This document shows positions 1 through 64,000 of a stretch of 64,000 nt of DNA, in pieces; the stretch's first letter is position 1; the number at the start of each line of letters is the position of its first letter. The stretch is from Trissonchulus latispiculum (taxonomy: Eukaryota; Nematoda; Enoplea; Enoplida; Ironidae). The stretch is taken from NCBI GenBank assembly GCA_030248195.1, contig JASAND010028290.1, positions 1 through 64,000 on the forward strand. The letters are read 5' to 3'. A program made the position numbers and the translations under genes. The notes beneath the pieces are model-generated. The model ran no database searches. It saw only the letters and a list, made by a program, of their open reading frames with translations, and was not told where the DNA came from.

Positions 1-87
1 GGATTTCTTTTTCTATTTTTCATGAAAGTACTGAAGCACGTTGTTTTTATTTTTATGTATTGTTTTATATTGTTTATTCTGCTATAG

Positions 88-3000
88 ACAACCAAGAAAG
101 TGTCTGAAAAGCTGGCAGAGAATGCTTTTGACCGATTGCTCGATCATCACATTGGAGCCTTGGGTCCGTGGCAATTGATTATGTATGGCTGCTTTATTGT
201 GCTTCAAGTCTTCCAGTCAGCAACTAATCTGGACAGCATCTTTTTCGGGGCAAAGCGAAGTCATTACTGTCGAAACGCAGAACTTGAATCAGCTTCCTGG
301 TTTGACAAGACTCAATATTTCAGTGAAAGAAGTTGCGAAATATTAGGTAATTGTTTAGAGGATTTTCGTGTTTCTTTTGTTTTTTAATTAAACGCTTAGT
401 CAGTTCACAAGAAAGCAATGTGCAGCACAAACATAGAGTGATCTATTTACAAAATTAACCTTTGGCCTTTTCTTGCAAATTGGCCGTATTCAAAACCTTC
501 TCTTTGCCGCCATTCATGGCCTTCTTATTACAAAATCCGGCAAACACCAGTGATCTGTATATTAACTGGCCTATAATGTATGTATGAAGAAAAGGATAAT
601 CTAAAATTAGCTTGCACAAATCGAAAGTTTTCTTCCAAGAAAACATCATAGATATTCGTTCTAGCTGCGTACTGAACAAAGCTTTTCTAATTTTTCGCTA
701 TTTTGTTTTCTTAAAATGGTTGGACGAAATTTTACGCTTTTTTGTGTTCATTTATAAATCAAGCACCTCAAACTTTCATTAGCATGGAACCGGTCAGGGG
801 AACATTTTGTGGTATAATTTCTGCAAAACTGCATCATTCCATCAGACGTGAACCTGGGCAGCCGTTAGTCTGGTTTTGTCTTTGCTATATAAGGCGTGCA
901 GCCAGAGGGATGGCGGGGAGGGCGGCAACCCATCCGTAAGGTTTCTCTGCCCTGCCCCCACCACTGCAAAAAGTTGGATGCAGTATACATGTACGTAATG
1001 CTGTGAAAGTAGTAGAGTATTCAACTCTTCTCCTGTGGTGCTATCCACAAAGATAAGTTGCAGCAGAAATTCCAAAAAGCTTTTGGCTTGCCCTGGCCCT
1101 ACCAAATGTTTTTGGAGGCTTCGCATTCCACGTCACGAAATCATGGTTACATTACTGTTTCTGATGTACGGTAAAGTTCACGAAGGCACAAAGGCGAATA
1201 ATGATATTTGTTATAATAATACCTTACTTTCTATAACACATAACTTTGAATTTTGCAGTCCAACAATCATTTACCGTCCCCACACAATAATTTCTACTAT
1301 TATAATTTCTGTGTATTTACAGTTCCACAACCCACAGACAATATATACTTCCTTTTTACTCATAAAAGCTTTCTTTTCCAACAGTTATCCGTTGAATGAA
1401 GATGGAGAAAGCCACTCCAGCTGCAGAATTTTTGATTTTAATTACGCTGAACTGGCTCAGAAGAGTCAGCCTGAGGAAGCTGAAGCTACAGTTCAGCAGA
1501 TGCTGGTTGATGGTCAAAATTCCACCAAAGACTGCAGTCGTTGGGTTTTCGATCAAACCTACATGACCTATACAATTCAGGAACAGGTTTGTATTTTAAA
1601 ACTGTGTAGTAAGGTGGTGGTTTCCTTTTGTGTAAATTTGGACCTATAAGCTTCAATTCTTTATGAAAGTAGATGAAACTTTCCAAATATGATATTTTGG
1701 TGCTCTTTAACATTCTGGGAACAGTCCCACATTTTTAGGTGAAAATATAAGAAATTTTCGGTTTTTGGTATTATATGTACTCTCAAGATTATACCATACT
1801 CTAGATAGTAGATAGATCAGGTTGGTTGTTATGGATAGAAAGAGGGTACAAAAATGAACATGTTTGCTTTTACAACCTTCGAGCTATCTCTAGTGGTTAA
1901 GTCAGTATAAGCCAAAAACGAATTTTGGGGTCAAAAAACGGCCATTTTCGAGGAAATCAGTTTCTTCAAAATTACTGCCAAATTCTACGGGCAATTTTCG
2001 TTTGCTTATACTCAATCGATACGGGGTCTAATTGCCCATTTTATCAATGTCTGTTAGCTGGGATTCGTTGCTTTAAGCTAGTGATTTGGCCGAAAAACCA
2101 TTTTGGCAAAACTGCGATTATTTTGTTTTGAACATCGATTTCTCAAAAACTACCCAATGGATTTGCCTGCATTTTGGCTGGATGACAATTCGCCCTATTG
2201 CGGAGGGACGTTTTTCTTGGTTTGAGCTAAAACGACTCCAGTTGCGAGAAAACTGAATACAAAGTTGCCAAATTTCGTGTCACCGCACATTTGACGAATT
2301 ATCTCGAGTATTGAGGCTTGTTGAAAAAATTCAGAAAAATGTCCCTTGGCCCATATGTCCTTCACACGGGCACAAGAAAAATTTTCGCCGATTCTACAGT
2401 TTTGAGAAATCGATGTTCAAAAATTTTTGATCTGTATTCAGCCTATCAGATGTCAGTATGCCAGAACATTTTTGCTAGTTTTGTGATAATTTTGCTAGTT
2501 TCGTAAGCTCATGGGAATGTACAGGTTATAAGCTTTAAAGGAATGTATAAAGCTCTTTTCAACTCCCAAAATTGCGGAAGTTATAGCATGGAAGTTAAAG
2601 CATTTCAAAAAATCACCACAAAAACACTGCACAAAAGGATACCACCACCTATAAAAGGATTTTATATGTAATGATAGCTTCATTGATAACGTGATGAAGT
2701 AAAGAAAAATTAGTTAAATGCATTCTTCATTTATTTCTTGCATTTTCTCATACTTTTGTTACTAACTTTTAGTATGGCTTAGTATGTGATAAGGCTGTCC
2801 ACACGGCTCATGCACAAGCTGTTTACATGGCAGGATTTTTTGTTGGGTCGTTTGCTGCCGGGCCTCTTTCAGACAAGTAAGACTGTTCTTACCTTAGTTC
2901 TATATGTGAGTATATAGGCCGAGTCCTGAAGCAATAACTCAGGTCGAAAAGGTGTGAAGATAAAGATTGTGGAAAAGTGGAAATCTTTTAATTCGTGTTT

Positions 3001-6000
3001 TTTACTGTAAAATAACTTAGGGTAAAAGTGAAGCTGAAAACGTTTGTATTGTGCTTTCAACTTTAGCTTGGGTCGTAAGACAGCCACATTCATCAGCGGA
3101 TTTATCACAACTGTTGCTTCCATTGCTGCCACCTTTTCTCCGGACTACAGAACATTTTTAGCAATTCGCTTTTTTCAAGCGTTGGGGAACATTGCTACAT
3201 GGCTTGCAATTTTCACTCTGTGTAAGTGTAAACAGATCCAATAACTAACAGCTTGCTCGAATGAAAGAAAGAACGGATGTGCTTACATTTCTTTATCGAG
3301 GTCATTTTTGCATAAAGAGAGACGAGAAATAAAAATAACATTTCACTTTTAGCTACTGACTTGCTGGGGTTGCTTTACAGCTGAGATCTTCGTTACTAGA
3401 TAATTAATTAAAGATGGGATAACTGAGGAAGCCGGAAAAGATTTATACAGGTTCCAAAATATTGATCCATAATTTCTGTTTTTGAACCCAAACATTCAGT
3501 GCATGAGTAATGTAAAGAAATCCAATCGCCTTACTCAAATATATAAGTCGAGTTACAAAAATATACTGTATTCAAAACCCGGCAGCGTTGAGCGTGTGCG
3601 AGTACGGTTTAAGTTGTACGAGTACTGATTTATTTAGTTTATATTTATTTGTTTAGTATAAATAATCATTCATTAAGAAACAATTAATACCCAGTGCCTT
3701 CGTACGTAGTTATTGATAAAAGCTATTTTTATTGAATAGGTCAAGAAATTACCACGGCAAGGTATCGGAATTGGGTTGGCGGTTGGTTCTTCCTTCCGTA
3801 TGGAGTTGGAATCACCCTTTTGTCTGCCTTTGCCTATGCACTACGTGACTGGCGTCATCTTCATTTGGCCATATCCTTGCCTTTGCTTTTCTATATTCCG
3901 ACATTTTTGTAAGGATTTGTTTTAATTTAGCTTGGTTAAATTCTCAGTTAAATATGCAACCATGATGCCTTGGAGCTCACGTCCATACGTTGTAAAGCAT
4001 AAAACTTCTGGCCTTCAGTCAGATAAGCAAGTACACCGAATTATTGTCATTTCAGTTTGGATAGGAACTCCAGCTTGGTGCAACTGTAGCGGTTGCTCAG
4101 AGCGCTAATCAGGAAGTCGTGGGTTCGAATCTCACTCGATGCCCGAATTTTTCGGGTCATGTACTGAAGTGACAATTTCATTTCTTCCATAACATCTTTT
4201 AACTGAAATAATTTTAGCAATTTTTAAGTACTGTCATGTCATTGATTGCTGAATGTCAAATCAAACATCACTGACCTTATAAGAAACTGGCATATTTAGA
4301 TACAACTTGGCAGTAATAAAATTTGCAATTCACTTTGCAACAAAAGCTTCATTACTTGGAAAAACTTCAAAGGTTTCGTTTAGCGATTTTATGAAGAATC
4401 CCAAATTTTTACCAATATTTTAGTAGGAAAACCAATTGTCTTCTGGCCATTTCGTTGGCCCAAGTACGGAATTTCCCCCTAAAGTTACAGCAAGAGTGCA
4501 TAATTGCACTATATATAAAAAGATCTTCTGTAATCTAAAGGAATAAATAATGGACTCTTGGTTACAGTTTGTGTCGAACTGTCGAGTCCTGATCGTTTCA
4601 AGTTAGGTTAGTTTAGGTTAGCCACCATAGTTAGGTTTTGTTTTCGTTATTGATGTTTCAAGTTTCACTTTGACTTGACGTTTCACTTTCACTGGTTTCA
4701 CTTCAGCTTGGGCGAGTTGGGTGATTTGGGTGAGCAAAAAGTGCAATTTCTTACGATCTGATCCTTTAGTTGTCAAGCTGTGGGCCTTGTGCAAAAAGGT
4801 TCACTTTTTCTGCTTGGGTGAGTTGGGTGGAGTTGGGGGTGAGCAAAAAGTGCAGCTTCTTGTGATGTGATCGTCTAGCTAGCAGACTGTCGATCTTTAT
4901 TCAAAATTCACAGGATTACGTAGGAGTCGCAATGAATTTTCAAGATGTAACCTGTTCAGCTTTCACAAAATCGCTAATTTTAGCTTACTTTCAGTCTTGT
5001 GAGTGAATCTCCTCGTTGGCTGCTTGTTCGTCGAAAAATTGACGCTGCAGATTCAGTGTTGCGCCGAGCTGCGAAATGGAACCGTAGAATGCACATTTCA
5101 AGGGATCTATTGGATAACGTTTCTTTGGAGATGATAAAGGTGAAACAATAAACATTTGACAATAATGCATCTACAAAATGAACATGATGAAAACAGCTTA
5201 TGTATGTTGGGCCACTAAGTGATGCATCATCATCCATACTTCAGTGGCCTATCTGTCAGGCTAAACTGCTGGATTCCTTGTCAAGAGTCATTTTCAGTAT
5301 TTCTTTGATAAAGCAATTTTTAATAAGGTGACTTAATAAGGTTTAATTTTCGCCTTGTATAAATTGCAGTGACGTTTTAGGAAGAGGAAGCAGCTGCCAC
5401 CAAGAGAATTCAGCTATGGCACTTATTTCGGTATCCTATTCTAGCTGGAAGACTTGTCAACGTCTTTTTTAATTGGTGCGTTTGGCTGAAGAGCATTCTA
5501 ATTTATTAGCGAGACTTTCTAAAAATAAAGACAGGGCAAGGCATTTATTTAAAGTTTCAGTCCATGTAAAACTTTTCCTGGATTTGTGTTTCCTTCATAT
5601 TTTAGGTTTGTTAATTCCATGGTATATTATGGACTTGCTTGGTACATATCTTCCTTCAGCGGAAACCTTTTCATCAACAGTGCCATATCGAACGGAATCG
5701 AAATCCCCAGCTATCTGTGTTGTGTCCTTCTTCTTATGATTGGCCGAATGTGGTCCCTATCATTGACACTCCTTGTCTCAGGCATCGCCTCAATCGTAGT
5801 CACCTTTGTACCTGAAAGTATGTTGGACTTTGTGAAATTTCATCCTGAAAAAAGAAAATATTTTAGTTAGAAGTTGCAAAAGTACATACTAAATCAGTAT
5901 ATAAATTCGTAAATCCGTAAACGATTTTCATTTGGAATGATTTTCTGCCATACTTACATGGTCGTAGTCTCCAAATAATTTAAATAATTGCAACCGAAAA

Positions 6001-8387
6001 TTCGTCATCTGTTATTCTCTGGTGTCATGAATCATATACCGTAATCACTTTGACTATATGTAGTTATCGTTATGTTTCAGGCATACATCAGCTTCAATTA
6101 TTTTTCTTTCTGGTGGGACGATTCGCCATAACTGCGAGCTTTCAGATAGTTTACGTATTTACATCGGAGCTATTTCCAACTGGAGTTCGGACTACAATTT
6201 TGGCCACCAGTTCCATGATTGGGAGGATTGGCTCATTCATTGCTTCATACATAGTCGTTATACCCGACACGGTAAACTGAACTGCCAATTGCAATTAATT
6301 CAGCAATGTACATTTTTACACAACATAGAGTCTTAACCTAACAAATATTAGAGGCGATTTCTTACAGGCAATAGTACATATGTTGAGCAGTCAGTCCTCC
6401 CCCAGCTCAGCCATACGTTCGTACATTTTTCATAGCCGGTGTCACAGGGAAAATTTCCACCCGTGATATCTTTCCCCCCGGAAAAATTTCCCTAGGGAAA
6501 CTGTTTCTCACCGGAAAATTTCCCTAATACAATAATCTTTGATGGATGTAGCAACACAGTATGAGTTATCAAAATTTATAGTTTGTCTCATGTTACGTTT
6601 ATCTGTCTTTGCTAATCTCTCTAACCGAAACAGAAGCTCTGATTAAACGCCTTAAAGTTAAATAAACTTGGATGAAATATATATTTAGTTTAAATTTATA
6701 TTTTATCCATTTCTTATTTCCTAAATTTTAAGGGGGTCTACTCAAAACTTGCAAAAATTACAGATTTTTATTTTTTTTGGCCAAAATTAGTAAACAATGA
6801 TTTTTAGCGATTTGTCAGAAAATTTTGCTAAAATTTGCTAAACAATGAGCAATGTTTGGTAAATCGCTGAGGAGTCTGTCCTTTTTTCTTTTGGACAAGA
6901 GGATCTACACTTTTTTCCCTTCTCGCCGAGGGGGTCTATTCATTGTTTGTCGGTCTGGGGGCAGTCTGCACTCTGCACCCCCCCCCATTCCCTCCACCCT
7001 TTATCCAATAATTAACCATTAATAAATAATTTTTATTTTCGTAATAGAATAAGCTAGCGAGATACTCGGCACATTACGGCCGAAATCTCGGGGATGGTAC
7101 TGCTTATCACTGTTAAAGCATGTGTTCATATGCGAATGAACTAAAACGAATTTGATTGGTTGGTATATATAAGCTACCGTACCTGCCTGGCGCGTCCAAT
7201 CCGATTCATTTAGTCGTTCGCATATAAAAACAAGGTTATCAACGCTAAACTCTTGATTTAACTAAGGTAATTTTTAGCTCATTTACTCCTTTTAACTCAT
7301 CTGTAACGAAATGGGCATAAACGATAAAAGTTTTCTTCGTTGAAAATTCGCATTCGGTTTAAGTGATTACAATTAATTTATACAGAGAAAGCTTAAAACC
7401 GACTCAACTCTTAAGACATAAGATAAAAGAGAATTGAAGTAATGTTTCAGTTAGATATGATGCGATTTGATTCGATTTAGTGACTACTCTTGGTGACATG
7501 AAATTTAATTAGTATTTTAATCCTAGGTGCGTGTTTTAATCTAATCCCTAGAAATATGTAAGATTAAACATAGGTAAATTTAATCAGTTTAAATCATTGA
7601 ATTAGGTTTATTAATCGTTGAACCGTTTAATCCGAGCTTCTGTTTCTTTGTGCAAATTAATTAATGACATTCTGAATTTAAATTAAATGTAAAGGGTGGC
7701 AGGAAAAACGACCAATACAATGCTAAAATAGTTGAATGCGCAATATAAAAATAAGGAGCAAACTTGCAAAGCTTAGTTAAAATTCCTACAATGAATAACA
7801 TCGAAGAAAATAATTACGGTGTTAGGGAAATTTTTCCGGGGGGAAACAATTCTCTAGTGAAGTTTTTCCGGGGGGAAAGATTTCTCTAGGAAAAATTTTC
7901 AAGGGGAAAATTTCCCTAGTGATATTTTTCCAGTGGGGGGGGGGGGAATTTCACGGGGGGAAATTTTCTCTGTGACACCGACATGACGGTGCTGGTGCTC
8001 TACCTCAAATTGCCTATCATCTAACTGAAACTGCGACAGTCTCAATCAATCTCAAATGTAAAAAACTTGTTTTAGGCTGAAAAGGGGACTGAAGAGCATG
8101 ACAGACTGGCGAACGTTCCGCTCCTAATCTTTGGAGTGTTCGGGATTCTTGGCGGCATATTTACATTCCTTTTACCTGAAACGAAAAATAAGAGCTTACC
8201 AGAGGAAATCAGCGATAGTCTCCATAACAAATCACATTATGAGGCCAAAGTGGTCAATAAATTGTATGTTCTTTATTGCTTGCTATTTTGTTTATTTAAT
8301 AAGCTATGTACTAACCACATATTAGTTTTAACTTACGGTGCGGTTATTTTAACTGTCAGCTCAAAGTTTTGCCAAAACAGAGCTTAA
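88..8387 (+). CDS. SLC22-type organic ion transporter (5' partial, multi-exon)
   Basis: Major facilitator superfamily, SLC22 type: predicted plasma-membrane carrier for organic cations, anions or carnitine-like solutes; substrate not inferable. Exons read by ORF, splice sites and phase: 88-346, 1385-1586, 2773-2876, 3067-3221, 3740-3908, 4995-5139, 5381-5475, 5606-5817, 6081-6271, 8076-8387. Hallmarks: AFDRLLDHHIGALGPWQ at the start; CSRWVFD then YGLVCDKA in the loop before TM2; MFS loop GPLSDNLGRK across a splice; SESPRWLL after TM6; SELFPTGVR; LPETKNKSLPEE near the C terminus. All junctions keep phase except the first: exon 88-346 leaves one base but the 1385 acceptor needs two, so a small exon may be missed or the site is wrong. 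The initiator Met lies upstream of the window. The stop at 8385-8387 follows a C-terminal stretch unlike the family, so a further splice near 8262 is possible. The last intron holds a 1.5-kb transposon. Confidence 0.85.
1925..2430. repeat. imperfect inverted-repeat stretch in SLC22 intron
   Basis: Intron sequence carries matching inverted words, for example GAACATCGATTTCTCAAAA near 2129 and its complement TTTTGAGAAATCGATGTTC near 2400. It looks like a decayed palindromic element. Ends and target duplication were not found. Confidence 0.35.
4072..4190 (+). repeat. tRNA-derived SINE-like element
   Basis: An A-box-like word (TAGCGGTTGCTCAGAGCGC, about 4087-4105) and a B-box GGGTTCGAATC (4121-4131) are spaced as in a tRNA gene, but the acceptor stems do not pair and no clean cloverleaf forms. 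It is followed by GAATTTTTCGGGTCATGTACTG. A similar tRNA-like head plus GAATTTTTC tail occurs near 62265, which suggests a SINE family. It lies in an SLC22 intron. Confidence 0.45.
4491..4560. mobile_element. 70-bp foldback relic, CAAGAGT family (FB-G)
   Basis: Starts CAAGAGTGCATAATTGCACTA and ends GGACTCTTG. It is flanked on both sides by the exact 7-bp duplication GTTACAG (4484-4490 and 4561-4567). Its termini match the larger foldback at 26114-26846. It appears to be a short internal-deletion derivative in an SLC22 intron. Confidence 0.7.
6437..7980. mobile_element. 1.5-kb inverted-repeat element, CGGTGTCACAG termini
   Basis: Left end CGGTGTCACAGGGAAAATTT, right end AAATTTTCTCTGTGACACCG. 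The arms (6437-6535 and 7820-7980) repeat GGGAAATTTTTCC-type words in opposite orientation with C/G runs. No clear target duplication. No coding capacity. Positions 7045-7110 (AATAGAATAAGCTAGCGAGA onward) resemble an arm of the foldback at 58302. The element fills the last SLC22 intron. Confidence 0.6.
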
Positions 8388-8474
8388 CTCAAAAACAAAC
8401 AATAGCTGATTCTGAATGTGCTTAATTTTCAAGATGTAGTTTTAGTGAACCAGCTGCAAGCACCTCCATTGGGT

Positions 8475-8792
8475 AGCTAGCCGGGCTGGCTGGGACGAGA
8501 AGTTTTTTAATCTGCGGGCCGGTGCGGGCCGAAACGGGGCGGATCGACTCTAGAAAATGTTGTAAAAGTCACCAAAATTAGCTACACATTTACTGATTCT
8601 GGTTATTTTATAGTAAAATTTAACAGTTCGTAGCATACATATGTAATGTAGCCTCTCCATCTTGCATTGAACCGTTTTTGGCGGGCCGGACCGGACCGAA
8701 AAATTTTGCCAGCGGGCAGGACCGTGCCGGATCGAGTAACATTTTGGAGCTGGGCGGGCCGAAAAAATCCGGCCCGTGCTCATCTCTACAAG
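8475..8792. repeat. GGCCGG-rich dispersed repeat fragment
   Basis: Abrupt GC-rich words (GCGGGCCGG, GGGCCGAAA, GGACCGGACCGAAAAA) end at CCGGCCCGTGCTCATCTCTA. The arrangement of inverted GGGCC words suggests the end of a non-autonomous DNA transposon. I could not pair both termini. Confidence 0.35.
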
Positions 8793-8801
8793 CAAAGAAT
8801 C

Positions 8802-10053
8802 TTAAGGGGGGGTCCATCGTGAAAAATTTTTAGACAACAGATTTAGCTCATTTTCACACATAATCTAGCCACATATGTCGTACATTTCAAGTTTAAATTT
8901 TGAGTTGTTTCGTTTAGTTCTCCGTAAGTTATGAGCCATTCATTGAGTACAATTTGAATGTCAGCGAAAATGACAGTGCTGCAGACAACTGAAGCAAGTT
9001 TGAGCGAATCAACTTTATATGTTTAGCTTATTTTGTTATGCACATTGAAAAACCATTAATAAAAACATTTTCGAACAGATTCGAGCCAGATAAGCATGAC
9101 CAGAAGCTTCCTAAAGGATTTTCCGAAGAAACAAGGGCCCTGTTCCCCCGATGTAATGAAATATTTAAGAGCGCTTAACTTAAAGTAGAAGCATTTGCGA
9201 GCCATAGTTCTATGAGAAGAATTCATCCCTGCACTGAGAGCTTTCGATTGATATATAATATGCCATATTTTGAAAATTTTGAAAAATCGCTGTTTTGTGA
9301 ATTTCGGGGTCTGAGGTTCCCCATTGGCGCACTCAGAAATACTGGACACATCTGTCGGCATAATTCATGCAGCAAATTGATTCTAAGGCATGAATAAATA
9401 TGCTGAAATGCAAAGAATGCAATTTCGCAATATAGCTTGGTCGTAAAATGCCTATCTTTCGAAAAAACTGCAATCTTCGCAAGTTTGTAGAAAAAACTAA
9501 TTTCTGCGCCAAAAAAATCTCGACACTGGCAAAAGATTCGAAGTAACATTGGGTATCGTTCGAAAGCTTTATACATATACTGTGTCACTGTGGAATTAGA
9601 ATTTTTAGTTAGGACTTCTATTTTTTATAATATGCAGTCAAACTTAGTGACCCCCATTTTTGGTCACCAAAAACGACAGATTTTAGCAATTTTCGGCAGT
9701 TCGCTAACTTCAAAAATTCATTAAAATTTTTTGAAGGCCTAACTCAAAATTCTAATTCCACAGTGACACAGTATCTGTTAAGAGGTTTAAATCGATACCA
9801 AATGTTACCCGGTATCTTACACCGGTTTCGAGATTTTTTTGGCGCAGAATTATAATCGACACTTTTTCGATTTTCTATGTTTAACACATGCATACCTCTA
9901 CTTTGAGGTGAATTTTCTCAACAACCGTAAGAGATCCAACTTAAATTTTATAAACTCGTTAAAATATCCCACTTGGAGAATAAAATATGTGAAAATGAGA
10001 AAAATCGGAGATGGTCGAAAAAATGACCCTAAAGTGGACCCCCCCCCCCTTAA
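8802..10053. mobile_element. TTAA-flanked non-autonomous element, copy 1
   Basis: Flanked by TTAA (8802-8805, 10050-10053) with termini GGGGGGGTCCA and TGGACCCCCCCCC. Subterminal words (TTTTCACACATAATCTAGCC; GGAGATGGTCGAAAAA) recur in opposite orientation in the copy at 12902-14155. No transposase ORF. TTAA targets fit piggyBac or Kolobok superfamilies; the G-rich terminus favours neither with certainty. Confidence 0.65.
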
Positions 10054-10321
10054 GCTGATACAGAAAGTCTAATGCATGGTGCTTGTCATTTTTGTTATAT
10101 TAGTGGTTAGGCTGTATTTTCTAGTTGTCAATCCCCGTGGGAGTATGCATAATATAGTTTTATTTTTATTTTAGATGTACATGTGCATCTGGTCAAATTG
10201 GTCCAACAAAAGTGAATGCAGACGTCATGAATTCATCTTTATAATACGGACTTTAGTATATAATACTGAAATTTTCAATGCTTTTCATCAACAGTCAGTA
10301 TACATATTTATTTAATAATAT

Positions 10322-11114
10322 CAAGAGTACATAATAACTAAGAGCGTGACAATCGTCACACTCTTAGTTATCAAGCAGAAAACATCATCTGCACAATAAC
10401 GGCCTACCCCCCCACAACTGAGTACCTGGTGACCCCCTCCACAACTGAGTACCAGGTACACAATTAATCGCAGTATGTTTACATGTTGAAGCTCAAAAGT
10501 GTCCTGCTGCTGATAGAATGTTTTTGGCTTCAACATGTAAACATACAAGCGAGTGCTGCTACACAATTGTGTACCTGGTACCAAGAGTACATAATAGATA
10601 AGAGTATGACAACAGGCAGGCTCTCTGTTATCAGAGCAAAAACTATGCTATGCGCGCTTTCGGCTAACCCCCCCCCCCCACAAATTGACCCCCTCTCACA
10701 CCGCCCCTATATGGGTACGGGGTCCAAACGGGGGTTGCTCACTGCTTTGCATAATTACACGTTATAATTAACCGAGGCCTAATTTGGGAACAGGGTGCAA
10801 GCGTGTATGTTTAACATAAGCATGTAGAAAACATGCTAAGCGAGTGAGCGACCCCCGTTTGGAACTATGTACCCATATAGGGGCGGTGTGAGAGGGGGTC
10901 AATTTGTGGGGGGGGGTTAGCCGATAGCGCGCATAGCATAGTTTTTGCTCTGATAACAGAGAGCCTGCCTGTTGTCATACTCTTATCTATTATGTACTCT
11001 TGCTGGTACTCAGTTGTGGGGGGGGGGGGTAGGCCGTTATTGTGCAGATGATGTTTTCTGCTTGATAACTAAGAGTGTGACGCTTGTCACACTCTTAGTT
11101 ATTATGTACTCTTG
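10322..11114. mobile_element. 793-bp foldback element (FB-A), CAAGAGT family
   Basis: Begins CAAGAGTACATAATAACTAA and ends with its complement. Exact 7-bp duplication ATAATAT on both sides (10315-10321, 11115-11121). Nearly the whole element is a palindrome. Each arm has a small inner hairpin (AACTAAGAG...CTCTTAGTT), then GGCCTACCCCCCC, then a second C-rich block. No ORF of note. Presumed non-autonomous foldback or MITE. Confidence 0.85.
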
Positions 11115-11893
11115 ATAATATTAATATCTGTTTATGGTAGATATTTAATAATCAATGTATGTGTATGTACATAGTATATATGCTTCTGCAATTTACAAAT
11201 AAATGGTGCATGGTACAAACAAATTGAATTTATATACATACCTAGTTTGCCGCGAAGGAAATAATGCAACAAATGATTCTAGAAGTTTTCACGAATCAAA
11301 AACATTAAGCAAGGAATTGGATTTTAGTAGTTTGTTTAAAAGGCTTCAGAGGCTGACTGCTGGATTTTGCCTTATTTTGTAATAACTTGCCTTCTGTGAC
11401 GTGTAATCTCTGAACTAACAAATTGCTGATGGTCAACATTCCAACATGTCGCTTTTTCTTTGTTTTACTGGAAGAATCAGTAGATAGAACTACCGTAAAC
11501 CTTATTACTACCAGTATTATACTAAATCGGTTGGAAACAGTTGGTTAGAATTTGTCATTTGGAAATGTTGGTTTACATGAAGGGTTCTCATTCAGCCATA
11601 AAGTTAGCAATTCCCTGACAGAACCTCACCAGTTGTGCATTCCGATAATTATGACATTTAGGACTTCTCGGCGCCGGGAGTTCTGAAGTAGTTAAAAGCA
11701 GCAAGTGTTCAAATGCCGACAGGCGCCGACTTTGGACAATTCTGTCCGTGTTGTTTGCTTGTTAAAGTGGCAGTAATGTAAATTTAAATAAGCTAACCAT
11801 TTAAAAGAGTCAGCGATGAAATATTATGTACATTTGTTGCTCTATACTACTACAACTGTGTATTATACTTCTCTGCCAAGTTGCTGATTTTTG

Positions 11894-12522
11894 GGGTCTG
11901 TCCCATTATCCCCCCCCATAGCTTCTTAGAAGTACTGAAGATGCACACTTTGACGGATTGAGTTAAAATTTGGTAGGGATAGGTTTTCGGACCTGCTGAT
12001 TTCAAAAATGCAAAAATTTTAAAATTTTAAAGATTTTTTAGAAATTTTAAAATTTTAGTTTGGTAAGGAGGGACCAAGGGGAACCGAAAAATTTTTTGTC
12101 TTCGATTTTGCTGAAAAGATGTATATAGGGGTTTTCGGGGTCGTAGAACACGAATCTGAAATCCGTTTTTCGATCCAGCTTTTCGTTGGCTCAGGCTAAG
12201 CTTACATCTTAAGCTTATAAATTTATCTTTTATTGAGCTAACTAAAAGCTGTATCGAAAAAGGGATTTCTGTTTCGTGTTCTACGACCCCGAAAACCCCT
12301 ATATACATCTTTTCAGCAAAATCGAAGACAAAAAATTTTTCGGTTCCCCTTACCAAACTAAAATTTTAAAATTTTTAAAAAGTTTTTAAATTTTTAAAAT
12401 TTTTGGATTTTTGAAATCAGCAGGCTCGAAAACCTGCCCCTACCAAATTTCAACTCAATCCGTCAAAGTGGGCATCTTCAGTACTTTGACGAAGCTATGG
12501 GGGGGGATAATGGGAAAGACCC
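11894..12522. mobile_element. 629-bp palindromic MITE, GGGTCTTTCCC termini
   Basis: Termini GGGTCTGTCCCATTATCCCC and GGGGATAATGGGAAAGACCC, with an exact 8-bp duplication GATTTTTG (11886-11893, 12523-12530). Long arms pair end to end. An internal TTTTAAAATTTTAAA tract and a GTCGTAGAACACGAATCTGA word are shared with 16840-17476. The 8-bp target and GG-start would suit Merlin-like elements, but this is inference. Confidence 0.8.
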
Positions 12523-12901
12523 GATTTTTGCCTAAAAGCCAACCTTTGCTTCAGCATTGCTTCAGCAGCAAATTGCGGATATTTATTAAATATTAAAGTT
12601 GCCTGAAATCTGAGGTACAATGGGTCGGGGTTTAGATTATTTCAATTTTTTGTTTTACGGTGTCTCTAACTATCCCAAATAAGGTGGCAATTTTATAACG
12701 AATTTTTTAAATATGAGTTTTTCATTTTTGTTGAGCGGTCACCCGCCAGCTCAGCTCTGTCTTACCTTTGTTGAAAAGGAGAGTTTGAGAACTTGAAGAC
12801 AAAGTATGGGAACAGTTTCAAACGGAAAATTAAAAATTTGACTAAAAGTCCAATAACTGGTTGAAAATGATGCGTACTTTCTGGTTAGTCTTATAGCCTT
12901 C

Positions 12902-14155
12902 TTAAGGGGGGGGGTCCATTTTTGGCCGATTTTTCGACCATCTCCGATTTCGTTCATTTTCACGTAATTTGTTCTTTGAGTGCCATATTTTAACGAGGTT
13001 TTGAAATTAAAGTCGGATCGTTTATGGTTGTTGAGTAATTTCGCCGCAAAGTTGGGGTCTCCATGTGTTAAACATAGGAAATGGAAAAAGTTGTGATTTT
13101 ATTCTTGCGCCAAAAAAATCTCTCGTTAAACAGTCATGAATCTGAATAATTTTGTATTAATGTTGAAGCTATGATCATGAACTGCGGTACCTTGGAAGTA
13201 GAACTTTAATTTAGGCCCCCAAAAATTTTTAAAAAATTTTTATGTAACGCAAACAGATGAAAATCGTCAAATTTCAACGTTTCTTATCAATGAAAAGTAG
13301 GGTCGTCAAAAAGAATTGTAAACTACTCTAATTCAGAGGCCTAAATGAAAAATCTAATTCCAAGGTTCCGTAGTACTTGAATAGGCGGTTCCAACGATAC
13401 CAAGTGTTTGGCTGTAACCCTCACCAGTTTCGAGATTTTTTGGCGCAAGAATGTGCTGTTTTAGCAAAATTTATAAAATTTCGGTTTTTTCGAAAATTTG
13501 GCTAAATTACGACAACAGTATGGTCCAACACTGCCTCTTTTGTATTCCAACTTATGTATTTATGCATTGGGATCTATTTGCAACATGAATTATTCTGATA
13601 GCTATGTCCAGTACTTCTCAGCGCGCCAATCGGGACCTCAGACCCCCGAATTTTACAAAACAGCGATTTTTCAAATTTTTCAAAATATGGCATATTATAT
13701 ATCAATCGAAAGCTCTCAGTGCAGGGATGAATTCTTCTCATAGAACCATGGCTCGGAAATGCTTCTATTTTAAGTTAACCGCTGTTAAATGTTTTATTAC
13801 ATCCGGAGAAACAGGGGCCTTGTTTCTCTGAAAAATCCTTTAAGGAAGCTTCTGATCATGCTCATCGGGCTTGAAACTGTACGAAAATGTTTGTATTAAT
13901 GGTTACTAAGTGTGTAAAAGAAAATAAACTAAAAATCTGAAGTTGATTTGCGAAAATTTGATTGAGTTTGCTGCAGCACTATGATTTTCTCTGATATTCA
14001 AATTGTAATCAATGAATGGCTCGTAACTTACGGAGAACTGAACGAAACAACTCAAAATTTAAACTTGACATGTACGACATATGTGGCTAGATTATGTGTG
14101 AAAATGAGCAAAATCCGTGATCTAAAAATTTTTCACGATGGACCCCCCCCCTTAA
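12902..14155. mobile_element. TTAA-flanked non-autonomous element, copy 2 (inverted)
   Basis: TTAA at 12902-12905 and 14152-14155 with GGGGGGGGGTCCA/GGACCCCCCCCC termini. The interior matches the complement of 8802-10053 (for example the GAATTCATCCCTGCACTGAG region at 9218 against 13735). The pair lies in inverted orientation about 2.85 kb apart, with two other elements between. Confidence 0.65.
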
Positions 14156-16504
14156 GTAAACTAATTTTGGTTTCCAAAAATTAATTTGTTTAGAGCTAGC
14201 TCTCGTTTAGTCCCACCGGGATTTGAATGCGGACAGCTGGACTATGTACGTGCTTACGTAGGCCAACTGAAATCTTGATTTCAATTAAAAGTAGCGGTTT
14301 AATTTTTAGTCACAGACCTAGTCATTTTCTACTGCATGACTCATATAATTAATGACTGAAATTAAACACTTCTACGTCAGCACAAACTGATATCCCTTGC
14401 TTTTGCTTTACCTGTCTGGATCAGAATAACCACTATTCACTGACTTTTGAAGGGAAAGTTTGAATTGTAGGTCTTGTTACAAATTGCATCTTCTTTTAAT
14501 ATTTCAAAGGAATCCCTAAGTGCTTCTGAAATTTTATATTTAATCAGTGACTCTTGTTAATGAGATGTGAACGGTTTTAGTGTGAATTTAATTGTTATTG
14601 CAAGTTGCACAAGCATATGTAGGAAAGTAATAGCTTTCTCGAAACTTTTGGATCGTGGATCTGACTACATGTGCTTGTTTGTGGCGATTTTGTATTTAAA
14701 TTTATTTTATTTATTTAAAGCATCAACGCCCGCAATATCGTGGGTTTTCTGTTTTTTTACCAAAAATTTGGACGACAGACTAGAAGATCCATATTTTTGC
14801 CCACTGACCGACTGCTACATACAAGCCTATATAGTTTATAATCCCAATCAGAGGCAGATATTAGTGCATTTTGTTTTATACGTAATTTATCATATACATA
14901 TAGACATTAAAGTTTGTGCTTAATTTTCTGCTCAATTCTGCTCATTTCCTGCTAGATTTGATCAATTTCTCAGTTCCTAATCTCGAATCATCTATTGCAA
15001 AGGAGCAATGATTGTTGAATGAGTCGAGCTCGGAAAGCGATTGATTTAGAGTTTTCCAGGTTTTTCGTTTGTTGCTTCCCTTAAATTTGCCTTCTGAAGA
15101 AGCAAAAGAAGTTTATCTCAAATCAGAGGTCTTATACGATTGAACTCAGAATACCTGAAAGAAAACATTATTTTCTTGGAACTTAGTGCTCCTGGCGGCG
15201 GAAATCCTAATATACTAATATATGAAATCCTAACATGTACATCTAACATGTACATAATATAAATGGAAATCAAGGTATAATAGGTGAACTTTGCAAAATT
15301 GACTTCAAGTCAATCCAATTATGAAAACATCGGCTTGCTAGCATTTCTTTTCGTTAGGTGGTCTTTTAACTCAACGTCAACCTGGGTAAATTAACTTCTG
15401 ATTATTAGAGAAGTCTGTTTGGTAGTCTACAATAATAAGATGACACTGCCTCTGACTACGCTGTATAAAAGAAATCTTTGTCTGAAGTCTCCCTACATTA
15501 TTTTAAATCGCGTTTGCTCAGCTCTGCAACAACTTTTCCGTGGTTCTTTTAGAAGCTGCATTAAAATAGATCAAAGAGGGGTTATTTACCGGCCGCATTT
15601 TTTGTGTCGTGGGTTTAGTTGACCCAGATAGCGAAACCGACCGGTGCCTTAGACCTGGAACTGGCCAATAGAGTATCAATCATAGGTCGGATAGCCTGGT
15701 CTAGCTGGTGTGCCACTGTTCGTTCTTTCTCGTTCTTCAGCTTAGGCAAAGTGCATAATTTTTTAAATCTGCAGAAATCCTTCGAAATTCCATACCTTGA
15801 ATTTCCTTAATGTCTAAAGAGAAACTATAAACCAAAACCGGGACCATATTAAGAATTTCTACTTACTAAATCCAAACGTAGAGGCAGCAACTATTTTTGG
15901 ACACCTACGGTTTCAGGTTTATGTACTCAGATGGATATAGCCTGAAAGTTTTAAGTAATTCTTAGTAATCTGAGAGGCGAGAACTCGAATCGCAACACCA
16001 GCTGTATTTTAACAACTAGCAACCTCAATAAATAAATCTCAAAGATCCAAATTCGACAATTAATGTATTCTTGAATTTAAAAAAATTAAACGATCATGCA
16101 TAGCTAGGCAACGGGACAGGTGACGATCTCTAAAGACTAAAATTTTGAATCCGTCTTCTGAATGAATTCAATGTTTAACTGACATCTGTAAATGAGTTAA
16201 ACGAAAGTGGGACAGTTGTAATTGGATTGAGCTAATCCGAACTGACAGGAGTGAGAATCAGCTAAATTGATCGCATTTCATTTAATTGACAACCGTGTCA
16301 ATCTTTAACTGTCTAGTACCAAAAACACACTTTTAAACATTACATGAATTTCTCCATTTACATTTTACATTGTATTAGAAACGTATTTTTGTTAATGTTT
16401 TACTGTGGTAAAATTTAATGCTACATGTTGTCTGTCACTGGCCACTGGCTGTATCCAAGAAGCAAGCTGAAAGTTTTTAAATTTTGGAGATGGAATCTTA
16501 ATTT
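14156..16504. other. intergenic, nothing recognised
   Basis: AT-rich DNA with no supported exon on either strand. Short ORFs here lack splice context, domains or repeats of interest. Confidence 0.5.
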
Positions 16505-17744
16505 GGATCTTTTCAGGATAACCCCCCCCCCCAGGCCCAAATTCCGCAAAACTTGACCAAATGAGCTGAAATTTGGTATGGGTACGTTTTTGACCACGCT
16601 GAGTTCAAATATCGAAAAATTTTCGATTTCGCGAAATTAGATTTTTTTCGATTCGTAAGGGGGGAGGGACCATTGGAACCGAAAAATTTTTTTGTTTTGC
16701 AGAAAAGTTGTATTTAAGGGTTTTCGGGGTCGCAGAACACGAATCTGAAGTTGGTTTTTCGATTCAACTTTTCGTTAGCTCAGAATAAGCTAAAGTTTTA
16801 AGCTAAAGATGTAAGTTAAACAGAGCTAACAAAAAATTGGGGTCTTTCCCATTATCCCCCCCATAGCTTCGTAGAAGTACTGAAGATGCACAATTTGACG
16901 GATTGAGTTGAAATTTGGTAGGGTTAGGTTTTCGGACCGGCTGATTTCAAAAATGCAAAAATTTTAAAATTTTAAAAAATTTTTAAAAATTTTAAAATTT
17001 AGTTTGGTAAGGGGGGACCAAGAGGAACCGAAAAATTTTTTGTCTTCGATTTTGCTGAGAAGATGTAAATAGGGGTTTTCGGGGTCGTAGAACACGAATC
17101 TGAAATCCGTTTTTCGATCCAGCTTTTCGATAGCTCAAGCTACATCTTAAGCTTTGAACTTTAGCTTATATTGAGCTAACAAAAAGCTGGATCGAAACAC
17201 AGATTTCAGATTCGTGTTCTACGACCCCGAAAACCCCTATATATGTACATCTCTTCAGCAAAATCGAAGACAAAAGTTTTTTCGGTTCCTCTTGGTCCCC
17301 CCTTACCAAACTAAAATTTTAAAATTTTTACAATTTTTTTAAAATTTTAAAATTTTTGCATTTTTGAAATCAGCTGGTCCGAAAACCTACCCCTACCAAA
17401 TTTCAACTCAATCCGTCAAATTGTGCATCTTCAGTACTTCTACGAAGCTATGGGAGGGGGATAATGGGAAAGACCCACCCAAAAATTGAATCGAACGGAC
17501 TTCAGATTCGTGTTCTGCGACCCCGAAAACCCCTAAATACAACATTTCAGCAAAATCAAAGAAAAATTTTTCGGTTCTCCTTGGTCCCCCTTACGAATCG
17601 AAAAAAATTCGAATTTCGCGAAATCGAAAAATTTTGCGATATTTGAACTCAGGGTGGTCGAAAACGTACCCATACCAAATTTCAGCTTATTTGGTCAAGC
17701 CTTGCGGAATTTGGGCCTGGGGGGGGGGTTATCCTGAAAAGATC
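16505..17744. mobile_element. outer palindromic element interrupted by a second one
   Basis: Termini GGATCTTTTCAGGATAACCC and GGTTATCCTGAAAAGATC, with a 9-bp duplication TCTTAATTT (16496-16504, 17745-17753). Arms contain CCAGGCCCAAATTCCGCAAA and its complement. At 16840 it is split by an insertion of the 11894-type MITE. Without the insert it is about 600 bp. The GTCGCAGAACACGAATCTGA core is shared with the inner element, so the two families look related. Confidence 0.8.
16840..17476. mobile_element. inner palindromic MITE nested in 16505-17744
   Basis: Termini GGGTCTTTCCCATTATCCCC and GGGGATAATGGGAAAGACCC. AAAAATTG precedes it (16832-16839) and recurs at 17481-17488 after an extra ACCC, giving an 8-bp duplication. 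It is the same family as 11894-12522. Confidence 0.75.
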
Positions 17745-17753
17745 TCTTAATTT

Positions 17754-19179
17754 TGCAAAGTTTCTAAAACAATTCCTATTAATATTAATACTGTATATTT
17801 AAAGTAATCTTAAATATTTCAACAATGAAAATAATGTCAATGTCGATGTATTTTGTGAAATTTAAGGCACAATTTCAAAGAAAGTGATAGTAAGTAAGTA
17901 CTGTATTTATATATAAGCCCTTGGAATCATCTCTTGTTGTCAAACACGAATTATTAATTGCTAGTCAAAACATGATTCAAACATGAAACAAAGGGCGATA
18001 AGAGGGCCTCTCAAAACCATCCCTTCATCAAACAGAACTCAGCATTTCCTAATCTTCTGATCTGACTTTTTCTCTTTAAATAACTGTTCCTTCAAAAGGA
18101 ACATGTCCCAATTCTGTTTGTCAGAGGCCAATTTAATGCCCGACTGGCTCCTCATTAATAGCCCTTAAGTGGCTCATTGTTGAATTTTGGGTGGTAACCT
18201 ACCTAACATGTTTTCACAGCGTGCGACTTAACCCTTCAGAAATGTGGATAAGTTTGATAATATTTCTCTAGCAAAATACATACGTGGTATATTACTTAGC
18301 AATGTTTCCATCCGAGTACAAAATAGTGAGCTTTCGTACAAAGAATAGGTATATATCTGAGTAAGTTGTTCCGTTCCGAGCCCCCTTTGTGTGGCTGGCT
18401 TCAGGAGTACCACTCACTCGTGTGGCGACATTTTACTGACTACTCTGGGGGAAAGTGTGACAATTGAAAGTCAGATTTGTATGATTGTTTTTCATTGATG
18501 CAGAAACAATTGTCCAACTAGGGTGGCGACATTGCTCACTTTAAGGAGTAGAAACGTGCCTCTATGGAGGCATAGATTTGCGTGTAGGTCTTTCTCTCTC
18601 TCTCTCTTTATAGACGACTATTTGACTAGACTTCATTTATCTCAGTTTCAAATTCTCGTTTTAAACGCATGTTAAAATGTGATTTTATGGCAAAACTTTT
18701 ACGAGGCCATGGCTATTAATCTTGTTCACAAGAAAAATGTTGTTTGTTTTTTCCTATATAGGATGTCAGCCTTTAAGTGCTAGAAACATGAATGCATATC
18801 AAATGTTTCTGTTGCCATTTTGTGCACAGATAACTGCGGTTTCTTTTATGTTTTCAGAAAACATTCGTGACATCACACAGCCAGTTAATCTGATCGATTT
18901 TGTGTTCTTTGATTTTGGTAAACTAGTGAAAATTTTTGAATAAATTAAGTAATTTTAAAAATACGTACTTTCACCTGATGTAGCCGCCTAATGTATTAAG
19001 GTATATCCTTTCTGCTCAGAATTAAGCATAAGAAAGTTGTATTGAAAAAATAGGACTAGTGTTGGGATTGGTAGAAATTTTCCTTCTTTGGTTTAACTTG
19101 GTCGGAATTTGACGTTGGTCAGCAAATTGGCCATTGACCGTTGGCAGGCTATTAGCCGCTCAGCCATTTCCCAGTGCTA
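17754..19179. other. intergenic, nothing recognised
   Basis: No supported gene. A short TC run lies near 18590-18608. The small ORFs at 18228-18943 have no features that support coding. Confidence 0.45.
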
Positions 19180-19400
19180 AAATTTTTTAAAATTTGACCA
19201 ATCTAGCTGAAATTTGGCATGGATTGGTTTCGATCACGAGGATTTCTATAGCAAAATTCTTAAACCGGAAAACTTAAAAGTTGCACACCTGGGTTTTCAA
19301 GGTCACACAACTCGAATCTGAAGTCCATTCTTAGCGTTTCATTAGCTCAGTGTGAGCTAAAGTTATAAGCTTGGGATGTAATGTATTGCCTTTTCCATAC
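19180..19400. repeat. decayed arm of the 16505-type element
   Basis: Words TTGACCAATCTAGCTGAAATTTGG, CACAACTCGAATCTGAAGTCC and TTAGCTCAGTGTGAGCTAAAG match the order seen in the 16505-17744 element but are diverged. Ends not definable. Confidence 0.4.
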
Positions 19401-20615
19401 ATTCGGAGGGTGGGGCGCAGAAAAAGCCTGTGCTTTCATTCTTTCATCTTGGTTTAAAAACGGCTGCCAAAGTTTTGTGACTTGTCGAAGCAAGTTGGGA
19501 TAAAAGCAAGCTGCGTAAGTGTTTGGGTGGTTAGAAAAAGCATCTCAGTCTCAGCCCACGACGTCTAAGCTAAAACCATAAACACTTTTTAGATTAAATA
19601 TATATTTTAGATTGAATAGGTATGTTTGTTCACAAATTGTTGCTTCCTGTAAATGATGAGAATGGTTCATAATACAATGATCTCGCCCCCTCCCCTCGGC
19701 CATTTCTGAATGTAGTATTTACGTCAAACGTATTTGTGCTGAAGTTCAGACAAAAAGTTTTGTCCATTCAAACCTATATTTTTGCTCACGGCATCGTTCA
19801 GCTTTGTTATAATGGACTACCTATCTGTAAAGTCTGACCTAGAGCCTACAGCATTGAACTATTGGGTTATGTACATGGTGACTTAATGATAAATGGCAGT
19901 AAAATAGGTCGTTTTGCTGCATGCCTTCACTTTTGACATTTGCCGAAATATTATCTTGCACATAGATATATATATCTGTGTAATTTTTCTTTGTAAAATA
20001 ACATGGTAGGGATCCCCCATGGTAGTAGGTGGTACCTCACTTCCACTGTTAACTCATTTAGTACTCGAATTAATTGAAATTTGTTAGTTCAGGTGTGAAA
20101 AGAGTTTAAAACTATCTTGATGGAAGATGTCACTTACATTAATTATATTAAAATTTCTAATATTGCACGGTAATATGACTTGCCAGCACCATGCCACATA
20201 GCTGTATATCTAATTTATTTTATTTCATTAAACGAAACGATAATTGATTTAAAAGTGGCTCTAGAAATTTTTATTCTCAGGCCTGTCATACCCTGCTGTT
20301 TTTTGATTTCCGAAATTTCATTATAGCTCAATTTGCAGATGTTCAAATTTAAAAATTAAGTTTTAAAAATTCAAGAATTGCTTGGTTTGTTTGTAGCCTC
20401 TTATCTAAAATACTAATTTTGTAGTAGTGAGAAAACTTGTATATATAATGTTATAATAGCTTTAAAGTTCTATACATTCATTAAGCTATAACCTTCCTGT
20501 ATGCATGTTGCTTGGAATTTATATCTCTCCTGTTCTGTTTTGCGGAGGTGTCTTTGGTTTGTTGGGATAATCTGTAGAATTGAAACCTCGGAAATACGTA
20601 ACTCTTCTGACCGAG

Positions 20616-21187
20616 TATTCCACTTATGCCTAGTGGATTTGTGCCTACTCTTTTGATGTAGCCGCTCAGCTGTTTAAAAACTCAAAAGTGGAATTGTGTC
20701 TACTGACAAAATCTCAAAAGTGGATTTGTGCCTACTCCTTATATGCCTAGTGGAATTATGCCTACTGTTTGCCTACGAGACGAGATAGTATAGATAAGTC
20801 TCCGATTACGCAGACAAACTTAAAAGAAGTTTAAATCTTATTTCAGAATGGCAAAGAAATAAAATATCACAGTTTTGAAAACTATAATGCTGTTTTTGCC
20901 TACGGAATATTGTGAAATAAAGCGATCTGTGTAGCAGGAAGAATTAATTTATATTCAAGCACTATTTGCGAATGCAAGTTCCTAAGCAAAAAAGCTAAAA
21001 CAAACATGAATGCACACTTCAGTAATGTTAAGACGAAATAGTAGGCACAATTCCACTTTTGAGATTTGTAGTAGGCAATTCTAGTAGACATAATTCCACT
21101 TCTTAGTTTTGCTAAATGTGAGTAGGCATATTTCCACTTTTGAGTTTTAACGATGACTAGGGAGAATTACTAGGCATAAGCGGAATA
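20616..21187. mobile_element. 572-bp MITE with TATTCCACTTATGCC termini
   Basis: Left TATTCCACTTATGCCTAGT, right ACTAGGCATAAGCGGAATA. Both arms repeat the word AAAAGTGGAATTGTGCCTAC (or its complement) at irregular spacing. Target duplication may be only TA. No coding sequence. Confidence 0.6.
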
Positions 21188-23213
21188 AACCATTCTGACT
21201 GTACGGTCAACTAACTTCCCGTTGAAACTGTGAGCTTTGCTTTGTTTCAGTAGTTACTACTTCCTGTTATTTTTTTCTTGCTGATAGATACAACTTATAT
21301 TTTTTTGTGTTTCCAAAAATGTATAATCTTTCTAATGTCCTCTACCTACATTTTTTCAAATTCCTCGGGGATCAAGCATCAGTTTTGATAGTTTTGCTAA
21401 AAACACTAGCAAATATCCCTCTTCCAGTCAGCCCCAGCTTTAATAAGGACTGTGGTGTTTTTAAACTTTCCTTAAGCCTATAATATGCTGTAAATAGTAG
21501 GATCGAAATCTGGCGGGGACTAGTTAGAAATTTCATAGGAGAACCTCTAGAGAACTGAACTTTCCAGAAAAGCTGAAGAAAGATCAATTTTTGTAAACTT
21601 TGAATATTTTAAATTGTGAAACAAATCTCCGATATTTGAAATCTACTGACGATAATGAAAAGATAACTTGTAGCATTGTTTCATCAACTCGAAATGGAAA
21701 TACTTAAGTGGAAAATGTTTTTGTTCGGAAAACATTTATTTGTGCAGTTTCCAGATTTAGAACTAATTTAAGCATTAGGGATGTCCGGTATTAGCTGTTG
21801 CAATGCAATATTTTATTCCAAAGTTATGATTAGTAAGTTTTCCGTGAGATTTTAAGCAGTATCTTTGTTAAAATGTTTTGTAAAAGAAGGTCTATACGTT
21901 TCTGTTTCCAACAGCAATAATCTAAGTTTTAGCGGTATTTAACTTTGTAAAGTAACTGTTTATTTTCTGTGGCAGTTTGTTGATTTTGTGTGGCAGATAC
22001 GTACAGCTTGGCGAGTTGTTAGACTGGGTCATCAGCCCTGAGCGGTTTGAAGGTATTAACAATGCATGATTGCCTTGTAACTTTCAGAAGGTCCACTAAA
22101 ACCTTTCACTTAAATCCGACTGAGGGATTTTGGATTGTTTGAAATTTTGAAACTTCTTGTTTTGAGGTTTTGTTTCGGTGTTGTGAGTACCATTGAGTGG
22201 AGTACTTAAGCTGAAGAAGGCGGGACACATTTTTGACAGAAGTGTTGTTAAAAATTTGAACAAAAATGATAGATAGCATACATACGTCCAGGTGATACTA
22301 TAAATGTTGTAGAATAACCAAAAAATCAGTTGTCGGCATTTTTTCGTAATTTTCATAAATTTCATCAGTAAGTGTCAAATATAAAAAATTACTAATGCCT
22401 ATAAGAGTAGGACATAAGTAAAACGAGGCCATGACTGTTTAAATGGACTTGATTCAGATTCAATAAGCAGCAATGGTTAAACACCCGTGGGTAAGCACTA
22501 AGCAGAACAAAATTATTTCACACACGTATGTAAAATCAGCCAACCAAAATTTTCTTACCAAATAAGCTTATCCTCACTCATTTCAAACTTTTCAAAAAAT
22601 TTATATTCCATATGCAACTTTTTATGACATGCATCCGGTATCGTTAAATGCGACACCATTTACATTTAGAGACTGAACAACCCAGTCTTTCAATGCGATT
22701 TATATTACCAGAAGCTTAGTTTATAGCTTTTGTTATCATTCAAGATATTCTGATGCCCTTTGAGAATTGAGCTGAGATTGAAATTTTGTTTTAAACTCAA
22801 TAAGTCTTGCAATTTAAGAAAGTCCAATATGCTGTTGATCGCTCCATTGTGAATTTAAATCCAACATTTCCTCCAAGTCGCTTTCCCTAAAATGGAAGCT
22901 AGCCACGTTCGAGGGCTCAAATACAAGATTTGATAATTTTAAACATTGTTTTATTGTTCACTTCGTATCAAAATATTAACATGGATCTTTGAATTCGGGA
23001 TTGTGTAAATTTAAAAAAACCTGAGTTTTCCTCAGTTTCAAGTTCAGGTTTTAGCAGCAACTTAACTTTAAGCGTAACTTCATGATATTTTTATTTCAGG
23101 TTTGCGACAGTTTACATGTAGTGATCTTTGCTTGGATTTAACGACTTTATTCATTTTTTGCCTCTTACCTCATTGACTTTATGAAGCCTTTCGGGATGTA
23201 ATTTTAAGACATC
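21188..23213. other. intergenic / BMP gene upstream
   Basis: No coding exon recognised. A possible acceptor TTTATTTCAG at 23091-23100 could open a 5' untranslated exon joining the BMP start exon. Core promoter elements were not identifiable. Confidence 0.35.
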
Positions 23214-26200
23214 ATGAAATTAATTATCTTCCAGAAACAATTGGTAATTATCATCAGTTATTGGACCTTTCTTACTCACTCTGAAATTCTAGTCAGCCCA
23301 ACTCAGAAGGAGCTACTCAAAGATCGCCTGAAGAATCTACTGGACGTTTCGAATCCGAATAATGTCTCGAAATCCGAGGGATCCAAGCGAAATAATGACG
23401 CTGCGATTACCTATATGGAAAAATTATTCCAAAGATATTCCCACAATAAGATGATTCCTCATGATGGGAATGTTGTCAGAAGTGTTGTACCTGAAATCGG
23501 TGCGTAAGTTAATAAGCTTACTCGATTGATGTTGATTCAAATTTTTTAATTTCACGCTTTGCTCTAATTAAGAATTAAGCAATTTGCAGTTACTTTGATA
23601 AAAATGTCAAATAAATAAATAGTTAAATACATAAAAATTTGGGTTCATGTGGAGGAAATTGCTAAAGGCCAACATTAACCGTGCAGTGCGTTGGAACAAA
23701 ATAAATAGTTTACAGCATTAGAAGCCGCAAAATTCGGACTTTTCAACAAGTTTAGCTTTGTGTTATATTAGCTTTTCTACGGCATAAGCTAGTTTGAAGC
23801 TGGCCAATTTTTCTGTTACAAATTTGCTTGTTCAGTAGTAGGAACTCCCCTCCAGAAGCCTACGAATTTCAGTCTTTGGTTACGTGGGATTTCAACTAGT
23901 TGTATTCATACATTAACATAGGGTCGGGTCCTGGGGGGGCTTGTCCCCAAACATTTTGAGGGGGCTTGTACCTTGAGCAATAATTTTCAGGGGGGCTTGT
24001 ACCTCGAGCAATAATTTTCAGGGGGGCTTGTACCTCAAGAAAAAATTTGTAAAATTTTTCGAAAAATTAACGCTAGTTTTATTAAAATAGCAATTTTTTG
24101 TCAAAATTTGCAAAAAGCTTCAATTTTTGGAAAAAATTTCAAAATTTGCCCGATTTTCCCGACAAATTAAACATTTTGGCTAAAAAATTAGGGCTTGTAC
24201 CTTGACTTTGGGCTGGGTTGGGGGGGGCGCTTGGACCCCCGCGTTAACCTATGCTTGTATTGTAGTTCATCATGTTAACCTTTTACTATTGTTTTTAGGT
24301 ACGGTTGCTGGACGAAAATCTCTTGTTTTCCCATTAAGCGGCGTTCGCTCCAAAGAGAAGATTCATGGCGGTGAAATTCACTACAACCCCCGTCGCTCCC
24401 GAAAAGGACGATTTAAGCGGATTAAATCAATTCGATGTTTCGCCATCGACGCATCCTCTGGTCAGCTCACAGAGCTTGAGGCCACCAAAAGGCACAAGCG
24501 CTGGGCTTCCTTCAACGCGGATCAGCCGCTCCTGTCTTGGCGAGCTGCCAGATCTAGTCTCTCCGATGCCACCTCCTCCAAGGAAGTCTTGGGTACCGTT
24601 TTCGCCCACCAAAAGCGAGACGGTTCCCTGAGATTTCATCATCCAGCCAAGACTGTGAAATATAGCTCTCCCTTCTTAATAATCTATTCAGATGATACTA
24701 AAAGCAATGAAAGTCTGGAAAACGAATTGGAAAAGCTTCTGCCCGAATCAACAGAAGCTAAGAAAGAGGCGAAAATAGAAAAACCGAAATTTCGGTTCCG
24801 AAGACAAGTGGGACCGGGTGAGTACTACTCCTATTCGGTCGGAGATGACACGACAACCAAAGCGGAAGTGAGTGGCAGAAAGAGCGGCACAAACGAAAAG
24901 TCAGTCAGCGATTTTGTTCGCCACGGGCCGTCGGTCTTGATGACCCGAAAGGAGATTCGTCGTCAGCGTCAGCGTCAGCAATTCGCACCAGCCGCATTTG
25001 TGCAGCCGGAGCAGCTCTGGGATCCAACCTCTGGCGGAGTTGAGGCCCTGGGCACCTATTCGGTCGGAGGCGTTCCTTCCCTAAATTCCGGGATTGTTCT
25101 TCTGAAACCGGAAACCAGTGTTCAGCTTAGTCCGTGCCAGAAGCAGGAACTGGTGGTGGATTTCCGTGATATCGGCTGGAATGATTGGATCATTGCACCA
25201 AAATCCTTCAATGCCAACTACTGCTTCGGTTCCTGTGCATATAAACCAGGAAATGTAAGATTTAACTTTGCTTCCTGGGATCCTTTCCACAATATTTAAA
25301 AACAGAAATGCCTGGTGGTTTCGTGGTGGTAAACATTTTCAAATTTTTTTAATTTTTCTGGAAGAATCAATCATGCTTCTTGCATATGTAAAAATATGTG
25401 AAAATGCATTCTTCCCCTTTGCTTTGTACAGAGTTTTAACTGTAAAGATCAAAGGGAAGTGCCGCCTGTTTACAGATACCTTTGATGTTTACAGGCAACA
25501 CACTGTACAACGAGCAGAAAGCATTTTCAGATTCTTGTAAAAGAATGGAAAATGCTCACCATGATATTCTACCGGAATAATTAAAACTTTTTGAAATTTT
25601 TTAAATCCATGACCCTCAGGCAGCATCTTAGTAAAATATAATATTCACCAAATTAAAGAAATGAAAGTTGTACGCCACCAGGCAGTAGGCACCCAAAGCA
25701 CGAAACCAATTAATTCTGTTTGGGGGGATAGTGTTAAGATCCGCTGCTTATTAAATTGTACTAAATATTTAGCGGTTTAATAAAAATCGCTATTGGTTGG
25801 TTGGTTAGTGGAGATTAGCGGGATATTAAAGATTTCTCCTCAGCCTCTCCAGAGTCAGAACCTGGCGGCTGCTGAATTCATCCTTGCCTGCGAATTCTAG
25901 TCAAAGCCTCTGTTCAGAATTCTGTTTTGTCCCATTCATAAAATTATTTTAAATTTTAATTTTTTTGCATATGTTATTGAAACATGAAATTAATATTAAG
26001 TTTCTTCTACTTATTCACTAACGTGCATCACTATAAAATTTGTTGCGAAACGCTTTCAGACCCTTGGTAAGCAAGCCTTCATTTTGGCAAAATATTTCAC
26101 AGTAGATTGAAACCAAGAGTGCATAATTGGAAGAAGAGTAAAGCCACTAGAGGGCTCCTCTTCTCGGCATTGGGTAACGGTGCTCCAACCACAATACGCG

Positions 26201-27518
26201 AATGTTCCCCCGGTTGGTGGAGGGGTCGACAAGCATACCCCCTCCCCGTTTAGTGGGAGGTATGCAAAAGGGGTCCCCGTTTAGTGGGGGGTATGCAAAA
26301 GGGGTCCCCGTTTGGTGGGAGGTAGGCAGAAGGGGGTCCCCGTTTGGGGGGGGGCGGCGCCAAGTCAGGCGGAAATTGGCTGAATCTGATTGGCTGTTGG
26401 CGCCCCCCCCCCCAAACGGGAACCTCTTTTGACTACCCCCCACCAAACGGGGACCCCTTTTGCATACCCCCCCACCACCAAACGGGGAGGGGGTATGCTT
26501 GTCGACCCCCCCCCACCAAACGGGGACCCACTTTCAAATAGAACAAAAACTACCGTAATCCTCTGCCCTACCCCCCCCCCCAACAAACGGGGAGGGTGTA
26601 TGCTTGTCGACCCCCCTCCCCACCAAACGGGGACCCATTTTCAAATAGAACAAAAACTACCGTAATCCTCTGCTCTACCCCCCCCCACCAAACGGAGGAG
26701 GGTATGCTTTGTCGAAGAGAGCTACCCTCCACCAAACGGGGGAACATTCGCGTATTTTGGTCGGAGCACCGTTACGCAATGCCAAGAAGAGGAGCCCTCT
26801 AGTGGCTTACTCTTCTTCTTATATATAGTGCAACTATGCACTCTTGTTGGAACGGTGTGTTTTTATCTGGTGCGTCTCTTCAAGCTACGAGTCCGCTCAA
26901 AAGTTTTCGGATCGTAGGAAGAATTCCCCCTACCAGATGTGAAACTTTTTCAGTTATAGGAATTGACTGATTTTGGTACTTTTAGTATTGCTGGTGCTAT
27001 TGAAATAATGCTAATGTTTCATGTCAGAGTAACAACACTTTTAGAATTTCAATTCATAAAAATTTTAAAGCTTTGCCACATTTTTAGCTATGTATGTTGC
27101 TAAATTATTTTTAAAGCAGCTAAAATTGATGATATAATTGGCGAAAAGCTCATAAGCACTAAGCAGTTCAACTATATTATCAGCTTAAGCTCTTTTCCTC
27201 TGAGGACAGAAACTTTGAATATATACTGTTTGAATTGAATTTTTCCTGTGACTTCTTGAGCGTTTTCTTAGTTTTACTGTTTAGCATTAATTTTTTGTAA
27301 ATTTTCAAAATCTTTTGTTTCAGAAAAATGCCAGACAAACGAATCACGCCATCATTCAAAACATCATTCATGCCATCGGATTGAATCCCAGCGTGCCAAT
27401 GCCCTGCTGCGCTCCGGACAAAATGGACTCACTCACCCTTCTCTACTATGACGAATCTGGGAACGTAATCCTAAAAAATTATCCTCGTATGATTGTAAAG
27501 TCTTGCGGATGTTTGTGA
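23214..27518 (+). CDS. BMP3: BMP3/GDF10-like TGF-beta family ligand
   Basis: Secreted cystine-knot growth factor precursor. Exons 23214-23499, 24299-25254 and 27324-27518 join in phase to 478 codons plus stop. Start ATG at 23214 opens a hydrophobic signal peptide (residues about 5-24). The prodomain is basic and Ser-rich. A dibasic furin-type site, RRQRQR, sits at residues 316-321. The C-terminal knot has all seven cysteines, C375 to C477: [33 protein letters not shown] and [16 protein letters not shown], with PCCAPDKM, are typical of BMP3/GDF10 rather than BMP2/4 or activin. An intron splits the mature domain after CAYKPGN, in phase 0. The first donor is the weaker GTGCGT; using the nearby GTAAGT would break the frame. 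The second intron contains a 733-bp foldback, the first a G-rich tandem repeat. Assignment to BMP3 against GDF10 is not resolved. Confidence 0.9.
23935..24035. repeat. G-rich tandem repeat in BMP intron 1
   Basis: About three 30-bp units of the form GGGGGGCTTGTACCTCGAGC plus AATAATTTTCA. A half-unit, AGGGCTTGTACCTTGAC, recurs near 24190 beside another G run. Confidence 0.7.
26114..26846. mobile_element. 733-bp foldback element (FB-F) in BMP intron 2
   Basis: Starts CAAGAGTGCATAATTGG and ends ACTATGCACTCTTG. Flanks TTGAAAC and TTGGAAC match 6 of 7 as target duplication. The arms share GCCACTAGAGGGCTCCTC and its complement. The centre holds many copies of CACCAAACGGGGACCC in both orientations, spaced by C runs and AAATAGAACAAAAACTACCG units. 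No coding function; the Pro/Gly ORFs are repeat shadows. Confidence 0.8.
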
Positions 27519-27531
27519 TCTGGTCGTGATA

Positions 27532-27568
27532 AATAAACCATAATATACTCATTTCAGTACGAAATAAA
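27532..27568 (+). terminator. polyadenylation signals of BMP gene
   Basis: Two AATAAA hexamers at 27532-27537 and 27563-27568, 14 and 45 bp past the stop codon. Confidence 0.6.
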
Positions 27569-27967
27569 TGATCACTCTATTTTGTGCTTTAAAAATGTTT
27601 GTTCGCTGTTGTCTTGATGTGTATTTATTTGCCTCTCAAGATTTCAACATTAAATTTAGCCAGAAGACACCAATGAATTCAGGTTGCGTTTGTTTATAAA
27701 ATTGGAACTACATGGTATTGCATGGTTAGTAAAACAGAATCCTACAGTTTTGAACTTCTGCAGCACATTTCGCTGTCGCCTTTCACTGTTGCTTATTATC
27801 CTTTGCTTTAGCATAGAAGATTTTGCTAATTTTATGATTATATATGTATTGTGATGTAACCTCATGTGCTTGTGCAATTAAAGTTTTGCTGTTGTTATTT
27901 AGATTTTCGGTATAGTTCTGGCAAACAGCAATAGTGACAGTGACATACGAAAAAAACGAAAACGAAA

Positions 27968-28322
27968 AATAGGTCTTTTCCAGATTACGAGATTTTTCGA
28001 TTTCGCGAGATTAAATTTTTTCGATTCACAAGGGGGTACCAAGGGAATCCGAAAACTTTTTTGTCGCCGATTTTGCTGAAAAGTTGCATATATATAGGGG
28101 CTTTCTGGGTCGCTGAACGCGAATTTGAAGTCCGTTTTTCGATCCAGTTTTGTTAGCTCAGCATAAGTTTATAGCTTAAGCTTACATCTTTAGTTTCCTA
28201 TCACCTTCATCATCATCATCATCTTATATATATTTGAACTCAGCGCAGTCGAAAACATGACCACACCAAATTTGAGCTCAATTGGCTAAGTTTAGGGATT
28301 TTGAGTGGTGGTGCGTAGAGTT
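27968..28322. repeat. decayed 16505-type palindromic element
   Basis: GGTCTTTTCCAGATTACGAG, TTTTTCGATTTCGCGAGATT, a GGGTCGCTGAACGCGAATTTG word and ACACCAAATTTGAGCTC follow the order of the 16505 family. A short TCATCATCATCATC run lies inside. Termini eroded. Confidence 0.5.
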
Positions 28323-28554
28323 GGGGCCGGTGTCGCATGCCAAAGTTTCCCCCATGCTAAGTTTTCCCCCGGGGTAATTCTAGAATGCCAAAATTTCCCC
28401 CTCTAATGTTAACCTAAAAGGGGAAATTCTAGCATGCCAAATTTTCCCCCTCTAATTCCTTCCCTTCACTTTCTTATTTTAATGATATACCTGTAATTTG
28501 GAATTTTATACCTGTAATTTGGAATTTAGGAAGATCCCAACATCCTTTTTAAAA

Positions 28555-28868
28555 TCTTCTTTTTGCGGGTTTTTTTTTTGTGGTTGTTTTGGGGGATTGG
28601 GGTTTATTTTATAGTGTTTTTTTTTGTTTTTTTTTTTTCTTTTTTATTTTTGTTTTTTTTTTTTAAAATTAAAAAAAAAAAGGGAAAATTTATTTTATAG
28701 TTTTTTTTTTTTGTGTGGGGGGGGGGTGGGGGGAAGGGGGAGAGGGGGTTCTGGTTGTTTTTTTTGTTTTTTTTATAAATAGACAAAAATTTTGTGTTTT
28801 CTTTTTTTTTTCCTTTTAAAATTATAAAATTTTTTTTTTGGTTGGTTGGGTTGGGTTGGGGGGGGGGT
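28555..28868. other. T/G/A-only low-complexity flank, possible assembly artefact
   Basis: Over about 310 bases there are only a handful of C residues, with long T, G and A homopolymers. It abuts the first base of the copy 1 LTR. Nothing like it occurs elsewhere in the window. It may be poor consensus rather than real sequence. Confidence 0.5.
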
Positions 28869-29384
28869 TGTAACCGGGTGACGTTCGCACGATTACGGTA
28901 GGCCCTCTCCGTCAGACGTGCACCTGTCAACTGGCTCCAAATTTCCCTAACTATTTGTAAACAACTTCATTAAACTAATACACTATTGTAAAAATTCACT
29001 ACCTAAGACCTACACCTGCAAACTTCTAAGCTGAACGCCCCCTAAAATACCTACGCCTGGATAGATGTGAATTTACACCTGAGCAATCCGAGACACAGAA
29101 AAAGGTTACGAAAAGGACTTAAAAGAAAGCACCCCAAAACATAGTTTAGTTGTTTGTTCTGTTATCTGTGGGTAAACTTTGTGCAGCCCGAAGCGGCTAA
29201 GGTGAATAAAGTTGTGGAGATTGAGAGTGTTTGGTAGAGAGAAGAACTTAGGGCTATAGAAGACAAGAATTGGAATTGTGTGACAATTATCAGGAACCGT
29301 AGTCTGCCGGTTATTGAGAAGTAGAATCCCTAGTCCGAAGCTGAAATTATAGGATCTTACCCGAGTGAGGTAGGTAGTGTTACA
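28869..29384 (+). repeat. 5' LTR, copy 1
   Basis: 516 bp, TGTAACCGGG...GTAGTGTTACA, bounded by the 6-bp inverted repeat TGTAAC/GTTACA. Contains AATAAA at 29205-29210, a candidate polyadenylation signal, and a donor-like AGGTAGGTAG near its 3' end. Confidence 0.92.
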
Positions 29385-29402
29385 TGGCATCCCTGGCGTA
29401 GG
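29385..29402 (+). promoter_or_regulatory. tRNA primer-binding site, copy 1
   Basis: TGGCATCCCTGGCGTAGG begins directly after the LTR with the usual TGG complementary to a tRNA CCA end. The tRNA was not identified. It is repeated after the copy 2 5' LTR at 43622. Confidence 0.65.
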
Positions 29403-29517
29403 ACCGATAATATACACCTTTGGATTATCCATTACACTTAAATTTTTTTTCTTTCTTTGCATTGTTTTAGTGGTTTCGTTTTTTTTTAACTTTTCGCTTT
29501 TTATTGAAGCGCGAAAA

Positions 29518-32500
29518 ATGTCCACCGGTAACGACCCCACTAATGACCCTAATAATCCTAGGGACCTACGCCAGCTTCAACGATCGCTGGAAAGACAGGA
29601 ACGGGTGCTCGCTGAGCAAGCAGAAAGATTGTCCCTTTTACAAGTTGTTGCACAAAATTCTGATACTTCTAACAGTTCACATACACATAACCAGCACGCC
29701 CCGGAAAAATTCAGAGGCCGTGTAGGCGAAGACTTCGCGCAATGGATAGATATGTTTGAAATTTACGCGCGAAGTCGAAACTGGTCCGATGACCAAAAAT
29801 GTGCACATTTGCCAGTTTATTTACGCGAGTTTGCGCTTGATCAATACAAAGAACTACCCACTCCTGTTCGAGACAACTACCCCCAGCTAAAACAAGCTCT
29901 GGCTAACTCTTTAGTTCCACCTGAAAACCAGAGAATAACTAGTTTGGTTTTACGCGGTAGGGTTAAAAGAGACACTGAGTCATTAGCCGACTATAGCCAG
30001 GAAATTAAAAGACTAGGACGGGCCGCTTACTCCCAATTTGACCCTAATATTCGCGACTTTCTTACAAAAGAAGCATTCATAGCAGGGTTACCCTCAGATC
30101 TCAAAGAGTACGTACTTTCACAGGATCCTGACACTTTTCAAAAGGCATTCACCTTAGCTCAAAAAAAGGACGCACAGTCCAGACTCCTAATGACCAGTGT
30201 ACATAATCCAAAACAAGACGAATTGTCGTCTAAACTTCAGGTGCACATGGTCACTGAACTAAATAACTTGAAACAGGAAATCTCCAAGCTAAGCCAACCC
30301 ACCCCAGAATCTTCCCTCCACTCCGCTGTTGAAAAATTGACTTCCAGCTTAGATCACGCATTTTCAATACAGAATACATTTTCTTCACCCTCTTTTTCCC
30401 CAGGGCCCCAAAGGTTCCCCAGAAGTGACAGACACTCGGATTATCGAAGTCGATACACCTGGACAGAAGATGGCCGTCCTGTGTGTGCATCTTGCGGATG
30501 CGTTGGCCACATCCGCATAAAGTGCCAGGGGCCACCAATCTATTCGTCTTCACAACGCCCCTACTTTTCAGGGCACCTCACCGGTCCCAATACAGAAAAC
30601 TGGCGGGGGCATTACAGCGGCCCCAGCCGACCTAAATTCCACCCAGATCAGCAAATTCGCTCTACACCACGCTATTCTAGAACCCCATCGCCTCCGCCGT
30701 CGCACGCACGTTACAGAACTCCGGAAAGGCGATTTCATGAACCTAGGGCTGATCGCCCCACCCGCCAGTCCAGACATACTTCACCCTCTCCAATGCAAAA
30801 ACGCACCAGATTTCCTACACCCCATAGTTCTTACGCCATATGCGACAGCGAGCAACACAGCCGCCAAGAATTACCCCAGCCACATTCGCTTGAAAATTGC
30901 CAGTCTGATCTCCTATGTCCAGATATGTTTAGTTATCAGGATTGTGCTGACATTCAGTATCCTGATCTACCCGAAAGTAATTCGGTGTTGGCACTACTCA
31001 ACACACACCATGAAAATTCCGACTCGTGTCGGTCTTCTAGCAGTCTAAGCTTCTCCAGAGACACTTCCCTTGAGAACGAAGAAAGTGAGGACGATGAATT
31101 CCCTATTACCTTCCTATTTGAACCCTCGCAAGACCACAATTCGCCAGGCCCACCTGAACCAATCCGCCCAACCGACAACCGAAATCAGGCCACCCATCCT
31201 TCTACAATTAAATGCCCTAAGGGTTTTCTTGTCATCTTCCTGTTCATTTTTATGTTATTTTTCACTTTCACCATTTCTTCCGCTTTTGGCTACGCCACAT
31301 ATCTCTGTGACCCACAAGTATATGGTACCATGTTTTCCCTACCTCAGGACAAATCGTGTAGCATCCCGCCTTTTGAACCTGTGCACAGAAAACGTGTACA
31401 GGTATGGGCGCCGCCTTCTTTTCCCATCACTACCGCAGTCAACGCATGCGAACTGCGCACTGACCAAGTTTGCACTTATACGAACTGGCTCGGAGTCAAT
31501 AAAATTGTTTCGCATAATTTCTCATACACACCCGTCAGCCCAGAAATCTGTAGGTTAGCTTCTTCCTATTATTTCTTTTATGGACTTGCCCTGTCGCCAT
31601 TAAGTCCTACGTTCTGGTCAACTAACTTCCCTATACGTCGCCAAAACCAGTACTGCTGTAAACAAATCTGCACGACAACTATTAACTTTAACCTATACCT
31701 GGGCACTATTAGCTCTCTCGACGGTGAGTCAGTGACGACTAATATAGCTACGGCGTCAGAATGCGTAGCCGAAAAGGGGGTTTGTCTTTCCGACCAACTT
31801 ACACTAGTTTGGGACCCTACCGTTTTCAACGTCTCCTGCCCCTTCACATTTATAAATTCTTTCACAGCTCGAATCGTACATAATCACATTCTGATTGACA
31901 GTCTTCACAGTGCCGTAGTACTGTCCCGACAAAGTTTCTTAGGCTGCTTACCAAAGCCTACTTTCACTACCGACTCTGGTATCTTGATACATATACCTCC
32001 ACAACAAAATTACACGCCGTCCACCTTTTCCCGAACGTATACAGATACAAATTATACATTTCCCGCGGGGATTACTAATCTCCATTTACTCGACACCGAA
32101 TTCTTCCGTAGTTCTTATCTTTCAATATGTTACTCGCAAATGCAATTTTTAAGCCTACTTCGCACTATCTTCTACTTGGACGCAAGTTTAGGTGTACGCA
32201 CTCTATTTCGTAGGGAGGACATAACCGCAAAATTCAATGGGGACGCTGTCTCCATTTCTCAGTGTCAAAAAGTATATCCAAAGAAAATTTACTGGAATTA
32301 TAAGTATGAAAACACATGTTACACCCACATACCTGTTCTTTTTAACGATTCTACTGAGCTATATTTCCTGGCAGCCGGAAGCCGTATCCTTACGCGATAT
32401 TCCGCAACTCAACCATGCCATCCTCACGCCAGCGCAATCACAGATACACGCCCACCGTTGTCAGTTACCCTAACTTCCAATGTTGTCGAACTTCCGTTTC

Positions 32501-35500
32501 CGCTTGTTAAGCTGCAGTTGTGGCGTCCTTACCTGTTACCCCTAACGGGTAAGAAATTTTCACGTCCCAACTTTCTACCGGTTCCACAATTCACGCTTCT
32601 TTCCGAATACCTATCTTTGCTTCATAACGCTATCCTACAACTAAGTGCATTCACTTCCACCCTCTCTACTAACCCAGTTTACCTGCAGCAGTCACTCTTT
32701 GGCAACCGTTCTATCCCTGATTCCCTGCTTACCTCCCTCAGCCTTCCCTCCACTGATCTCCTCCTCACTGGAGCCTACCAATTCTATCTTAATGTTACCA
32801 TCTGCATTCTGGCTATTTTCACAAGCTTTTACCTGGTTTCTAAACTTAGTCAATTTCTCTCATATCTTAAGCTCAGTAAATGTTCCTCCCACATTACCAG
32901 TCAAGAGCAGGAGGCAGGATCGTGCTTGCCTAAATGCCACACGCACACCTATAGGGTCTCACGACATGTACACCCAAATTTAACAGAAGTTAGTTCACAG
33001 TCATTCCGACGACAACGCCGTGCACCTACCCCACGAATAGATGAAACTGTGTTTGCTACATCCCCTTTTGTTACGCACGCATTTCCTGAACCTCCGTCCG
33101 ACCGGAATAGCCTCCACAGCAAAAGCAGTGAGACTCAGCACGCTTACAACTGTGCTCCGCTCGCGAACAAATCCTCGAAACCGCTAATTTCAACTATTTA
33201 TGCTAAAATCAACAACACAGTCACGCGAGCACTTATTGACACTGGCGCCACTCTTTCCTTGATAACCAAGAAAACGGCAATGAACCTTCCTCTAAGACCT
33301 CACACAACCGCTGGCCCCACCTCCATCACCGGCCATAGCCTGCTCATACTAGGCCTAGTGTTTACAACTCTTACCCTAGGCAAACTTAACGTTCACCATT
33401 CGTTCCATGTTACGTCTGAACTTCCATATGATTGCATCCTTGGAACTGACCTTCTTTCCAAATTAGGTCCTTTTGTTATCAATTTTCAAAAGCGAACAGT
33501 CACTATCTCAGGACAAATTCTCCCTTTTGAAAGTGAATTACCCTTGCGATATCATTTTAAACATACACCCTCCGTCCACTCTGTCTCATCGTTTACGATA
33601 CCCGCTCGCACCGAAGGCAATGTGCTGTGTGCATTATCAGAACGTCGGAAACAAGACATGCTTTTTGAACCATCACAGACTTTCTCAAAAGAAACACCCT
33701 TATTGGCAGCCAGAGCTATATTATCAGCAAATGAACACTTTGTTGTGCTTCGGTTGCTCAATCCCACCCTAACTCCTATCAAAGTTTATAAAAACACAAC
33801 ATTCGGACATCTTCACAACCTAGCCCCCACCTTCCCCATTTTAGCTTTTTCACCACAAACTCCTCCCACAAAGTCTGGTTCAGCTCAAATTAATCTCTCA
33901 GATACTTCTCTCTCGGACACCCAAACACAAACACTACGCCAGCTTCTTACATCATACGACGACATTTTCGCCAGCCACAAATTTGATTTAGGCCACACCT
34001 CTGTTTCCACTCACTCTATTGATGTCGGCAACGCTTCTCCAATTAAGCAGCGTCCCTACAGAGTCCCTATCAAACAACGAGAAGTTGTAAATGAACACAT
34101 AAAGAACATGCACTCTCAGGGCATCATACGACCAAGCTCCTCCCCATGGGCCTCGCCTATCGTACTTGTTAGAAAACAGGATGGCTCCGATCGTTTTTGT
34201 GTAGACTACCGTAAGTTAAATAGCGTCACCAAAAAAGATTCCTGGCCGCTACCTAGGTGCGACGAAATTTTAGATTCTTTGGGCTCTGCAAAGTTTTTTA
34301 GTTCACTCGACCTATGCAGTGGCTACTGGCAAATACCCCTTGATGAGGAGTCAAAGGCAAAAACGGCGTTCACTTCGTTTGCGGGTCTTTGGGAGTTCAA
34401 TGTACTCCCTTTCGGTCTTTGCAACGCGCCAGCTACATTTCAACGAACTATGGAGTTTATTCTTTTGGGGTTGCATTGGAAAAATTGTCTTTGTTACATT
34501 GATGATATAATCGTATTTTCTCCTACATTTGAGCAACACGTAGACGACTTACGCCAGGTATTCGACCGTTTCCGAACATATAGCTTAAAGCTCAAGCCAT
34601 CAAAATGCCATTTCTGCAGAAAGGTAGTATCATTTTTAGGACACCTGATTTCCGCAGAAGGAATACAGCCTGACCCCGCTAAAATTTCGCCTGTTGCTCA
34701 CTACCCTGTCCCCAAATCAGTACCAGACATCCGTCGCTTCTTAGGATTCGCTTCATACTACCGTCGTTTTATTAGAAACTTCTCTCGGATTGCATCCCCC
34801 CTTACAGCACTACTCAAAAAAGAATCATCATTTTCATGGACACCTGAGTGCCAAGAAGCTTTCCGTACCCTACGTGAACGCTTACTCTCGCCACCCATCC
34901 TTAGTTACCCAAACTTCAACAAACAATTTACACTACACACTGACGCAAGTGGAATCGCTCTGGGGGCGGTTCTCAGTCAATACCACGAAAACAAAGAACA
35001 TGTTATCGCATATGCAAGTCGGACTCTGTCAAGACACGAGTGTAATTATGCGGCTACAGAAAAAGAGGCTCTTGCAGTCGTCTGGGCTGTTACGTATTTT
35101 CGCTGTTACCTCTACGGCAGACATTTCACTCTTTACACGGATTGCGCCTCACTTAAATCCCTCCTGCACTCGAAACACCCTTCATCACGACTGGCCCGTT
35201 GGGCTCTCAAATTACAAGATTACGATATCGAAATTCTTCACCGCTCAGGCAAGAAACACGCTAATGCTGACGCTCTTAGCCGTATAGAGCTCCCGCGAGT
35301 TCTTACCTTAATTGACACCCCGAAAGACATTTCCACGCTTCAACAAAACGACACCTATCTCGGCCCTATTTTCCAATACTTACAACAGGGAAAAATCTGC
35401 ACTGACCCATCCACCGCGATAGCTGTTAAGGCTAAAGCTACTTTCTACAGCCTCAATGACAACTTGTTATATTTTACCCAAAACTGCAAGCGCCCTCTTA

Positions 35501-36696
35501 TAGCCATACCTGAATGCTTAATCGCTGAAGTCATGGAATCTTACCATGATTGTCCGTTTTCGGGCCACTTAGGTTTCGATAAAACATATCAGAAACTTCG
35601 CCGACGTTTTCACTGGCCTTCTCTCCGGTCGGACACAAAAGCCTATTGCCGTAGCTGTGTGCTCTGTGCCAAAGTTAAAGATCCACCTCATTTAACACGA
35701 GCACCTTTGGCCCCCATTCCTATTGTTGGAACCCCATTTTCTCGGGTCACAATGGATATAGCGGGCCCTCTTCCTGTTACACCACAGGGAAATGCTTATC
35801 TATTAGTATTCATTGATAGTTTCACCAAATGGTGCGAAGCTTTTCCGCTCTCCAACACCAAGTCACTCACTATCGCCAAAATTTTTGTGAACGAAATCGT
35901 ATGTCGTTTTGCAGCTCCTTATGAGCTACTGTCGGACTGTGCTAGCAACTTTACGACCGAAATCATAAAAGACATCTGCACTCTTGTTAATACTAGGAAA
36001 CTGCAGTCCGTCCCCTATCGACCGCAAACGCAAGGTCAGGTAGAGCGACAGAACAAAACGTTAGTAACTATGTTAAAAAATTACTGTATCTCTAACCAAC
36101 AATCATGGGACGATTACCTACCCAAAATATTGTTTGCGTATCGCTCCGCAACACATGAAACTACTAAAGAAAGCCCATTTTACCTACTCTTCGGCAGAGA
36201 TCCACAGATACCTTTTTACACCAGTATTACGACCATGGAATCACCCTACTCTGAGCATGATGATTACCGCCGCGATCTCACCCAAGCATTATCCTCCGCA
36301 TGGTCCACAGCGATGGAACAAATATTAAAAGCTCAAAATAAGCAAAAGTTTTATTATGATCGGACCATTCATTTACCCCACTACCAGGTCGGCGATAGGG
36401 TATATGTCTACATTCCAACCACACACCGCGGCCAGTCGCCGAAGCTCTCCACCTTCTGGCGCGGACCATTCCGAATATGCCAAATTAACGGGCGTAACCT
36501 GCACGTTACACCCATTGATTCCCCCACGGAGAAAGAACGAGTCGTTCATGTCGACCAGGTTAAAAAGTGTTATGATCTCCACCTACCCTATTTACGTGCT
36601 CCACCTTCCGCACCTAACTCTGCTCAAACAAATACCAGTTCTGGACTCCCTGAGGCACATCGTCAACATTACAATCTTAGAACTCGGCGTCTATGA
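29518..36696 (+). CDS. Gag - envelope-like - Pol polyprotein (2392 aa), copy 1
   Basis: Start chosen at the ATG of MSTGNDPTND, because the sequence upstream differs between copies at a T run. Residues 1-320: coiled, charged Gag. Zinc knuckle C323-X2-C326-X4-H331-X4-C336. 340-560: Pro/Arg/Ser-rich. TM1 about 570-592. 593-1088: ectodomain with about 16 Cys, several N-X-S/T sites and a basic HRKR at 623-626. TM2 about 1089-1112. Basic RRQRR at 1164-1168. Protease DTGA 1241-1244. RT YIDD 1660-1663. RNase H Asp 1809. Integrase HHCC zinc region, then D2080, D2140, E2176 (D-D-35-E), and a GPF-type C-terminal module. Catalytic motifs are intact. Placing a two-TM envelope-like loop between Gag and protease in a single frame is unusual: Gag and Pol would both face the cytosol. 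The identity of the ectodomain is not recognised; envelope-like is inferred from topology. Confidence 0.88.
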   Translation: MSTGNDPTNDPNNPRDLRQLQRSLERQERVLAEQAERLSLLQVVAQNSDTSNSSHTHNQHAPEKFRGRVGEDFAQWIDMFEIYARSRNWSDDQKCAHLPVYLREFALDQYKELPTPVRDNYPQLKQALANSLVPPENQRITSLVLRGRVKRDTESLADYSQEIKRLGRAAYSQFDPNIRDFLTKEAFIAGLPSDLKEYVLSQDPDTFQKAFTLAQKKDAQSRLLMTSVHNPKQDELSSKLQVHMVTELNNLKQEISKLSQPTPESSLHSAVEKLTSSLDHAFSIQNTFSSPSFSPGPQRFPRSDRHSDYRSRYTWTEDGRPVCASCGCVGHIRIKCQGPPIYSSSQRPYFSGHLTGPNTENWRGHYSGPSRPKFHPDQQIRSTPRYSRTPSPPPSHARYRTPERRFHEPRADRPTRQSRHTSPSPMQKRTRFPTPHSSYAICDSEQHSRQELPQPHSLENCQSDLLCPDMFSYQDCADIQYPDLPESNSVLALLNTHHENSDSCRSSSSLSFSRDTSLENEESEDDEFPITFLFEPSQDHNSPGPPEPIRPTDNRNQATHPSTIKCPKGFLVIFLFIFMLFFTFTISSAFGYATYLCDPQVYGTMFSLPQDKSCSIPPFEPVHRKRVQVWAPPSFPITTAVNACELRTDQVCTYTNWLGVNKIVSHNFSYTPVSPEICRLASSYYFFYGLALSPLSPTFWSTNFPIRRQNQYCCKQICTTTINFNLYLGTISSLDGESVTTNIATASECVAEKGVCLSDQLTLVWDPTVFNVSCPFTFINSFTARIVHNHILIDSLHSAVVLSRQSFLGCLPKPTFTTDSGILIHIPPQQNYTPSTFSRTYTDTNYTFPAGITNLHLLDTEFFRSSYLSICYSQMQFLSLLRTIFYLDASLGVRTLFRREDITAKFNGDAVSISQCQKVYPKKIYWNYKYENTCYTHIPVLFNDSTELYFLAAGSRILTRYSATQPCHPHASAITDTRPPLSVTLTSNVVELPFPLVKLQLWRPYLLPLTGKKFSRPNFLPVPQFTLLSEYLSLLHNAILQLSAFTSTLSTNPVYLQQSLFGNRSIPDSLLTSLSLPSTDLLLTGAYQFYLNVTICILAIFTSFYLVSKLSQFLSYLKLSKCSSHITSQEQEAGSCLPKCHTHTYRVSRHVHPNLTEVSSQSFRRQRRAPTPRIDETVFATSPFVTHAFPEPPSDRNSLHSKSSETQHAYNCAPLANKSSKPLISTIYAKINNTVTRALIDTGATLSLITKKTAMNLPLRPHTTAGPTSITGHSLLILGLVFTTLTLGKLNVHHSFHVTSELPYDCILGTDLLSKLGPFVINFQKRTVTISGQILPFESELPLRYHFKHTPSVHSVSSFTIPARTEGNVLCALSERRKQDMLFEPSQTFSKETPLLAARAILSANEHFVVLRLLNPTLTPIKVYKNTTFGHLHNLAPTFPILAFSPQTPPTKSGSAQINLSDTSLSDTQTQTLRQLLTSYDDIFASHKFDLGHTSVSTHSIDVGNASPIKQRPYRVPIKQREVVNEHIKNMHSQGIIRPSSSPWASPIVLVRKQDGSDRFCVDYRKLNSVTKKDSWPLPRCDEILDSLGSAKFFSSLDLCSGYWQIPLDEESKAKTAFTSFAGLWEFNVLPFGLCNAPATFQRTMEFILLGLHWKNCLCYIDDIIVFSPTFEQHVDDLRQVFDRFRTYSLKLKPSKCHFCRKVVSFLGHLISAEGIQPDPAKISPVAHYPVPKSVPDIRRFLGFASYYRRFIRNFSRIASPLTALLKKESSFSWTPECQEAFRTLRERLLSPPILSYPNFNKQFTLHTDASGIALGAVLSQYHENKEHVIAYASRTLSRHECNYAATEKEALAVVWAVTYFRCYLYGRHFTLYTDCASLKSLLHSKHPSSRLARWALKLQDYDIEILHRSGKKHANADALSRIELPRVLTLIDTPKDISTLQQNDTYLGPIFQYLQQGKICTDPSTAIAVKAKATFYSLNDNLLYFTQNCKRPLIAIPECLIAEVMESYHDCPFSGHLGFDKTYQKLRRRFHWPSLRSDTKAYCRSCVLCAKVKDPPHLTRAPLAPIPIVGTPFSRVTMDIAGPLPVTPQGNAYLLVFIDSFTKWCEAFPLSNTKSLTIAKIFVNEIVCRFAAPYELLSDCASNFTTEIIKDICTLVNTRKLQSVPYRPQTQGQVERQNKTLVTMLKNYCISNQQSWDDYLPKILFAYRSATHETTKESPFYLLFGRDPQIPFYTSITTMESPYSEHDDYRRDLTQALSSAWSTAMEQILKAQNKQKFYYDRTIHLPHYQVGDRVYVYIPTTHRGQSPKLSTFWRGPFRICQINGRNLHVTPIDSPTEKERVVHVDQVKKCYDLHLPYLRAPPSAPNSAQTNTSSGLPEAHRQHYNLRTRRL

Positions 36697-36816
36697 CTAG
36701 TCTGTCTTTTAATTTTTTTCTTTCCATTCATTAATTATTTATCCTATACTTTTGGATTATTTGTTTATCTTGTTATATTTTCTTTTTTCGACGTTTTAGG
36801 AGTCCGTTTACGTGTT
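36697..36816 (+). promoter_or_regulatory. ORF1-ORF2 spacer with splice-acceptor-like end
   Basis: A 120-bp T-rich spacer ends TTTTTTCGACGTTTTAG|GAG at 36798-36799, like the host TTTTAG acceptors, 17 bp before the ORF2 ATG. A similar TTGTTTTAG lies at 29462-29470 before Gag. Suggests ORF2 is made from a spliced RNA. Confidence 0.5.
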
Positions 36817-38712
36817 ATGGCCCAGTCAGCCAGAGGGAAAACACGTCCGCCCGATTCCTCCCGCCAGAGTCCACCAAATAAGCTGTCAAAAACTGTGCTA
36901 AAATTTGATTACATTTCTGGTTCAGGACATGTTTTGTCCGCTTACCATCGTTTTCCCTCCATTCCAGTGGGTGATAAAAATTTCACGACACCTAAGCAAC
37001 TGTTTGAGTATATACACCTGTTTCAGCTGGGACTCACCAGCGAAGCTGACTACGTTCTCAACAACCCAATGTCCGGGTCTGACGTACACCAGTATTTTAA
37101 TTCCATTCGCCACGCCTATGTTGACCGAAACGGGCCGTGGATTTTCTTTCGGGATTCCGTTTGGCTTGCGATTTGGCAATTGGTAGCCAAATGCAGCAGT
37201 CTGTGCCATAGAATCCTTACACAACCAGACACTCACTTTGTTCTCCTGGGAAACCATCCCTATTGGGCTTGTGGGTTAGATAAGGTGCCGGAGGATACAC
37301 CCTCAGGATTCCCTGGGTCAAATCGCTATGGTCGCCTTTTAGACCAGGCGGCTGAGCTTGTTTCCCAAGAGCGCAGGCCTGCCTGTAATCTCCACGAACT
37401 CTGCCTCCGTCACGTGTTGGATTCGCCACCCAAAACTCTACTCGTCGTTGGAGATGCCGATCTCAAATATCTGCGCGCTGTAGAATGCGGATCAGTAATT
37501 TGCCGGGAACAGTTCCAGTTTCACCATCTTCCTGCCATGCTTCGGGGCATCGATGTCAGCCAGTACACCTACCTGATTGTCCACAGTGGCATCAGCCAAC
37601 TTCGCGACTCCCCTGCTGACTGGGAGAAGGACATTTTGTCGGTTTCCGATTACCTGACGCAGCTGCCTATTTCTATTTACGTCTCAGGGCCGTTTCTACA
37701 CCGGAATTCGCCTTTTCCGGCCGAAACTGTTGCCGCACGCGACACGTTTCTCCGGAACAAATGCCAGCAGTTACACCTAAACTACCTCTCGACGTCGGCT
37801 CGATTTCACCCTGATCCAGAAAGTCTTCACGTTTGCCACTTTTATGACTCGCCCCCTGAGCCCTGCTACCATCTTTCCCCTGACGGAACCTCTCGTCTGT
37901 TCCAATGTTGGGAGCTGGAGAAGCCACGGTTCGCCTTGGTGCAACCTTATTTCAGCGACCAACCTTATGCTCAGCCTCGTCCGGCTACTGGTCGGCCCTC
38001 TCGGAATGAATCCCGACCTGCTAACCCATCGCCGCGTGTCCGTTCTCCGGCTCTCAGCAAAACCCGTGGGTACACCTGCCGCAGTCGCACACGTTCCGCG
38101 CGGTCGTCCAATTCACATTCGTATTCCCCGGAGGGACATATCTCTTTACTAGACGACGAAACGGCCTCCACAAGATCATCATCGGCTGGTACGCCTGTCA
38201 GCAGCCTAACCCCGGAAAAACCTCCATTCCAAACCCCTCCTCCTACAACCAGCCCTGTTACGCCACAATCTACTGCTCCTGCTGCAACCACTGCTGTGGT
38301 GGATCCGGAGCAAACGCCTCTTCCCAAACAAAATTCGAGGAATACCGTTGCCGCGGAATCATCTGGCACGGTTACCACCTGCAATGTCGCACAAAAATCC
38401 GCAACAACAAATTCGCACTCGCACATGGACGAAACCCAGCCAACACAGACCTACTCGGCACTACATCCCCTGATGCCAACGTCAACCGAACCTCCCACCC
38501 AACCCTCCGCGTCCAATATGTCCACCTCAGGCTGGTCTCCTACCCCTGCCCAGTCACACAGCCTCCCGGGCTCCACGAATATAGCGGACGATCTGGGAAT
38601 ACCTCATCTCTGCAAACTCCACATGTTTGTGGGTGTATACAAATTCCCGACAGGGCAAAAAGTCCTAGTCGTGCCAAGAGAACTCCAACTTGAGGGTATA
38701 CGCTTTGTATAA
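36817..38712 (+). CDS. NADAR-like + SGNH-like accessory protein (631 aa), copy 1
   Basis: Second retroelement ORF. Residues 30-180 follow the NADAR (YbiA, DUF1768) pattern: GHVLSAYHRFPSIPVGDKNF, then W108..R112..K125, then L..PYWACGLD around 148-155 and PGSNRYGRLL 166-175. The NADAR family acts on N-glycosidic bonds of ADP-ribosyl or riboflavin-pathway substrates. The position normally held by the active-site Glu after the F-x-x-x motif aligns to K60. Residues 207-365 resemble an SGNH hydrolase: VVGDADLKYL for the GDS block (Ser is Ala214), LIVHSGISQL for block III, YHLSPDGTSRL for the final His block, with Pro in place of the usual Asp three residues earlier. Residues 370-600 are Pro/Ser/Thr-rich and likely disordered; a short ordered end follows. 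Probably binding rather than catalytic modules. Domain calls are by eye. Confidence 0.75.
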   Translation: MAQSARGKTRPPDSSRQSPPNKLSKTVLKFDYISGSGHVLSAYHRFPSIPVGDKNFTTPKQLFEYIHLFQLGLTSEADYVLNNPMSGSDVHQYFNSIRHAYVDRNGPWIFFRDSVWLAIWQLVAKCSSLCHRILTQPDTHFVLLGNHPYWACGLDKVPEDTPSGFPGSNRYGRLLDQAAELVSQERRPACNLHELCLRHVLDSPPKTLLVVGDADLKYLRAVECGSVICREQFQFHHLPAMLRGIDVSQYTYLIVHSGISQLRDSPADWEKDILSVSDYLTQLPISIYVSGPFLHRNSPFPAETVAARDTFLRNKCQQLHLNYLSTSARFHPDPESLHVCHFYDSPPEPCYHLSPDGTSRLFQCWELEKPRFALVQPYFSDQPYAQPRPATGRPSRNESRPANPSPRVRSPALSKTRGYTCRSRTRSARSSNSHSYSPEGHISLLDDETASTRSSSAGTPVSSLTPEKPPFQTPPPTTSPVTPQSTAPAATTAVVDPEQTPLPKQNSRNTVAAESSGTVTTCNVAQKSATTNSHSHMDETQPTQTYSALHPLMPTSTEPPTQPSASNMSTSGWSPTPAQSHSLPGSTNIADDLGIPHLCKLHMFVGVYKFPTGQKVLVVPRELQLEGIRFV

Positions 38713-38865
38713 TCATCGAAGCACTTAGCCGGCCAAGAAAAGGTTAATTTTTCACAATTTTACAAACGATTCTTTCTCTTGTTTGCCACGCGTATATACA
38801 TTCTTGTTTTGTTTCTTTTTTTTCAATTCTTTCAATAACACAGAACGGGGACGTTCGCATTTTTC

Positions 38866-38877
38866 AAAGGGTGGTGA
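38866..38877 (+). promoter_or_regulatory. polypurine tract, copy 1
   Basis: AAAGGGTGGTGA immediately precedes the 3' LTR and would prime plus-strand synthesis. The same tract precedes the copy 2 3' LTR at 53104-53115. Confidence 0.65.
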
Positions 38878-39393
38878 TGTAACCGGGTGACGTTCGCACG
38901 ATTACGGTAGGCCCTCTCCGTCAGACGTGCACCTGTCAACTGGCTCCAAATTTCCCTAACTATTTGTAAACAACTTCATTAAACTAATACACTATTGTAA
39001 AAATTCACTACCTAAGACCTACACCTGCAAACTTCTAAGCTGAACGCCCCCTAAAATACCTACGCCTGGATAGATGTGAATTTACACCTGAGCAATCCGA
39101 GACACAGAAAAAGGTTACGAAAAGGACTTAAAAGAAAGCACCCCAAAACATAGTTTAGTTGTTTGTTCTGTTATCTGTGGGTAAACTTTGTGCAGCCCGA
39201 AGCGGCTAAGGTGAATAAAGTTGTGGAGATTGAGAGTGTTTGGTAGAGAGAAGAACTTAGGGCTATAGAAGACAAGAATTGGAATTGTGTGACAATTATC
39301 AGGAACCGTAGTCTGCCGGTTATTGAGAAGTAGAATCCCTAGTCCGAAGCTGAAATTATAGGATCTTACCCGAGTGAGGTAGGTAGTGTTACA
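38878..39393 (+). repeat. 3' LTR, copy 1
   Basis: 516 bp, same ends as the 5' LTR; I saw no difference between the two on reading through. Confidence 0.92.
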
Positions 39394-39492
39394 TGACAAA
39401 CAATATTATGAGGACAACTGTGTCTTTGAACAGAAATAAATTCGAGGAAATTCTGCCAGATATCTGGAACTCAGTACAACCATTTGTATTAC

Positions 39493-40173
39493 CAAGAGTA
39501 CATAATAGAATAAGAGTATGAAACTCTTACGCTACTATGTACTAAACATGCTTGACATGCTCGGGTCGCTAACTCGGGACCCCCCCCCCCCCCGAAAGTC
39601 TCGGGGGGGGGGTGGTCCCACCCTACACTATTTACATACATGCTTTCATATAAGTGTGTGTCTGTTCGCTGATTCGATAATTAGCTTAGGCTTACGATAG
39701 GCATTTTATTAGTAATTTTCAATTAATTAATTATAACTTTAAGTAGGTTAATGTAATTAAGAAAACTAATTCGACAACTTTTTAGCATTTTTTCTGCTCT
39801 TTCCAATGATATAAAAATTGTTGCACAAAACAAAAATCCGTAGGAATGTAGTCTGCAACAATTTTTATATCGTAGGAAAGAGCAGAAAAATGCTACAAAG
39901 TTGTCGAATTAGTTTTTTAATTACATTAACCTAATTAAAGTTATAATTAATTAATTAAAAATTACTAATAGGCCTATCGTAGGCCTAAGCTAATTAACGA
40001 ATCAGCGAGCAGACACACACTTGCAATGAAAGCATGTAAATAGTGTAGGGTGGGACCCCCCCAGAGACTTTCGGGGGGGGGGGGGGTCCCGAGTTAGCGA
40101 CCCGACCATGTCAAGCATGTTTAGTACATAGTAGCGTAAGAGTTTCATATTCTTATTCTATTATGTACTCTTG
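39493..40173. mobile_element. 681-bp foldback element (FB-B), CAAGAGT family
   Basis: Starts CAAGAGTACATAATAGAATA and ends TATTATGTACTCTTG. Exact 7-bp duplication GTATTAC (39486-39492, 40174-40180). Arms of about 300 bp include GGGTCGCTAACTCGGGACCC with C/G runs of 10-14. No gene. Confidence 0.85.
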
Positions 40174-40332
40174 GTATTACCAATCTTGGCACGTGTAAAA
40201 GCCAATAAATTATTAGGTCAAACTTGAAGAACTATTCCTAGAATGTGGCCTTAACTCAAACCACATTTTTCGAAGAATAGGGATAAGACTAAAATAATAA
40301 TAAAAAATTTAGGGTTCTATACAAGGGAAAAT

Positions 40333-40832
40333 GGATCATATGCAGAATTTCCCCTCCTAACACTAAGGGGGGAAATTCTTCCTATGAGGACTTAGACATT
40401 CAACTGGTTTGTCTTGCTGAACTGAGTTAAAATTGACGCTGTTTTATTTTGTGAATCTGATTATATGTATAAAACAAACTAACAAAATTTTGCGTAAAAA
40501 AGGAAAGGTGTTGGCAAAACTTAAGCTGATCAGGTACACCATCGAACTAATCATCAGCTTTTGCCTAAGTTTCATCAACTTTAACTGCTTTACAAGTATT
40601 TATTTCTTTATTTTAAAAATGATCAGAACAACTTAATTAATACTGAGAAACTTTAAGTTTTTTAAAATTAATACTCCAAAAGTACACTGGCGAGAAATAT
40701 TCGCATTGATTTCAACATAGCAATACTAATACCACCAAAATCAGTTAACATTCTGCTTGAAAATGTGTTTTCACTGCTAGGGGGGAAATTCTTCATATGA
40801 GAACTTAGGAGGGGAAATTCTGCATATGATCC
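40333..40832. mobile_element. 500-bp inverted-repeat element, GGATCATATGCAG termini
   Basis: Termini GGATCATATGCAGAATTTCC and its complement; exact 8-bp duplication GGGAAAAT (40325-40332, 40833-40840). Subterminal AGGGGGGAAATTCTTC words occur in both arms. A small ORF inside has no recognisable product. Confidence 0.7.
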
Positions 40833-41529
40833 GGGAAAATTCCCATAATCGTTTGGTGCAACGTATTTTGAACTTACCTTCTAAATGTAATTTTCATTGT
40901 ACTCCAACTGGTACAACGCAACCCGAAATGTTGAATAAAACAAAATAAAATCAAAATAAGCAAAAAGTTAAGTTAATAATTAAGTTAATTTAATCAATTT
41001 TCACAAAAAATGTTTTGTATTCAGGTTATTAAGAGTTCAGGTTGATTGAGTTTAATTAATCAATTAAAATTCATTTTATCTCTTTGTAGGCTATAGCAAA
41101 ATTAAAAAGCAAATTACAAGCTATACAACTAAAAGACCTTAAATATTTTATTAAAGCTAAAGAATTTTTATACCTACGTAAAATCCGCCTACAAATTTCT
41201 TATACCTATGTAAAATTCACCTACAATATCTAAGTCCTTATTTCGCATCAAGACAATTGTGCTTTGTTATATGTTTCACATCCTTTTTAAAATTTTTAAA
41301 AGCGCAGAAGGAAACTGTAAAACTATATTGAAATCTATAATCCACTCAAAACTGTTAAAAACATTGTGTGAATGTTAAATGCCCAAGGGGGAAAGGATTA
41401 CATGCTGACGTCATCATGCTGAATTTTCCCCCTTACACGTAATAAATTTGAATACATATGCGCATTTATATGTATTATTAGCTAGGGGGGAAATTCTAGC
41501 ATGGGGGAAAAAGTAGCATACGACACCGG

Positions 41530-41640
41530 TTCCACTAGAACCGGTTGGAACCGGCACCGAACTGGAAGGATTTTTAGAACCGGAACCGGTAGGATTTGGA
41601 ACCGGCCGGTTTCACGCTTAAAAATTAACTTGAACTAATT
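41530..41640. repeat. GAACCGGT-rich cluster
   Basis: Short irregular repeats of GAACCGG/ACCGGT from about 41525 to 41620, next to the end of the CCGGTGTCG element. Origin unknown. Confidence 0.4.
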
Positions 41641-41884
41641 TTTGCAGGAGTTTAAATTTTGCAAAAGCTGCATTTTGTGGTTGCCATTCAGAGTTGCCAT
41701 TCATATTGTCTTTTTCAAACTAGTGACTGAAATTGAAACTAAAAATCTAGTTTGAACTGAAACTAAACAAATTTAGACCTGAAAGCGAAATATGTAGGAT
41801 GAGACTGATAATAATTATGAGTTTCAAACTAAAAGTGAAATGAAGGTACAATTATTGGCCGGGTCGACCAAATCGACAGCGCAT

Positions 41885-42045
41885 ACCCCCCCCCCCCCTC
41901 CGTTTGGTGGGGGAGCCAACAGATTACAGAAACCCCCCCTCCGCTTGGTGGGGGGGGTACAGCAGAGGATTAGTTTTTGTTCTATTCGAAAATGGGTCCC
42001 CGTTTGGGGGGGTCGCTGAAAGAGGTCCCCGCTTGGGGGGGTGTT
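41885..42045. repeat. fragment of FB-F interior
   Basis: CCGTTTGGTGGGGG, GGATTAGTTTTTGTTCTATT and GGGTCCCCGTTTGGGG words match the centre of 26114-26846. No termini or target duplication. Confidence 0.5.
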
Positions 42046-43105
42046 GTTGTCGTTTTCGGTTATAAATAATGATTACTCCTCGTTCTATGGACAGTCAGTC
42101 TTCCTTCAGCCATAATCGACAAAGCCAGTTTATGCTGCTTTCTAAACAACATAATGTTGTTGAAGTGGAATATATTGTGCACGTGCATTTACGCATATGT
42201 GAAAGCGTTCTGTTGAATTCACCTAGAAGCCAAGAGCACTTAGCTTCTATAATTCAATGTGTGTAAATTTTGAAACTCTTTATCACCAGTTTTAACTATT
42301 TTCTTCTGTAAGTTTAGTTCTTTTAAGAGGTTTGCCGACAAAAACTGGGCTCTTTCGGAACTACTAAGTACCGAAATAGGTGTCGCCATTGATTATTGAA
42401 ATCTGTTATCATTTGGCAATTATCAGAAACATTTGTCGGGTGAAGTAATGGCAGGCTGCTGAGTTGCTCAAAGAGTTCTTTCTTGTGTGTTTTCTGGTGC
42501 CATGTACGGACTGTACAATTAGCGTTGCGCAGGTTCGGCGATTATATAAAATGTAAGATACGGCATGGTTTCTCATAAGGCCCAACACATTTCCACTTAG
42601 TCCGACTACAAATGGCCACCAATTGCACTGGAGCTTGTTCAAAACTTTTGCCCAGGTTATTTCAATTAATATTAAATTTAATTGCCTGTCTCTGAAGCTA
42701 TAAGAGACGATCGATTACACACCTGCTAAATGATCTTGCACGTTTTCCTGACCGTTTTTTCAGTTTCTACAATTTGTTCATAATGTATACACGAATGTAA
42801 AATGTGAACTAAATTGGTCACATGTTGGTCAAACGTTGCGGCTCTGCGAGGAGAGTACCAGGGGTGTGGAGGGAAATGTTTATTATATCTTGACGGTACC
42901 TGCTAGATGATTCATTTATGCATGTACCTAATATTTTTGTTATTTTATAGAAAAATATTAATATCTGTCATCATACCTTTTGGATTGTGAATGTGGCTGA
43001 AACTTTTTAAAGACAGACTATGCTCACTGCACAGGTATGTTTTGTACAACAAACTGTATGTATATAGGGTTGCTGTTGTACGTGTTGTGCAGCTTACCTA
43101 AATAT
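42046..43105. other. intergenic, nothing recognised
   Basis: About 1.1 kb between the decayed repeats and retroelement copy 2. No exon with splice support. Confidence 0.45.
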
Positions 43106-43621
43106 TGTAACCGGGTGACGTTCGCACGATTACGGTAGGCCCTCTCCGTCAGACGTGCACCTGTCAACTGGCTCCAAATTTCCCTAACTATTTGTAAACA
43201 ACTTCATTAAACTAATACACTATTGTAAAAATTCACTACCTAAGACCTACACCTGCAAACTTCTAAGCTGAACGCCCCCTAAAATACCTACGCCTGGATA
43301 GATGTGAATTTACACCTGAGCAATCCGAGACACAGAAAAAGGTTACGAAAAGGACTTAAAAGAAAGCACCCCAAAACATAGTTTAGTTGTTTGTTCTGTT
43401 ATCTGTGGGTAAACTTTGTGCAGCCCGAAGCGGCTAAGGTGAATAAAGTTGTGGAGATTGAGAGTGTTTGGTAGAGAGAAGAACTTAGGGCTATAGAAGA
43501 CAAGAATTGGAATTGTGTGACAATTATCAGGAACCGTAGTCTGCCGGTTATTGAGAAGTAGAATCCCTAGTCCGAAGCTGAAATTATAGGATCTTACCCG
43601 AGTGAGGTAGGTAGTGTTACA
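43106..43621 (+). repeat. 5' LTR, copy 2
   Basis: 516 bp, TGTAAC...GTTACA, apparently identical to the copy 1 LTRs. The primer-binding site TGGCATCCCTGG follows at 43622. Confidence 0.92.
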
Positions 43622-43755
43622 TGGCATCCCTGGCGTAGGACCGATAATATACACCTTTGGATTATCCATTACACTTAAATTTTTTTTTCTTTCTTTGCAT
43701 TGTTTTAGTGGTTTCGTTTTTTTTTAACTTTTCGCTTTTTATTGAAGCGCGAAAA

Positions 43756-46700
43756 ATGTCCACCGGTAACGACCCCACTAATGACCCTAATAATCCTAGG
43801 GACCTACGCCAGCTTCAACGATCGCTGGAAAGACAGGAACGGGTGCTCGCTGAGCAAGCAGAAAGATTGTCCCTTTTACAAGTTGTTGCACAAAATTCTG
43901 ATACTTCTAACAGTTCACATACACATAACCAGCACGCCCCGGAAAAATTCAGAGGCCGTGTAGGCGAAGACTTCGCGCAATGGATAGATATGTTTGAAAT
44001 TTACGCGCGAAGTCGAAACTGGTCCGATGACCAAAAATGTGCACATTTGCCAGTTTATTTACGCGAGTTTGCGCTTGATCAATACAAAGAACTACCCACT
44101 CCTGTTCGAGACAACTACCCCCAGCTAAAACAAGCTCTGGCTAACTCTTTAGTTCCACCTGAAAACCAGAGAATAACTAGTTTGGTTTTACGCGGTAGGG
44201 TTAAAAGAGACACTGAGTCATTAGCCGACTATAGCCAGGAAATTAAAAGACTAGGACGGGCCGCTTACTCCCAATTTGACCCTAATATTCGCGACTTTCT
44301 TACAAAAGAAGCATTCATAGCAGGGTTACCCTCAGATCTCAAAGAGTACGTACTTTCACAGGATCCTGACACTTTTCAAAAGGCATTCACCTTAGCTCAA
44401 AAAAAGGACGCACAGTCCAGACTCCTAATGACCAGTGTACATAATCCAAAACAAGACGAATTGTCGTCTAAACTTCAGGTGCACATGGTCACTGAACTAA
44501 ATAACTTGAAACAGGAAATCTCCAAGCTAAGCCAACCCACCCCAGAATCTTCCCTCCACTCCGCTGTTGAAAAATTGACTTCCAGCTTAGATCACGCATT
44601 TTCAATACAGAATACATTTTCTTCACCCTCTTTTTCCCCAGGGCCCCAAAGGTTCCCCAGAAGTGACAGACACTCGGATTATCGAAGTCGATACACCTGG
44701 ACAGAAGATGGCCGTCCTGTGTGTGCATCTTGCGGATGCGTTGGCCACATCCGCATAAAGTGCCAGGGGCCACCAATCTATTCGTCTTCACAACGCCCCT
44801 ACTTTTCAGGGCACCTCACCGGTCCCAATACAGAAAACTGGCGGGGGCATTACAGCGGCCCCAGCCGACCTAAATTCCACCCAGATCAGCAAATTCGCTC
44901 TACACCACGCTATTCTAGAACCCCATCGCCTCCGCCGTCGCACGCACGTTACAGAACTCCGGAAAGGCGATTTCATGAACCTAGGGCTGATCGCCCCACC
45001 CGCCAGTCCAGACATACTTCACCCTCTCCAATGCAAAAACGCACCAGATTTCCTACACCCCATAGTTCTTACGCCATATGCGACAGCGAGCAACACAGCC
45101 GCCAAGAATTACCCCAGCCACATTCGCTTGAAAATTGCCAGTCTGATCTCCTATGTCCAGATATGTTTAGTTATCAGGATTGTGCTGACATTCAGTATCC
45201 TGATCTACCCGAAAGTAATTCGGTGTTGGCACTACTCAACACACACCATGAAAATTCCGACTCGTGTCGGTCTTCTAGCAGTCTAAGCTTCTCCAGAGAC
45301 ACTTCCCTTGAGAACGAAGAAAGTGAGGACGATGAATTCCCTATTACCTTCCTATTTGAACCCTCGCAAGACCACAATTCGCCAGGCCCACCTGAACCAA
45401 TCCGCCCAACCGACAACCGAAATCAGGCCACCCATCCTTCTACAATTAAATGCCCTAAGGGTTTTCTTGTCATCTTCCTGTTCATTTTTATGTTATTTTT
45501 CACTTTCACCATTTCTTCCGCTTTTGGCTACGCCACATATCTCTGTGACCCACAAGTATATGGTACCATGTTTTCCCTACCTCAGGACAAATCGTGTAGC
45601 ATCCCGCCTTTTGAACCTGTGCACAGAAAACGTGTACAGGTATGGGCGCCGCCTTCTTTTCCCATCACTACCGCAGTCAACGCATGCGAACTGCGCACTG
45701 ACCAAGTTTGCACTTATACGAACTGGCTCGGAGTCAATAAAATTGTTTCGCATAATTTCTCATACACACCCGTCAGCCCAGAAATCTGTAGGTTAGCTTC
45801 TTCCTATTATTTCTTTTATGGACTTGCCCTGTCGCCATTAAGTCCTACGTTCTGGTCAACTAACTTCCCTATACGTCGCCAAAACCAGTACTGCTGTAAA
45901 CAAATCTGCACGACAACTATTAACTTTAACCTATACCTGGGCACTATTAGCTCTCTCGACGGTGAGTCAGTGACGACTAATATAGCTACGGCGTCAGAAT
46001 GCGTAGCCGAAAAGGGGTTTGTCTTTCCGACCAACTTACACTAGTTTGGGACCCTACCGTTTTCAACGTCTCCTGCCCCTTCACATTTATAAATTCTTTC
46101 ACAGCTCGAATCGTACATAATCACATTCTGATTGACAGTCTTCACAGTGCCGTAGTACTGTCCCGACAAAGTTTCTTAGGCTGCTTACCAAAGCCTACTT
46201 TCACTACCGACTCTGGTATCTTGATACATATACCTCCACAACAAAATTACACGCCGTCCACCTTTTCCCGAACGTATACAGATACAAATTATACATTTCC
46301 CGCGGGGATTACTAATCTCCATTTACTCGACACCGAATTCTTCCGTAGTTCTTATCTTTCAATATGTTACTCGCAAATGCAATTTTTAAGCCTACTTCGC
46401 ACTATCTTCTACTTGGACGCAAGTTTAGGTGTACGCACTCTATTTCGTAGGGAGGACATAACCGCAAAATTCAATGGGGACGCTGTCTCCATTTCTCAGT
46501 GTCAAAAAGTATATCCAAAGAAAATTTACTGGAATTATAAGTATGAAAACACATGTTACACCCACATACCTGTTCTTTTTAACGATTCTACTGAGCTATA
46601 TTTCCTGGCAGCCGGAAGCCGTATCCTTACGCGATATTCCGCAACTCAACCATGCCATCCTCACGCCAGCGCAATCACAGATACACGCCCACCGTTGTCA

Positions 46701-49700
46701 GTTACCCTAACTTCCAATGTTGTCGAACTTCCGTTTCCGCTTGTTAAGCTGCAGTTGTGGCGTCCTTACCTGTTACCCCTAACGGGTAAGAAATTTTCAC
46801 GTCCCAACTTTCTACCGGTTCCACAATTCACGCTTCTTTCCGAATACCTATCTTTGCTTCATAACGCTATCCTACAACTAAGTGCATTCACTTCCACCCT
46901 CTCTACTAACCCAGTTTACCTGCAGCAGTCACTCTTTGGCAACCGTTCTATCCCTGATTCCCTGCTTACCTCCCTCAGCCTTCCCTCCACTGATCTCCTC
47001 CTCACTGGAGCCTACCAATTCTATCTTAATGTTACCATCTGCATTCTGGCTATTTTCACAAGCTTTTACCTGGTTTCTAAACTTAGTCAATTTCTCTCAT
47101 ATCTTAAGCTCAGTAAATGTTCCTCCCACATTACCAGTCAAGAGCAGGAGGCAGGATCGTGCTTGCCTAAATGCCACACGCACACCTATAGGGTCTCACG
47201 ACATGTACACCCAAATTTAACAGAAGTTAGTTCACAGTCATTCCGACGACAACGCCGTGCACCTACCCCACGAATAGATGAAACTGTGTTTGCTACATCC
47301 CCTTTTGTTACGCACGCATTTCCTGAACCTCCGTCCGACCGGAATAGCCTCCACAGCAAAAGCAGTGAGACTCAGCACGCTTACAACTGTGCTCCGCTCG
47401 CGAACAAATCCTCGAAACCGCTAATTTCAACTATTTATGCTAAAATCAACAACACAGTCACGCGAGCACTTATTGACACTGGCGCCACTCTTTCCTTGAT
47501 AACCAAGAAAACGGCAATGAACCTTCCTCTAAGACCTCACACAACCGCTGGCCCCACCTCCATCACCGGCCATAGCCTGCTCATACTAGGCCTAGTGTTT
47601 ACAACTCTTACCCTAGGCAAACTTAACGTTCACCATTCGTTCCATGTTACGTCTGAACTTCCATATGATTGCATCCTTGGAACTGACCTTCTTTCCAAAT
47701 TAGGTCCTTTTGTTATCAATTTTCAAAAGCGAACAGTCACTATCTCAGGACAAATTCTCCCTTTTGAAAGTGAATTACCCTTGCGATATCATTTTAAACA
47801 TACACCCTCCGTCCACTCTGTCTCATCGTTTACGATACCCGCTCGCACCGAAGGCAATGTGCTGTGTGCATTATCAGAACGTCGGAAACAAGACATGCTT
47901 TTTGAACCATCACAGACTTTCTCAAAAGAAACACCCTTATTGGCAGCCAGAGCTATATTATCAGCAAATGAACACTTTGTTGTGCTTCGGTTGCTCAATC
48001 CCACCCTAACTCCTATCAAAGTTTATAAAAACACAACATTCGGACATCTTCACAACCTAGCCCCCACCTTCCCCATTTTAGCTTTTTCACCACAAACTCC
48101 TCCCACAAAGTCTGGTTCAGCTCAAATTAATCTCTCAGATACTTCTCTCTCGGACACCCAAACACAAACACTACGCCAGCTTCTTACATCATACGACGAC
48201 ATTTTCGCCAGCCACAAATTTGATTTAGGCCACACCTCTGTTTCCACTCACTCTATTGATGTCGGCAACGCTTCTCCAATTAAGCAGCGTCCCTACAGAG
48301 TCCCTATCAAACAACGAGAAGTTGTAAATGAACACATAAAGAACATGCACTCTCAGGGCATCATACGACCAAGCTCCTCCCCATGGGCCTCGCCTATCGT
48401 ACTTGTTAGAAAACAGGATGGCTCCGATCGTTTTTGTGTAGACTACCGTAAGTTAAATAGCGTCACCAAAAAAGATTCCTGGCCGCTACCTAGGTGCGAC
48501 GAAATTTTAGATTCTTTGGGCTCTGCAAAGTTTTTTAGTTCACTCGACCTATGCAGTGGCTACTGGCAAATACCCCTTGATGAGGAGTCAAAGGCAAAAA
48601 CGGCGTTCACTTCGTTTGCGGGTCTTTGGGAGTTCAATGTACTCCCTTTCGGTCTTTGCAACGCGCCAGCTACATTTCAACGAACTATGGAGTTTATTCT
48701 TTTGGGGTTGCATTGGAAAAATTGTCTTTGTTACATTGATGATATAATCGTATTTTCTCCTACATTTGAGCAACACGTAGACGACTTACGCCAGGTATTC
48801 GACCGTTTCCGAACATATAGCTTAAAGCTCAAGCCATCAAAATGCCATTTCTGCAGAAAGGTAGTATCATTTTTAGGACACCTGATTTCCGCAGAAGGAA
48901 TACAGCCTGACCCCGCTAAAATTTCGCCTGTTGCTCACTACCCTGTCCCCAAATCAGTACCAGACATCCGTCGCTTCTTAGGATTCGCTTCATACTACCG
49001 TCGTTTTATTAGAAACTTCTCTCGGATTGCATCCCCCCTTACAGCACTACTCAAAAAAGAATCATCATTTTCATGGACACCTGAGTGCCAAGAAGCTTTC
49101 CGTACCCTACGTGAACGCTTACTCTCGCCACCCATCCTTAGTTACCCAAACTTCAACAAACAATTTACACTACACACTGACGCAAGTGGAATCGCTCTGG
49201 GGGCGGTTCTCAGTCAATACCACGAAAACAAAGAACATGTTATCGCATATGCAAGTCGGACTCTGTCAAGACACGAGTGTAATTATGCGGCTACAGAAAA
49301 AAGAGGCTCTTGCAGTCGTCTGGGCTGTTACGTATTTTCGCTGTTACCTCTACGGCAGACATTTCACTCTTTACACGGATTGCGCCTCACTTAAATCCCT
49401 CCTGCACTCGAAACACCCTTCATCACGACTGGCCCGTTGGGCTCTCAAATTACAAGATTACGATATCGAAATTCTTCACCGCTCAGGCAAGAAACACGCT
49501 AATGCTGACGCTCTTAGCCGTATAGAGCTCCCGCGAGTTCTTACCTTAATTGACACCCCGAAAGACATTTCCACGCTTCAACAAAACGACACCTATCTCG
49601 GCCCTATTTTCCAATACTTACAACAGGGAAAAATCTGCACTGACCCATCCACCGCGATAGCTGTTAAGGCTAAAGCTACTTTCTACAGCCTCAATGACAA

Positions 49701-50934
49701 CTTGTTATATTTTACCCAAAACTGCAAGCGCCCTCTTATAGCCATACCTGAATGCTTAATCGCTGAAGTCATGGAATCTTACCATGATTGTCCGTTTTCG
49801 GGCCACTTAGGTTTCGATAAAACATATCAGAAACTTCGCCGACGTTTTCACTGGCCTTCTCTCCGGTCGGACACAAAAGCCTATTGCCGTAGCTGTGTGC
49901 TCTGTGCCAAAGTTAAAGATCCACCTCATTTAACACGAGCACCTTTGGCCCCCATTCCTATTGTTGGAACCCCATTTTCTCGGGTCACAATGGATATAGC
50001 GGGCCCTCTTCCTGTTACACCACAGGGAAATGCTTATCTATTAGTATTCATTGATAGTTTCACCAAATGGTGCGAAGCTTTTCCGCTCTCCAACACCAAG
50101 TCACTCACTATCGCCAAAATTTTTGTGAACGAAATCGTATGTCGTTTTGCAGCTCCTTATGAGCTACTGTCGGACTGTGCTAGCAACTTTACGACCGAAA
50201 TCATAAAAGACATCTGCACTCTTGTTAATACTAGGAAACTGCAGTCCGTCCCCTATCGACCGCAAACGCAAGGTCAGGTAGAGCGACAGAACAAAACGTT
50301 AGTAACTATGTTAAAAAATTACTGTATCTCTAACCAACAATCATGGGACGATTACCTACCCAAAATATTGTTTGCGTATCGCTCCGCAACACATGAAACT
50401 ACTAAAGAAAGCCCATTTTACCTACTCTTCGGCAGAGATCCACAGATACCTTTTTACACCAGTATTACGACCATGGAATCACCCTACTCTGAGCATGATG
50501 ATTACCGCCGCGATCTCACCCAAGCATTATCCTCCGCATGGTCCACAGCGATGGAACAAATATTAAAAGCTCAAAATAAGCAAAAGTTTTATTATGATCG
50601 GACCATTCATTTACCCCACTACCAGGTCGGCGATAGGGTATATGTCTACATTCCAACCACACACCGCGGCCAGTCGCCGAAGCTCTCCACCTTCTGGCGC
50701 GGACCATTCCGAATATGCCAAATTAACGGGCGTAACCTGCACGTTACACCCATTGATTCCCCCACGGAGAAAGAACGAGTCGTTCATGTCGACCAGGTTA
50801 AAAAGTGTTATGATCTCCACCTACCCTATTTACGTGCTCCACCTTCCGCACCTAACTCTGCTCAAACAAATACCAGTTCTGGACTCCCTGAGGCACATCG
50901 TCAACATTACAATCTTAGAACTCGGCGTCTATGA
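43756..50934 (+). pseudogene. Gag - envelope-like - Pol polyprotein, copy 2, two frameshifts
   Basis: Same product as the ORF at 29518 but broken as written. A G run at 46014-46017 has four bases where copy 1 has five; this shifts frame inside the ectodomain and stops at 46044. An A run at 49297-49302 has six where copy 1 has five; it shifts frame in RNase H, with a stop at 49394. Downstream integrase remains open to 50934. Protease, RT and integrase motifs are unchanged. The breaks could be real or sequencing error; only homopolymers are affected. Confidence 0.85.
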
Positions 50935-51054
50935 CTAGTCTGTCTTTTAATTTTTTTCTTTCCATTCATTAATTATTTATCCTATACTTTTGGATTATTT
51001 GTTTATCTTGTTATATTTTCTTTTTTCGACGTTTTAGGAGTCCGTTTACGTGTT

Positions 51055-52951
51055 ATGGCCCAGTCAGCCAGAGGGAAAACACGTCCGCCCGATTCCTCCC
51101 GCCAGAGTCCACCAAATAAGCTGTCAAAAACTGTGCTAAAATTTGATTACATTTCTGGTTCAGGACATGTTTTGTCCGCTTACCATCGTTTTCCCTCCAT
51201 TCCAGTGGGTGATAAAAATTTCACGACACCTAAGCAACTGTTTGAGTATATACACCTGTTTCAGCTGGGACTCACCAGCGAAGCTGACTACGTTCTCAAC
51301 AACCCAATGTCCGGGTCTGACGTACACCAGTATTTTAATTCCATTCGCCACGCCTATGTTGACCGAAACGGGCCGTGGATTTTCTTTCGGGATTCCGTTT
51401 GGCTTGCGATTTGGCAATTGGTAGCCAAATGCAGCAGTCTGTGCCATAGAATCCTTACACAACCAGACACTCACTTTGTTCTCCTGGGAAACCATCCCTA
51501 TTGGGCTTGTGGGTTAGATAAGGTGCCGGAGGATACACCCTCAGGATTCCCTGGGTCAAATCGCTATGGTCGCCTTTTAGACCAGGCGGCTGAGCTTGTT
51601 TCCCAAGAGCGCAGGCCTGCCTGTAATCTCCACGAACTCTGCCTCCGTCACGTGTTGGATTCGCCACCCAAAACTCTACTCGTCGTTGGAGATGCCGATC
51701 TCAAATATCTGCGCGCTGTAGAATGCGGATCAGTAATTTGCCGGGAACAGTTCCAGTTTCACCATCTTCCTGCCATGCTTCGGGGCATCGATGTCAGCCA
51801 GTACACCTACCTGATTGTCCACAGTGGCATCAGCCAACTTCGCGACTCCCCTGCTGACTGGGAGAAGGACATTTTGTCGGTTTCCGATTACCTGACGCAG
51901 CTGCCTATTTCTATTTACGTCTCAGGGCCGTTTCTACACCGGAATTCGCCTTTTCCGGCCGAAACTGTTGCCGCACGCGACACGTTTCTCCGGAACAAAT
52001 GCCAGCAGTTACACCTAAACTACCTCTCGACGTCGGCTCGATTTCACCCTGATCCAGAAAGTCTTCACGTTTGCCACTTTTATGACTCGCCCCCTGAGCC
52101 CTGCTACCATCTTTCCCCTGACGGAACCTCTCGTCTGTTCCAATGTTGGGAGCTGGAGGAAGCCACGGTTCGCCTTGGTGCAACCTTATTTCAGCGACCA
52201 ACCTTATGCTCAGCCTCGTCCGGCTACTGGTCGGCCCTCTCGGAATGAATCCCGACCTGCTAACCCATCGCCGCGTGTCCGTTCTCCGGCTCTCAGCAAA
52301 ACCCGTGGGTACACCTGCCGCAGTCGCACACGTTCCGCGCGGTCGTCCAATTCACATTCGTATTCCCCGGAGGGACATATCTCTTTACTAGACGACGAAA
52401 CGGCCTCCACAAGATCATCATCGGCTGGTACGCCTGTCAGCAGCCTAACCCCGGAAAAACCTCCATTCCAAACCCCTCCTCCTACAACCAGCCCTGTTAC
52501 GCCACAATCTACTGCTCCTGCTGCAACCACTGCTGTGGTGGATCCGGAGCAAACGCCTCTTCCCAAACAAAAATTCGAGGAATACCGTTGCCGCGGAATC
52601 ATCTGGCACGGTTACCACCTGCAATGTCGCACAAAAATCCGAAACAACAAATTCGCACTCGCACATGGACGAAACCCAGCCAACACAGACCTACTCGGCA
52701 CTACATCCCCTGATGCCAACGTCAACCGAACCTCCCACCCAACCCTCCGCGTCCAATATGTCCACCTCAGGCTGGTCTCCTACCCCTGCCCAGTCACACA
52801 GCCTCCCGGGCTCCACGAATATTGCGGACGATCTGGGAATACCTCATCTCTGCAAACTCCACATGTTTGTGGGTGTATACAAATTCCCGACAGGGCAAAA
52901 GTCCTAGTCGTGCCAAGAGAACTCCAACTTGAGGGTATACGCTTTGTATAA
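51055..52951 (+). pseudogene. NADAR-like + SGNH-like protein, copy 2, frameshifted tail
   Basis: NADAR-like and SGNH-like parts read intact from the ATG at 51055. An extra G near 52158 (GGAGG against GGAG) moves the frame and stops at 52248. Two more length changes, an A run at 52569-52573 (five against four) and one at 52897-52900 (four against five), shift the Pro/Ser tail out of and back into frame. Substitutions are rare, e.g. near 52642 and 52823. Confidence 0.8.
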
Positions 52952-53115
52952 TCATCGAAGCACTTAGCCGGCCAAGAAAAGGTTAATTTTTCACAATTTT
53001 ACAAACGATTCTTTCTCTTGTTTGCCACGCGTATATACATTCTTGTTTTGTTTCTTTTTTTCAATTCTTTCAATAACACAGAACGGGGACGTTCGCATTT
53101 TTCAAAGGGTGGTGA

Positions 53116-53631
53116 TGTAACCGGGTGACGTTCGCACGATTACGGTAGGCCCTCTCCGTCAGACGTGCACCTGTCAACTGGCTCCAAATTTCCCTAACTA
53201 TTTGTAAACAACTTCATTAAACTAATACACTATTGTAAAAATTCACTACCTAAGACCTACACCTGCAAACTTCTAAGCTGAACGCCCCCTAAAATACCTA
53301 CGCCTGGATAGATGTGAATTTACACCTGAGCAATCCGAGACACAGAAAAAGGTTACGAAAAGGACTTAAAAGAAAGCACCCCAAAACATAGTTTAGTTGT
53401 TTGTTCTGTTATCTGTGGGTAAACTTTGTGCAGCCCGAAGCGGCTAAGGTGAATAAAGTTGTGGAGATTGAGAGTATTTGGTAGAGAGAAGAACTTAGGG
53501 CTATAGAAGACAAGACTTGGAATTGTGTGACAATTATCAGGAACCGTAGTCTGCCGGTTATTGAGAAGTAGAATCCCTAGTCCGAAGCTGAAATTATAGG
53601 ATCTTACCCGAGTGAGGTAGGTAGTGTTACA
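53116..53631 (+). repeat. 3' LTR, copy 2
   Basis: 516 bp. Two substitutions relative to the other three LTRs (GAGAGTATTTGG near 53475; CAAGACTTGG near 53517). Two changes in 516 bp between partner LTRs indicate a young insertion. Confidence 0.9.
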
Positions 53632-54374
53632 ATATGTACTGTAAAATTTATAATACTTATGTACATGTGAAATGTAAAATTTCTAAGCTTCAAATTTTAA
53701 GGTAAAATTACATGGGTTAAGGCTTAAAATTTTGGAATATGTACGTATTTATCAAGAATATTTAAAATATTTTTATTAGTGCTCCAAGATCCTTTGTTTA
53801 CTATTTGAGTAGAGAGGAAGTTTATAGAATCCAGAAAGACTAGTTTTAATGAAGTTTACTTTTAAATTGACAGCATCAGCCTTGTCTGTTTATCACTTCA
53901 CGGCTTCCTTGCATTAAATTAATATGTACAGGAACAGAGAGTTTTTAAGAGCTCATCCTTTGGTGTGCTACATGTCTACGACACGTTTAACAGTTTGTTC
54001 TAGTGTTGTCAGCACGTTTTCTCTCAGGCTCGGTGCTGATAGGTTTTTGTCATATACCGTAGTTGTGACTAGGATTTAGCACTGAAATATAGTTTTTGCA
54101 ATTCTGCATGCTTCTGTATTCTGTACAGTGTCAAAGTTCTGTACTGTAGTCTCTGCTCAAGCGCTTCTATATTTCTATCTGCTTATTTTTTTGTAGAATA
54201 GACTCGCTGATTTTAATATTATGAAGGTAGTGCGTTATCTTAAGTTCAGTCCAATTTGCAGTTGTTCATGAAAGCTTGATGAACTATAACTATAATATCT
54301 CTTAACTTTAATTTGTGTCGTTTCATTTGAGGTTATCTCGTGTCAGCTGTTCTCATTTACCAAAGGACGAAGGT
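53632..54374. other. upstream region of Ldh_2 gene
   Basis: AT-rich, no coding exon seen. The promoter and any untranslated exon of the Ldh_2 gene should lie here, but no core element is convincing. Confidence 0.35.
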
Positions 54375-57300
54375 ATGCCGCTTCATGTGGGACCAGAAGA
54401 ACAGCTAGTAAAAAAAGATGACGTAAGTCATTATCAGGCTACTCGTCGAATTTGTTCAAGATGTAATTTTAGTTGTGCCCAGATTCAGATATGTACCCGG
54501 GTCACCGGGTCTGTTAGAGTTACTCTTTTGATAGGGTTACCGTCCCGGGTCACCGGGCCAAGAGCTTCTACCCGGTCCCCATCCGGTGTTGTTGATTTAA
54601 CCAAAATTTTCTAAATTTTTTTACAGCCACCTCACCCCAGTCGGTGCTCCGGTTAGGGGTAGTGCCGGCTTAGAACGTATATATGCATGTTTGAGGGAAG
54701 GGGATGCTAACGCTGAATAATTGCCATAGTGATTAGCCGAGGTGTTCTACAAGGCTATCAGTACGTCCATTACGTCCACCTTAATGGAGATGCTGTGGTA
54801 GCTCCACCAACAGGCGGCCACCCCTTGACAATCTCGGTAAATTGCCCTTGAGGAATTTTTGAAATAGGGTGCCAGATTTTTCTTCAAGCTCTAGACTTGA
54901 CATGATCCTCCACTTGTATGGCAGTAAGAAACCACTGCGCTACAGGAGGTTCTCTAAAATTTTTGGTTTTCATGATTTCAAAATATATGGTTTCAACGGC
55001 TTCTTCTTGTGGCTTTATCGTTGGATTTTGTGTTTTTTAAGATAAAACGATTCATGAGTGATTGCATGAAGGCAGTTGGGACCTGCCCGTCCCATGCAGA
55101 CCAACTGGCAGATGTCCTGGTAATGGGTGATTATAGAGGACATTACAGTCATGGTCTCAATCGGTTAGGTTAGTTTTTTTAATCCTAAGGTTGGTTATGG
55201 GGAAACTTAATTATTGTTTCAACACTTTCTGTCGTCACAACCTCACCTCGCCTTGTTTCTGTGCTCTGACAGGATGACAGATTCAAGTGTTTCGGGCCAG
55301 TCTACGACGACGTTTTCTGACTTACGTTTTACTTAGCATTTTTAATTCTCTTGAGTCCTCTCGCATAATTATACCTTTTCATTGCTGTCGTATTAAACCT
55401 CAAATTTGTTTCTATTCAAAGGAATGTACGTTAATGACGTAAGAAAAGGCATGTGTGGAAAAGAAGGATCGCCCAAGATTCTGAAAGACAGACCATCCAC
55501 AGCCTGGGTTGATGGCAACAATCTTTTGGGTCCAGTGGTAGGAAACTTCTGTATGAGCATTGCCATTGAAAAAGCCAAACAAACAGGCGTTGGCTGGGTT
55601 GCAGCCAAAGGTACCACCGAGTCCTAAATTATGATAAACTGTGAAAAATGGTTGAAAGATTTGTTAGTGATTTGAATTTGGATTGTCGCAAACACTGGAA
55701 CCAGAAAATTACATTTAACAGAAATAGGTCTATAGGGTTTGCCATAGCCAGCCAAAGACTATGTTACGTAACTTATGATTCAGTTCTGCATGAAGATACG
55801 AAATAGGTATAGGATATCCGATGCCCATGACTAGTTGTCATATGCTTACAAGTTATGTATGTAACTTCAATGTTTCTACGTGTATAGGATCCAATCATTA
55901 CGGGATTGCAGGTTATTATTCCCTCAAAGCCTTGGAACACGGCCTTATAGTAAGCAAGCAACTACATTACAGTTGACTGACACTTTCCGTTAACAGAAGT
56001 AGTACAGTTTCAGGCAGACTTACAGAAACACTTTTGTACTGCTCATGATTATGCTTCTATGCTATGTTTTTGAGGCCGTTAATTAATGATGTATAACCAA
56101 AAAACGAGATGAAGAAATGCAAGGTAAAACTGAGCGACTCGACTGCTTCGCCAAGCATCTAAATTTATATAAATTTAAATTTCCAGTTTCTACTTCAGAC
56201 AATGTATATATACTTCTAAAGTTTGTAATTCTTTTTTGCATTCTTTGTGCATCTGAATTCTAACTATTTTATAGGGAATGTCGTTCACAAACACGTCCCC
56301 TATTATGGTACCAACTAGAGCCAGAAAAGTGAGCGGAAACATTTCTTTTATTTTCGGTTTTTTGATTTCTTAGGTGATTTTAAGGCTTATGCTTTGATTT
56401 AGCTTTCAAGGTTTATTGTAAGCCTGATGAACGTAGCTAAAACCAAGAGTACATAATAACTAAGAGTGTGACAAGCCGTCATGTTTAGTTATTAGGTTTG
56501 GAACAGATCTGACTCTGACCCTACACACATTAGACCCATCACTTCAAAGAAATTTGTACGCTATGTTTGTGCTCTAAAGCTCGCAACAGATACACATTGA
56601 ACCAACTGAGCAGTTGTGTTTTTGAGCTTTAGAACGTAGGTATAGCGTGCAAATTTCTTTGAAGTGATGGGTCTAATTTGTGTAGGGGGTCAGCCGTTAT
56701 CGTGCAGATCATGTCCCAAGCCTAATGACTAAGAGTGTGACGCTTGTCACACTCTTAGTTATTATGTACTCTTGCTAAAACTAAAGACAATTTAACAATG
56801 CGTGCACTTTCGTTTCTTACTTTTTTTAATATTCGTTTCTACAAGATTAGCATGTGCTGAAGTGAAGCCGGCAGCCAATTCAAATGAGAAAGATTGAAAC
56901 CTGAGTTTAGTTATACCAGGCGTAAAATGAGTGATGAAATAATCGTGGGTTCCTGTAAAGCTATATAGTTAATGTTTTTACGTGCCCAGAAAAGGTAAAT
57001 ACATTTTCAGAAATTATGTTTTAAAAAACTTTAGTGGCGGTTCATAAAAGGTAGAAATGCTGAAAAGGAATCATCTGATAGTTCTTCGTTTGTTGACGTT
57101 AATGTTGATTTAAACTTTTTAGGCAGGACTAGGAACAAATCCGTTGACAGTGGCTGCTCCAGGTACAAACGGAGATTCATTTGTCTTAGACATGGCAACG
57201 ACTGGTGTTGCTATCGGAAAGGTACATTTATCTTTAAGAATGAGGAAGTCTTTAGCCTGAATTGTTTGCAACATAAATTTGGCCCCGGCAAGGAACGAAC

Positions 57301-58947
57301 CACGTAACCTCCCAATTTGCACATTGCAATTTTAACGTATACACAGCGGAGTCAGGATATAAGAGCACTTAACGTTGTTAGTTTTTCCTGTAAATTTATT
57401 TGATGCAGTGGAAATAAGAGCACTTAACTTTGTTAGTTTTTTCTGTAAATTTATTTGATGCGGTGGAAATAATGTAAACGTTCCAATGTACAATGTATGA
57501 CAACTCGTTGAGCCGGCGGACACACTAACCAAATATTTTTTGGTTTAAGGTTGAGTACAAAGATAGGGTTGGAGAGAGCATTCCAAAGGGATGGGGTGTG
57601 GATAAGAATGGTGTTGTAAGTTAATTAATACTGTAATGTATACTTTTTAAGTTAGATGAAATGCCGTTATTCAGCTGTAGCTTGTAAGCTTGATGATGCT
57701 GTAAAAAAAGAAGGAGAGAATAGACGTAATGAGGCACTTTTGTAAAAAATTTTCTATATCAAAAATAGTATATCCATGCGACACGAAAGTAGAAACGGTC
57801 ATTGTTTTGTCAAGTATATAACCCGTGCCCGTGCGACACTAAATTAGAAACGGTCATTGTTTTAGTCAAGTAAGTCAAGTTTTGCAAAAAGAATAGGGCC
57901 AATAATAAGCTCCATGCATTTGGGATTAAGCAAACATTTGCTTAGGAAGTGGAAAGGCTCGTTGTATTGAACAGGATCTCATTAGTGATCACACCATATA
58001 AGCGGTCGCATAATTAATATCGTATCCGGAAATATAAATTGCAAATTGATATTCAGCCACCGGTTCGCCCTTGTCCCACGGAAACAGACCTTTAGCGTCG
58101 AAATGACATGATTTGTACTTACATGCAGCTTACTTACAGCTAAGAATGCAGTTTTGTACAACCAATCAGAAATGCTTTGTTGTTTTAGGAAACAACGAAT
58201 CCAAAAGAAGTGATTGGAATTGGGGGGCTTTGCCCACTGGGTGGATCCGAAGTCACTGGTCAGTTGGCTGTTTGTAGTTGTAATAATAATAATAATAATA
58301 ACAAGAGTTTATAATACCAAGAGTAAGACACTCAGTTCTTCCTAATAGAATAAGCTTGCGAGATGCTCGACACATTAAGGCCGAAATCTCGGGGGAGGGG
58401 GGCTTCTCAGCGTGTAAACATGCTACGCTGACATTTTTCAAAAACCGGAGTTTTCAACAAATTAAATACTATAACTTGAGCTAGGAAAGCCGTACAGCAA
58501 TAATTTTCATATCATTATGTTGCGTAGAACTAGATCTTTTTAACGATATAAAAATTATATTGTTAGGTTCAGGCAATCTCTTACAGAACCGGCAATAAAA
58601 CATCCTTTGCGTGCAAATTATAGGAATTCATCATTTTTTCAAAATGTACATTGTTGCCGGTTCCGTAAGAGATAGCCTGAACCTAACTATATAATTTTTA
58701 TATCGTTAAAAAGATCTGGTTCTACGCAACATAATGATATAAAAATATTGCTGTACGGCTTTCATAGCTCAAGTTATAGTATTTAATTTGTCGAAAACGC
58801 CCGTTTTTGAAAAATGTCAGCGTGTACATATGTTAACATGCTGAGAAGCCCCACCCCCGAGATTTCGGCCTTAATGTGTCGAGCATATCACAAGCTTATT
58901 CTATTCAGAACAGCTGAGTGTCTTACTCTTGGTATTATAAACTCTTG

Positions 58948-59010
<63 letters not shown>

Positions 59011-60530
59011 CAGAGTTTGTATGTATACAAGCAAGCCATTGTACGCACAGCTTAGACTATTACTATTACCAAGAGTACATAATAACTAAGAGTGTGACAA
59101 GCGCAGCACTCTTAGCTATCAGGATGGGGACATCATCTGCACGATAACGGCCTACCCTCCCCACAAATCAGACCATAGTGACCCCCCACAAAACAAACCC
59201 TAGTGGATTTGCCCCCCCACAAATCAGACACCAGTGAAATGACCCCCCCCCACAAATCAGGCCCTAGTGAAATCCACTAGGGTCTGTTTTGTGGGGGGTC
59301 ACTGGGGTCTGATTTGTGGGGGGGTAGGCCGTTATCGTGCAGATGATGTCCTCAGCCTGATAGCTAAAAGTGCTGCGCTTGTCACACTCTTAGTTATTAT
59401 GTACTCTTGCTTACTACTATTACTTGTGAAATAAAACTTTTGTGTACCCTTTGACATTGGGGACCAGAAGAAGACATCTCATTGAAAGAAAAGAGACTAA
59501 GAAAAAGCAGGTAAATTTGAAAGGCCACGTATTGGGGAAGGAAAGATGGGTCGTAAAGGTAGATTAATAACAGCACAGTGCTGATTTTTATGTGTTTAAG
59601 TTTAGCTGGTTACAAGGGATATGGTCTCGGGGCTATGGTTGAGCTTTTCTGTGGAATTCTTTCTGGAGGTCATTGGGGTCCAAATGTACGCAAATGGCTC
59701 ACTTCCGACAGAGAAGCTGACCTGGTAAAATAAGTTTTGCAAGTCACTCATTTCTAGCTCTGAAAGAAAGGTAGTAATTGTGTGTTAGAACAGTTTGATG
59801 TAGTCTGGCAGTTTCTAATATATATTCTCTGACGAACTATCTATTCCTCTAATTTTATAGGGCCAAGGATTCGTTGCAATTGATCCAAGCGGATTTGCTC
59901 CTGGTTTTGAGGAACGCCTTCAAAGTTTAATGGATACATTGCGTGGAATGGAAACCGTACGTTTTTTATCCTAATGCTACTTCAGGTTCTGTTTGAATGT
60001 GAAACAGAGTTGGATCCCAATAGACTACTCAGACCCGGATTCGGGGTAATGTTCCACCTGCATAGACATTTTATAATAATCTTTTCTTTATTATTCCTTT
60101 TCAATGCTATGATTGCAAAAATTGGGGAAAATTCGAGCCTTTTCCTAACAATTCAATTAGATCTTTTTGAGCATGTATTTCAATTGTCAAAAGTTAATTC
60201 TTGACTCCTGCAAAATTTCGACCAAGTATATAATTCTGCTTTTAGGCTGAAGGTGAAGAGAATGCTGTTCTGGTAGCGGGTGATCCTGAAAGAGCTCACA
60301 TGAAGCTCTGTGATGACGTCAACGCCATTCCATATCATAAAAATCAAATCAAATTTGTGGTACATAATACATATCTTGCATTGCATATTTTAGCCATGAA
60401 CATGTTTTTAAAATATTATGCATAATATATCTTCTACTGATTTCCGTGGCTCGCAGATTTTATCGCTTTTGATTATGCTTACTGTTAGTATTATTATCAT
60501 TATTATTATTATTAATATTATTATTATTAA

Positions 60531-60623
<93 letters not shown>

Positions 60624-60731
60624 GCTTAATATATATACACGCATGTTATTATATTTATGTAGTCTTATTTTCAGATGGATTTGGCAGCAGAAGTTGGCGT
60701 TACTCCTCCTCCTGTATTTGACCAGAAATAA
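54375..60731 (+). CDS. malate/L-lactate dehydrogenase type 2 (Ldh_2 family)
   Basis: NAD(P)-dependent 2-hydroxyacid oxidoreductase of the Ldh_2 fold, unrelated to classical LDH/MDH. Twelve exons join in phase to 365 codons plus stop, the usual family length: 54375-54422, 55042-55168, 55422-55610, 55888-55949, 56275-56328, 57123-57221, 57550-57615, 58189-58258, 59606-59724, 59861-59956, 60246-60356, 60675-60731. Family motifs: [13 protein letters not shown] with the conserved SHG at 52-54; [13 protein letters not shown] (H125); [19 protein letters not shown] and LDMATT near the middle; [25 protein letters not shown] near the C terminus. Start chosen at the first ATG of the first in-phase exon; this exon is the least certain. 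Relatives reduce malate, sulfolactate, ureidoglycolate or diketogulonate, so the substrate is open. Introns carry three CAAGAGT foldbacks, a tandem duplication and AAT microsatellites. The gene converges on the minus-strand gene ending at 60840. Confidence 0.93.
54480..54600. repeat. CCCGGGTCACCGGGT-type repeat in Ldh_2 intron 1
   Basis: ACCCGGGTCACCGGGTC near 54496 and CCCGGGTCACCGGGCC near 54543, with CCCGGTCCCCATCCGG after. A locally GC-rich, partly palindromic block, origin unknown. Confidence 0.4.
56444..56774. mobile_element. 331-bp foldback element (FB-C), CAAGAGT family
   Basis: Starts CAAGAGTACATAATAACTAA and ends with its complement. Exact 7-bp duplication CTAAAAC (56437-56443, 56775-56781). 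Arms share AAGAGTGTGAC and CACTTCAAAGAAATTTG. Lies in an Ldh_2 intron. Confidence 0.85.
57361..57470. repeat. 55-bp tandem duplication in Ldh_2 intron
   Basis: Two units starting AAGAGCACTTAAC (57361 and 57416) and ending GATGCAGTGGAAAT or GATGCGGTGGAAAT; few differences. A second, looser duplication of TAGAAACGGTCATTGTTTT lies at about 57790 and 57846. Confidence 0.75.
58302..58947. mobile_element. 646-bp foldback element (FB-E), CAAGAGT family
   Basis: Starts CAAGAGTTTATAATACCAAG and ends with its complement. Flanked by ATAATAA on both sides (7 bp, but within an AAT microsatellite). Arms of about 300 bp pair almost fully, including GAGATTTCGGCCTTAATGTG and GATCTGGTTCTACGC. Ldh_2 intron. 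Confidence 0.8.
58948..59010. repeat. AAT microsatellite
   Basis: About 20 units directly after FB-E; a shorter AAT run precedes FB-E, so the foldback inserted into the array. Confidence 0.9.
59070..59409. mobile_element. 340-bp foldback element (FB-D), CAAGAGT family
   Basis: CAAGAGTACATAATAACTAA start and complementary end, same subterminal AAGAGTGTGAC and GGCCTACC blocks as FB-A and FB-C. The centre has four CCCCCACAAATCAGAC-type units in opposed orientation. No exact 7-bp duplication (CTATTAC against CTTACTA). Ldh_2 intron. Confidence 0.75.
60487..60621. repeat. ATT microsatellite
   Basis: About 135 bp of ATT/AAT units in the last Ldh_2 intron, immediately before the terminal exon. The poly-Ile ORFs on both strands are artefacts of it. 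Confidence 0.95.
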
Positions 60732-60839
60732 TGGTGCCTAAAACTGCTCATTATTTAATCAGTTGCATTGCACGTGCTCAGTTATTTTTACTATTCATGC
60801 TTTAGTGCCCAATGAAGTAAAATGTATGTGTCATTAATT

Positions 60840-60920
60840 TTATAATATGTCGTCAGTAGTGCTTCCTCGTTCACTGGTCGGTGTCGGTATCTGAACTGAA
60901 TCTGAAAAATAGCAATAACA

Positions 60921-60976
<56 letters not shown>

Positions 60977-63962
60977 AAAACAATTTTATGAATTTTATGA
61001 GAAACTGTTAAACGAAGCAATTTTCATTCGTTTCATCAAAAAGAGCTAGTTCTACGCAAACACATTGATTGCTATACGACTTTCCTACAGGTACCTTTAA
61101 TTCATAAAGAATAAAGATAACTTAAATAATATTTAATAATTGATGAAATAAGGTGATGAAAAAACTTCTAGTTTTACAAAACATGTTGAGAAGCCCCCCC
61201 TCCCCAGATTTCTTAATATATCGAGCATATTACAGGCTTAATACATTAGGAAGCGCTTAATTCCTTATACTCTTCCTATTTCGAACTCTTGGTTTTTGTA
61301 TGTATTCAGGCAAGAGAGAGTGTTGGAAAAGGAGACATGGTGCTCACCCTTATCAGAATCCACTGTGTTTTCAGCAAAATCATTTATTCTACCCACAAGG
61401 CTTTCTCCATCTAACTGGTGTAGTGTGGGTAGATCAATTAGTTTCAATTCCATGACAGGCCCAGGATCTGTGTTATCATAAATTGCCATCGCATCGCTCG
61501 TATTCGTGTCTACATTAACCTCAGTGCTAATGTCACTGCGAGGGCTGAGGTGGTAGTTGTGCCTCTCTTCGTTCACAGCGGCTGCATCAAGATTTGGTCC
61601 TTCTTCTATCTGTTCAATTTCCTCCTCCATCTCAGTTTCTTCATTAGTCGGCATGGGATTAATCATTTCTTGAGGACTTGAACTAATTTCTTCATAAGGA
61701 CTCAGCTGGCTTTCAGCTTTCTCGACAGACGGTGATGGTGATCCAATTGCAATTGTCATTGAATTGACTTCTTCTTTTTCGTCTTCTTCTTCGACGTCAT
61801 TGTACCCAGCATCATAGTTTGAATTTATTTCATCCTTTCCGCCATGCTCTTCACTTTGAACCGAGATTGCAGTAGCCGAGCTAGATTTTCGTGAGGCCTC
61901 CTCTACCGACTCATAGGTATTTTCGTTATCTTTCGCAGCATCACTTCGACTGATGCTTTTTGTACTGCTGCTACTGCTGCTACTACTACTGCTACTGCTG
62001 CTGTTGGTAGTTTTAGATCCTTCCTTGCTTTTCTGACTGCTCTTGCTTGTACTGGATCTAGAAGAACTGGGTGGATTCTCAGCGTCCCTTTTAACCATCA
62101 ATTCATCCACAGGCTTTGTCGTTTCTTCAACCTTTCCTATAAATAATTTCAAATTGTATAGAGTAATTTAATTTGTACACTATCGGTAAATTATAGTTAT
62201 AGTAGCTACAGTGTTTTATATAATGTCTACGCAATTCTGTTAGAAACAATAAGCTCGGTTTAATTGTGTTCCATGGCTCAATCGGTACTTGGACTAGTTA
62301 ACCAAAGGTTGTGGGTTTAATCCTTACATAGGATTCGAATTTTTCTGATTGCAGGTGTGCCATGGCACTTCTGTCGCTTGTATGCACATAGCCATTGTCA
62401 CACTCATTGAATATAATTGTAAACAGTGCACATAATGCTAGTATACCGTCATGCAGCTGTGAATCTGAACCGGCAGTAGCATTTGTCGCTTGAACGGGTT
62501 GTTGAAATAATTGATGATTGAATGATCTGTATCGATCTATCACGTTATCAAATCGACCATCGATCAAGTCGTCTATTTCATGATCATTGGGAATAAATTC
62601 ATGACTTGGGCCAGCTAATGGATAGTCTCCGCCATTACTCCATTTTCTTGCTGTTTTCGGAAAAACGCGTTTGGCAAAAGGTCTTTCCAAAATACTCGGC
62701 TGGGCGTAACTGAAGTCTCCCTCAAACTCATAGTTTGAAATGCCAAGTTCCTCCAACATATTTGTTAACAAAGTTTCCAAATAACTCTAAAAGCGATAAA
62801 AAATTAAAATGACAAATACATAACAACCTACATAGCAAGTAAACAACTGGAACAAATTAATTAGAAATTTGCACCGTTGATACTATTAACTACGGTTTTA
62901 AACGATAAGCAGGACAGCATTACCTACCCGTCGGAGCCTGGTTGACCATGTATGCAGCATAGACAGCAATAAAGGCCTCATCTCCCTGAAAATTAAACAC
63001 AACGACTAAAGAATTTTTCTTATATAATTCTTACCCAAAGATCAAGAAACTTTTATTGAACCATTGCATCAACGCTGCGGCTGCAGTTGCGTGCACTATT
63101 CAAATTTTAGAAATAATAATCAGTCACATGTAGTAATAAACAGTCACATTAAATATCAATCAATCATCGATCAACTTGCATCACACTATTGATTATTGGG
63201 ATCTTTTCCACAATATCCCCAATTTTTTAAAATTTTAAATTTTTGACTTCTTCACATTATTGTAATCAGGAGACATCCATTAACCTACCTTCGAAGTATT
63301 AGTAAAATTGGGTAAGTTGTTTACTTTATTTTTGCTGGGGATATTGTGGAAAAGATTCCATTCATTGATATATACTCTGAGCTCTGAGGAAGGGTGCAAC
63401 ATGGGAATTTTTATCCTAAATCCTTATGATCACAATTTTCAACTTTTCTCAATCATTTCCTAGACATCTCAAAATATATACTAATCTAATGTATACATAA
63501 AATAAAGTGCTTACACATAGGAAAACTTTCTTCTGCTTATTATTCTGGATGTAACCTCCTGCAAGAAGCTAACTCCGAGACGATCTTCCAGCCTAAATAT
63601 ATATTCGAAATAGTTACAAAATTAATACGTGACAACAACTTGCAGTAAGGTACAAACAATCGACAAAACCCTTGCAAACTAAAGCAAAAATAATTATAGC
63701 TGTAAAGAAAGTAAAAATTCCTACTCAGCATTAATCTGTGGAAGCAATCTCCTGTCTCTGAAGGCATATCTTGGTTCTTGAGCCAGTGTGGATTCGAAGC
63801 TGTTTTGCTGAAGCACAGGAGCTCTTGTTTCAGGCTGACGAAAAGGTGCTACTGTTCTTCTTTCAAACATTGTTGAAGAGGATGTTGCTGTGGAAACTGA
63901 AGAACGTTGCCTGGAACGCAATTTTGGAAAAGTGGACGGTCGTTGGTGCAGTTTGCGTTGCT
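60840..63962 (-). CDS. unrecognised acidic Ser-rich protein, 3' part of gene
   Basis: Six exons on the minus strand join in phase: 63962-63725, 63592-63515, 62985-62928, 62786-62447, 62136-61348 and 60901-60840 (stop). The 5' end is beyond the window. Visible product about 520 residues: a basic Gln/Arg/Ser N-terminal stretch; a likely helical segment spanning LEDRLGVSFLQEVTSR, MRPLLLSMLHTWSTRLRR and SYLETLLTNMLEEL; then a polar region; then an acidic tail with a run of about 13 Ser and repeated E/D blocks; end TPTSERGSTTDDIL. The terminal exon was chosen because donor AAGG|GTGAGC at 61347 and acceptor TTTTTCAG at 60902 join in phase. Reading on unspliced would instead end at 61265 inside foldback sequence. 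No family recognised. The gene is convergent with Ldh_2. Confidence 0.7.
60923..60972. repeat. AT dinucleotide microsatellite
   Basis: About 25 TA units in the last intron of the minus-strand gene, 20 bp from the acceptor of its terminal exon. Confidence 0.95.
61010..61291. repeat. decayed right half of an FB-E type foldback
   Basis: AGAGCTAGTTCTACGCAA, CATGTTGAGAAGCCCCCC and ATATCGAGCATATTACAGGCTTA match the right arm of 58302-58947 in order; ends GAACTCTTG. The left half is missing or eroded. Lies in the last intron of the minus-strand gene. Confidence 0.6.
62265..62400 (+). repeat. tRNA-derived SINE-like element
   Basis: ATGGCTCAATCGGTACTTGG (A-box region) and GTGGGTTTAATCC (B-box region, 62311-62323) followed by GATTCGAATTTTTCTGATTG. 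Similar head and GAATTTTTC junction to 4072-4190. Sits in an intron of the minus-strand gene, opposite strand. Confidence 0.4.
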
Positions 63963-64000
63963 CTGAAAAAGGCAGTTTATAAATGCAGTCATAACCGCAA

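What the first reader, a model, noticed from the sequence alone, without database searches (positions are those of the whole stretch)
29518..36696. Envelope-like two-TM module embedded between Gag and Pol in one reading frame
In ORF1 a hydrophobic segment (about residues 570-592), a roughly 500-residue Cys-rich, N-glycosylatable region and a second hydrophobic segment (about 1089-1112) lie between the zinc knuckle (323-336) and the protease DTGA (1241). Envelope genes of Ty3/gypsy elements and retroviruses normally follow pol as a separate ORF. Here an even number of membrane passes would leave Gag and Pol in the cytosol and the loop in the ER lumen, so the arrangement is topologically coherent. 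Both copies keep it, so it is not a one-off fusion.
Basis: partly seen in the sequence, partly recalled or inferred. Interest (0 to 1): 0.88.

Follow-up and report, generated by a model that had tools for sequence, protein, structure and literature searches.

The report
Viral fusion protein inside retrotransposon polyprotein
In an animal genome, a large and diverse family of retrovirus-like mobile elements carries a virus-type membrane-fusion protein in the middle of its main protein, between the shell part and the copying enzymes, rather than after them as in retroviruses, which suggests an unusual way for such an element to make an envelope.

Summary
ORF1 (29518-36696) of a young Ty3/gypsy-type element reads Gag, zinc knuckle, hydrophobic segment, Cys-rich ectodomain, hydrophobic segment, protease, RT, RNase H, integrase without a stop. 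The module is a class III viral fusion glycoprotein by sequence: Pfam Monjiviricetes_fusion above cut-off; a 22-member family profile finds only glycoprotein B in the PDB (34 sequences at E<=1, best 4.2e-7). It is no one-off: the host genome (734 Mb, an animal) lists 71 module places, down to about 25% identity; 15 of 44 fetched keep zinc knuckle, both segments and protease in one frame; dN/dS is 0.08-0.21 in 15 of 15 unsaturated pairs. A signal-peptidase-like motif follows the first segment in 22 of 22, so it is more likely a cleaved internal signal than a lasting membrane pass. Best model: a Gag-Env-Pol polyprotein cut by signal peptidase in the ER lumen and by the element's protease in the cytosol, flavivirus-like. 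RNA and protein evidence is lacking; splicing stays open. Class III envelopes in LTR elements are known; this position in one frame was not found in print, but the key paper (Chary & Hayashi 2025) could not be read.

The parts
28869..29384 (+). 5' LTR of copy 1 (TG...CA, 516 bp)
   Evidence: BLAST self-comparison; LTR pair plus two flanking bases shows 0 differences in 518 aligned columns
29385..29402 (+). primer-binding-site-like TGG... immediately after the LTR
   Evidence: read from sequence; tRNA not identified
29445..29470 (+). T-rich tract and AG (acceptor-like), followed by the ORF1 start as first ATG
   Evidence: second of 366 AG sites ranked by an ad hoc pyrimidine score; first ATG after it is 29518
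29518..36696 (+). ORF1, 2392 aa: Gag - Env module - PR - RT - RNase H - IN
29518..31074 (+). Gag part; PF03732-like stretch (E 1.6e-4, 22.3 bits, below cut-off 24.1), CCHC knuckle at 30484-30525
31222..31278 (+). first hydrophobic segment (residues 569-587), read as internal signal peptide with a signal-peptidase-like motif after it
31279..32781 (+). Cys-rich ectodomain of class III type fusion glycoprotein
32122..32427 (+). stretch matching PF24664 Monjiviricetes_fusion (profile 336-430 of 653)
32782..32838 (+). second hydrophobic segment (residues 1089-1107), read as C-terminal membrane anchor
33202..33459 (+). aspartic protease (gag-asp_proteas PF13975, E 8.1e-10), DTGA at 33238
34198..36693 (+). 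RT (part), RNase H, integrase (H2C2, rve)
36780..36799 (+). T-rich tract and AG (acceptor-like) before ORF2
   Evidence: third of 366 AG sites, tied with one at 29509; first ATG after it is 36817
36817..38712 (+). ORF2, 631 aa; no Pfam match itself; distant relatives show weak NADAR-like and GDSL/SGNH-like matches
38878..39393 (+). 3' LTR of copy 1
43106..53631 (+). copy 2 of the element (99.9% identical, 4-bp TSD ATAT), frame-broken as assembled

Best explanation
This is a Ty3/gypsy-type element whose envelope gene, a class III (gB/chuvirus-type) fusion glycoprotein, sits inside the Gag-Pol reading frame between nucleocapsid and protease. Most likely it is made as one Gag-Env-Pol polyprotein. 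Gag is made in the cytosol; the first hydrophobic segment acts as an internal signal sequence that brings the chain to the ER translocon; signal peptidase cuts behind it, freeing the N-terminus of the ectodomain in the lumen; the second segment stops transfer and anchors Env; Pol is made in the cytosol. The element's own protease would free Gag (with or without the signal segment as a membrane tether) and Pol on the cytosolic side, leaving a single-pass Env for particle entry or cell-to-cell transfer. Shown: the frame, the glycoprotein family, the conserved signal-like and anchor segments, purifying selection in the family, co-inheritance with Pol. Inferred: translation as one chain, both cleavages, topology, fusion activity, particle incorporation.
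For: One frame in the window, and zinc knuckle + both segments + PR in one frame at 15 of 44 distinct fetched places. PF24664 in 22 of 22 modules, gB model in 15 of 22, borna G in 13 of 22 at E<=0.01; family profile against PDB: 34 distinct sequences at E<=1 (7 at E<=0.001), all glycoprotein B (three under the names GP110 or BALF4, which I recall as EBV gB), best 4.2e-7, with a second, individually insignificant stretch at gB's membrane-proximal/TM end in the same order. PF24664 over cut-off at 68 of 68 listed genome matches, 0 of 14 control genomes. Signal-peptidase-like motif before the first conserved Cys in 22 of 22 against 142 of 336 control windows. Sequons 125 against 72.2 expected. dN/dS 0.084-0.213 in 15 of 15 unsaturated pairs, none of which includes the window's own copy. 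Env and PR/RT-N trees share 11 of 17 splits, Mantel r 0.62, 0 of 2000 permutations as high. No conserved in-frame Met before the first segment; best acceptor-like sites between knuckle and module and between module and PR rank only 16th and 24th of 366. Four of four further long-frame RT relatives also have the module in an open frame.
Against: No RNA or protein data. An equal Gag:Env:Pol ratio is unusual for a particle-forming element. 29 of 44 fetched places lack at least one of the four marks in one frame (decay, fetch edges, or shifts or stops between Env and PR). The best acceptor-like site in the element lies inside Gag (30403), though the first ATG after it is out of frame, and the fifth lies inside the ectodomain (31438). 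Supported tree conflicts exist (2 for Env against PR/RT-N, 4 for Gag against Env). The signal motif was defined after I had seen the sequences, and the sequences are related. Structure prediction failed (pLDDT 35.5, single sequence).
Confidence: 0.62

Rival explanations
1. Splicing separates the products: the module is an exon of an Env (or Env-Pol) mRNA and/or is spliced out of gag-pol mRNA, so there is no Gag-Env-Pol chain.
For: A narrow pattern list finds one donor-like site, at the 3' end of the LTR, and acceptor-like tracts lie just before the ORF1 and ORF2 starts; high-scoring acceptor-like sites also lie inside Gag (30403, rank 1) and inside the ectodomain (31438, rank 5). Cer1 of C. 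elegans uses a spliced mRNA for its post-pol ORF (PMC10309623, passages).
Against: No high-ranking acceptor-like site just before or after the module (best ranks 16 and 24 of 366); first ATG after the Gag site is out of frame; no conserved in-frame Met before the module, 3 of 23 frames having none between knuckle and module. The frame stays open through both junctions in 15 of 44 copies although splicing would not need it. The site scoring is ad hoc.
Confidence: 0.22
2. The module is translated in the polyprotein but serves as a membrane anchor or receptor-blocking ectodomain for an intracellular element, no longer as a fusogen.
For: The window's own subfamily is divergent (23-28% to 19 of the 21 other aligned modules), with a weaker second segment (1.7-2.2 in L001, L005, L007, L012 against 2.3-3.4 in the more distant members). 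No selection estimate includes the window's copy.
Against: 16 Cys are invariant in 22 of 22 aligned modules including the window's, all match the fusion family, and the one pair from near the window's subfamily (L007/L012) has dN/dS 0.21, more than a mere anchor needs.
Confidence: 0.12
3. Chance hydrophobicity, Gag extension or other non-envelope domain, or a one-off fusion/assembly artefact.
For: The second hydrophobic segment alone is not beyond chance in shuffles.
Against: Curated family match, 71 merged places in the genome, 22 of 22 aligned modules matching, controls negative.
Confidence: 0.02

Closest known systems
Errantiviruses / envelope-carrying gypsy elements (Metaviridae)
   Same: Ty3/gypsy pol plus a viral fusion glycoprotein; gypsy elements with type III fusion glycoproteins are mentioned in PMC13172572 (passages)
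   Different: In those passages GAG, POL and ENV are described as tandem ORFs; here Env lies between Gag and PR in one frame. Chary & Hayashi 2025 (eLife.108449) itself could not be read
Anakin (BEL/Pao element with chuvirus glycoprotein, mosquitoes; PMC7642597, passages)
   Same: LTR element that captured a chuvirus-type glycoprotein
   Different: Pao lineage; the position of the glycoprotein in Anakin was not seen in the passages, which place the envelopes of Roo, Tas and Cer-7 downstream of the polyprotein; capture by Gypsy was stated as not clearly found in PMC10084718 (passages)
Class III fusion proteins: herpesvirus gB, Monjiviricetes (chuvirus, bornavirus) glycoproteins
   Same: Profile similarity in the central region, conserved Cys, signal-like segment, C-terminal anchor with a Gly-rich stretch before it in the canonical members
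   Different: Encoded inside a retroelement polyprotein; similarity by profile covers about 100-190 residues only
Flavivirus-type polyproteins (capsid - internal signal - envelope; recalled)
   Same: Cytosolic shell protein followed by internal signal sequence, signal peptidase and viral protease acting on opposite sides of the membrane (inferred here)
   Different: Unrelated genome, enzymes and glycoprotein; analogy only
Cer1 of C. elegans (PMC10309623, passages) and Vesta1 of bdelloid rotifers (PMC5408684, passages)
   Same: Extra ORF after pol; in Vesta1 a GDSL/SGNH-type ORF, in Cer1 part of a protein expressed from a spliced mRNA
   Different: No Env between Gag and Pol is described in the passages read; ORF2 homology to either was not tested

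Membership tests
Ty3/gypsy LTR retrotransposon (Metaviridae) | LTRs and PR-RT-RNase H-IN order | tested here: met
   LTR pair 28869-29384 / 38878-39393; Pfam order PR, RVT_1, RT_RNaseH, H2C2, rve
Ty3/gypsy LTR retrotransposon (Metaviridae) | RT falls inside Metaviridae in a tree with named reference clades | not tested
   best listed relatives by RT-RNase H search bear mostly uninformative names; no reference tree was built
Class III viral fusion glycoprotein (gB / Monjiviricetes) | significant match to the curated family | tested here: met
   38.5 bits against cut-off 27; 22 of 22 aligned modules at E<=0.01; 68 of 68 listed genome matches over cut-off, 0 of 14 controls
Class III viral fusion glycoprotein (gB / Monjiviricetes) | trimeric class III fold with bipartite fusion loops | tested here: inconclusive
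   AlphaFold without alignment gave pLDDT 35.5; PDB profile search finds only gB
Class III viral fusion glycoprotein (gB / Monjiviricetes) | signal peptide and C-terminal anchor | tested here: met
   hydrophobic segments at both ends of the aligned modules (L048's frame ends inside the second) and signal-peptidase-like motif in 22 of 22; by sequence only
Errantivirus | env as a separate ORF after pol | tested here: not met
   Env lies between Gag and PR in frame; ORF2 after pol has no Pfam match
Anakin (BEL/Pao with chuvirus glycoprotein) | BEL/Pao pol | tested here: not met
   Pfam pol domains: gag-asp_proteas PR, RT_RNaseH_2, H2C2 integrase, no BEL/Pao model among the matches; no Pao tree was made
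SGNH/GDSL or NADAR protein (ORF2) | match to the families and catalytic residues | tested here: inconclusive
   0 matches for the window's ORF2; of 7 sequences, 1 NADAR match (E 2e-4) and 3 GDSL_2 matches (best E 2.5e-5, others 0.13 and 0.14), all below cut-off; NCBIfam no relevant match; PDB profile nothing at E<0.8

The most novel reading that the evidence does not exclude
A lineage of enveloped retrovirus-like elements that makes Gag, Env and Pol (in some members also the post-pol protein) as one chain threaded through the ER membrane, with the host signal peptidase and the element's own protease dividing it from opposite sides: a flavivirus-like gene expression strategy in a reverse-transcribing element, stable long enough for Env to diverge to about 25% identity within one genome.
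Probability: 0.5. Interest if true: 0.9.

Novelty: new variant of a known kind. Interest (0 to 1): 0.78.

Why it matters
Retroviruses and errantiviruses keep env apart from gag-pol and express it by splicing, which sets its amount and its route through the ER. A family that fuses a class III fusogen into Gag-Pol breaks that rule and makes a clean test possible: can a reverse-transcribing element run on an ER-threaded polyprotein? It also points to capture of a glycoprotein of negative-strand-virus type by Ty3/gypsy elements and to its co-inheritance with Pol over long divergence.

Tried and rejected
Env alone against 5.8 billion proteins: 6532 candidates, 0 at E<=0.01. A 15-row Env+PR+RT-start alignment: 2 hits, both through PR/RT, not Env. 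Of the 120 listed best RT relatives (6584 passed the threshold) 0 carry the Env profile; control 48 of 48 locus frames. Two scans of viral contigs with Env: no relative. These searches need exact short words and limit length, so absence elsewhere is not shown. Rfam and tRNA scans of the window: nothing. AlphaFold without alignments failed for ORF2 and Env (pLDDT 38.8 and 35.5); no fold search was run on them. The relatives from the host genome were not handed to the structure tool, since its stated rule lists other sources.

Programmed frameshift between Env and PR was considered because PR lies in another frame in several copies: of six overlaps inspected one holds slippery-like heptamers and five hold none, so decay is more likely. 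2A-like ribosome skipping: no motif in 23 frames.

In print: full-text searches (one search returned no paper) listed no title or abstract start describing Env between Gag and Pol; I saw passages of seven papers (PMC10309623, PMC10084718, PMC7642597, PMC5408684, PMC12477816, PMC13172572, PMC11952523) and the outline of PMC12440569, none in full. Chary & Hayashi 2025 is not held.

Full report
What is there. The window holds two copies of one LTR element, 28869-39393 and 43106-53631, 99.9% identical to each other (4 mismatches and 7 gaps in 10,530 columns). Copy 1 has identical LTRs (0 differences in 518 aligned columns, two of them outside the LTR); copy 2 shows a 4-bp target-site duplication ATAT, while copy 1 shows none and its 5' flank is G- and T-rich low-complexity DNA, perhaps an assembly fault. 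ORF1 (29518-36696) is open for 2392 aa. Pfam gives a weak Gag match, then PR, RT, RNase H and integrase.

Identity of the module. The stretch 31075-32997 matches PF24664 Monjiviricetes_fusion (E 4.8e-10, 38.5 bits, cut-off 27) and, weakly, herpesvirus glycoprotein B (E 0.004). PHROGs and a single-sequence PDB search gave nothing useful. A search of the host genome found 77 matches to the module (71 places after I merged neighbours), from 100% to about 25% identity; only the best candidates were scored, so this is a lower bound. I fetched 44 distinct places (48 loci; L005-L007 are contained in L009-L011 and L008 is a second piece of copy 2). Twenty-two modules aligned over 626 columns keep 16 invariant Cys. 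All 22 match PF24664 (best 8.4e-21), 15 the gB model, 13 the borna G model; the match lies in the middle of the ectodomain and covers about 100-190 residues in the seven looked at singly. The profile of the 22 against PDB sequences returns 34 distinct sequences at E<=1, 7 of them at E<=0.001, all glycoprotein B (three are named GP110 or BALF4, EBV gB as I recall), best 4.2e-7. PF24664 searched over the genome lists 68 matches, all over cut-off, and none in 14 control genomes. So the module is a class III type fusion glycoprotein by sequence; its fold was not confirmed.

Architecture is a family trait. In 15 of 44 fetched places the knuckle, both hydrophobic segments and the protease motif lie in one open frame; the other 29 lack at least one mark through decay, fetch edges, or frame or stop changes between Env and PR. 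The distance from knuckle to PR is 811-916 aa in those 15. Open frames around the module reach 3183 aa; 21 of 71 places have 1900 aa or more. An RT search listed 104 matches; among 48 of these that I compared with the module list, 19 have frames of 2300 aa or more on contigs without a listed module match; I fetched a piece upstream of RT in 4 of these 19 and all 4 carry the module in an open frame. Whether the rest have it was not tested. Selection: dN/dS 0.084-0.213 in 15 of 15 unsaturated pairs, of which 10 come from one group of five copies; 17 further pairs were saturated; only pairs with many shared four-residue words were computed, and none includes the window's copy. Env and PR/RT-N trees of 20 sequences share 11 of 17 splits (9 well supported in both, 2 supported conflicts, both involving a group with the window's long branch; Mantel r 0.62, 0 of 2000 permutations as high). 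Gag and Env trees of 11 sequences share 4 of 8, with 4 supported conflicts, again all with a group that includes the window (r 0.52, 3 of 2000). This fits an old association with Pol; it does not exclude some swapping, least of all for the window's own subfamily.

How it likely works. Each aligned module starts with a hydrophobic stretch followed by small residues just before the first conserved Cys: a -3/-1 signal-peptidase-like motif in 22 of 22, against 142 of 336 windows before other Cys (the motif was set after I had seen the sequences, and the sequences are related, so this is not 22 independent cases). It ends with a hydrophobic anchor, preceded in the canonical members by a Gly-rich stretch. 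Sequons are in excess over the family (125 against 72.2). With Gag before and Pol after in frame, the simplest reading is an ER-threaded polyprotein divided by signal peptidase and the element's protease, as flaviviruses do with capsid and envelope (recalled). Every step from translation on is inference.

Splicing. With a narrow pattern list the element has one donor-like site, at the LTR end, and T-rich acceptor-like tracts before the ORF1 and ORF2 starts (ranks 2 and 3 of 366). The top-ranked acceptor-like site is inside Gag (30403), but the first ATG after it is out of frame; rank 5 is inside the ectodomain (31438); between knuckle and module and between module and PR the best ranks are 16 and 24. 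The ranking is ad hoc, and RNA is needed.

ORF2. The post-pol ORF2 belongs to the family: 74 matches in the genome (57 merged places), and in 17 cases it lies 1.1-5.7 kb downstream of a module on the same strand (an 18th is 16 kb away); in three of them (C10248, C14947, C17472) both matches report the same open-frame length, 2634, 3183 and 2711 aa, so there the polyprotein most likely extends to ORF2. Of 7 sequences scanned, one relative shows a NADAR match (E 2e-4) and another a GDSL match (E 2.5e-5), both below cut-off; the window's own ORF2 shows none. In the window's ORF2 the would-be catalytic Ser, Asn and Asp of an SGNH enzyme do not appear to be conserved (my reading, motif recalled). 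NADAR domains in Gypsy Pol are reported from Ectocarpus (PMC12477816, passages) and GDSL ORFs after pol from rotifer Vesta1 (PMC5408684, passages).

Host. The window also holds a TGF-beta-family gene: exon 24202-25299 (PF00019, E 6.7e-13) and a likely last exon near 27342-27515, so the host is most likely an animal; it is not named. G000 has 733.8 Mb in 21732 contigs.

Known and new. Class III envelopes in LTR elements are known: Anakin (Pao + chuvirus glycoprotein, PMC7642597 passages) and gypsy and BEL elements with type III fusion glycoproteins (PMC13172572 passages). A survey of Jingchuvirales glycoproteins saw no clear capture by Gypsy (PMC10084718 passages). The order Gag-Env-Pol in one frame did not turn up in the listings of the searches named under Tried and rejected, but Chary & Hayashi 2025, the most relevant paper, was not available, so the claim of novelty is provisional. 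I file it as a new variant of a known kind.

Noticed in passing
window 24202-25299 and about 27342-27515 (+): Two exons of a TGF-beta/BMP-like host gene, about 1.35 kb upstream of copy 1; suggests the host is an animal.
   Followed up: partly
window 36817-38712 and C10248, C14947, C17472 of the host genome: ORF2 with weak NADAR- and SGNH-like relatives; in three relatives its match and the Env match report the same open frame (up to 3183 aa).
   Followed up: partly
window 28540-28868: G/T-rich low-complexity stretch directly before the 5' LTR of copy 1, and no target-site duplication there; possible assembly fault.
   Followed up: no
window 39482-40184: Large imperfect palindrome (arms of 129 nt, 96% complementary, 445 nt apart) just after the 3' LTR of copy 1; foldback-transposon-like.
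   Followed up: no
window 26141-26808: Nested inverted repeats and a 74-nt C-rich direct repeat between the two TGF-beta exons.
   Followed up: no
window 30001-54000: The coding strand of both copies is strongly C-over-G skewed (GC skew down to -0.35 in 2-kb windows), unlike the flanks.
   Followed up: no
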